This document shows, piece after piece, positions 1-33,253 of a DNA stretch of 33,253 nt (positions within the stretch are counted from its first letter, which is position 1; every line of letters begins with the position of its first letter). The notes beneath the pieces were generated by a model. That model ran no database searches. It was not told the DNA's origin and was given only the letters and a program-made list of their open reading frames with translations. Location: NCBI RefSeq assembly GCF_000763805.1, contig NZ_JRKS01000034.1:1-33253 (forward strand), given 5' to 3'. The position numbers were made by a program, and so were the translations under genes. Source of the DNA: Paracoccus sphaerophysae (GTDB lineage: Bacteria > Pseudomonadota > Alphaproteobacteria > Rhodobacterales > Rhodobacteraceae).

Positions 1-420
1 CCCTGCACGAATGCCGTGTTCGATGCGCTTCGCAAGATGAAGACCATGCGCCAGATCGAGGCGGCTGAACTGCTGGTCAACGCGAACAACTACTCCGTCG
101 CCTACGTGAACGCGATCCTTGCGGGAACGCCACAGGCCCAACTGGTCGAGTCCTCCAAACCGAAGAAGGTCAAGGGCATCACCCCCGAGGCCATGGCCCG
201 CATGGAGCAGGAACTGGCCCGTCTGCAGGAGGGGATCGCCTCGATCCAGGACACCTACGGCCAAGACCACCTGCATCTGACCGTGATCAAGGGCTATGTC
301 GGCAAGCTGCTCGGGAACGCCCGGGTCGTACGCTACCTGACGCAGAACCATCCCGAGTTCCTCGGCGAGTTCCAGACGATCACCGAGATCACGCCGGCCG
401 AGGCCGCCGACGCCGAGTAG
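1..420 (+). CDS. RepB-like plasmid partitioning protein, C-terminal part (5' end outside window)
   Basis: The reading frame is open from the first base, so the 5' end lies outside the window; the GTG at 16 is not a convincing start. About 139 codons remain. They match, from memory, the C-terminal domain of RepB-type partition proteins, with a KMKTMRQIEAAELL helix, then VKGITPEAMARMEQE, then YVGKLLGNARVVRYL and a final HPEFLGEFQ segment. RepB is the ParB-like centromere-binding protein of repABC plasmids. Stand-alone proteins with only this C-terminal domain are also common on alphaproteobacterial genomic islands, often near site-specific recombinases. The small HTH gene downstream and the absence of repA or repC in view favour an island protein over a functional plasmid partition system. 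The family call is fairly secure; the role is inferred. Confidence 0.8.
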   Translation, partial: PCTNAVFDALRKMKTMRQIEAAELLVNANNYSVAYVNAILAGTPQAQLVESSKPKKVKGITPEAMARMEQELARLQEGIASIQDTYGQDHLHLTVIKGYVGKLLGNARVVRYLTQNHPEFLGEFQTITEITPAEAADAE

Positions 421-770
421 CCGCTCGCGGCGAATGAAGGGGACCCGGACCCGATAAGCGCGGGGACCGCGGGAGACGCCGGACTATGGGCCGGATCGAG
501 CGCGGCGGTGGGGATGGCGGCGAACCCGCTCGGAGCCCACCAGGCCGGCTCGAGTTTTCGCCGGCCGCGCGGCCGCGCATCATGTGGCTGCGTTCAATTC
601 GGGGCGTGTCGGAGGCGAGGCCACTCCGGCACGCCCGTTTCTTGCCACACATGTAGGGGGCGATCCGCCTTGCGGCGCGCGCGGCTTCGCAACTATCTGA
701 CTTGCCTCGTACTTTCTTTCACGCCTTCGTTTGGACGCAACCATGTAGAGTTGCTCAGATGGAGGACAAA
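421..770. other. Intergenic region with GC-rich inverted repeats, no gene seen
   Basis: About 350 bases separate the RepB-like gene from the small HTH gene. Short open frames exist on both strands, but none has a good ribosome binding site or a recognisable product. The stretch contains a GC-rich hairpin (listed separately) and, directly after it, the 12-base palindrome GCGCGGCCGCGC. The last 80 bases before the HTH gene are less GC-rich and probably hold its promoter, but I cannot point to a convincing -35/-10 pair. Confidence 0.5.
543..566. repeat. GC-rich inverted repeat, possible terminator stem
   Basis: Perfect 7-bp arms GGCCGGC and GCCGGCC flank a 10-base loop containing TTTT. No T-tract follows on either strand, so intrinsic termination of the RepB-like transcript is possible but unproven. 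A second palindrome at 567-578 abuts it, which could instead mark a protein-binding or recombination site. Confidence 0.35.
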
Positions 771-974
771 ATGAAACGGAACTGCATGACCCAGAAAGAA
801 CTCGCGGACCGTTGGACCATCTCGCACCGCACCCTGGAGCGGTGGCGGTGGGCTGGCGAAGGCCCGGCGTACATGAAGCTTGGCGGACGCGTCGTGTACC
901 GCGTCAGCGACATCGAGGCATTCGAAAAGGCGGTCATTCAATCGACGGCTGAACAGCAGATCTCGGCGTCCTGA
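771..974 (+). CDS. Small helix-turn-helix DNA-binding protein (excisionase/MerR-like)
   Basis: A 67-residue protein with a single winged-helix/MerR-type HTH: MTQKELADRW at residues 6-15 and SHRTLERWR follow the HTH_17/AlpA pattern, and the wing segment KLGGRVVYRVSDIEAFE closes the fold. The start at 771 is chosen because GGAGG at 761-765 sits 5 bases upstream; the in-frame ATG at 759 would overlap that site. Proteins like this act as excisionases or small regulators of mobile elements. It lies between a RepB-like gene and the WYL regulator, which fits an island control protein. Whether it controls excision, the RepB-like gene or the downstream operon cannot be told from the sequence. Confidence 0.75.
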   Translation: MKRNCMTQKELADRWTISHRTLERWRWAGEGPAYMKLGGRVVYRVSDIEAFEKAVIQSTAEQQISAS

Positions 975-994
975 CGCCATTCCCGACCATCCCG

Positions 995-1027
995 CCGCAA
1001 GTCACGCGCCAAAGCTCTGATTTGCGG
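995..1027. promoter_or_regulatory. Candidate operator upstream of the WYL regulator gene
   Basis: The 157 bases between the HTH gene and the WYL gene must carry the promoter for the downstream genes. Within them CCGCAA (995-1000) and TTGCGG (1022-1027) form an inverted repeat around a 21-base spacer, and a further GCGC-rich imperfect repeat lies at about 1086-1117. WYL repressors of the BrxR/CapW group usually bind an inverted repeat in their own promoter, so this is a reasonable place to look. The assignment is weak. Confidence 0.2.
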
Positions 1028-1131
1028 CGCATTTCGATTGCGCCACCTTCCCGGCCCGGTTAGCTTCGGCTCAGGCCCAGTAAATGGGCGCGCATAGTTA
1101 GCGTGCGCATCGCCCGAGCCGGGAGAGCGTG

Positions 1132-1998
1132 ATGGAGAGCGACAGGTCGGAACTTCGCTGGGGCGTCGAGCAGCGCCTCGAGTTCATAGAGTTCCGCCTG
1201 TTCTGGGAGGGACATGTGAACCGCAGCGATCTGATGGACCAGTTCGGGGTCTCGGTGAACCAGGCGTCCACCGACCTGAACCGCTACATCGGATTCGCGC
1301 CGGACAACATGGTCTACGACAAGAGCGCGCGGACCTATGTTCGCGGCTCCGAGTTCAAGCCGCAGTTCCTCGAACCCGACGCCAGCCGCTATCTCGCGCA
1401 GCTGCGGTCGGTCGCTGACGGGATCCTCGACCGCGAGGACTCCTGGATTGCCGATCTCCCACCCTACGCCTCGGCTCCGACCCCGGTGCGCGGCGTCAAT
1501 CCGGTAACGCTCCGCTCCGTGGTAGGCGCCATCCGTCGCTCCGAGGCGATCGAGGTGAAGTACCAGTCTCTGTCCGGCCCGGACCCGCGCTGGAGGTGGA
1601 TTGCGCCCCACGCCATCGCTTTCGACGGCTTCCGCTGGCACACGCGGGCGTTCTGCCTGACCGACGATTGCTTCAAGGACTTCCTGCTCTCACGGATCCT
1701 CGACATCCGCGGATCTCGGGAGAGCGAAACGTCGGCCGACGAAGATCGTGACTGGCATTCCGAGGTCACCCTGGAGATCGGTCCCCACCCTGACCTCTCG
1801 GAGACTCAGGCTAAGGTCATCGCACTCGACTACGGGATGCGGGGCGGCAAGGCGAAGATCAAGGTCAGGCGCGCGCTACTCTATTACGCTTTAAAGCGCC
1901 TCGGTCTCGACACTGATCCGGGCGCACGCACACCTCAAAACCAACAAATCGTCCTGATAAATCGTGTCGATGTAATGGCAGCTATACCCAGCGGTTAG
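1132..1998 (+). CDS. WYL-domain transcriptional regulator (BrxR/CapW-like) of the defence operon
   Basis: 288 residues in the BrxR/CapW architecture: an N-terminal winged HTH at about 14-50 (QRLEFIEFRLFWEGHVNR, then DLMDQFGVSVNQASTDLNRY), a WYL domain at about 127-195 (IEVKYQSLSG, then WIAPHAIAFDGFRWHTRAFC and FKDFLLSRIL), and a C-terminal WCX-like region. The ATG at 1132 is preferred over the overlapping GTG at 1129 because GGGAG at 1121-1125 is then 6 bases upstream. Family members are repressors placed at the head of BREX, CBASS and other defence operons; the WYL domain is thought to sense a nucleic-acid or nucleotide ligand. Here the gene is 79 bases upstream of the ATPase gene on the same strand, so autoregulation and control of the operon are inferred. 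Codon and base composition near its 3' end are visibly more AT-rich than nearby. Confidence 0.85.
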   Translation: MESDRSELRWGVEQRLEFIEFRLFWEGHVNRSDLMDQFGVSVNQASTDLNRYIGFAPDNMVYDKSARTYVRGSEFKPQFLEPDASRYLAQLRSVADGILDREDSWIADLPPYASAPTPVRGVNPVTLRSVVGAIRRSEAIEVKYQSLSGPDPRWRWIAPHAIAFDGFRWHTRAFCLTDDCFKDFLLSRILDIRGSRESETSADEDRDWHSEVTLEIGPHPDLSETQAKVIALDYGMRGGKAKIKVRRALLYYALKRLGLDTDPGARTPQNQQIVLINRVDVMAAIPSG

Positions 1999-2077
1999 AA
2001 AAGCGGCAGTCGACTAAGCAGGGAACGGCGGCTTGGCGCCACGAAATATAAGCAGTGAGGATAGGGGGCTTCGGCGG

Positions 2078-5000
2078 ATGACGAACTCGGAAAACCAAAA
2101 CAATGGACTTTTGTCCCTCTATGATAGCTGCACGCCTCGTGCCGACATTGTTAAAGGGACTTTCAACCCAGAGCTTTTCACCGCGAGCCTGAACCAGGTG
2201 ATGGATAGCTATGCAGGGCAGAAGGTTGCGGAGACCCCCTACACGGATGCCACCGTTTTCTTCGGAGAGGCTACATACCCCACGAGTGGGATGCGCGACC
2301 TGTTGTCCACCGTCCTTCTGAGGGTCGCTGGAGACACGACCGCGAGCGCAATCACGCGCCTTGAGACCGGTTTTGGCGGCGGGAAGACCCACTCCCTGAT
2401 CGGGCTGGTCCACTGCGCCAAGCGTGGGACGGAGATTCGCGACCTGGTTAACCCCCTCTTCCCAGACTTGCCGCTGCCCGCGCCGGGCACCGTCGACGTC
2501 GTGGCGATCGCGGGAGACGTACTCTCCGTGAACAAGCCGTCTGGTGCCGCGCTCATCCCCCACACCCTCTGGGGCGAGCTTGCAATGCAGGTGGGGGGTG
2601 AGACGCTCTACAGAGATTTGGAAGGAGATGCCACCTCGGTTGCAGCGCCCGGCAAGGACTTCTTCAAACGGGTACTCGACGGGCGCAAGGTGATCATCCT
2701 GATCGACGAGCTTGCACAGTACGTCGCCCGGTTCGAGGCAGCGCATCCGGGAAAGGGCGCAACACAAGTCGCCGCCTTTCTAATGTCATTGTCGACCTTT
2801 GCCCGGTCCGCATCCGGCATCGCGGTCGTGATCTCCCTTGCCAGCTCATCGGACGCTTTCGCCCGCCAGAGCGAGAGTCTTGGCTCCGAACTCACACGGA
2901 TCACAGGGTCCGAGGTCGCCCCGGAGGAGGCCGCGCAGCGGGCCGCGCGCGCCGTCGGTGAGACCGAGAGCGTCGTGGCGCGTGATGCGCTCCCAATTAA
3001 GCCAGTCCCTCAGAGCGAGCTTGCTCGGGTTCTCGCCCGCCGCCTTTTTTCGCATATCGATCCCGAGGCGGCAAAAAGGGCCGCGGATGCCTATGCCGCC
3101 CTTTACGCCAGCTCACCGGCCGACCTGCCTTCGGAGGCGAAACAGACCGACTACGCGGACCGGATCCGGGCTAGCTACCCCTTCCACCCGACTTTCCTGC
3201 GGTTCCTGAACGAAAAGCTCGCCTCGATCGAAACGTTCCAAGGCACTCGCGGGGTTCTGCGGGTGATGACGCTTGCGATCAGGCTCCTCTGGCAGAAGCG
3301 ACCGAACGCCCCAATGATCCATGTGGGGCATCTCGACTTCTCGGACCGGCTGATGGCGGACGAGATCGTGGGGAGCCGTCTCAAAGCGGGCGACATGCAG
3401 ATCGTCCTCAACACCGACGTCGGGGGGCCTCAGTCAGATGCGCTCGCCTCGAACCGGAGCCGGGCTCAGATGCGCGATGCCGCCAACCCGCTCCCGTCCG
3501 GGGTTCCATACCACGAGATGACCTGGCGCGTAGTTCTGGTGAACAGCCTAGTTGGCCGGGCCGGTGGGGTGTCCAGCAACCTTTTTGGGATCAACGAGGC
3601 AGACGCCCTCCTCTCCGTGCTGATGCCGGGCCTCCCGGCAACCGCTGTGAAAACCGCCCTCGAGGCGATCCAGAAGCACGCCTACTACCTGCGCGAGGAC
3701 GGAGGGAAGTTCTTTGCGAACACCGACCCGACCATCAACCGGGCCCTCAGCGACATCCGTGAGGGGGTGAAGCGGGATGACGCTTTGCGGCTAATTCTCG
3801 AGGCCTCTCGGAAGGTGATCACGAACCAGAACGGGATCTTCGAGGTTCGAGAAGACGTGACCGCCCCACAAGACATGGCGGAGTCCCCCCGTCGCCCCTC
3901 GATCGGGATCGTTCGGGTCGACGCCCCACGTCTCGTTGTAGATGATTTCATTCAGACACTTGGGAACGGGCAGCCGAGGATATCTCAGAACCATGTGGCG
4001 CTTCTGATCCCGAACACTGTCGCAACAGACCGGGACAGTGACGGGATGTTCGGAGACCAGCGGGCGCAACAGAGCCTAGACAGGCTCCTTGAGCTGGCAC
4101 GAGATGTCCGGGCGATGGAGAAGCTCGCCGCAGATCCCGGTGCCTATGGGCTCACGCTCCGGCAACTTGATGACGATTTCCAAGGTCGCCGAGCGCGGGC
4201 CCGAAACGACCTGAACGTTGCGGTAAGCAAGAGCTACACCCGGCTCGTCTATCCGGGGTCCGACGGCATCGCGATCCGAGAGATCCGGGTAGCTGGCGGT
4301 GAAGGGGGCGCCCCGGTTGCCGAGCAGGTCAAAGAGATCTTGCGAAAGGACGGAGAGGTAATCGAGACGGATCGGGCAGCCACCATGGAGATCGTTCGTG
4401 GCCTCTCCCAGCTCTTCTTCGGCCTTGGCGGGGATACGCCAACTGTCAATGGGATCCGGGACGCGTTCGCGCAGCAGCGGCGCTGGCCAATCCTGGAGAA
4501 CCCAAGCGTCTTGAACCGCGTCATCTCCGCGGGCGTCGAGCGAGGGGTCTGGTGTTTGTTCCGCTTCACCGACGCCAAGAGCGATCGGCCTGACGAGATT
4601 TATGATGCGCAAAACCAGGTCCCGCTGAACGTCGATCTCTCTGCCGATGGGTGGTCTATCATTCAGGTGGCGAAGGCCCGAGCCCGCGGCTGGATCAAAG
4701 GGGAGAAGCCGTCCGAAGACAAGATCAGGGAATGGGCCGCAGAGGTGGCGCGGCAAGCCGCTGAAACCCGCGTCTCCGACATCGTAGAGAAGGTCAAAGA
4801 GAAATCCGAGGCCGTGACAGACGCGGACGTCCTGAACGTTATCCCCAAGGTGATCGCGCAGGACCGATACCTCATTCACGATGGCGAGCCGACGCAGCAA
4901 GAAAAGCCAAACGGCTTTCGTGAAGGTGTCGAAGCGACCATCCGTCCCCCGCGCCCTGATGATGTGCTGATTGTCCGGGCTGAAGCTGCGAGGCGCGGCT

Positions 5001-5338
5001 GGCTCGCGAGCGCGCCCCAGACCCTTCTGATCGAAGAAGAAGGAGACGCACCGAGGGTTCTTCTGCCTTTGGTCAAGCGTCTCGGTCGTGTGGGGGCCAA
5101 TGGCACTAAATCGACAGTGGATGACCTCAGGGTCCAGGCCCTCAAGGTTCCCGGAGGAGCATCGATCGATCTCAAGATTTCAGGTGCAACACCAGAAAGC
5201 CTGAAAGCACTGGATGAGTTGTTCGAAACCCTTATGACGGTTGGCCGGGTCGATGCCGACACATTTGCGTCGATCGAAATTGAACATCCGGATGATGAGT
5301 GCGCCTTGGTGGCAGAGCTCAAGAAAGGCGCTGAATGA
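2078..5338 (+). CDS. DUF499-type AAA+/P-loop ATPase of a DISARM/BREX-like defence operon
   Basis: 1086 residues. A Walker A motif (ETGFGGGKTHS, about 96-106) and a Walker B motif (VIILIDEL, about 205-212, followed by AQY) mark an N-terminal P-loop ATPase of the DUF499 type, whose signature is a glycine-rich GxGGGKTH loop. The large remainder has no motif I can name, apart from a charged helical stretch near residues 870-930 that may be a coiled coil. The ATG at 2078 is chosen over the upstream TTG at 2033 because a purine-rich GGGGG lies just upstream and the DUF499 similarity begins after it. DUF499 proteins recur in defence islands beside DUF1156 methyltransferases, much as BrxC-type ATPases accompany PglX. 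The stop overlaps the next start (ATGA), so translation is coupled. Nucleotide hydrolysis and a regulatory or DNA-translocating role are inferred. Confidence 0.85.
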   Translation: MTNSENQNNGLLSLYDSCTPRADIVKGTFNPELFTASLNQVMDSYAGQKVAETPYTDATVFFGEATYPTSGMRDLLSTVLLRVAGDTTASAITRLETGFGGGKTHSLIGLVHCAKRGTEIRDLVNPLFPDLPLPAPGTVDVVAIAGDVLSVNKPSGAALIPHTLWGELAMQVGGETLYRDLEGDATSVAAPGKDFFKRVLDGRKVIILIDELAQYVARFEAAHPGKGATQVAAFLMSLSTFARSASGIAVVISLASSSDAFARQSESLGSELTRITGSEVAPEEAAQRAARAVGETESVVARDALPIKPVPQSELARVLARRLFSHIDPEAAKRAADAYAALYASSPADLPSEAKQTDYADRIRASYPFHPTFLRFLNEKLASIETFQGTRGVLRVMTLAIRLLWQKRPNAPMIHVGHLDFSDRLMADEIVGSRLKAGDMQIVLNTDVGGPQSDALASNRSRAQMRDAANPLPSGVPYHEMTWRVVLVNSLVGRAGGVSSNLFGINEADALLSVLMPGLPATAVKTALEAIQKHAYYLREDGGKFFANTDPTINRALSDIREGVKRDDALRLILEASRKVITNQNGIFEVREDVTAPQDMAESPRRPSIGIVRVDAPRLVVDDFIQTLGNGQPRISQNHVALLIPNTVATDRDSDGMFGDQRAQQSLDRLLELARDVRAMEKLAADPGAYGLTLRQLDDDFQGRRARARNDLNVAVSKSYTRLVYPGSDGIAIREIRVAGGEGGAPVAEQVKEILRKDGEVIETDRAATMEIVRGLSQLFFGLGGDTPTVNGIRDAFAQQRRWPILENPSVLNRVISAGVERGVWCLFRFTDAKSDRPDEIYDAQNQVPLNVDLSADGWSIIQVAKARARGWIKGEKPSEDKIREWAAEVARQAAETRVSDIVEKVKEKSEAVTDADVLNVIPKVIAQDRYLIHDGEPTQQEKPNGFREGVEATIRPPRPDDVLIVRAEAARRGWLASAPQTLLIEEEGDAPRVLLPLVKRLGRVGANGTKSTVDDLRVQALKVPGGASIDLKISGATPESLKALDELFETLMTVGRVDADTFASIEIEHPDDECALVAELKKGAE

Positions 5339-5943
5339 CGGCCAAGAAAGGGCGTCCGCACAGACATGCGGAACTCTACAAGGCGCTGCACGAGGGGCAC
5401 CTCTCCGCGGCGCCCTTCGCGTTGCGGATCACGCGTCACAACGACGTGCCTCCGCCGGTCCTCGTGATCAAGGAGCGGCGGGCCCGTGACGGGGACGAGG
5501 GGGATGCGCGGACAGGACATCTTCAGGACCGCGGCCGCCTGCACGGGGACAGTCTCCGCCGTCTCCTGCCGGTCGTCCGAGCGATCGCGTCCCGAGCCCG
5601 CAACGAGAATGACGTTCCGCTGGAGGTCGACGCCTTCCTGTCCGAGGAGGGAATGCGCACGCAACGGACCCTTGTCTTGGATGAGGAGGCCGGGGCGAAA
5701 CTCGGGATCATCTTCAAGCTGCAGGAGCGTCTGAACGACCTTGACCGCTCGGAGCTCCTGTCGCGCCGGGTCGCAACCTTCTCCCGCGAAGAGGCCGTCT
5801 ATTGGTTCTCCCGCATCACCCACTACGGAACGGTCGCGAACCGCTGGGCCGTATCCGGCCTGAGGGTGATGCTCTGCGGACAGGGAAGTGGTCAGGACGC
5901 CGAGGTCACAGCGATGCTCGATAAGCTGCGCTCGCGTCAATAA
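5335..5943 (+). CDS. Unrecognised 202-residue component of the DUF499/DUF1156 operon
   Basis: Its ATG overlaps the ATPase stop by 4 bases, and the methyltransferase gene follows 19 bases later, so it belongs to the operon. I do not recognise the family with certainty. Small DUF proteins (for example DUF3780) occupy this slot in related clusters, but this one does not show a signature I can match. Visible features are a basic N-terminus, a central segment of the kind LRRLLPVVRAIASRA, and a more conserved-looking C-terminal part with REEAVYWFSRIT and NRWAVSGLRVML at about 145-185. There is no membrane segment, nuclease motif or metal cluster. It could be an adaptor between ATPase and methyltransferase or a specificity factor; this is a guess from position only. 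Confidence 0.7.
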   Translation: MTAKKGRPHRHAELYKALHEGHLSAAPFALRITRHNDVPPPVLVIKERRARDGDEGDARTGHLQDRGRLHGDSLRRLLPVVRAIASRARNENDVPLEVDAFLSEEGMRTQRTLVLDEEAGAKLGIIFKLQERLNDLDRSELLSRRVATFSREEAVYWFSRITHYGTVANRWAVSGLRVMLCGQGSGQDAEVTAMLDKLRSRQ

Positions 5944-5962
5944 TTTGGAAAGAGGGAATGGT

Positions 5963-8900
5963 ATGAAGGATTTGTCGAACGACCTGCGGCTCATGGAGAG
6001 CGGCTTCCCTTGCCACCAGGTGGGCGCGGAAACGCAACGAGAGCGCGGATCCAGCTCGGCCCTGCCACCCCTCTACTTCCTCCATGTCTGGTGGGCGCGC
6101 CGTCCCCTGATCCCGTCCCGAGCCGCTATCCAGGCGTCCCTCCTCGGGTCCGATGCCGATCCAGACGCCTTCGTCCGGGACCTCGGGATCATGAAGAAGG
6201 TCGCGATCGTCGGCGACCAGGAATGGACCCTCGTCGGGAAACCGCTGGCGCATGTGCACCGGACCGCTTCAGGCGAGTCCCTTCTTCTCGACGAGAAGGG
6301 AATGAAGTTCCTCGAGGCGGAGGTCAAACGGCGCGCGCGCAACCGGGACACCATCGACCGGCTGACCTCCTATGATCCGGCCTTCTCTCGTGATCCCGTC
6401 GTGACACGCTGGGCGCAGGACTCTGTCGCGTTTCGGCTGCCGCTCCCGCCGGAAGGCACTCGGCTCCGCGTTGAAGACCGCGCGGCCGACCCGGCGCATG
6501 TCAATGACCGTGTCGTCTTCGCCAAGCTCGACCGAGTGAAGAAGGCGCTGGGCGAGACCATCCGGTGGGATCCGGAGGACCTTTACGCTTACGACCGCGC
6601 CTATGCGAACTCTCCGGAATACCGGCCGACCGGGCTGACGATTCTGGACGCGACTGCCGGCGGAGGCAGCATCCCATTCGAGGCGCTGCGCCTCGGACAC
6701 ACCGTGATCGCCAACGAGCTGAACCCGGTCGCGACGACGATCCTTCACGCGACGCTCGATTTCCCGGCCCGGTTCGGCCCCGAGCTGCTGGATGATATTA
6801 AGGAATGGGGCGACCGGCTCGTGTCTGAGGTCGAAGCAGAGATGCTCGACGTCACGCCCCGCTCCCCGTTGCCGGAGGCCGAGCGTCAGAAGCTGGAGCG
6901 GGTCGTGCGCGGAGATCCGGAGCTGATGCTTCTCTACGGCCAGACAGAGTATGACCAGAACGGGATCCTTTACTGCCGCATGGTCAAGTGTCCGTCCTGC
7001 GGGGGGGAGGCGCCGCTCCTCAACAGCTTCTGGCTGCTCAAGGTTCCGGGTGACCAGTGGGGGGTTCGAGTTATTCCCAATAAGGACGGAACTGTCGATT
7101 TCGGTGTGTATGAGATTTCGGGGGGTCGAGGCCCTAATGGGGAAAACCCCGAAGACTCGACGGTTGCCCGAGGTGTCGGTCAGTGCGTCCATTGTCGCCA
7201 GGCGATCTCTGGCGACGAGATCAAGGCGCAGGCGCGCGGTGAAAGCCGACATGGAAGCTGGTGGGATCGTGTTTACGCGGTCCACGCTGCTCGTTTCGAG
7301 CCCAAAATGGACGCCCGAGGTCGTCCTCAGAGATATGCCACAGGCGAGCGCGCGGGAGAGATCAAAACCGGGAAGGTGAAGTTCTTCCGCACGCCGACAG
7401 AACAAGATGAGGCCGCACTGGCGGAAGCGAAACGACGTCTGGATAAGAACTGGGCTCGATGGGAACGCGAAGATCTGATTCCCACGGAAGCCTTTCCAGA
7501 CGGTAACGACATGCGTCCCGTCACCTACGGCATGCCGAGATGGTGCGACATGTTCGCGCCTCGTCAGCTCCTCGGACACCTTACGCTTGTTGAAAAGCTC
7601 CGCGACTTGCAGTCCGAGATCCGGGGCGCACTTGGCGAGGTCCGCGGAAACGCTGTCATCACCTACCTTCAGTTCATGGTCGACAAGTTCGTCGACTACA
7701 ACAGCCGCCAGACCCGATGGGAGTTCACCCGTGGCGTGGTTAAAGGCACATTCGGTCGGCATGACTACTCGCTGAAATGGACCTATGGCGAGATGCCCTA
7801 TGCTGGTCCTGCGAGCGGGCTGCGGTGGGCCCTTTCGCAAGTTCTTGATGCCTACCAAGGCATCTCGCAGCTTGCCGTTTCGGTCCATGAGGCCCAGGGA
7901 AAAGATCTGCCCTTGAAGATCATTAACGGGTCCGCGGGAAATATGTCCGAGGTTGCGACCGGCTCCGTCGACCTCGTCTGTTTCGACCCGCCCTATTACG
8001 ACAACGTCCAATACGGGGAGCTGTCGGACTTCTACTATGTCTGGCAGAAGCGCGGCCTGCGTGACGTCTTTCCCGGCTTGTTCTCTCGCCGTCATGTCAA
8101 CAAGAAGGACGAGGCGGTCGCCAACCCCGCCCGGGACGGGTCTGCCGCGAACGCAAAGGCCGCTTATGAGCGGATGATGGGTGAGATCTTCGCTGAGTGC
8201 CGCCGAGTCCTCAGTGACGACGGCGTCATGACTCTGATGTTCACCCATAAAAAGCAGGAAGCGTGGGAGACCCTGACCCGGTCCCTGATCGAGTCAGGCT
8301 GGGTCATCACGGCCTGCATGCCGGTGGAATCCGAATCCGGATACTCGACCCACCAGATGAACATGGCCTCCGCTGCGTCGACCATCTTCATCACCTGCCG
8401 CAAGCGGATCGACGAGGACGGGGAACCGGCCGCCTGGCAGGGAATCGGCGGGACCGGGGTCGCCGCCCGCATCCGCGCGGCAGTTCGGGACGGCCTGGCC
8501 GAGTTCGACCGTCTGAACCTCAGCCCGGTCGACGAGATGATCGCCAGCTTCGGGCGGGCGCTTCAGGTCCTGTCCGAGCGCTGGCCGGTGTATGACGGGG
8601 ACGACGTGGTGTCGCCCGTTCAAGCGATGACCGCCGCCAGCGCCGTCGTGGCTGCCCACCAGATCACCCGGATCACGGAGGGGCGCCTGACGGTCGAGGA
8701 GCTGGACACGGAGACCGGCGTGGCGCTCACCATCCTCGGCGCTTTCGGAACGGCCGAGTTCGCCTTCGATGACGCACGGAACCTCGCGAACGCTCTCAAC
8801 GTCGCGATCGAGGGGAAGAGCGGGAACTATACCGTCGCGGATCGCAGGGTGGGCCTCGCGACCCAGCAGCCCGGTGCGACCTATGCCGCGCCCCTCGTTA

Positions 8901-9181
8901 AGTCGGGTTCGAAGGTACGCCTCGCGGCACCGGAAGAGCGGGCCCCTGCGCGCCTTGAGAAACCCCAGACTGCTTGGGACCGGCTTCACGGTCTGATCAC
9001 CGCCTATCGAAAGGGGGAAGACGTCCTCGTCCGGGCCTACTTCGAGAAGCATTGTCTGCCGCAGGCGCAACTGCTGCGAGACCTGCTGGAAGTTTACAGG
9101 GCCGAGATCGGTGATGAGCGACTCCAGAAAGAGGTCGACTGGGTACGCTTTGCCCTTGAGAGCTTCGGGGGCGCGCAGTGA
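5963..9181 (+). CDS. DUF1156-type DNA methyltransferase (amino-methyltransferase)
   Basis: 1072 residues. The N-terminus carries the DUF1156 signature LPPLYFLHVWWARRPL (about 34-49). An AdoMet-binding motif I follows (LDATAGGGSIPFEALRLG, from about 228), then a zinc-ribbon-like pair CPSC (343-346) and CVHC (408-411), and a catalytic motif IV DPPYYDNV starting at D675, with a further methyltransferase strand SDDGVMTLMFTHKK. Motif order I then IV with DPPY indicates an exocyclic amino methyltransferase, most likely N6-adenine. The ATG at 5963 has AGAGGGA about 6 bases upstream; the frame is open further upstream but only inside the previous gene. The stop overlaps the helicase start (GTGA). In the operon it would mark host DNA as self, as PglX does in BREX and DrmM in DISARM; the specificity is unknown. 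Confidence 0.88.
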   Translation: MKDLSNDLRLMESGFPCHQVGAETQRERGSSSALPPLYFLHVWWARRPLIPSRAAIQASLLGSDADPDAFVRDLGIMKKVAIVGDQEWTLVGKPLAHVHRTASGESLLLDEKGMKFLEAEVKRRARNRDTIDRLTSYDPAFSRDPVVTRWAQDSVAFRLPLPPEGTRLRVEDRAADPAHVNDRVVFAKLDRVKKALGETIRWDPEDLYAYDRAYANSPEYRPTGLTILDATAGGGSIPFEALRLGHTVIANELNPVATTILHATLDFPARFGPELLDDIKEWGDRLVSEVEAEMLDVTPRSPLPEAERQKLERVVRGDPELMLLYGQTEYDQNGILYCRMVKCPSCGGEAPLLNSFWLLKVPGDQWGVRVIPNKDGTVDFGVYEISGGRGPNGENPEDSTVARGVGQCVHCRQAISGDEIKAQARGESRHGSWWDRVYAVHAARFEPKMDARGRPQRYATGERAGEIKTGKVKFFRTPTEQDEAALAEAKRRLDKNWARWEREDLIPTEAFPDGNDMRPVTYGMPRWCDMFAPRQLLGHLTLVEKLRDLQSEIRGALGEVRGNAVITYLQFMVDKFVDYNSRQTRWEFTRGVVKGTFGRHDYSLKWTYGEMPYAGPASGLRWALSQVLDAYQGISQLAVSVHEAQGKDLPLKIINGSAGNMSEVATGSVDLVCFDPPYYDNVQYGELSDFYYVWQKRGLRDVFPGLFSRRHVNKKDEAVANPARDGSAANAKAAYERMMGEIFAECRRVLSDDGVMTLMFTHKKQEAWETLTRSLIESGWVITACMPVESESGYSTHQMNMASAASTIFITCRKRIDEDGEPAAWQGIGGTGVAARIRAAVRDGLAEFDRLNLSPVDEMIASFGRALQVLSERWPVYDGDDVVSPVQAMTAASAVVAAHQITRITEGRLTVEELDTETGVALTILGAFGTAEFAFDDARNLANALNVAIEGKSGNYTVADRRVGLATQQPGATYAAPLVKSGSKVRLAAPEERAPARLEKPQTAWDRLHGLITAYRKGEDVLVRAYFEKHCLPQAQLLRDLLEVYRAEIGDERLQKEVDWVRFALESFGGAQ

Positions 9182-12100
9182 AAGAAGCAGCCGGCGCGAA
9201 CGAGACGCCGGCGTCCTTCCGGGACGTCGAGTGGCGGGACGAGTACCGGACGTCAGAGATCCGGCCCGGCGAGCCCGCGACCGATATCCTGAAGGAGTTC
9301 TATATCCCGGCCTTGGAGCGGTCGGTCCGCTATGACCGCGTCGCCGGGTACTTCCGGTCCTCGTCCCTCGCAGCCGCCTCTCAGGGGTTCACCGCCTTCG
9401 CTCGCAACGGGGCGAAGGCCCGCTTCATGGTCGGTTGCGATCTGGACGCGGAGGACGTGAAGGCGGCGCTGAGGGGTGCTGATGAGGCGCTTGTCGCACA
9501 TCTGACGGCCGCCCTTGAGAATGACGGGTCCTGGAGCGCGGAGACGGTCCGGGGCGTCGACCTGTTCGCCTATTTGGTCTCCAAGGGGCTCCTCGAGGTG
9601 AAGGTGGCCTTTCGGGTTCACAAGGGAACCGGCGATCCGCTCTCCGTCGAGTCCACGGCCGACGGGTACGTTCACGAGAAATGGGCCGTGTTCGTGGACG
9701 GAGAGGGAAACGTGATCCGGATCGACGGGTCCCTCAACGAGTCTAAGACGGCCCTGTCGATCAACGCCGAGAACATCCTGCTGCACTGTTCGTGGTGGGA
9801 TGAGCGGAGCCGTCGCCAGACTGGGAAAGCCCTGAAAGACTTCGATCACCTCTGGCGTCATGGGAGCGAGGGGATCCGCGTCATGGCTTTGCCAGAGGCG
9901 GTCCAGGCGCGTTTGATCCGAATGGGACAGGACGTGATCGAGCCGAAGGAGATCGACGGGACGGAGGCACCCCCTCCGCCGAAGGATCAGGAAAGCCCAT
10001 TCGCCGCGCTCGCCCCTGTCGATTATCTCCGGTGGCGCCTCATCAAGGACGGGCCGCGCTTGCCGGGCGGGCGGTTCGTCGGCATCGAGACCGCACCGGT
10101 TGTCCCCTGGCCGCACCAGGCCTTCGTCGCCCGCCGCCTGGTCACTTCCTGGCCGCACAGCTTCCTGATGTGCGACGAGGTGGGGCTCGGGAAAACGATC
10201 GAGGCGGGCCTAGCGATCCGGTCCCTTACCCTGTCTGGCATCGCCTCGAGGGTGCTGATCGCCTCTCCCGCCTCGCTGACACGACAATGGCAGCGCGAGA
10301 TGAAGTCGAAGTTTCTGCTCGACTTCGCCCGGACGGCCCCGCGGGGGCGAATGAGCCATGAGCGCCTGGATGAGGACTCGACCCCGTTCGAAGTTTCCGA
10401 AGGGGGCCTTCTCGCCCCGGACCTGGTGATCGCCTCGACCGGCTTGCTAACGCACAGGACTAGGCGCGGCGAGGTCCGGGGTGCCAAGGGCTGGGATATT
10501 TCCCTCGTGGACGAGGCCCACTATGCGCGTGCGGTCCACCGGCAGAACCAGCTCTACTCACTCATAGATGAGGTGATCCGCCCGAAAGCCCGCGCCCTTC
10601 TGCTCGCGACAGCAACCCCAATGCAGCTCGCGATGCAGGAGGCATTCGACCTGATGCGGCTCACCGGACGGGTCGGGAGCTTCGGGCTCGATGACGACAT
10701 CTCGCGACAGTATTACGAGGCGGTTCAGGAGTTCGTTCGGGGCCGTGGCCGGATCTCCGAGGCGACACTGGAGTTCCTGCGCCGCGCGATTCTCGAGATC
10801 AAGCTGCTCGACCCGGAGTACTGGACATTCATTATGAGCGCTTACCGGTCGCCAGCAGATCAGCGGACCGTGGCTCGTTGGGTCGAGGAGGCGCGCCCAT
10901 TCCCGGCCGGAGACTGGCGACTTATCGCCCGGGTTCTGCGCGCGGCCGCCCCGCTCTCGCGCGTCATGTTGCGCCACACCAGGGACCTGCTGCGGCTCTA
11001 CCGAGACAGCGGAAAGCTGAACGCAAACTTGGCCGAAAGGCATGTGCGTCCCCTCGACCCGATCAACTTCTCCCCGACCGAGCGGCGCGTCTACGACGCG
11101 CTCGAGGCATACTGTCGGGATCTCGATGCCCGCGTTCGGGCCTCCGCCCGCCAGGAGGACCAGCGACGCGTCGCCTCCGTCGGCTTCTATCTAAGCTTCC
11201 TTAGGCTCCGTTTCGCTTCCAGCCTCCATGCGATCCGCAAGACGCTGGAGCGGCGGACAGAGAAGGTGAAAGCCACCCTTCGGGCTCATCAGCACGCCGG
11301 GTTCAATCCGACCGACGAGGAGCTGGAAGAAGCCGTATTCGAGGGCGATGATGAGGGGGACGAGGTCGCCGTCGATGCTCTGCTGGACGGGCGCACCGAA
11401 TCCGACCTCCTTTGGGAGCAGGAGGCGCTTCGGGGTCTATTGGATCGCCTCGACGAGTTGGTCGGTGTGCCGTCAAAGCTCGACCGGCTCCTGTCCGAGT
11501 TGAACGCGCGGCGCCAAGGCAGCCGGTTTCGACAGACGGTCGTCTTCACTCGTTTTAAGGACACACTTGATCACTTGGTCGACGAGCTCCGCTCCCGGAT
11601 GCCTAGCGCGCTGGTCGGCACCTTCTCCGGGGCGGGCGGCAGCCGTTACGACCCTGCCGCTGGAAAGATGATCAGCACCACACGACTCGAGATCACCCAA
11701 AGCTTCGTCCGCGGGGATATCGACGTCCTGCTGTGTACGGACGCCGCGGCTGAAGGGCTGAATCTCCAAACCGCAGACCTGCTGATAAACTTTGACCTTC
11801 CTTGGAACCCGGCGAAGGTGGAGCAGCGGATCGGGCGCATCGACCGGATCGGCCAGAAGTATCATGAGATCTTCGTCGCGAACTACGCCTACGCCGGGTC
11901 GGCGGAGGAGCGGGTCTACGGGCGGCTCCTTTCCCGTCTCGCGGAGGCGGGCCTGATAGTTGGCCCACAACAAATCGCACTGCTGCCGGTCACCGAGGCA
12001 GACTTCCGAGCCCTCGAGAACCCTAGTGTCTCGGCCGACGAGCTCCGGCGGATAGAGACAGAAGCGGCCGAACGGCTGCGTCGATCCAAAGCGGCGGCTG

Positions 12101-13041
12101 AGGCCCTCGAGATTCCGCCAAAGGAGCTGCAGGAGTTCTACCGGGCCTGGGAGCGGTCGGGCGACTTCGCCGCCCCGGTCTCGTTGGCGGACATTGATGT
12201 CGCGCTGACTTCCCTCGCAAAAGTGGCCCCGCATCTTCTCTCCGTGACCGAACATCCCGGCATCTTTGCGCTTCGTTACGAGGACGGACGAGTTTCTCAT
12301 ATCACCGCGTCACGGGAGCTTCTTGATCGGCCTCCGCCTGAGGTTCGGACTACGCTTGAGTTCGCGTCCTACGGCGCTCACGCCTTCGATCATCTCTTGG
12401 AACAGCTCCCGGATTTGCACGCAAGGTGGATGGCGCGTGTGAGTGTTTCCGGGGCACTCGGAGACAATAGGATCGAGAGAGTCGGCTTCTGTGTTGCCAC
12501 CACGAACGGTCTGGTCAGTGCGCTACGGGTCGCTGACCTTAATGGGGTTGAGATTGATCAGAATGCCATGGTTCGAGAGGCCGACTCGACGCCGGTCGAA
12601 GCAGAGCTGGCAAAGGCGCTAGCGGAGGAGATCCGCGCCGTCGAGAAGGGTATCGATGACGTCAACGCGAACAGGCGCGCGTCCGCAGAGCAGCTGGTCC
12701 TATCCCACGAGATCGCTGCCGCATATCTGGAGACCGCAACCGGCGCAAACGACGCGGATGATTTGCACCGTCGTCTACGGGATGAACTGATACCGAACAG
12801 GCCCCACGGTCTCCTAGTCCGAATGCAGCCGGCTCGCCTCGCTCATCGGACACCGATGCTTTCTGAGACCTCATTTCGAGGGATTCCCGGCGATGAGGCC
12901 AACGTGCACATTTCGCCCCCGCAGCTAAAGGCAGCTGAAATCAAGATTGACGGGGTGATCCGAGAGATGCGGCGTCAGGGGGAAGAAATGTTTCGAGAAG
13001 AGGCAGCAGCTCGCCTGAGGCGCAAGGTGGCCAGACTCTGA
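9178..13041 (+). CDS. PLD-like nuclease domain fused to SNF2/RapA-type helicase
   Basis: 1287 residues starting at a GTG that overlaps the methyltransferase stop. The N-terminal ~200 residues form a phospholipase-D-like domain: YDRVAGYFRSSSL, then H166-x-K168 with downstream D and GSLNES, the HxK/GSxN half-motif of PLD nucleases. A superfamily 2 helicase follows: motif I DEVGLGKTIE (333-342), DEAH (445-448), motif III ATATPM, motif IV VVFTRFKDTL, motif V DAAAEGLNLQ and motif VI QRIGRIDRIGQ (about 883-893). The last ~350 residues are helical and charged. The layout resembles RapA/SNF2 proteins and joins in one chain what DISARM encodes as a helicase and a separate PLD protein (DrmC). It is the presumed effector that loads on and cuts or remodels unmodified DNA. 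Only one HxK copy is seen, so active cleavage would need a dimer. Confidence 0.88.
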   Translation: MKEAAGANETPASFRDVEWRDEYRTSEIRPGEPATDILKEFYIPALERSVRYDRVAGYFRSSSLAAASQGFTAFARNGAKARFMVGCDLDAEDVKAALRGADEALVAHLTAALENDGSWSAETVRGVDLFAYLVSKGLLEVKVAFRVHKGTGDPLSVESTADGYVHEKWAVFVDGEGNVIRIDGSLNESKTALSINAENILLHCSWWDERSRRQTGKALKDFDHLWRHGSEGIRVMALPEAVQARLIRMGQDVIEPKEIDGTEAPPPPKDQESPFAALAPVDYLRWRLIKDGPRLPGGRFVGIETAPVVPWPHQAFVARRLVTSWPHSFLMCDEVGLGKTIEAGLAIRSLTLSGIASRVLIASPASLTRQWQREMKSKFLLDFARTAPRGRMSHERLDEDSTPFEVSEGGLLAPDLVIASTGLLTHRTRRGEVRGAKGWDISLVDEAHYARAVHRQNQLYSLIDEVIRPKARALLLATATPMQLAMQEAFDLMRLTGRVGSFGLDDDISRQYYEAVQEFVRGRGRISEATLEFLRRAILEIKLLDPEYWTFIMSAYRSPADQRTVARWVEEARPFPAGDWRLIARVLRAAAPLSRVMLRHTRDLLRLYRDSGKLNANLAERHVRPLDPINFSPTERRVYDALEAYCRDLDARVRASARQEDQRRVASVGFYLSFLRLRFASSLHAIRKTLERRTEKVKATLRAHQHAGFNPTDEELEEAVFEGDDEGDEVAVDALLDGRTESDLLWEQEALRGLLDRLDELVGVPSKLDRLLSELNARRQGSRFRQTVVFTRFKDTLDHLVDELRSRMPSALVGTFSGAGGSRYDPAAGKMISTTRLEITQSFVRGDIDVLLCTDAAAEGLNLQTADLLINFDLPWNPAKVEQRIGRIDRIGQKYHEIFVANYAYAGSAEERVYGRLLSRLAEAGLIVGPQQIALLPVTEADFRALENPSVSADELRRIETEAAERLRRSKAAAEALEIPPKELQEFYRAWERSGDFAAPVSLADIDVALTSLAKVAPHLLSVTEHPGIFALRYEDGRVSHITASRELLDRPPPEVRTTLEFASYGAHAFDHLLEQLPDLHARWMARVSVSGALGDNRIERVGFCVATTNGLVSALRVADLNGVEIDQNAMVREADSTPVEAELAKALAEEIRAVEKGIDDVNANRRASAEQLVLSHEIAAAYLETATGANDADDLHRRLRDELIPNRPHGLLVRMQPARLAHRTPMLSETSFRGIPGDEANVHISPPQLKAAEIKIDGVIREMRRQGEEMFREEAAARLRRKVARL

Positions 13042-13080
13042 ATCGCTAATCCTTTCTCCTACCAATATCGACGGCCTGCA

Positions 13081-13098
13081 GCATCGCTTCAGCGATGC
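13081..13098. repeat. Palindrome at the defence operon/prophage junction
   Basis: GCATCGCT and AGCGATGC form perfect 8-bp arms around TC, directly followed by the 8-base palindrome GCGATCGC at about 13098-13105. It lies 40 bases after the helicase stop and overlaps the stop codon of the short remnant ORF read from the other side. No T-tract follows on either strand, so it is not a clear terminator. It could be a breakpoint or recombination scar. Confidence 0.5.
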
Positions 13099-13163
13099 GC
13101 GATCGCCTCGAACTTGTGCTCGGGCATGTGAACGAATCCATCTTCGGGTCTTTGGGGTGCCAT
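13089..13163 (-). pseudogene. 24-residue ORF, probable 5' remnant of a small prophage gene
   Basis: Starting at the ATG at 13163 the frame reads MAPQRPEDGFVHMPEHKFEA and ends four codons later at a TGA inside the junction palindrome. It has a strong ribosome binding site (GGGAGG, 7 bases upstream, within the end of the lysozyme gene), which is odd for a spurious ORF. The segment MPEHKFEAIA recalls the N-terminus of small prophage proteins such as DUF6127-type proteins, which are about 100 residues long. That comparison is from memory and uncertain. If right, the rest of the gene was lost when the prophage end was joined to the island. Confidence 0.45.
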
Positions 13164-13175
13164 GGCAAGCCTCCC

Positions 13176-14000
13176 TCAGCCGATCTTGCAGCCCCAGAAG
13201 GACGTGTGATCGGCGGCGAAGTAGCCGTCCGCGACCCGGAAGTATCCTTGCAGCTCGACGGTATCGCCGGCCGTCAGCGGCACCATGGTCTGCAGCCAGA
13301 TCGCGGTGGCGAGCGAGACGTGGGTGGCGGAGATTTCGCCTAGAGAGCCGCGGATTTCGGTCGTGCCGTTCAGCACCAGCCGAACGAGCCAGCCGGTCGG
13401 CGCGTCGGGCGCAGGATCGAGGGCCGGCGGCCTCGGCAGCGGCGACCGCCCCAGCAGCGCCAGCGCCTCATCCTCGGTCAGTCGGCGGATCGGCCGCGAG
13501 AAGTCCACCCGGCCCGTGCGATCCACGGACCAGACCGGGATCGTGCCGCCGGGATAGCGGCCATGGCGGAACAGATCGCGCTCCGCCTCCCGGCGGGGGA
13601 TGATGGAGGCCGGTCGCCGCCAGTTCAGAAACGCGTCGGCGGCTGCAACGCGATTGCCGGCATTGAGGTGCCGGGTCAGCGCGGCCTTCGCGATGCCCCC
13701 GGTGTTGTAGTGAAAGCTGACCAGCGCATCGAACTCGTGCGGTGCCAGCGGCACCTTCACGGCACGCAGGACGGCTGTCTCGTAGCGCGCGAGGTCGGCG
13801 CGGAAGACCCGAAACGCCTCGCGGATCCCGGCATCGAGATCGGCGGGCATGCCGCGCGGCATGGTGGCCGGATGGGGCGGCCCGGCCGCGGTGGTGTGGC
13901 CGATGCCGAAGGTCCAGACCTGTTTCACATCGAGATAGGGCCCGGGCACGAGTCCTTCGTGCCGGACGAGGGCCAGAAGGCCCCGGTCGGTCATGTGCAT
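13176..14000 (-). CDS. Phage endolysin, GH24 lysozyme with C-terminal accessory domain
   Basis: 274 residues. The N-terminal domain has the T4-lysozyme triad with exact spacing: E15, D24 and T30 in RHEG, YLD and WTFGIGHTT, followed by FDALVSFHYNTGG typical of GH24 muramidases. The lysozyme part ends near residue 155. The C-terminal ~85 residues end in SFWGCKIG and contain GDTVELQGYF, which resembles the small beta-rich domains at the end of some phage tail or C1q-like proteins; this could bind the cell surface. No signal peptide is evident, so export would depend on the holin upstream. The ATG at 14000 is 4 bases after the preceding stop, without a clear Shine-Dalgarno, so coupling is likely. 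It hydrolyses peptidoglycan during lysis. Confidence 0.85.
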   Translation of the reverse strand: MHMTDRGLLALVRHEGLVPGPYLDVKQVWTFGIGHTTAAGPPHPATMPRGMPADLDAGIREAFRVFRADLARYETAVLRAVKVPLAPHEFDALVSFHYNTGGIAKAALTRHLNAGNRVAAADAFLNWRRPASIIPRREAERDLFRHGRYPGGTIPVWSVDRTGRVDFSRPIRRLTEDEALALLGRSPLPRPPALDPAPDAPTGWLVRLVLNGTTEIRGSLGEISATHVSLATAIWLQTMVPLTAGDTVELQGYFRVADGYFAADHTSFWGCKIG

Positions 14001-14004
14001 GGGA

Positions 14005-14136
14005 TTACCGGAGGAGCGAGAGGATCAGGATCAGAGCCGCGACGGCGAGGCCTACCGCCAGGGGGTGGCGGAAGGCCTGCCGGGGGTCGGTGGGTTCGCA
14101 GCGGAGGGCGCGCGCTAGGCGGAGAAGTTCATTCAT
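14005..14136 (-). CDS. Small single-pass membrane protein of the lysis cassette
   Basis: 43 residues. A polar N-terminal part (MNELLRLARALRCEPTDPRQ) is followed by a hydrophobic C-terminal segment (LAVGLAVAALILILSLL) ending in Arg. Its ATG overlaps the holin stop by 8 bases and its stop is 4 bases before the lysozyme start, so it lies inside a coupled holin-small protein-lysozyme cassette. AAGG about 9 bases upstream could serve as its ribosome binding site. The position suggests an antiholin, a second holin or a spanin-like accessory; the sequence does not distinguish between these. Confidence 0.65.
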   Translation of the reverse strand: MNELLRLARALRCEPTDPRQAFRHPLAVGLAVAALILILSLLR

Positions 14137-14479
14137 CGCCGCCGCCTTCATTGGCGCGGCGCAGGCGGGCGAGCAGCATCTCGATGAAGGCTGGCCCGAA
14201 GACTCCCACGAGATAGGCGGCCGACCCGGCAGCGCCGCCCGCGGGGATCGCTTCGGGCGGAAGGCTGAGCCAGGCGGTGATCACGGCCATGGAGAGGCTG
14301 CCCATCCCGGCCGCGATCAGCCCGCCGAGCAGGATATGCCGCAGCGCATCGCGCAGCCGCATCTTCGTGGTCAGCGCGTTGGTGGCGCCGCCGAGCGCGC
14401 CCCAGGCAGCGAGGATCACGGCGGTCGAGGCTGCGAGCTCGCGCAGCACGGCCGCAACGAAGCTGCCGGTGTCGTTCAT
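14129..14479 (-). CDS. Phage holin
   Basis: 116 residues with about three hydrophobic segments (VILAAWGALGGATNAL at 18-33, HILLGGLIAAGMGSLSMAVITAWL at 48-71, and AAYLVGVFGPAFIEMLLARL near the end) and a charged C-terminus (RRANEGGGDE). This is the layout of LydA/phage-holin-family proteins found beside lysozymes in Rhodobacterales prophages. The start codon overlaps the DUF2460 stop (ATGA). It would form inner-membrane lesions that release the lysozyme. Confidence 0.8.
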   Translation of the reverse strand: MNDTGSFVAAVLRELAASTAVILAAWGALGGATNALTTKMRLRDALRHILLGGLIAAGMGSLSMAVITAWLSLPPEAIPAGGAAGSAAYLVGVFGPAFIEMLLARLRRANEGGGDE

Positions 14480-15102
14480 CGCCGGATCTCCAGAAGCGGA
14501 ATGGAGGTGATCGAGCCGAGCCGCTCGAGGTCGAGCGTCACGTCGAGCACGTCGGTGTCGAAGCGGACCGGCACGTCGAACTCGAAGCCCGCGGTGATGG
14601 CGGTGCCAGCGCCCGGCGCGACGCTGAAGGTGACGACGCCGGTGGCGGTGTCGACCGACCAGCCGGAGGGCTGCTCGACCCCGGCGAGCGCAATGCGCAC
14701 GATGCCCGCCACCGGCTTGGCGATGGCGCGCGACCAGGATTGCGCGCCGGAGGCGTAGCGCTTCACCAGCTGGAAGGCGGTCGTCGTGCCGTCGCCGGTG
14801 CCGATCGTCTGGTCGGTCGGCGAAGGTGTGCCAGAGGGAAGGCAGGACTTGTGGTCGCCCCAGTCCTTGAACCGGAAGCCATGTAGGCGACCGTTCCGCG
14901 CCTCGAAGAAGGCGACCACCGCCGCCAGATCGTCAGCGCGGCGGATGCCGTAGGCGACATCGTAGCGGCGGCGCGAGTTCGCCCAGCTGGCGTTGCGCTC
15001 CTCGTCGCCAGAGGCGAGCTCGACGATCTGCGTGCGCCGCTCCGGGCCGCCCCGCGCGCCCCGGCTGACGTTGTCGGGAAACCGGACCTCGTGAAACGCC
15101 AT
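14476..15102 (-). CDS. DUF2460 distal tail protein (GTA gp12-like)
   Basis: 208 residues. The N-terminus AFHEVRFPDNVSRGARGGPERRTQIVELASGDEERN and RYDVAYGIRRADDLAAVVAFFEARNGRLHGFRFKDWGDHKS region is the DUF2460 hallmark, known from gene 12 of the Rhodobacter gene transfer agent and from many phages, where it forms the distal tail hub. The C-terminal half holds the usual beta-rich repeat with GDGTTTAFQLVKRY. The ATG at 15102 overlaps the tape measure stop (TGATG); a GTG three bases earlier is the alternative. In related phages DUF2163 and a peptidase gene come next, but here the holin follows immediately. Confidence 0.9.
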   Translation of the reverse strand: MAFHEVRFPDNVSRGARGGPERRTQIVELASGDEERNASWANSRRRYDVAYGIRRADDLAAVVAFFEARNGRLHGFRFKDWGDHKSCLPSGTPSPTDQTIGTGDGTTTAFQLVKRYASGAQSWSRAIAKPVAGIVRIALAGVEQPSGWSVDTATGVVTFSVAPGAGTAITAGFEFDVPVRFDTDVLDVTLDLERLGSITSIPLLEIRR

Positions 15103-17519
15103 CACATGCCCCTCCGCCCGAGCGACACGGCGCGAGCGATATCTGCTGCAACCTGCGTCCGCGATTGACGGAAGCTCTCGGCGTCGCGGGCCATGATCGT
15201 GACGTTGACCCCGCCGCCCGCGCCGTAGCTCTGTGCCTCGCGCCGCGACAGCACCCGCTCGCCGCGTTGCAGGATTGCGGGCACCTCATCATGCCGAAGC
15301 CCGGCCATCCCGCCGGAATGCATCCGGGGCGCGGCGGCGAAGGCCATGGCCGGGACCATCCGCGAAGGTCCGGCCGATCCGACCATCCCGCCCGCATGCA
15401 GGACGTTGGCGAAGATGCCGCCCGCACCGGAGAACACGCCGGAGAGCGCATTGGCAATCGGTCCGAGGATGAACCGGCGCGCCGCGAGCTGGGCGAGATC
15501 GGCCAGCAGCGAGGTGACGAGATCGCGGAAGTTCAGCTTGCCGGTCTTCACGAACTGGCCCACGGCGTTCTCGGCCGACTGGAAGGCGCCGACGAGGCTC
15601 TGGCCGATATCGCCACCGATCTCGCGCGCCTTGCTGGCGTAGTCGGACAGCGCGGCGGTGACGGCCTGCCAGCCGGTGACAGCTGCTTCGGCCGCGGGCT
15701 CCGCCGCAGCGGCGGCAGTACCGGCCGCTGCGCCGGCACCCGTGGCGGCGCGTCCGGCATCGCCGAGCGCCGTCTCCAGCCGCTCGGCAGCACCAGTGGC
15801 ATCGATCAGAGCGTCGGCACTGGCCTCGTCGGTACCGCGCACCGCGTCGCGCAGCGCTTGCCAGCTTTCGAGCGGCGCGCGGGCCCCTTCCGCAAGGTCG
15901 CGCGCGGCGCCGCGGTAAAGGTTCGCGGACTCGAGCGCCCGGTTCGCCGCCTCGGTCAGGCCGAGGTCGGGTGCGGTGAGCGGTTTGTCCTCGAAGGCCC
16001 GGTCGAACGCCGTCTGCGCGGCCGTCGTCGCGGCCGTTGCCGCGCCCTCGAAGCGGTTCTCGATCTCGCCGAGGTTGAGGTCGGGCACAAGCGAGATGCG
16101 GCGCTCCGACCCGAGCGCTTCCAGCCCCTGGTTGATGCCTCCGATGAAGCCGTTGATGCGCGAGACCACGCCGTTCAGCATCGCCTCGACGCCGTCGACC
16201 AGGCTGTTGGCCGCCTGGAATGCCAGATCGCCGATGGCGGCGGGCAGCAGACCCCAGATCGCCTTGATCGCCTCGTAGGCGCCTTCGAACGTATTCGCCG
16301 CGGTATTGCCGAAACCGACGACGCTCTCGATGGCGCTCTGCATGCCCGAGGCGGCATCCGCCTTCAGGTCGAAGAACATCGCCGTGGCGGCTGCGCCCGC
16401 CGCAGCGGCGCCCTTCCTGATCCGCTCCCAGACCTCGACGGCGAGGTCCTTCAGGAGCGACATCGCCTCACCGAACCCACCCGCGCCGGAGACGAGGCGG
16501 GTGAACTGGTAGACGAGCTCGCCCGCGCCGACGATCAGAGCCCCGATGCCGGTCCGGATCAGCGCGCCGCGCAGGACGACGAGCGCGGTGGCGAGGCCAC
16601 GGACCGAGAGCGCCGCGGCGGCCATGCCAGCGACCCAGCGGCCCGCGAGGAACGCCGCGAAGGTCGCGGCATAGGTGATCAGGCGACCGATGTTGTCGAA
16701 GAGACCGCGGATCGCGATGCCGAGCGGGCCGGTGCGGCTGGCGACCGCCGCCAGGGCATCGGCAACGGCTTCAAGCGCGGGCGCGGCCGCCACAGCGAGC
16801 TGGTTCGACAGCCCGCGCCAGATCAGCCCGAGCCGTGAGATGGCATCGTTCGTCCGTTCGATCTGGTCGGCATCCTGCTCCGAGACGACGACACCGAAGG
16901 CGAGGACGTCCTCGGTCGCCTGGCGCAGCGTCGCGGTGTCGATCCGCGACATCGCGATGGAGCCTTCCTCGCCGAAGAGCTGGCCTGCCACGGCAGCGCG
17001 TTCGGCGGCGGGCACGAAGCTCTCGATGGCGGCGTTGATCGCGCCGACCCGCTGGTCCAGCGGCAAAGCGATCAGGTCGTTGGCGGAAAGCCCCAGCCGG
17101 TCCAGCGCATCGGCGGCGGGGCCACTCCCGGCGGCCGCCTGGCTGAGACGGCGCGTCAGATCCTTGGTGGCCTGCTCGATGCCGGACATCGACACGCCCG
17201 CCAACTCGCCCGCACGCTCCAGCGTTTGGATCGAGGCAACGGTCGTGCCGAGCGATTGAGCCAGCTTCGCCTGTGCATCGACGGTTTGCAGGCCGGACCG
17301 GATCATCGCTACGCCTGCAGCGGCAGCGGCTGCCACGGCCGCGGCGGCTGCGACCCGGACCCGCCGCGAGAAGGCCGCGAGTCGGGCGTTCGCCGCCTCC
17401 ATTTCGCGGCTCAGCCGTCCAAAGCCTCGCGACCCGGCTTCGCCGACACCTTCCAGCTCGGCCCGCACCTGTCGCCCGCCGACCGCAGCAAGGCGGACGC
17501 TGACGCGTTTCTCGGCCAT
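15102..17519 (-). CDS. Phage tail tape measure protein
   Basis: 805 residues. An N-terminal helical region with an Ala-rich hydrophobic stretch (about 57-75), then the family pattern LAQSLGTTVASIQTLERAGELAGVS and a long helical body with several hydrophobic segments at about 255-345. A Gly/Ser-rich C-terminal part contains MHSGGMAGLRHDEVPAILQRGE and ends in VNVTIMARDAESFRQSRTQV, typical of lambda-like and GTA-like tape measure proteins. AAGGAG lies 8 bases before the start. It sets tail length, which scales to a tail of roughly 120 nm by the usual residue rule; this is an estimate only. The promoter region of the toxin-antitoxin pair begins just upstream on the opposite strand. Confidence 0.88.
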   Translation of the reverse strand: MAEKRVSVRLAAVGGRQVRAELEGVGEAGSRGFGRLSREMEAANARLAAFSRRVRVAAAAAVAAAAAAGVAMIRSGLQTVDAQAKLAQSLGTTVASIQTLERAGELAGVSMSGIEQATKDLTRRLSQAAAGSGPAADALDRLGLSANDLIALPLDQRVGAINAAIESFVPAAERAAVAGQLFGEEGSIAMSRIDTATLRQATEDVLAFGVVVSEQDADQIERTNDAISRLGLIWRGLSNQLAVAAAPALEAVADALAAVASRTGPLGIAIRGLFDNIGRLITYAATFAAFLAGRWVAGMAAAALSVRGLATALVVLRGALIRTGIGALIVGAGELVYQFTRLVSGAGGFGEAMSLLKDLAVEVWERIRKGAAAAGAAATAMFFDLKADAASGMQSAIESVVGFGNTAANTFEGAYEAIKAIWGLLPAAIGDLAFQAANSLVDGVEAMLNGVVSRINGFIGGINQGLEALGSERRISLVPDLNLGEIENRFEGAATAATTAAQTAFDRAFEDKPLTAPDLGLTEAANRALESANLYRGAARDLAEGARAPLESWQALRDAVRGTDEASADALIDATGAAERLETALGDAGRAATGAGAAAGTAAAAAEPAAEAAVTGWQAVTAALSDYASKAREIGGDIGQSLVGAFQSAENAVGQFVKTGKLNFRDLVTSLLADLAQLAARRFILGPIANALSGVFSGAGGIFANVLHAGGMVGSAGPSRMVPAMAFAAAPRMHSGGMAGLRHDEVPAILQRGERVLSRREAQSYGAGGGVNVTIMARDAESFRQSRTQVAADIARAVSLGRRGM

Positions 17520-17531
17520 CGGTCAGACTCC

Positions 17532-17560
17532 TTGCTTTCGCCGTATAGGCGTCTTACGTT
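17532..17560 (+). promoter_or_regulatory. Candidate promoter/operator of the toxin-antitoxin pair
   Basis: TTGCTT (17532-17537) and TACGTT (17555-17560) are spaced by 17 bases and could act as a weak sigma-70 promoter. The palindrome CGCC-GTATA-GGCG (17539-17551) lies between them, where a VapB-type antitoxin with an AbrB fold would be expected to bind for autoregulation. The hexamers match consensus at only about half of the positions. Confidence 0.35.
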
Positions 17561-17589
17561 TATGCCATCGATCAAGTGAAGGTATGACC

Positions 17590-17802
17590 ATGGCCGAGAC
17601 CGCGACCCTGTCCTCGAAGTTCCAGATCTCGATTCCCAAGGCGATCCGGGCCGCCCAGCACTGGGAGGCCGGTCTGACCTTTGCCTTCACCCCGAAAGGC
17701 ACGGGCGTCCTGCTTGTGCCGGTGCCGAAGCGGGAGGCGTTGAAGGGGCTCGCGCGCGGCGCGTCCGCCACCGATTATCGCGACCGGACGGAACGGTTCT
17801 GA
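17590..17802 (+). CDS. vapB: VapB-like antitoxin with AbrB/SpoVT DNA-binding fold
   Basis: 70 residues. The N-terminal swapped-hairpin signature TATLSSKFQISIPKAIR is that of AbrB/MazE/VapB antitoxins, and the C-terminal part GLARGASATDYRDRTERF is the usual toxin-binding tail. GAAGG at 17578-17582 is 7 bases from the ATG at 17590 and only 1 base from the ATG at 17584, so 17590 is chosen. Its stop overlaps the vapC start (TGATG). It should neutralise the PIN toxin and repress the promoter. The pair is on the strand opposite to the surrounding tail genes. Confidence 0.85.
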   Translation: MAETATLSSKFQISIPKAIRAAQHWEAGLTFAFTPKGTGVLLVPVPKREALKGLARGASATDYRDRTERF

Positions 17803-18182
17803 TGATCCTCGTCGACACGTCGGCTTGGATCGAGTGGCTCATCGGCTCGCCGACCGGCGAGAAGCTGTCCGAACATCTGCCCGAACAGGCCGAGTGGCTC
17901 GTCCCGACAATGGTCCAGCTCGAATTGGCGAAATGGCTGACGCGCGAGGTCGGCGAGGACAAGGCGGATCAGGTCATCGCCTTCACGCAGGTCTGCCATG
18001 TGGTGCCGCTCGACACCGAGATCGCGCTGGCGGCGGCGGAGGCGTGCCGGGAGCACAAGCTCGCTACTGCCGACGCGATCATCTTCGCAACCGCCCGCGC
18101 GCAGGGCGCGACGCTCCTGACCTGCGACGCACATTTCGAGGGACTGCCCGGCGTCACGCTGATCGAGAAGATCAAGGCCTGA
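17802..18182 (+). CDS. vapC: VapC-like PIN-domain ribonuclease toxin
   Basis: 126 residues. The PIN acidic residues are in place: D5 in ILVDTSAWIEW, E41 in QLELAKW, D91 in TADAIIFA and D109 in TCDAHFEG. Such toxins cleave tRNA or rRNA when freed from the antitoxin. Translation is coupled to the antitoxin gene. The last 11 bases overlap the 3' end of the tail chaperone frame, which is read from the other strand, so the cassette is fitted tightly between two essential tail genes. Roles as plasmid-like stabiliser, superinfection defence or simple cargo are all possible. Confidence 0.87.
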   Translation: MILVDTSAWIEWLIGSPTGEKLSEHLPEQAEWLVPTMVQLELAKWLTREVGEDKADQVIAFTQVCHVVPLDTEIALAAAEACREHKLATADAIIFATARAQGATLLTCDAHFEGLPGVTLIEKIKA

Positions 18183-18851
18183 CCCCCGGGCCGCCATTCG
18201 CGCTCAGCTCCTCGTTCAGCTTCCGCACCATCACCGCTTCGGTGACGGGCAGCAGTTCGGCCATGGCGAGAGGCGGCACGCCGAGCGCGTCACCGAGCGC
18301 CAGCGCCGCCGACATGTCCCAGCCGATCACAGCGCCTGGCAGCACGCGAAGTTGGCCGCCGAGGCGGCCGACCAGGTCCCAGACCTGCCAACCCTCCGGC
18401 GTTTCCGGACGGTTCAACCGCGCCGGGCAGTCCGGGCAGGCGTGCGCGCAGACTTCGCAGTACCGCTCGCCCCCGCCGAAGGACCATTCGGCGAGAGCGC
18501 GGAGGCGTTTTTTTCCTGTTCCAGCAGCAGGCCCTTGGAGACGTAGGTCAGCTGGAACGCTTCGAAGATCGGCCAGACGTCGAGCAGCGCGTCGATGGCC
18601 TCCGGGCTCGGGTCGATGGGGTTGCCGTCGGCGTCGCCTATGCCTTCCCAGGCGAGCACCGCTCGTCGTGCCAGCGCCTTGGCGAAGGCGACAGCGCGCT
18701 CTTCGTCGGAGGCGTCCTCAGGCACAGCCTCGACAGCCGGATCGCTGCGCGTCGCCACCATCAGCGCGGTGGTCAGCGGGCGCAGCTGCACACGGACGCC
18801 GGGCGCGAGGTCATGGCAGCGCGGGGCGTTGGTCAGGTCGAGCGTCAGCAT
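18172..18851 (-). CDS. Tail assembly chaperone, frameshifted (GT-like) product
   Basis: A -1 shift on the heptamer at 18507-18513 joins the first 114 residues of the chaperone to the frame that ends at 18172, giving a 226-residue protein. The added part starts KKRLRALAEW, contains a Cys cluster YCEVCAHACPDCPA (two CxxC pairs), and continues with ETPEGWQVWDLVGRL to a Pro-ended C-terminus. The downstream frame has no ATG where needed; its only candidate start is a TTG at 18417 that overlaps the upstream stop, which leaves the Cys cluster untranslated. The fused form would recruit tail tube and tape measure proteins as lambda gpGT does. The fusion is inferred from sequence. Confidence 0.75.
18414..18851 (-). 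CDS. Tail assembly chaperone, short (G-like) product
   Basis: 145 residues read without frameshifting, from the ATG at 18851. The sequence starts MLTLDLTNAPRCHDL and contains EERAVAFAKALARRAVLAWEGI and PIFEAFQLTYVSKGLLLEQEKN. Its position between the tail tube and tape measure genes and its acidic helical composition match lambda gpG-type chaperones. The last ~30 residues after the slippery site are low-complexity Ser/Ala/Arg-rich, as expected for the terminated product. The upstream in-frame ATG at 19055 lies inside the tube gene and is rejected. Confidence 0.75.
   Translation of the reverse strand: MLTLDLTNAPRCHDLAPGVRVQLRPLTTALMVATRSDPAVEAVPEDASDEERAVAFAKALARRAVLAWEGIGDADGNPIDPSPEAIDALLDVWPIFEAFQLTYVSKGLLLEQEKNASALSPNGPSAGASGTAKSARTPARTARRG
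18464..18513 (-). promoter_or_regulatory. Programmed -1 ribosomal frameshift signal
   Basis: On the minus strand the zero-frame codons GAA AAA AAC create the slippery heptamer A AAA AAC (18513-18507). A 7-base spacer is followed by a two-tier hairpin: outer arms CGCTC (18499-18495) and GAGCG (18468-18464), inner arms CGCCGAA (18493-18487) and TTCGGCG (18480-18474) with loop TGGTCC. Heptamer, spacer length and stimulatory stem are all near the known optimum, and the direction is the one needed to enter the downstream frame. Confidence 0.85.
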
Positions 18852-18853
18852 CG

Positions 18854-19795
18854 TCAATAAACCTCGATGTCGTTGATCAGGGTTGCGGTGCACATCCGGC
18901 CGACGACGCTGTCGCGCGCCGCCTGCCAGTCGAACGTCGCCTGCACGCCCTGCGGCCCGGAGATCTCGATGCGCGGGCGCGGCAGGTAGACGGCGTGCAC
19001 CGTGAACGTGAAGCTCTCGCCCGAGGGCAGGACGTAGGCGAATTCCATCTCGCAAGGGTCGCCGTTGATGGCCTGCGTCACCAGCGTCTGGTCGGCGAAG
19101 CGGACCTCGATCCGACCGGTGAGCGCGGCGATGGACGGGTCCGCGCCGTCGATCCTGCCATCACTCCGGATCGTCTCGATCCGGTCGAGATTGTTGGCAT
19201 AGGTGATCTCGGCCGAGACCACATTGCCGAGCGCCGTGCCATTGCGCGTGATCGACCCGTTGAAATGGCCGAAGCGCTTCAGCTCCAGCGCGGCAGGCGT
19301 TCCGGCGCCGGTGGTCGTGCCCACCGTCTCGCCCTGTGCAACCAGCCGCGCGGTTGCGGTCAGCAGGCCCGAACGCTGCATCTGCCAGGTGATCTGGTCG
19401 AGCACGCAGCCCGAATACATCGCGTAGCGCGGCACCTCCGGCATGCCGGTCTCGATCGACATGCTGGGCAGCGTCCAGGAGCCAGACTGGAACTCGTGGC
19501 TGTACGGGGCCTCCGCGCCCGTGGTCGTGGGCGAGCCGAAGGCCGCCTTCAGCCAGAAGCCGAAGGCCTCCGCGTCGAGCGGCACCACGACATCGCCGTC
19601 GGCCGTGACCGCGTCCTTGATCGGCGCCAGCGGATCGCGGCCGTACCCCAGCAGCTCCGAGTTCAACAGCGGCTGCTCGGCGCCGAGCGAGGTGCTGGCG
19701 AAGGGCATGCGGGTGTAGCCGCCAACAGGCGGCGTTCCATAGGTATTCTCGAAGGCAAGCGCCATCAGCGCCCGCGCCCCCTGGGCTCGTGCCAT
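18854..19795 (-). CDS. Phage tail tube protein
   Basis: 313 residues starting MARAQGARALMALAFENTYG, with GGYTRMPFAST and PLDAEAFGFWLKAAFG in the N-terminal half and an Ig-like or beta-rich second half ending in TLINDIEVY. This matches the phage tail tube (TTP) family of alphaproteobacterial siphophages. The start has AGGAG 7 bases upstream. The gene ends 3 bases before the chaperone start. It polymerises around the tape measure to form the tail shaft. Confidence 0.8.
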   Translation of the reverse strand: MARAQGARALMALAFENTYGTPPVGGYTRMPFASTSLGAEQPLLNSELLGYGRDPLAPIKDAVTADGDVVVPLDAEAFGFWLKAAFGSPTTTGAEAPYSHEFQSGSWTLPSMSIETGMPEVPRYAMYSGCVLDQITWQMQRSGLLTATARLVAQGETVGTTTGAGTPAALELKRFGHFNGSITRNGTALGNVVSAEITYANNLDRIETIRSDGRIDGADPSIAALTGRIEVRFADQTLVTQAINGDPCEMEFAYVLPSGESFTFTVHAVYLPRPRIEISGPQGVQATFDWQAARDSVVGRMCTATLINDIEVY

Positions 19796-19819
19796 GGTGT
19801 TCTCCTCGGATTGTCGGGA

Positions 19820-20239
19820 TCAGCCGAGCGGATCGGCCATGGAATAGTGCAGCACCACCGCGATCACGGCGGCCTTCAGGCTGGCCGCGCCCTGGACCGG
19901 AAGATCGACCGGCCTCGGCGCTTCCGCCTCGACCCAGTCGCAAAGCCCACCCAGCGTACGGTCGGTGGCGAGCGCGGTGCCTACGCTGGCGGTCAGAGTG
20001 TCGAAGACGGCGTCACGGCCGGCGCCCTGCACGACCGCCTCGATCTCGGCTTGATGCTGGTAGTGGTACCGCAGGGGCGACAGCGTGACCTCCGGCTCCC
20101 CCGGCTCGCCGTCGCGCAGGATCAGCAAGCCCTCGGCCGGCACGCGTTCGGGCAACACGTCACCCCGCAGCGCGGTGGCAGGCAGCGACGACAACCGCAC
20201 GTGCAGCGCGGTCAGGATTCTTTCGCGGGGTGTGGGCAT
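19820..20239 (-). CDS. Tail terminator/tail completion protein
   Basis: 139 residues, starting MPTPRERILTALHVRLSSL, with PEVTLSPLRYHYQHQAEIEAVVQG in the middle and a C-terminal IAVVLHYSMADPLG. Homologues in Rhodobacterales prophages are often mislabelled acyl-CoA transferase but sit at the tail terminator position (GTA gp8/DUF3168-like), directly upstream of the tube gene, as here. It would cap the tail tube and mediate joining to the head. The gene upstream of it in the late operon is now separated by the metal cassette. Confidence 0.7.
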   Translation of the reverse strand: MPTPRERILTALHVRLSSLPATALRGDVLPERVPAEGLLILRDGEPGEPEVTLSPLRYHYQHQAEIEAVVQGAGRDAVFDTLTASVGTALATDRTLGGLCDWVEAEAPRPVDLPVQGAASLKAAVIAVVLHYSMADPLG

Positions 20240-20308
20240 GGGTTCTTGCTATGTTGCAGATGCGGAGAAGGTCGGCTTCGAGCCCTTGGACCAATTCTGC
20301 GACCCGCA

Positions 20309-20318
20309 CGAACGGCAG
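20309..20318. repeat. Left copy of 10-bp direct repeat flanking the metal cassette
   Basis: CGAACGGCAG occurs here and again at 21656-21665, in the same orientation, just outside the ArsR stop and the transporter stop. The spacing brackets the whole inserted cassette. A 10-base match may be chance or a target-site duplication. Confidence 0.4.
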
Positions 20319-20335
20319 ATGTCGTCTTGCGACCG

Positions 20336-20713
20336 TTACGGACCACCGGGTGGAATTTCATCTTCATCCAAGCGGTAGTTGCGGCACGCTTCGATGCCTT
20401 CGGCCACAATGTCGAGCAGCGCGTCCGCATCGCGCAGGAAATCCGCGATCCGCAGGCTGCTGATCTGGTAGCGGACGAAGCGCCCATCACGAATGCTGGT
20501 GACGAGGCCGCAATCCGACAGGCATCGCAGATGGTTGGAGACGTTAGGTTGCGTCAGGGCTGTCCGCCCGACGATCTCATGAACGACGAGCGGACCCTCC
20601 CGTAGGGTATCGAGGATCGCCAACCGGCTTGGGTCCGCGAGGCCACGAAACAGCTTCGCCCGGCGCTCCGTGGCTGTCGCAGCGGGATTGCGGTCGGTGG
20701 CAATCTGCTCCAT
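20336..20713 (-). CDS. ArsR/SmtB-family metal sensor, CmtR-like
   Basis: 125 residues with the ArsR winged HTH: LFRGLADPSRLAILDTLREG, then TQPNVSNHLRCLSDCGLV and the wing SIRDGRFVRYQIS. Three cysteines, C64, C68 and C110, match the spacing of the Cd/Pb site of CmtR (two Cys four residues apart in the recognition helix and one about 41 residues later). That points to Cd(II)/Pb(II) sensing, with derepression on metal binding. The gene is divergent from the transporter, with an inverted repeat between them that overlaps its start codon. The start ATG has little Shine-Dalgarno sequence and may be near-leaderless. It lies within the phage tail operon but is not a phage-type gene. Confidence 0.85.
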   Translation of the reverse strand: MEQIATDRNPAATATERRAKLFRGLADPSRLAILDTLREGPLVVHEIVGRTALTQPNVSNHLRCLSDCGLVTSIRDGRFVRYQISSLRIADFLRDADALLDIVAEGIEACRNYRLDEDEIPPGGP

Positions 20714-20731
20714 ATCATTGCTCGCTGATAT
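20712..20731. promoter_or_regulatory. Operator for the ArsR regulator
   Basis: Perfect 6-bp arms ATATCA (20712-20717) and TGATAT (20726-20731) around 8 bases, in the 53-base divergent intergenic region. AT-rich arms of this size are typical for ArsR/CmtR operators. The site covers the ArsR start codon and a TATATT element (20729-20734) that may be the -10 box for the transporter, so one bound dimer could block both genes. Confidence 0.65.
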
Positions 20732-20766
20732 ATTTCTCGACCCACCTTATCAGGAGCGAAGCGAGC

Positions 20767-21618
20767 ATGGCCAACCCCCAAAGCACCGGATCGGCCGCCG
20801 AGGTCGCATCCTTCCGCTACCGCGTCTCCGGCATGGATTGCGCCAAAGACGCGGCACAGATCGAGCGGGCCGCGCAATCTGCTGGCGTCGGGCCAGATGC
20901 GGTGAAGGTGTCTTCGGCCACCCACATCATGACCCTGAACGTTCCCGAAGGAAGCCTGCCCGAGATCGAGCGGGCCGTGGAGACGACAGGTTACGCGTTC
21001 GACCGCATCGAGGGCGACGACGACGCGGAGCGGGGCGCGGCCCATCAGGACCCGGCCTATCGACGCGCCCTGTGGATCGTCGTGATCCTGAACGTCGGCT
21101 ATGGCCTTGTTGAAATGGTCGGCGGTTTCATTGCCGGATCGCAGGCCGTGAAGGCGGATGCGCTCGACTTCATCGGCGACGGCCTCATCACCTTCCTGGG
21201 ACTGCTGGCCATCGGTTGGAGCCTTGTCTGGCGGGCGCGATCCGCCCTGATCCAGGGTATCTTCCTCGGCATCCTCGGCCTCGGCGTCCTCGGGACAACG
21301 ATCTGGGGGGTCTTCACGCAGGCAACTCCGGATGCGGGTTTGATGGGGCTGTTCGGCTTGATCGCGCTTGTGGTCAACGTTCTCGCAGTCCTGCCGCTGC
21401 TGCGGTTCCGCAAGGGTGACGCCAACATGCGGGCCGTGTGGCTGTTTTCTCGCAACGACGCCATTGGCAACGCAGCCGTGGTCGTTGCCGCCGGCCTCGT
21501 CGCATGGCTCGGTAGCGCCTGGCCCGACCTGATCGTGGCCTTCGGGGTCGCCGGACTCTTCCTGCATTCGTCCTGGTCCATCGTTCGCGACGCGAGGGCC
21601 GATCTGAGAACCGCCTGA
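20767..21618 (+). CDS. CDF-family cation efflux transporter with N-terminal HMA-like domain
   Basis: 283 residues. Residues 15-80 form a heavy-metal-associated-like domain (FRYRVSGMDCAKDAAQIERA) in which the usual CxxC is reduced to a single Cys, C25. Six hydrophobic segments follow from about residue 102. The CDF metal site is recognisable as D134-x3-D138 in ALDFIGDGL (TM2) and D231-x3-N235 in RNDAIGNAAV (TM5). The cytoplasmic C-terminal domain is nearly absent, so this is a short CDF. The start is set by AGGAG at 20752-20756 with a 10-base spacer. Together with the CmtR-like regulator it makes a Cd/Zn/Pb-type efflux cassette, carried by the prophage as cargo. The substrate is inferred. Confidence 0.83.
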   Translation: MANPQSTGSAAEVASFRYRVSGMDCAKDAAQIERAAQSAGVGPDAVKVSSATHIMTLNVPEGSLPEIERAVETTGYAFDRIEGDDDAERGAAHQDPAYRRALWIVVILNVGYGLVEMVGGFIAGSQAVKADALDFIGDGLITFLGLLAIGWSLVWRARSALIQGIFLGILGLGVLGTTIWGVFTQATPDAGLMGLFGLIALVVNVLAVLPLLRFRKGDANMRAVWLFSRNDAIGNAAVVVAAGLVAWLGSAWPDLIVAFGVAGLFLHSSWSIVRDARADLRTA

Positions 21619-21655
21619 GGCGGCTGCGCAGAAGCAGTCATTGAAGTCAGAGCGC

Positions 21656-21665
21656 CGAACGGCAG
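21656..21665. repeat. Right copy of 10-bp direct repeat flanking the metal cassette
   Basis: Second CGAACGGCAG, 38 bases after the transporter stop and 20 bases before the end of the next phage gene. It pairs with 20309-20318. Confidence 0.4.
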
Positions 21666-21685
21666 CGAATTCCGCATAGCGGCCA

Positions 21686-22318
21686 TCACCGCATCTTGGC
21701 CTCCACCCAGTTCGCCACGATCAACCCCGGCACCGCCTCATGCGCCCGTGCCGCATCCCGTGCCAGGTCCAGCCGCTTCGGCAGCTTCACTTGCGGGACC
21801 AACAGGAAGATCGGAGCGGTGACTTTGCCGCGTCCGGTCTTCGAGCGTGACACCACGGCCTGACCCTTCGTGTTCAGCCGTCCCTCCGCCACTAGCAAGC
21901 TCGGACCTGTGCGGCGATAGACGAAGCGCAGGCGCAGACCGCGCCGCCGTTCCCATTCGCCGGGCGTTATCCTGCCGCCGCGCAGGGACTTGCCTGCGGC
22001 GGGCAGCGGGATCGCCAGCCAGAACCCGTTTTTCGAGCGGATCAGCGGCCCCGTGTCATGCGCGCCCACGATGACCGGAGCCTTGGACCAGACGAGAGCT
22101 GCCGCGTCCAGGCTCTCGCCCGACCTCGGGAAATTCTGGCTGCGGATCGAGTTGGCCAGCCGGGGCCCGAGCCCCGCGCCGGTGATCTGCAAACGCCAGG
22201 CGGTCTTCAACCCAGTTCCGGCCTCGCGCATGGCGGCTGTCACCGCGCGTTCGCCCGCCGCCACCTCCGCCGCCATCATCGCAACGATGTCTGGATCGAT
22301 GTCGAGCTTCAGTTTCAC
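21686..22318 (-). CDS. Head-tail connector/minor tail protein, DUF6441-like
   Basis: 210 residues from a GTG that overlaps the stop of the upstream gene (GTGA). It begins KLKLDIDPDIVAMMAAEVAAGE and contains a GTGLKTAWRLQITGAGLG segment and several basic strands (KVTAPIFLLVPQVKLPKRLDL). This matches, from memory, DUF6441 proteins that occupy the HK97-gp10-like position between head completion and tail terminator genes in Rhodobacterales prophages. The frame is open further upstream to 22474, but that part lies in the neighbouring gene. The cargo cassette follows it directly. Confidence 0.7.
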   Translation of the reverse strand: MKLKLDIDPDIVAMMAAEVAAGERAVTAAMREAGTGLKTAWRLQITGAGLGPRLANSIRSQNFPRSGESLDAAALVWSKAPVIVGAHDTGPLIRSKNGFWLAIPLPAAGKSLRGGRITPGEWERRRGLRLRFVYRRTGPSLLVAEGRLNTKGQAVVSRSKTGRGKVTAPIFLLVPQVKLPKRLDLARDAARAHEAVPGLIVANWVEAKMR

Positions 22319-22626
22319 GCGGGCCTCAGATCCACGGTCCAGACCAGCCGCTCGCGGTCGCGAACCGGCTCTCCCTGGATGAGGAAGGCGTCGCCGTCGA
22401 TCTCGATGCGGTCGCCGGGGCGCGGGTTCGCCACCTCGGCGACACGCAGGTCGATCCGGGTGGTCTCGGACCACAGCCGCGCATCGCCGAAATCGCTGAT
22501 CGCATCCGCGCGCCGGGCGACGGCACGCACCAGCACGGGCGCGCCGCCGTCGGCGATGTAGACCGCGTCCCGGCCGATATTGGGATCGGCAAAGAGCGCA
22601 CCGACGGCGGCGGCGAAGGCGCTCAT
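22315..22626 (-). CDS. Head-tail joining protein
   Basis: 103 residues, MSAFAAAVGALFADPNIGRDAVYI, with RPGDRIEIDGDAFLIQGEPVRDRERLVWTVDL at the end. Small size, beta-rich C-terminus and position between cement protein and gp10-like protein fit the head-tail joining (lambda FII-like) family. Its ATG overlaps the stop of the cement gene (ATGA). Confidence 0.72.
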   Translation of the reverse strand: MSAFAAAVGALFADPNIGRDAVYIADGGAPVLVRAVARRADAISDFGDARLWSETTRIDLRVAEVANPRPGDRIEIDGDAFLIQGEPVRDRERLVWTVDLRPA

Positions 22627-22961
22627 CAGAAGCTCGCGTTCAGCCGTACCCGGCCGATGGTGTCGCCGGCGCCGCTCGCCACCGCCTCGACAGCCACGCC
22701 GATGAGGGTGTTGTCGGTCGCGACCGTGGTGCAGCGCTTGTTGGTGTCGTCCCAATAGACCTTGGCGCCGACGGCCCAGGCCTGGGAGCCGACCTTTGTG
22801 ATGTCGAAGATGCCGACGAGCGCGGTCTCGACCGCGTCGCCGAGGGCAGCCGCTCCGGCGGCGATGCCGAAGATGGAGCCCACGAGCAGGCCATCGCCCG
22901 AGGCGACGGCATAGGGCGCGGTCAGGGTGATGGTGTTGCCGGGCTGGACGTAGGTTTTCAT
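22626..22961 (-). CDS. Capsid cement protein (DUF2190-like)
   Basis: 111 residues starting MKTYVQPGNTITLTAPYAVA, with DGLLVGSIFGIAAGAAALGDAV and GVAVEAVASGAGDTIGRVRLN. This is the DUF2190 pattern, a small beta-structured decoration protein encoded right after the major capsid gene. AAGGA about 8 bases upstream supports the ATG at 22961. It would stabilise the expanded capsid. A terminator-like stem precedes it. Confidence 0.8.
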   Translation of the reverse strand: MKTYVQPGNTITLTAPYAVASGDGLLVGSIFGIAAGAAALGDAVETALVGIFDITKVGSQAWAVGAKVYWDDTNKRCTTVATDNTLIGVAVEAVASGAGDTIGRVRLNASF

Positions 22962-22975
22962 CGCGAGGGTCCTTT

Positions 22976-23009
22976 CGGAAAAGCGAAGGGCGGCCCGATT
23001 GGACCGCCC
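22976..23009 (-). terminator. Intrinsic-terminator-like hairpin after the capsid gene
   Basis: Read on the minus strand, GGGCGGTCC (23009-23001) pairs with GGGCCGCCC (22996-22988) across loop AATC with one G-T wobble, followed by TTCGCTTTTCC. The stem lies between the capsid stop and the cement start. It could attenuate transcription so that capsid mRNA exceeds the downstream tail mRNA, or protect the 3' end. Confidence 0.6.
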
Positions 23010-23038
23010 GCCTGTCAGGGTTCTGCATGGGGTGCGGG

Positions 23039-24511
23039 TTACGCGCCCGGGTTCTTGTAGAGGCCGCGCCAGTCGATGGCCTTGGCGCCGAAGTCGAGGC
23101 GGCACTTGATCTCGACGCCATCGACGTCGAAGCCGTTGCGCGTCTCGATGTACGCGCCCTGCTGACCCTCGAGATAGGCGTACTCGATGGTGTCGATCTG
23201 GTTCGGGCTGGCCGCCAGATACCAGGCGGTCTCGCTGGCGGCGTCGAGCCGGGGCTCGCTGATCGGCGCCAGCGTGCGGATCGACTGCGGCACGACGCTG
23301 GAGGTCGCGGCGGGCACGAGGTTCTGGGCGACCAGCTGCTCGGCCTTTAGTTCCAACGAAGCGGGCACGATCAGGAAGGCAGGCCGGACGTTCAGCACCG
23401 TCTTCTTGTCGAGGCCGATCTGCTTGGCCATCGCCGCCCGCGCCGCGCCGACGCTGCTGACGTCGAGCGCCGCGCCGGTGCCCGCGAGGTTCTTGTGGGT
23501 GGTGTGGAACAGCGCGTTGCCGTCGGCCATGGACGGGTTGGCGGTGATGATGCCCCAGACCACGTCCGACTCCAGCTGGGCGATGGAGTTGCCGTACATC
23601 GCCGGGATGCGGGTGAAGGCGTCGAGATCGTCGTTGATCAGCGTCTGGCGGGTGATCGCGACCACCCGGCCATAGGTCTTGACCTTGTAGCTCTCCTTCG
23701 ACTCTCCGAGCGTCCCGCGCTTGAACTCGCCGCTCTCCCCGACCTCAAGCAGCTGCGGCGCCTCACCGAGCTGGACCCGGTGCATCGCCTTGAAGTCGGT
23801 GGCGAGCACCTGGCGGCAGAACAGCATGAACGTCCGGGGATAGGCCTCGTAGGCCTGCCGCAGGGTCTTGTTGGTGACGGCCGACAGGATCTCTGGGAAG
23901 TCCGAGGTCGAGTGCAGCGCGCGCGTCGCCACCTCGTCGCGCGAAAGGCCCCGCGTGTTGACCCCGGCATTGCCGAGGCTTTCGCGGGCCAGTTCCAGCA
24001 GCGTCATGCCGCGGTACTGGCGGGCGGCGTCCTCCAGCTGGAACAGCGTCGGGCTGTAGCGGTGCAGCAGCGCGTTCGCCACCGCGTCGCGACGGGTGAT
24101 GCGCTCGTCCCGACCACCGAGCGGCACGGAAACGTGCGGGAAGGTCCGGGTCTCGTCGGACTTGGCTGCGACCTGATCGAGGATCAGGCGGCGGCACTCG
24201 TCAACACTGACGCCGCGCTTCACCAGATCCTCGGCGAAGCCGCGCTCAAGGTTCAGGCGGCCCGCCAGATCGTAGATGGTGGAGACGCGATCGCGCTCGG
24301 CCTCGCGTGCGCGAGTGGCGACGGCTTCGGTGTCGGGCGTGGGAGTTGCCTGCGTCTTCGGCTGGCTGCGCTCGCTGGCCGCGACCTTCGGGTCGGGCGC
24401 AGCCGCTTTCGGCTCGGTCATGGTGGCGTCCTCGGTTTCGACCGGCTCGGTCGGCTGGGTGGTGGCGGGGGTTGCGGCGTCGCTCGCCGGGGTCTGGGTC
24501 TTGTCCGTCAT
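23039..24511 (-). CDS. Possible internal-start capsid/scaffold product nested in the fusion gene
   Basis: Inside the fusion, at the junction of protease and linker, the in-frame ATG at 24511 (MTDKTQTPAS) is preceded by AAGGAG (24525-24520) with an 8-base spacer, a near-perfect ribosome binding site. Initiation here would give a 490-residue linker-plus-capsid protein without protease, in the way lambda Nu3 is made from within C. This would provide excess capsid over protease. The signal is seen; use of the start is inferred. Confidence 0.6.
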   Translation of the reverse strand: MTDKTQTPASDAATPATTQPTEPVETEDATMTEPKAAAPDPKVAASERSQPKTQATPTPDTEAVATRAREAERDRVSTIYDLAGRLNLERGFAEDLVKRGVSVDECRRLILDQVAAKSDETRTFPHVSVPLGGRDERITRRDAVANALLHRYSPTLFQLEDAARQYRGMTLLELARESLGNAGVNTRGLSRDEVATRALHSTSDFPEILSAVTNKTLRQAYEAYPRTFMLFCRQVLATDFKAMHRVQLGEAPQLLEVGESGEFKRGTLGESKESYKVKTYGRVVAITRQTLINDDLDAFTRIPAMYGNSIAQLESDVVWGIITANPSMADGNALFHTTHKNLAGTGAALDVSSVGAARAAMAKQIGLDKKTVLNVRPAFLIVPASLELKAEQLVAQNLVPAATSSVVPQSIRTLAPISEPRLDAASETAWYLAASPNQIDTIEYAYLEGQQGAYIETRNGFDVDGVEIKCRLDFGAKAIDWRGLYKNPGA

Positions 24512-25090
24512 CGGGGATGCTCCTTGCGGTGTGGGGGCGTCCCGGCGATGAAGGACGCAGTCGTGGTGTTCGCCCTTGGCGCGGAAACCGGCGGCGGGGT
24601 CGGCGCCGACCGGCACGGCTGAGACCTCGAACGGGGTCCAGTCGACCGCCCGCCAGAGCTCGCGGCCGCCATCGGGCTTGGAAATGTCGAACCGATGGAC
24701 CTGATAGCCGATCGAGACCGCGCGGATGTGCCCGGCCTGGATGTCGCGCCAGATCGGCTCGACGTCGGCGCGCTCGCTGATCCGCACCTGTGCGATGCCG
24801 CGTCCGTTCTCGATGCGGGCGGAGCCGGGCACGACCGAGCCGATCACCGCGTCGAGCGTGTCGACCTCGTGCACCTTCAGGAAGGGCGCGCCCGCGTTCA
24901 GCCGGTCGAGGCGCACATGGGCGGGGTCGAGGCTCAGCTCCTCGTCATAGGGCTCGCCGAAGAAGCTCGCGCGGCGGACGCGGGCCCCGGCCGACCAGAT
25001 CACCTCGACGGTGCGGGCCTCCGGGTCGACGCTGTTCGGCGCAAGCTCCGCCGACCGGCGCATGGCCGGCAGTTCGATCATCGTGTTCAT
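23039..25090 (-). CDS. Prohead protease/major capsid protein fusion
   Basis: 683 residues. Residues 1-180 are an HK97-type prohead protease: KVHEVDTLDAVIGSV with H74, and HIRAVSIGYQVHRFD with S126. A disordered, Thr/Pro/Ala-rich linker (about 185-285) and a helical delta-like region follow. The C-terminal ~380 residues are a major capsid protein: GRVVAITRQTLINDDLDAF, NALFHTTHKNLAG, and a C-terminal GVEIKCRLDFGAKAIDWRGLY. Such fusions are known in Rhodobacterales and other phages. The ATG at 25090 has AGGA about 8 bases upstream and lies 4 bases after the portal stop. The linker contains a strong internal start (separate entry). Proteolysis would separate scaffold and capsid during assembly. 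Confidence 0.87.
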   Translation of the reverse strand: MNTMIELPAMRRSAELAPNSVDPEARTVEVIWSAGARVRRASFFGEPYDEELSLDPAHVRLDRLNAGAPFLKVHEVDTLDAVIGSVVPGSARIENGRGIAQVRISERADVEPIWRDIQAGHIRAVSIGYQVHRFDISKPDGGRELWRAVDWTPFEVSAVPVGADPAAGFRAKGEHHDCVLHRRDAPTPQGASPMTDKTQTPASDAATPATTQPTEPVETEDATMTEPKAAAPDPKVAASERSQPKTQATPTPDTEAVATRAREAERDRVSTIYDLAGRLNLERGFAEDLVKRGVSVDECRRLILDQVAAKSDETRTFPHVSVPLGGRDERITRRDAVANALLHRYSPTLFQLEDAARQYRGMTLLELARESLGNAGVNTRGLSRDEVATRALHSTSDFPEILSAVTNKTLRQAYEAYPRTFMLFCRQVLATDFKAMHRVQLGEAPQLLEVGESGEFKRGTLGESKESYKVKTYGRVVAITRQTLINDDLDAFTRIPAMYGNSIAQLESDVVWGIITANPSMADGNALFHTTHKNLAGTGAALDVSSVGAARAAMAKQIGLDKKTVLNVRPAFLIVPASLELKAEQLVAQNLVPAATSSVVPQSIRTLAPISEPRLDAASETAWYLAASPNQIDTIEYAYLEGQQGAYIETRNGFDVDGVEIKCRLDFGAKAIDWRGLYKNPGA

Positions 25091-25094
25091 GAGG

Positions 25095-26651
25095 TCAGTC
25101 CTGTTGGTCGGTCTGCGCCGGATCGGGGTCCGCGTCGGCGGCTGGGTCGTCGGTGTTTGGTTCGTCGGCGGCGGGATCATTCACCGGATCGCTGGCCTGC
25201 GCGCTGCCGGTCTTGGTCACCCGCCGCGGATCGCTGTCGAGAACCAGCCCCAGCGCGTCCAGTTTCGCATTGGTCGCCGCGATCTCGGCCAACACGGCGT
25301 CGGGGTTGCGGCCCTGTTTCGCGATCACCTCAGCCAGCGTCATGGTGCCGGAGCGGATCGACAGCAGGTTCGCCATCGCGTCCTTCTGCGGATCGACCGC
25401 CTCGAACTTCGGCGGCGACCACTCGACCGGCACGGTCGGCGACGGGATCTGGCCCGCCGCCCACGCGGCTTCCGTGAACCAGCGCCAGACCGGGGCGCAG
25501 AACATCGGGATGAAGAGCTGCCACTGCACTGCGTCGATCTGGCGGCGGAACTCGACGAGGCCCGCCCGGATCGAGGAATAGTTGACCTGGCTCAGGTCCC
25601 CCGTCAGCAGCTCGTAGGGCACCCGGAACCCGGCCGAGATCGTGTGCAGGCTCGCCCGCTTGTATTCGCCGTAGCCGCCGGTGGCCGAGGGCTGGTTGAA
25701 CCGGATGTCCTTGCCGCCACGCGCGTAGGCGATCAGCCCCGGCTCGAACTGCTCGACCCGGTTGCCGTCGGCATCGACCACGGAGGGCGCGATGCCCTGC
25801 TGCGCCTCGTCGTCGCCGAAGACGATGGCGGTGACACAGGCCTCGGTCTTCTTGCGGACCAGCTCGGCGACCTCATAGTCGTCGAGATCGCGCAAGCTGC
25901 GGATCACCGGCGCGCCCCAGGGAACGCCGCGCGCCTGCGTGCGCTGCTTCTCGTAGACATGGGCGATCTCGGTCGCCGGGACCGGGCGGCTCTGCAACCC
26001 GTTCTGCAAGGCACCGTAAGCGTCGCCCGGATGTTCGGCGTGCAGCCAGTAGGCCCGGCGCTTGCCGACCGGGTCGAACTCGATCCCCTGGACCAGTCGC
26101 CCCGCGCCGAGGGCGCCGGATTTCGTGGCGTCGAGAAAGTCGGCTTCCAGCACCTGCAATTGCAGCGGCACCGGCAGGCCATCGCTCGCTCGCCGCAACC
26201 GGCGGCGCACCAGGACCTCGCCCGCCTCGACCATCTCGCGGCAGATCAGCGTCTGCAGCCCGTAGAAGTCGAGTTGGCCGTCCGCGTCGCACTGCGCCGT
26301 CCAGCGCTCGAAGAGCGCATCGACCTTCCGGTCCAGCTTGTCGTCGCCGCTGGCGGCGCGCGGCATGATCCCCGCGCCGATGATGTTGTTGACCAGTACC
26401 GCGACGGCCTTCGCCGCGTGCGGGTTGTTGCGCACGAGATCCCGCATCCGGTCGCGCAGCAGCGCCCCGGCGACGCCGATCTCGGTGTCGGCCGACGATC
26501 CGGGGGCACGCCAGCCATCAGTGCGACGTCCGCGCGCGGCGCCGTCATAGCCCCGTGTCAGCGTCTCGAAGGCTTGGCGCGCCAGCACGCGGCGGGCCGC
26601 CATGCGCGGGGCCACCGATGCGATGGCATGATCGAACCAGGTCGCCGACAT
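25095..26651 (-). CDS. Phage portal protein (lambda type)
   Basis: 518 residues from the ATG at 26651, which overlaps the gpW stop (TGATG). LVRNNPHAAKAVAVLVNNIIGAGIMP, then RRLRRASDGLPVPLQLQVLEADFLD and IEFDPVGKRRAYWLHAEHPGD are lambda-family portal hallmarks, followed by ISAGFRVPYELLTGDLSQVNYSSIRAGLVEFRR. The C-terminus is acidic and low-complexity (DPAADEPNTDDPAAD). The portal forms the dodecameric DNA entry ring and connects terminase to the head. Size and order (terminase, gpW, portal, protease-capsid) are typical. Confidence 0.92.
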   Translation of the reverse strand: MSATWFDHAIASVAPRMAARRVLARQAFETLTRGYDGAARGRRTDGWRAPGSSADTEIGVAGALLRDRMRDLVRNNPHAAKAVAVLVNNIIGAGIMPRAASGDDKLDRKVDALFERWTAQCDADGQLDFYGLQTLICREMVEAGEVLVRRRLRRASDGLPVPLQLQVLEADFLDATKSGALGAGRLVQGIEFDPVGKRRAYWLHAEHPGDAYGALQNGLQSRPVPATEIAHVYEKQRTQARGVPWGAPVIRSLRDLDDYEVAELVRKKTEACVTAIVFGDDEAQQGIAPSVVDADGNRVEQFEPGLIAYARGGKDIRFNQPSATGGYGEYKRASLHTISAGFRVPYELLTGDLSQVNYSSIRAGLVEFRRQIDAVQWQLFIPMFCAPVWRWFTEAAWAAGQIPSPTVPVEWSPPKFEAVDPQKDAMANLLSIRSGTMTLAEVIAKQGRNPDAVLAEIAATNAKLDALGLVLDSDPRRVTKTGSAQASDPVNDPAADEPNTDDPAADADPDPAQTDQQD

Positions 26652-26860
26652 CACCGGTCCCCGCGAGAGAAGCCAGCCAGACCGGCCACCGGCAGCGGCC
26701 GGGTGGTGCCTGCGATAGCGCGTTCGATGGTCCGGATGCGGGCCAGCAGATCCTCGGCCGAGCCGTAGTCGACGGACTTGCCGTCATAGCTGACCCGGGT
26801 CGTGCCGCTGGCATAGGCCCGGCGCAGCGCCGAAAGCTCGGTGTCCGTCCAGTCGGTCAT
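26651..26860 (-). CDS. gpW-like head-tail joining protein
   Basis: 69 residues: MTDWTDTELSALRRAYASG, then TRVSYDGKSVDYGSAEDLLARIRTIER. The pattern of a helix, a beta hairpin around Tyr-Asp-Gly-Lys and a second helix is that of lambda gpW. GGAGG lies 12 bases upstream of this ATG; it abuts the alternative ATG at 26872, which is therefore less likely. It would plug or extend the portal before tail attachment. Confidence 0.87.
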   Translation of the reverse strand: MTDWTDTELSALRRAYASGTTRVSYDGKSVDYGSAEDLLARIRTIERAIAGTTRPLPVAGLAGFSRGDR

Positions 26861-26862
26861 GT

Positions 26863-28866
26863 TCAGAACCATCCTCCGCGCCGTCCGAGCCAGTCGGAGC
26901 GGCGCTTGCCCTGCGGGGCCTGTCCCGGCCGGTTGATCTGCCCGGCGGGATCGGTGTCGGTGGGGGCGGCCCCGAGTTGATCCTCGAGGTCGCGCCATTT
27001 CTCGTCGGGCCAGCGATCCGCGCCCGCAATCCAGGCGGCGGCGCGGGCATAGACCCGGCAATCCAGCGCCTCGTTGCGCTCGCGCAGCTTCTGCCATTCG
27101 AGCCGAGCGAAGCCGCGCTTCGCGCGCACCGTCACCAGTTGCTCGGCCACGAACTGCTTCAGCCATTCGTTCTCGACCCAATGCGGAAGGTGCACCGAGC
27201 CGGGCGGGAACGCCGCCCCGTCGGCCATCTCCTCCTCGTTCGGGCGTGCCAGCCGCAGGAAGCGGTAGGTCTCGGCCTTGAAGGTCGACACCGCCACGGT
27301 CCAGAGCCGCGCCCCGCGCCGCAGGCGTTTGCCGCCCTCTGTCGCGTCGACGAAGGTCGGGCCCGAGACCGGGCTCGAGCGGTTGAACCCCTCGACGCCC
27401 TTCACCGGCGACACCTGCGCGAACCCCTGCGCCCGCGACCAGGCATAGACCGCCGGGGCCTCGTAGCCGGTGTCGATGGCAAGCCGCGCGATGCGCAGAT
27501 GCGCGCCGCGTTCATGCGGCCAGGACCGATCCAGCAGCGCAGTCAGTTCCGACCACGCGTCGTGCCGGTCCGGCCCGCCCTCGATCACGACGTGATCGAC
27601 GAGCCAGCTTTCGAGCCCGCGACCCCAGGCCCAGACGTCGACCTCGATCCGGTCCTTCTGCACGTCGGCCCCGGCGGTCAGGAACAGCCCGCCCGCAGGC
27701 ACCGTGCCGAATGTCCAGCGCTCGCGCCGGTCGTAGAGCCGCTGCCAGTCCGGGGCTTCGCCAGTCTCTACCCATGTCTCGCCGAGGATCGTGTTGCGGA
27801 ACGCCTTGATCGCCTCGTCCGAGCCCTGTGCCGCGTCCCATGCCCGCACGATCCGCTCCCAGCTCAGCCAGCCGATCGGCGAGTAGAGCGCCGAGAGATG
27901 ATACCCGACCGTGCTCGGATCGGCGGCCGTGGCGGTCGCGCGCCATTCGCCGCCCTCCAGCATCGCCGTCTTGTGGTGTTCCGCGATTGCCGCGTCGCAG
28001 CCCTCGCAGTGATACTCCGCCGTCTCCGGCTTGCCCTTCTGCCAGCGCAGACGGTCGAACTTGAGCCATTGCGCATGGCCACAGTGCGGGCATGGCACGA
28101 AGAACCGGCGCTGATCGCTCGCCTCGTACTCCCGCTCGATCCGGCTCAGCCCCCGGATGGTCGGCGTCGAGACCAGGAACACCTTGCGTCGGTGGGCGAA
28201 GGTCAGCGACCGCGCTTCCGCCAGCGTGACCGGATCTCCTTCCTCGTCGGCCGAGGCCGGATAGGCGTCGACCTCGTCGAGGAAGATGTAGCGCGCCGGG
28301 GTCGAGCGCAGCCCGACCGCCGAGTTCGCGCCGGTCATGATCAGGATGCCGCCCGCGAATTCCTTGGACAGCATCGTGTTGCCCGCGTCGCGCGAGCGCG
28401 CGGGCTTCACCCGCTCCCGCAGTTCCGGGCTCTCGTCGATCAGCGGGTCGATCCGCTGCCGTGAGTTTCGCTTGGCCAGTTCCACTGTAGGCTGGACCGC
28501 CAGCATCGGCCCCGGCGCCTGATGGATGGCGAAGCCGATCCAGTTGTTGCCGGCCTCGGTCGCGCCGACCTGCGCGGCCTTCATGAACACGATCCGCTGG
28601 GTTGGATCGCCGGGCGACAGCCGGTCCATGATCTCGCGCATGTAAGGCGTGCGCAGCGTGCGGTATCGCCCGGGTTCGGCCGAGGCGCGGCCCGAAAGCA
28701 TCCGGTGCCGGTCCGCCCATTCCGAGACGGTCAGGTCGGGGTCGGGTCTGAGCCCGTTGCCCCAGGCGCGCAGGATCTCGCCCGCGCCGTCGAAGTCCGT
28801 CAGGCCATCATCATCACCGGAAGTCGGGCCGGACCTCGGCGAGTTCGGCGAGGTGGGCGCGTACAT
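26863..28866 (-). CDS. Terminase large subunit (GpA-like)
   Basis: 667 residues. WADRHRMLSGRASAEPGRYRT opens the GpA-family domain; a degenerate Walker A is KAAQVGATEAGNNW and Walker B is ARYIFLDEVDAYP. CPHCGH and CEGC form a zinc-ribbon-like insert. The C-terminal nuclease region includes GADVQKDRIEVDVWAWG and LAIDTGYEAPAVYAW with the acidic residues of an RNase H-like fold, and the last residues are Arg/Gly-rich. It cuts and packages phage DNA. The start at 28866 overlaps the small subunit gene by 53 bases but is supported by GGAG about 5 bases upstream. Confidence 0.92.
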   Translation of the reverse strand: MYAPTSPNSPRSGPTSGDDDGLTDFDGAGEILRAWGNGLRPDPDLTVSEWADRHRMLSGRASAEPGRYRTLRTPYMREIMDRLSPGDPTQRIVFMKAAQVGATEAGNNWIGFAIHQAPGPMLAVQPTVELAKRNSRQRIDPLIDESPELRERVKPARSRDAGNTMLSKEFAGGILIMTGANSAVGLRSTPARYIFLDEVDAYPASADEEGDPVTLAEARSLTFAHRRKVFLVSTPTIRGLSRIEREYEASDQRRFFVPCPHCGHAQWLKFDRLRWQKGKPETAEYHCEGCDAAIAEHHKTAMLEGGEWRATATAADPSTVGYHLSALYSPIGWLSWERIVRAWDAAQGSDEAIKAFRNTILGETWVETGEAPDWQRLYDRRERWTFGTVPAGGLFLTAGADVQKDRIEVDVWAWGRGLESWLVDHVVIEGGPDRHDAWSELTALLDRSWPHERGAHLRIARLAIDTGYEAPAVYAWSRAQGFAQVSPVKGVEGFNRSSPVSGPTFVDATEGGKRLRRGARLWTVAVSTFKAETYRFLRLARPNEEEMADGAAFPPGSVHLPHWVENEWLKQFVAEQLVTVRAKRGFARLEWQKLRERNEALDCRVYARAAAWIAGADRWPDEKWRDLEDQLGAAPTDTDPAGQINRPGQAPQGKRRSDWLGRRGGWF

Positions 28867-29410
28867 GTTTCTCCAGCACCTTCTGCATCGCGGCTGGCTC
28901 CACGGTGATCTGCTGGCCCGTCGCGTCGCTGGATGAGCCCGAGAGCTCGGCCGCCATCAGCGCCGCCGCGCGTGCGGGCCAGTTCACCCACGCGTCCCGT
29001 CCCTCCCGCGCCAGCCGGAACACCAGCGCCAGCGCGCGGGCCCGCTCGATCAACTCCCCCTTCAGCTTCTGGAGCCGGATGCGCCGCTCCTGCGCCTTCA
29101 GCACCTCGTTCGCGGTCTTGGCCTGCAGGAAGGTCGTGCCGCCGCCCACCGCCGGAACAGCCAGACCCTGTTCGCGCAGCGTGTCGCCGACGGCGGCCAC
29201 GGCAGCCTCGGGGACGGGCTTCAGCTTCGGCGCGGGCGGCTTGCGGGTCTTCGACGGGTCCGTCGTCTCGGCCCGTCTGGCGTCGCTGGCGGCCGCGTTG
29301 ATGCTGCCGTCGGGATAGAGGACCAGGCGCTCAGCCGCCTTCGCCTTCTGGATCGCGCCCCGCGACAGCCCGACATGGGCGGCGTACTGGCGCTCGCTCA
29401 TGCCCTGCAT
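28814..29410 (-). CDS. Terminase small subunit (Nu1-like)
   Basis: 198 residues. The N-terminal HTH MSERQYAAHVGLSRGAIQKAKAAERLVLYPDGSIN is of the Nu1/phage DNA packaging type. A charged helical central part with EVLKAQERRIRLQKLKGELIERARALALVFRLAREGRDAWVNWPAR and the C-terminal tail complete the family picture. The ATG at 29410 has GGAG 6 bases upstream. It recognises the packaging site. It is the first gene of the packaging/head operon and is divergent from the small plus-strand gene at 29523. Confidence 0.85.
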   Translation of the reverse strand: MQGMSERQYAAHVGLSRGAIQKAKAAERLVLYPDGSINAAASDARRAETTDPSKTRKPPAPKLKPVPEAAVAAVGDTLREQGLAVPAVGGGTTFLQAKTANEVLKAQERRIRLQKLKGELIERARALALVFRLAREGRDAWVNWPARAAALMAAELSGSSSDATGQQITVEPAAMQKVLEKHVRAHLAELAEVRPDFR

Positions 29411-29441
29411 AGACAGCTCCGATTATCATTCGAAATCATGT

Positions 29442-29460
29442 GCTTATAGAGTTGATAAGC
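29442..29460. promoter_or_regulatory. Inverted repeat in the divergent promoter region
   Basis: GCTTAT (29442-29447) and ATAAGC (29455-29460) are perfect 6-bp arms around AGAGTTG in the only AT-rich patch of the region. It sits between the start of the terminase operon (minus) and the small plus-strand gene, so it could be the operator or activator site that controls late transcription. The exact -35/-10 elements are not clear. Confidence 0.45.
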
Positions 29461-29522
29461 GTCGCGACCGGAGCGAACGTCCCTTCCACAAGGACGATGC
29501 AACTCACTACGGAGCCACCAAA

Positions 29523-29747
29523 ATGACCCGCTGCGCGACCGAAAACACGAAAGCCCTCGACGCCTTCATCGCCGCCAACTCCGAGATCGATGCGATGCTG
29601 GAGCGGCTCGCCGCCCTGAGCGCGGACCATTTCGAGACCCACCCCGACGAGATCAACTGGAGCCATGTCGGCACCCTGAACCACTACAGCGCCAAGCTGC
29701 GCGAGATCACCGACATGGCCTTCAACGAAGGCGAACACGCCGAGTAA
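29523..29747 (+). CDS. Conserved small prophage protein of unknown function
   Basis: 74 residues, MTRCATENTKALDAFIAANS, then IDAMLERLAALSADHFETHPDEINWSHVGTLNHYSAKLREITDMAF. It is acidic and entirely helical in appearance, without a known motif. Similar small proteins recur, as I remember them, in alphaproteobacterial prophages and plasmids. The upstream in-frame ATG at 29400 would start inside the terminase gene of the other strand, so the ATG at 29523 is chosen. It is divergent from the terminase operon and in tandem with the DUF3489 gene. Confidence 0.7.
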   Translation: MTRCATENTKALDAFIAANSEIDAMLERLAALSADHFETHPDEINWSHVGTLNHYSAKLREITDMAFNEGEHAE

Positions 29748-29767
29748 GACGACCCGCTCCCGGTCCC

Positions 29768-29785
29768 GCCCGCCGACTGGCGGGC
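29768..29785. terminator. GC-rich hairpin between two small genes
   Basis: GCCCGCC and GGCGGGC form a perfect 7-bp stem with a GACT tetraloop, 21 bases after the small gene stop and 53 bases before the DUF3489 start. It has no following T-tract, so it may be a weak terminator or an mRNA-stabilising stem. Confidence 0.4.
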
Positions 29786-29837
29786 TCGACCTCGTAGAAG
29801 GGCCCGCATGCCGCGCGCCCCGATACGGGAGACGACG

Positions 29838-30410
29838 ATGACCAAGCTTTCCGACACCCAAGCCCTGATCCTGAGCGCCGCCGCTCAGCGGCCCGAGCAC
29901 ATCGCCCTGCCGCTGCCCGAGTCCCTGCGCGGCGGGGCCGCCGCAAAAGTGATCGGCGCGATGCTCGCCAAGGGCTTCCTCGAAGAGGTCGACGCCGACA
30001 TTCGCAACGGCGAGCCCGTCTGGCGCGAGACCGGCGACGGCCACGGCGTGACGCTGGTCGCCACCGACGCGGGGCTGGCCGCCATCGGCATCGAGCTCAA
30101 GGACGCGAACCCCGCGCCTGCGGGCGCGACGGACGCGCCGACCGAGGAGCCCGCGCCGGACACTCCCAAAGAACCTGAGGCCGCGCCCAAGACGCGCAAG
30201 CCGCGCGAGGGAACGAAGCAGGCGAAGTTGATCGAGATGCTCCGCGCCGAGGGTGGCGCAACCATCGACGAGATCGTCAGCGCCTTGGACTGGAGACCGC
30301 ACACGGTGAGGGGTGCGCTTGCCGGCGCGTTGAAAAAGAAACTCGGCCTGACGATCACCTCTGACAAGATCGAGGGGCGCGGCAGGGCGTACATGATCGC
30401 CGAGGACTGA
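29838..30410 (+). CDS. DUF3489 domain protein
   Basis: 190 residues. The N-terminal part MTKLSDTQALILSAAAQRPE with KVIGAMLAKGFLEEV is a winged-helix-like unit; a Pro/Ala/Glu-rich linker follows; the C-terminal part TKQAKLIEMLRAEGGATIDEIVSALDWRPHTVRGALAGALKKKLGL is the DUF3489 signature with an HTH look. GGGAG about 7 bases upstream supports the ATG at 29838 over 29808. DUF3489 proteins are frequent on alphaproteobacterial mobile elements. DNA binding is likely, but a function is not known to me. Confidence 0.85.
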   Translation: MTKLSDTQALILSAAAQRPEHIALPLPESLRGGAAAKVIGAMLAKGFLEEVDADIRNGEPVWRETGDGHGVTLVATDAGLAAIGIELKDANPAPAGATDAPTEEPAPDTPKEPEAAPKTRKPREGTKQAKLIEMLRAEGGATIDEIVSALDWRPHTVRGALAGALKKKLGLTITSDKIEGRGRAYMIAED

Positions 30411-30436
30411 CACCGCATATCACGACGGTCCCGATG

Positions 30437-30460
30437 CCGCCGTCCCGCATGGGGCGGCGG
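30437..30460. terminator. Hairpin between convergent genes, bidirectional terminator candidate
   Basis: CCGCCGTCCC pairs with GGGGCGGCGG over ten positions (one T-G wobble) around loop GCAT. It lies in the 54-base gap between the DUF3489 gene (plus) and the small membrane protein gene (minus), which converge here. TCCCTTATTCC follows on the plus strand; there is no long T-tract, so efficiency is uncertain. Confidence 0.6.
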
Positions 30461-30464
30461 TCCC

Positions 30465-30689
30465 TTATTCCAAGCTCCGTATCCGGATCGCCTCGAACAG
30501 CCTGCGCAGCAGATAGCCCCGCGCCAGCGACACGCCCACGAAGGCGAGGCCGATGGACAGATGCTCCGCGAGGCCCGTCTCGATCCCGAACCAAGGGAAC
30601 ACGACGATCTGCGTGGCGATGGCCAAAACGTAGCCGACGACAACGTTTGCCGTGGCCTCGAGCATCGACATGGTCCGGCTCTGCTTCAT
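30465..30689 (-). CDS. Small two-pass membrane protein, DUF7220-like
   Basis: 74 residues with two hydrophobic segments (ATANVVVGYVLAIATQIVVFPWFG at 12-35 and SIGLAFVGVSLARGYLLRRLF at 45-65) after a basic N-terminus MKQSRTMSML. The sequence corresponds, from memory, to the DUF7220 family of small membrane proteins commonly placed downstream of the DNA methyltransferase in Rhodobacterales prophages. Its start overlaps the methyltransferase stop (ATGA). Function unknown. Confidence 0.75.
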   Translation of the reverse strand: MKQSRTMSMLEATANVVVGYVLAIATQIVVFPWFGIETGLAEHLSIGLAFVGVSLARGYLLRRLFEAIRIRSLE

Positions 30690-31675
30690 CGCAGGCTCTC
30701 CATGAAAGCCATCACGAACTTCGCCGCGAGCGGCGGCACGATCGCATTGCCGTAGCCCCGCATCAGCCCCATGCGGCCGGGTATCCCATCAGCCAGCGGG
30801 AATGTTCCGGGCTCAACGGGCCTCCAGCTGTCATCGCGGCAGAGGAGCCAGTCCGGATCTCGCCAGACGCCGTCCGTCGCATTGGCCCCGGCAGGGTCGG
30901 CGCCATCGACCAGTCCACCAGCTTCACCGTCCTGCGGCTCGCATCGGTGTTGCCGGCCGCGTTGTAGCGCTCCGTCGCAGGCGAGCCCGCCATCGCCGTC
31001 GGCCAACCCGCCAGCCAGACCTGTCGGCCGAGCAGCGCATTGATCGGCACCGCCCGGCATTCCGATCCGTCCTTGTGATCCCGCGCCGAGGCCGTCGCCC
31101 ATCCCGAGAGGGGCTGCTTCCAGGGCGACGGCGCCGAAGAACAGCCGCTGGCGGATGTGCGGCGCGCCGATGCCCGCAGCCGGCAGATCAGCCGCCGCGA
31201 CGGCGTAAGATGCCGCTTCCAGCGCATCTGCCAGAGCGTCGAACCACGCCCAGCTAGCCGCGCCCTCAGTTGCTGCTCGAGCCGCGCCGCCAACCGGTCC
31301 GAGCACTGCCGCGCTGGTGACCTGCTCGCCGAAGACGAGCTCCGGGCGGCAGGCCGCGACGAGCCGCAGGAAGGTCGGGGCGAGATGGCGGTCATCGTCC
31401 TGTCCCTTGCGCTGCCCGGCCTGGCTGAATGGCTGGCAGGGCGGCGAACCGGTCCAGACGGACAGATCCTCCGCTACGCGCGCGAGTCGCAGCGCGTAAG
31501 ACCAGCCGCCGATTCCGGCGAAGAAATGGCATTGCGCGAAGCCGCGCAGGTCGGCGGGCTCGACGTCGAGGATGGAACGCTCGTCCACATCGCCATCTGG
31601 CAGCAGCCCGGCCGCGATCAACTCCCGCAGCCATGCACAGGCCGCGGGGTTGGCATCGTTGTAGTAGACGGCCAT
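30686..31675 (-). CDS. Phage DNA cytosine-5 methyltransferase
   Basis: 329 residues with C5-methyltransferase motifs in order: FAGIGGWSYAL (motif I, about 52-62), GSPPCQPFSQAGQ (motif IV, catalytic Cys in PPCQP), FGEQV (motif VI; the usual ENV is EQV here), IRQRLFF (motif VIII) and GYGNAIVPPLA (motif X). The target-recognition region between VIII and X is Gly/Ala-rich and short on recognisable features. The start overlaps the stop of the upstream methyltransferase gene (TGATG). No endonuclease gene is next to it, so it is an orphan phage methyltransferase that likely shields phage DNA from restriction. The first 45 residues carry an extra N-terminal segment (MAVYYNDANPAACAWLREL) usual for this phage subgroup. 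Confidence 0.88.
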   Translation of the reverse strand: MAVYYNDANPAACAWLRELIAAGLLPDGDVDERSILDVEPADLRGFAQCHFFAGIGGWSYALRLARVAEDLSVWTGSPPCQPFSQAGQRKGQDDDRHLAPTFLRLVAACRPELVFGEQVTSAAVLGPVGGAARAATEGAASWAWFDALADALEAASYAVAAADLPAAGIGAPHIRQRLFFGAVALEAAPLGMGDGLGAGSQGRIGMPGGADQCAARPTGLAGGLADGDGGLACDGALQRGRQHRCEPQDGEAGGLVDGADPAGANATDGVWRDPDWLLCRDDSWRPVEPGTFPLADGIPGRMGLMRGYGNAIVPPLAAKFVMAFMESLR

Positions 31676-32991
31676 CAGGCGGCATCGGCCTTGTCGCCCA
31701 GCCGCTCCGCCTTCACCTGCGCGAAGGTCCGGCCGTCGCCGTCGAGGATCGCGTCGCGGCCAATCTCGGCCTGCCAGCGTTCCACGGCAACATCGACATA
31801 GGCCGGGCTGATTTCCATCGCGAAGACGCGGCGGCCATTGGCCTCGCCCGCCATGATCTGCGACCCCGAGCCCGAGAAGGGCTCGTAGCAGAGGCCGCCG
31901 CGCGCCACATGCTGGCGCATCGGGATGCCGAAGGCGTCAAGCGGCTTCGGCGTTGGGTGGTCGGGGCGCTCGTCCTTGGCGAAGGACGGCATCTCCCACG
32001 TCGAGGGCAGCGTCTGCTCGGCGACCTTCGGCGGGCGGTTCGGACGCCGCCAGCCCATGAAGCAGGGCTCGTGCTTCCAGAGGTAGTGAGACCGGGTCAG
32101 GACGCCGCAGTCCTTCACCCAGATGATCTGCTGATGGACGAAGGCTCCGGCCTTTTCCCAGCAGGCTTCCAGCATCGCCTGGCGGCGCGAGGCGTGCCAG
32201 CAGTACCAGGCAGCATCTTCGGTGATCGCCTCGGCCACGGCCGCCGCGATGAAGCCGTCGTAAAGCTCGGCCCCCTGAGAACTGTCATCCCAGGTCGTGC
32301 CATAGGACGCCGACCAGTCCTTGTTGCGGGTCGGATGGTTCGAGCCGTCGTAATCGACCAGATAGGGCGGGTCGGTCGCGAACAGGATCGCCCGCTCGCC
32401 GTTCATCAGGCGGCGCACATCGTCGTGGCTGGTCGAGTCCCCGCAGAGCAGCCGGTGATCGCCGAGGATCCACAGATCGCCCGTGCGCGAGGCCGGGTTA
32501 CGCGGCGGTTCGGGGATGGTCACCGGCGGCACGGAGCCTCCGGTGCCACCTTCTTCACCGTCGTCTTCCGCGACGTAGGCCAGCAGCTTGTCCAGTTCGC
32601 CGTCGGAAAACCCGACCAGCGACAGGTCGAAGTCTTCAGCCAGCAGATCGTTCAGTTCGGCCGACAGCAGCGCCTCGTCCCAGGTGCCGAGTTCGGTCAG
32701 CTTGTTGTCCGCGATGCGGTACGCCCGGCGTTGCGCCTCGGTCAGGTGACCGAGCACGATGACCGGCGCCTCGGTCAGCCCGAGCTGCGTCGCGGCGAGC
32801 ACGCGGCCATGGCCGGCGATCAGTTCGCCGTCCTCGGCGACGAGACACGGCACGGTCCAGCCGAACTCGACCATGCTGGCGGCGATCTTCGCGACCTGGT
32901 CCGACCCGTGCGCCTTCGCGTTCTTCGCGTAGGGCTGGAGGCGCGACAGCGGCCACGTCTCGATCGCGTCCGGGGCGAAGCTCAGCGTCAT
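31675..32991 (-). CDS. ParB-like N-terminal domain fused to DNA amino-methyltransferase
   Basis: 438 residues. The N-terminal ~90 residues are a ParB/Srx-type domain (LSRLQPYAKNAKAHGSDQV, then LIAGHGRVLAATQLG with the GHGR signature). An acidic linker is followed by a methyltransferase with DPPYLVDY as motif IV and YEPFSGSGSQIMAGE as motif I after it, so the order is IV then I (beta class), and HPTPKPLDAF ahead of motif I. N6-adenine or N4-cytosine methylation is likely. ATG 32991 is preferred to the TTG at 33000. This fusion is frequent in prophages near terminase genes. It may protect phage DNA or modulate host transcription. Confidence 0.88.
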   Translation of the reverse strand: MTLSFAPDAIETWPLSRLQPYAKNAKAHGSDQVAKIAASMVEFGWTVPCLVAEDGELIAGHGRVLAATQLGLTEAPVIVLGHLTEAQRRAYRIADNKLTELGTWDEALLSAELNDLLAEDFDLSLVGFSDGELDKLLAYVAEDDGEEGGTGGSVPPVTIPEPPRNPASRTGDLWILGDHRLLCGDSTSHDDVRRLMNGERAILFATDPPYLVDYDGSNHPTRNKDWSASYGTTWDDSSQGAELYDGFIAAAVAEAITEDAAWYCWHASRRQAMLEACWEKAGAFVHQQIIWVKDCGVLTRSHYLWKHEPCFMGWRRPNRPPKVAEQTLPSTWEMPSFAKDERPDHPTPKPLDAFGIPMRQHVARGGLCYEPFSGSGSQIMAGEANGRRVFAMEISPAYVDVAVERWQAEIGRDAILDGDGRTFAQVKAERLGDKADAA

Positions 32992-33116
32992 GGTGGGCAA
33001 GGTTCCTCAGTCGGGTGGATGCCGGTGGCTTCCGGACTCCGGATGCCGTGCCGGACTCCACGCGGGGTCCAGCGGCCACCAGCGGTGTCCGGTCGGAAGG
33101 CCAGCGTTCATTGGGG

Positions 33117-33253
33117 TTAGTACGGGAGGCGGGTGGATCCGGATTCTGGCTGGCTTCCCAAAAATCCGGCCCTGACGCTGGCGAAATCCCGCGCTTCGCC
33201 CGCCAGCATACGAATGTCGCGCAGAAGGAACCGCGAAGTCGTCTGGGGGGGGT
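33117..33253 (-). CDS. Possible C-terminal end of an upstream prophage gene
   Basis: A frame open from the window edge to a TAA at 33117-33119 encodes about 44 residues including SRFLLRDIRMLAGEARDFA and ending STRLPY. Its codon third positions look coding-like and it would be the next gene upstream of the methyltransferase on the same strand. No family is recognised and chance openness in GC-rich DNA cannot be excluded. The 116-125 bases between this stop and the methyltransferase start hold no other gene I can support. Confidence 0.3.
   Translation of the reverse strand, partial: PPQTTSRFLLRDIRMLAGEARDFASVRAGFLGSQPESGSTRLPY

Follow-up and report, generated by a model that had tools for sequence, protein, structure and literature searches.

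The 33,253 nucleotides of Paracoccus sphaerophysae DNA analyzed here (hereafter, the window) contain, behind a WYL regulator gene, an operon of four genes coding for a DUF499 AAA+ ATPase, a small DUF7680 protein, a DUF1156 DNA methyltransferase and a SNF2-family helicase with an HKD nuclease domain. Judged by its protein families, the closest known kind of system is the DUF499-centred BREX-related (BR) family, represented by Type-2 BR and by the anti-phage DUF499/DUF3780/DUF1156/PLD set of NCBI. What is new here, at the level of sequence, is the presence of DUF7680 in the place of DUF3780 and in a separate lineage. Together with its CapW/BrxR-type WYL protein, the DUF499/DUF7680/DUF1156/HKD-SNF2 set probably works as a restriction-modification-like, anti-phage BREX-related system. 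We infer the activities of the window's proteins, the target motif, the complex and the phenotype from these families throughout. In its main text, PMC12839542 sorts BREX-related systems into three types, with DUF3780, a PD-(D/E)XK nuclease or PglZ as markers, and this scheme does not accommodate the DUF7680 lineage. The lineage lies far below the cut-offs of the NCBI models and is found in distant bacteria.

Gene organization and conservation

The ATPase and DUF7680 genes are joined by an ATGA junction (5335-5338), 19 bases (5944-5962) separate DUF7680 from the methyltransferase gene, and a GTGA junction (9178-9181) links the latter to the helicase gene, as read from the sequence (Table 1). 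The gene positions, families and junctions listed in a first-pass annotation proved correct in every detail checked with Pfam and by sequence reading, and the WYL gene that it placed at the head of the operon was likewise recovered by Pfam. It also listed a 202-residue unknown; the protein is present, but it is not unknown, as it matches Pfam DUF7680 far above the cut-off of 24 bits.

Table 1. Coordinates of the operon, its surroundings and the DUF3780 system on another contig (L125) of the same genome
Feature	Position	Strand	Evidence and remarks
Cassette common to other genera	1061-13382	+	blastn; 91.2% identical in Pseudothioclava arenosa
Candidate operator palindrome TAAATGGGCGCGCATAGTTA	1081-1100		5' of the WYL gene
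WYL regulator gene	1129-1998	+	Pfam WYL; start GTG 1129 or ATG 1132
DUF499 AAA+ ATPase (BrxC-like), C-terminal DUF7744	2033-5338	+	Pfam; Walker A GFGGGKTH; alternative ATG 2078
DUF7680 subunit, 202 aa	5335-5943	+	Pfam PF24728, 123 bits
DUF1156 DNA methyltransferase, DPPY	5963 (ATG)-9181	+	Pfam DUF1156; N6_N4_Mtase below cut-off
HKD (PLD-type) nuclease domain fused to SNF2-family helicase	9178-13041	+	Pfam SNF2, Helicase_C; HKD motif
L125 ATPase	13781-18421	-	
L125 DUF3780	13145-13777	-	
L125 methyltransferase	10118-13144	-	
L125 PLD-helicase	7358-10093	-	

With a profile built from 36 DUF7680 proteins, the genome collection yielded 106 loci, the 80 best of which entered the analysis; five viral contigs were identified in addition. 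Synteny was counted over 83 loci (L008-L090), the viral contigs L091 and L092 with a short DUF7680 being left out. All four genes are present in 54 of these 83 loci (drawn from the best 80 of 106 and the viral contigs), and each of the 54 complete loci exhibits the same gene order and strand, which indicates that the operon is not a product of chance. The ATPase gene accompanies DUF7680 in 77/83 loci and the methyltransferase gene in 71/83. Contig or fetch ends could explain 21 of the 29 incomplete loci; the other 8 of the 83 (L013, L027, L031, L063, L080, L085, L088, and L089) carry DUF7680 without the full set in a way that such ends do not explain. According to the record titles and the classification of the genera that they name, the hosts are Alpha-, Beta- and Gammaproteobacteria, “Deltaproteobacteria,” Clostridia and other Bacillota, Planctomycetaceae, Phycisphaerales, Synergistetes, Ignavibacteriales and a Petrimonas. 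The first-pass annotation had read the four genes as a defence-type operon whose co-occurrence should extend beyond close relatives; their joint conservation in distant bacteria supports this reading.

Some operons harbor additional defence genes, based on 10 of 93 gap frames scanned. GmrSD type IV restriction genes lie between the methyltransferase and helicase genes in 7 of the 55 loci that possess both, an AAA_15 gene is located within the operon in six loci, and a Schlafen/AlbA_2 gene in one. The order of the operon is maintained across distant bacteria, and the system is predicted to mark the DNA of its host cell and to cut unmarked phage DNA.

DUF7680 in the place of DUF3780

A comparison of operon slots places DUF7680 in the position held by DUF3780 in Type-2 BR systems. 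The predicted structure of DUF7680 (pLDDT 91.2) exhibits core elements in the same order as that of DUF3780, which was modelled from an alignment without L176 (interrupted by a stop codon), L177, L179, L183, and L190. The DUF3780 profile gave no match at E 1e-3 in the window and the 85 DUF7680 loci (L008-L092), and the DUF7680 profiles gave nothing with E < 2 in the DUF3780 loci. The DUF3780 matches listed are the best 120 of 3639. A distant kinship of the two families is weakly supported by a broadened sequence profile.

It is conceivable, though somewhat unlikely, that the window encodes a regular Type-2 BR system in which DUF3780 has changed too much to be recognized, in which case DUF7680 would be no new component and its lineage would need no separate name. 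Several observations speak against such a diverged DUF3780, the first being that an hhalign comparison with mainly long-form DUF7680 did not exceed the nulls. In addition, the ATPase and methyltransferase profiles of DUF7680 systems score most sampled Type-1/Hma proteins above those of Type-2. Finally, the sampled DUF3780 systems (11, 11, and 9 in the ATPase, methyltransferase and helicase trees, respectively) are split off, without any DUF7680 system among them, by a branch with a starred support of 100 in all three trees.

All three are quick trees without a root, built from a hand-picked sample, in which long branches were flagged; they include long and short forms of DUF7680 systems, DUF3780 systems and Hma systems. 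For the ATPase tree, 23 DUF7680 loci were tried and 22 retained; 21 were tried for each of the others. Length or a missing match led to the omission of L071 and L154 from the ATPase tree and of L147 from the methyltransferase tree; for the same reasons, the helicase tree omits L195, L158, L159, L137, L139, L140, L142, L143, L154, and L147. In each tree, the long forms of DUF7680 systems occupy one side of another branch with a starred support of 100 and fall outside both the Type-2 and the Type-1/Hma groups sampled. As for the Hma group, its support in the ATPase tree is just 29, and no single branch of the methyltransferase tree sets it apart. The placement of the short forms varies: the ATPase tree separates them from the rest (91), the helicase tree puts them beside the DUF3780 systems (87), and the methyltransferase tree groups three of four with the long forms (97). 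At the sequence level, the trees show that the long-form DUF7680 lineage is separate; they do not show which type is its sister.

A short DUF7680 protein of 142-160 residues fills the corresponding operon slot in Rhodococcus (102 bits), Nostoc (163 bits), and Sinorhizobium medicae (152 bits), and the archaeon Natrinema shows a weak DUF7680 match at the equivalent place. The short-form matches listed are the best 120 of 309. The helicases of L194, L200, and L196 also exhibit the HKD motif. Another contig of the P. sphaerophysae genome, L125, carries a complete DUF3780 system with the same gene order, entirely on the minus strand (Table 1). As both systems exist in one genome, DUF7680 and DUF3780 represent a natural pair for addressing the role of the small subunit. 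The core order is also retained in nine DUF3780 systems located on named plasmids; some of these contain inserted genes, and the helicase of L159 is annotated as two genes. The nine were chosen from 20 matching records, next to eight of 135 records for the DUF499-like ATPase. The literature searched contains no mention of DUF7680 and no experiment on a DUF7680 system, and DUF3780 is named in PMC12839542 only. DUF7680 is absent from the main text of that study, whose supplements lay outside the search, so that its authors may class these loci otherwise.

Catalytic motifs and proposed mechanism

Motifs were counted in long frames only (72 ATPases, 63 methyltransferases and 41 helicases). The Walker A sequence FGGGKTH is invariant in 72/72 ATPases, the preceding glycine being variable in 11 of them. 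All 63 methyltransferases carry DPPY, and four cysteines, which make up one zinc-finger-like site, are kept in 62-63 of the 63. Pfam N6_N4_Mtase matches the methyltransferase only below its cut-off. The DEAH box and the HKD residues H166, K168, D174, N187 and E188 (numbered from the GTG start) are each invariant in the 41 full-length helicases, including that of the window.

Pfam makes no PLD call in the window's helicase. Its N-terminal region nonetheless matches nine helicases of DUF3780 systems (hhalign probability 99.5, E 1.7e-22), one of which has a Pfam PLDc_2 call; judging from this alignment, the HKD domain is homologous to that of Type-2. The match and the invariant motif bear out the earlier reading of this protein as a fusion of helicase and nuclease-like functions. 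With a single HKD per chain, the nuclease would have to dimerize and probably acts as a dimer, a requirement that counts against the mechanism proposed below.

In the proposed mechanism, for which a restriction-modification-like model of BR systems argued in the main text of PMC12839542 serves as precedent, the methyltransferase, aided by the DUF499 ATPase, would methylate a short motif in host DNA, with N6-adenine as the predicted target. DUF7680 would be a small adaptor that couples the ATPase to the methyltransferase and reports the modification state of the site. This reader role is modelled on one proposed for DUF3780 and would be an analogy only, since the DUF7680 model gave no match with E <= 0.001 against the PDB. 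At an unmodified site, the ATPase might transfer the DNA to the SNF2 motor for translocation, and the HKD domain would then cut or nick the unmodified DNA. On this reading, the operon would be a complete self/non-self discriminating system, as the first-pass annotation supposed.

The restriction-modification reading may fail at its last step: according to excerpts of PMC13326643, methylation in BREX requires BrxB, BrxC and PglZ besides PglX, and restriction reportedly proceeds without wholesale degradation of phage DNA. The system could thus protect without cutting, through a replication block similar to that of BREX or PbeABCD, and the HKD domain would then be structural, regulatory or directed at the host (abortive). 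PbeABCD, whose PbeA is an HKD-helicase, has been reported to be protective without cleavage of viral DNA (PMC6459918, in part), and residues 13-460 of the window's helicase score 185 bits on the PADLOC PbeA model. We nevertheless consider a non-cutting mode of protection unlikely, given that the invariance of H, K, D, N, and E in 41/41 helicases argues for catalysis and that cleavage by PbeA-type systems is argued for in excerpts of PMC10853773.

Regulation

CapW and BrxR are transcriptional repressors. Among solved structures, the WYL protein is closest to CapW (PDB 9c5g, 234 bits; 7tb6, 215 bits) and also matches BrxR (PDB 7t8k, 153 bits); by this similarity, it is a member of the CapW/BrxR family. 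Such a protein might keep expression at a low level until the cell is infected or suffers DNA damage. A candidate operator palindrome lies upstream of the WYL gene (Table 1), and L008 and L009 each have an imperfect palindrome at a similar offset. This candidate operator serves as a lead only, since in the window alone the palindrome is no better than shuffled sequence (888 of 2000 shuffles were equally good).

Genomic context and mobility

The operon and its regulator gene belong to a cassette that was found with sharp ends in three other genera at 86-91% identity. Besides the match in P. arenosa, blastn aligned positions 1150-13042 with Gellertiella hungarica (86.7% identical) and positions 1690-13031 with an Aquibium sp. 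(85.9%), and apart from a 211-base stretch in L010, the fetched flanks of these loci (L008-L010) gave no further match. Among the 61 genomes of the genus searched, DUF7680 was found only in the window's own, and 4 of 398 genomes of the phylum contain it, the same genome included. This patchy occurrence, combined with highly similar cassettes in other genera, suggests horizontal spread typical of defence systems.

The end of a RepB plasmid-partition gene is located upstream (a fragment, 1-420), while a phage head-tail module follows downstream on the minus strand; its terminase shares about 60% identity with those of Rhodobacter phages. Both neighbors, as well as one IMG/VR contig with the whole set (L090), would fit an operon that is carried by a phage or plasmid and serves this element, by superinfection exclusion or plasmid competition, instead of the cell. 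The contig of 33,253 bases is too short to close such an element and has no terminal repeat, and the cassette, which stops at 13042-13382, ahead of the phage genes, and is present in other genera, appears to move alone. A role as cargo is therefore decidedly unlikely, and the anti-phage function in the service of the cell remains the preferred reading.

DUF7680 on viral contigs

Among the five viral contigs with DUF7680, a DUF499 gene was found only in L090, which carries the whole four-gene set and a terminase. Since the records are fragments, the lack of DUF499 in the remaining four does not prove its absence. L089 contains ribonucleotide reductase, virion-endolysin-like and tail-spike-like genes, and its DUF7680 adjoins a DNA methyltransferase. 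L091 and L092 have a terminase. On L088, a contig of 10 kb, a phage-type helicase was identified and no terminase match was obtained. The family has 34 conserved residues, of which all are present in L088, 28 in L089, and 17 in each of the short proteins of L091 and L092.

Our guess is that the phage copies may act as a decoy or in counter-defence, as no DUF499 was found in four of the five contigs and one copy lies beside a phage DNA methyltransferase. Extended to the whole family, DUF7680 could be the self/non-self checkpoint of a fourth BREX-related lineage, with phages carrying stand-alone DUF7680 as jamming decoys, an idea that we regard as speculative and quite doubtful. If they are decoys, the phage copies point to a subunit that phages find worth mimicking.

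Comparison with known systems

Pfam searches of the host genome gave no match to PglZ (PF08665), the mark of Type-3 BR and BREX, or to MZB (PF09369, formerly DUF1998), found in DISARM and taken by us as the mark of DrmB. The absence of PglZ and DrmB claimed in the first-pass annotation thus holds. Its claim of novelty does not hold at the level at which it was made: systems of DUF499, methyltransferase and SNF2-nuclease have been described (PMC12839542, PMC7641849, and PMC8565338, as far as their excerpts go), and the DUF3780 version is covered by NCBIfam and PADLOC models. The main text of PMC12839542 distinguishes three DUF499-centred BREX-related types: Type-1 with a helicase that carries a PD-(D/E)XK nuclease, among which Hma is counted; Type-2 with an HKD-helicase and, in 98% of taxa, DUF3780; and Type-3 with PglZ and, in most cases, iSTAND.

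The WYL protein resembles the CapW/BrxR transcription factors in length and in its score against CapW, whereas its operator is a candidate only. PbeABCD, the CxC ABC-ATPase system (excerpts of PMC6459918 and PMC10853773), shares with the window the HKD-SF2 helicase fusion of PbeA. PbeA is the only Pbe match in PADLOC (for the helicase, among the best 25 of 43 families listed); the other genes differ, being DUF499, DUF7680, and DUF1156, and Pfam detects no ABC ATPase of the PbeC kind among the window's five proteins. The archaeal COG1743-DUF499-SWI2/SNF2 system, which has either PLDc or PD-(D/E)XK, has three components in common with the window, and the PLDc option as well, but is described without DUF7680 in the excerpts of PMC7641849.

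Type-1 BR/Hma (helicase HmaA, methylase HmaB, ATPase HmaC; PMC8565338 and PMC12839542, in part) is similar in that the window's ATPase and methyltransferase score best on HmaC (271 bits) and HmaB (212 bits) in PADLOC. Its organization is different: the sampled three-gene Hma loci run helicase-methylase-ATPase, with no intervening gene in the annotated L197 and L198, and the one fully scanned helicase (L129) has Pfam NOV_C and no PLD match.

Type-2 BR (main text of PMC12839542; NCBIfam NF042962-NF042964) differs from the window in its small subunit, as a standalone DUF3780 is absent from the window and DUF7680 is found instead, and in lineage, as three trees separate the window from the DUF3780 systems sampled. 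The NCBIfam anti-phage DUF499, DUF1156 and PLD models all match the window below their cut-offs (157, 178, and 302 bits versus 1200, 1000, and 1100). Similarly, the PADLOC DUF499, DUF1156 and PLD_Helicase models give 106, 112, and 196 bits, compared to about 1400 for L125. The features shared with Type-2 BR are the gene order with a small alpha+beta protein in second place, a DUF499 ATPase with an intact Walker A motif, a DUF1156 methyltransferase with DPPY, the lack of PglZ, and an N-terminal HKD domain fused to a SNF2 helicase.

Genomic Context of the DUF7680 Operon and Its DUF3780 Counterparts

The operon lies between the end of a plasmid-partition gene and a phage head-tail module on the opposite strand (see table), and no further tail gene was recognized between DUF2460 of this module and the operon cassette. 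The same genome carries a second BREX-related system, of the canonical DUF3780 type. This second system has a GIY-YIG/DUF4357 gene after it and adjoins a gene-transfer-agent-like tail gene (GTA_TIM).

Features of the window and of the compared loci
Feature	Locus	Position	Strand	Remark
RepB plasmid-partition gene	window	within 1-974		end only, at contig edge
Putative excisionase-like HTH frame	window	702-974		recognized by eye
Phage head-tail module	window	14479-33000	-	terminase, portal, capsid, tail tube, tape measure, DUF2460
Two DNA methyltransferase genes	window	30689-33000		within head-tail module
Canonical DUF3780 (Type-2 BR) system with GIY-YIG/DUF4357 gene	L125	6377-18421		host contig C13
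GmrSD type IV restriction endonuclease	L041	16545-18290		insertion
GmrSD type IV restriction endonuclease	L022	13827-15767		insertion
VapC-type toxin gene	L156	13743-14168		inside DUF3780 system
VapC-type toxin gene and antitoxin	L158	9648-10384		inside DUF3780 system
WYL-domain gene	L158	4720-5691		directly upstream of DUF3780 system, Deinococcus psychrotolerans
DUF7680	L085	9920-10594		chromosomal, Desulfonema magnum
DUF7680	L088	6373-7080		viral contig
DUF7680	L089	9929-10555		viral contig
DUF7680	L091	9824-10285		viral contig
DUF7680	L092	9914-10354		viral contig

Inserted Genes, Split or Incomplete Loci and Viral Homologs

Among the 55 DUF7680 loci holding both methyltransferase and helicase, GmrSD genes occupy the gap between these two in seven (L041, L022 and five more). 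The VapC-type insertions into DUF3780 systems precede either the helicase gene or the methyltransferase gene. At L153, which belongs to the same class of DUF7680 loci, methyltransferase and helicase are divided among several frames, and this locus is apparently decayed or poorly assembled. Within the 10 kb fetched on either side of the D. magnum DUF7680 gene, ATPase, methyltransferase and helicase matches were all absent. DUF499 was likewise not found within the four viral records, which are fragmentary; in one of them (L089), a phage DNA methyltransferase gene adjoins DUF7680. Such viral DUF7680 genes lacking DUF499 may possibly serve as decoys or in counter-defense.

Related Systems

In a quick, unrooted tree of hand-sampled ATPases, L144 to L147 formed another DUF499 group on a long branch of its own, and the gene order at L144 is helicase, a 306-residue protein without clear family, methyltransferase and ATPase. 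A WYL gene beside the system is not confined to the operon of the window; the DUF3780 system of D. psychrotolerans exhibits one as well.
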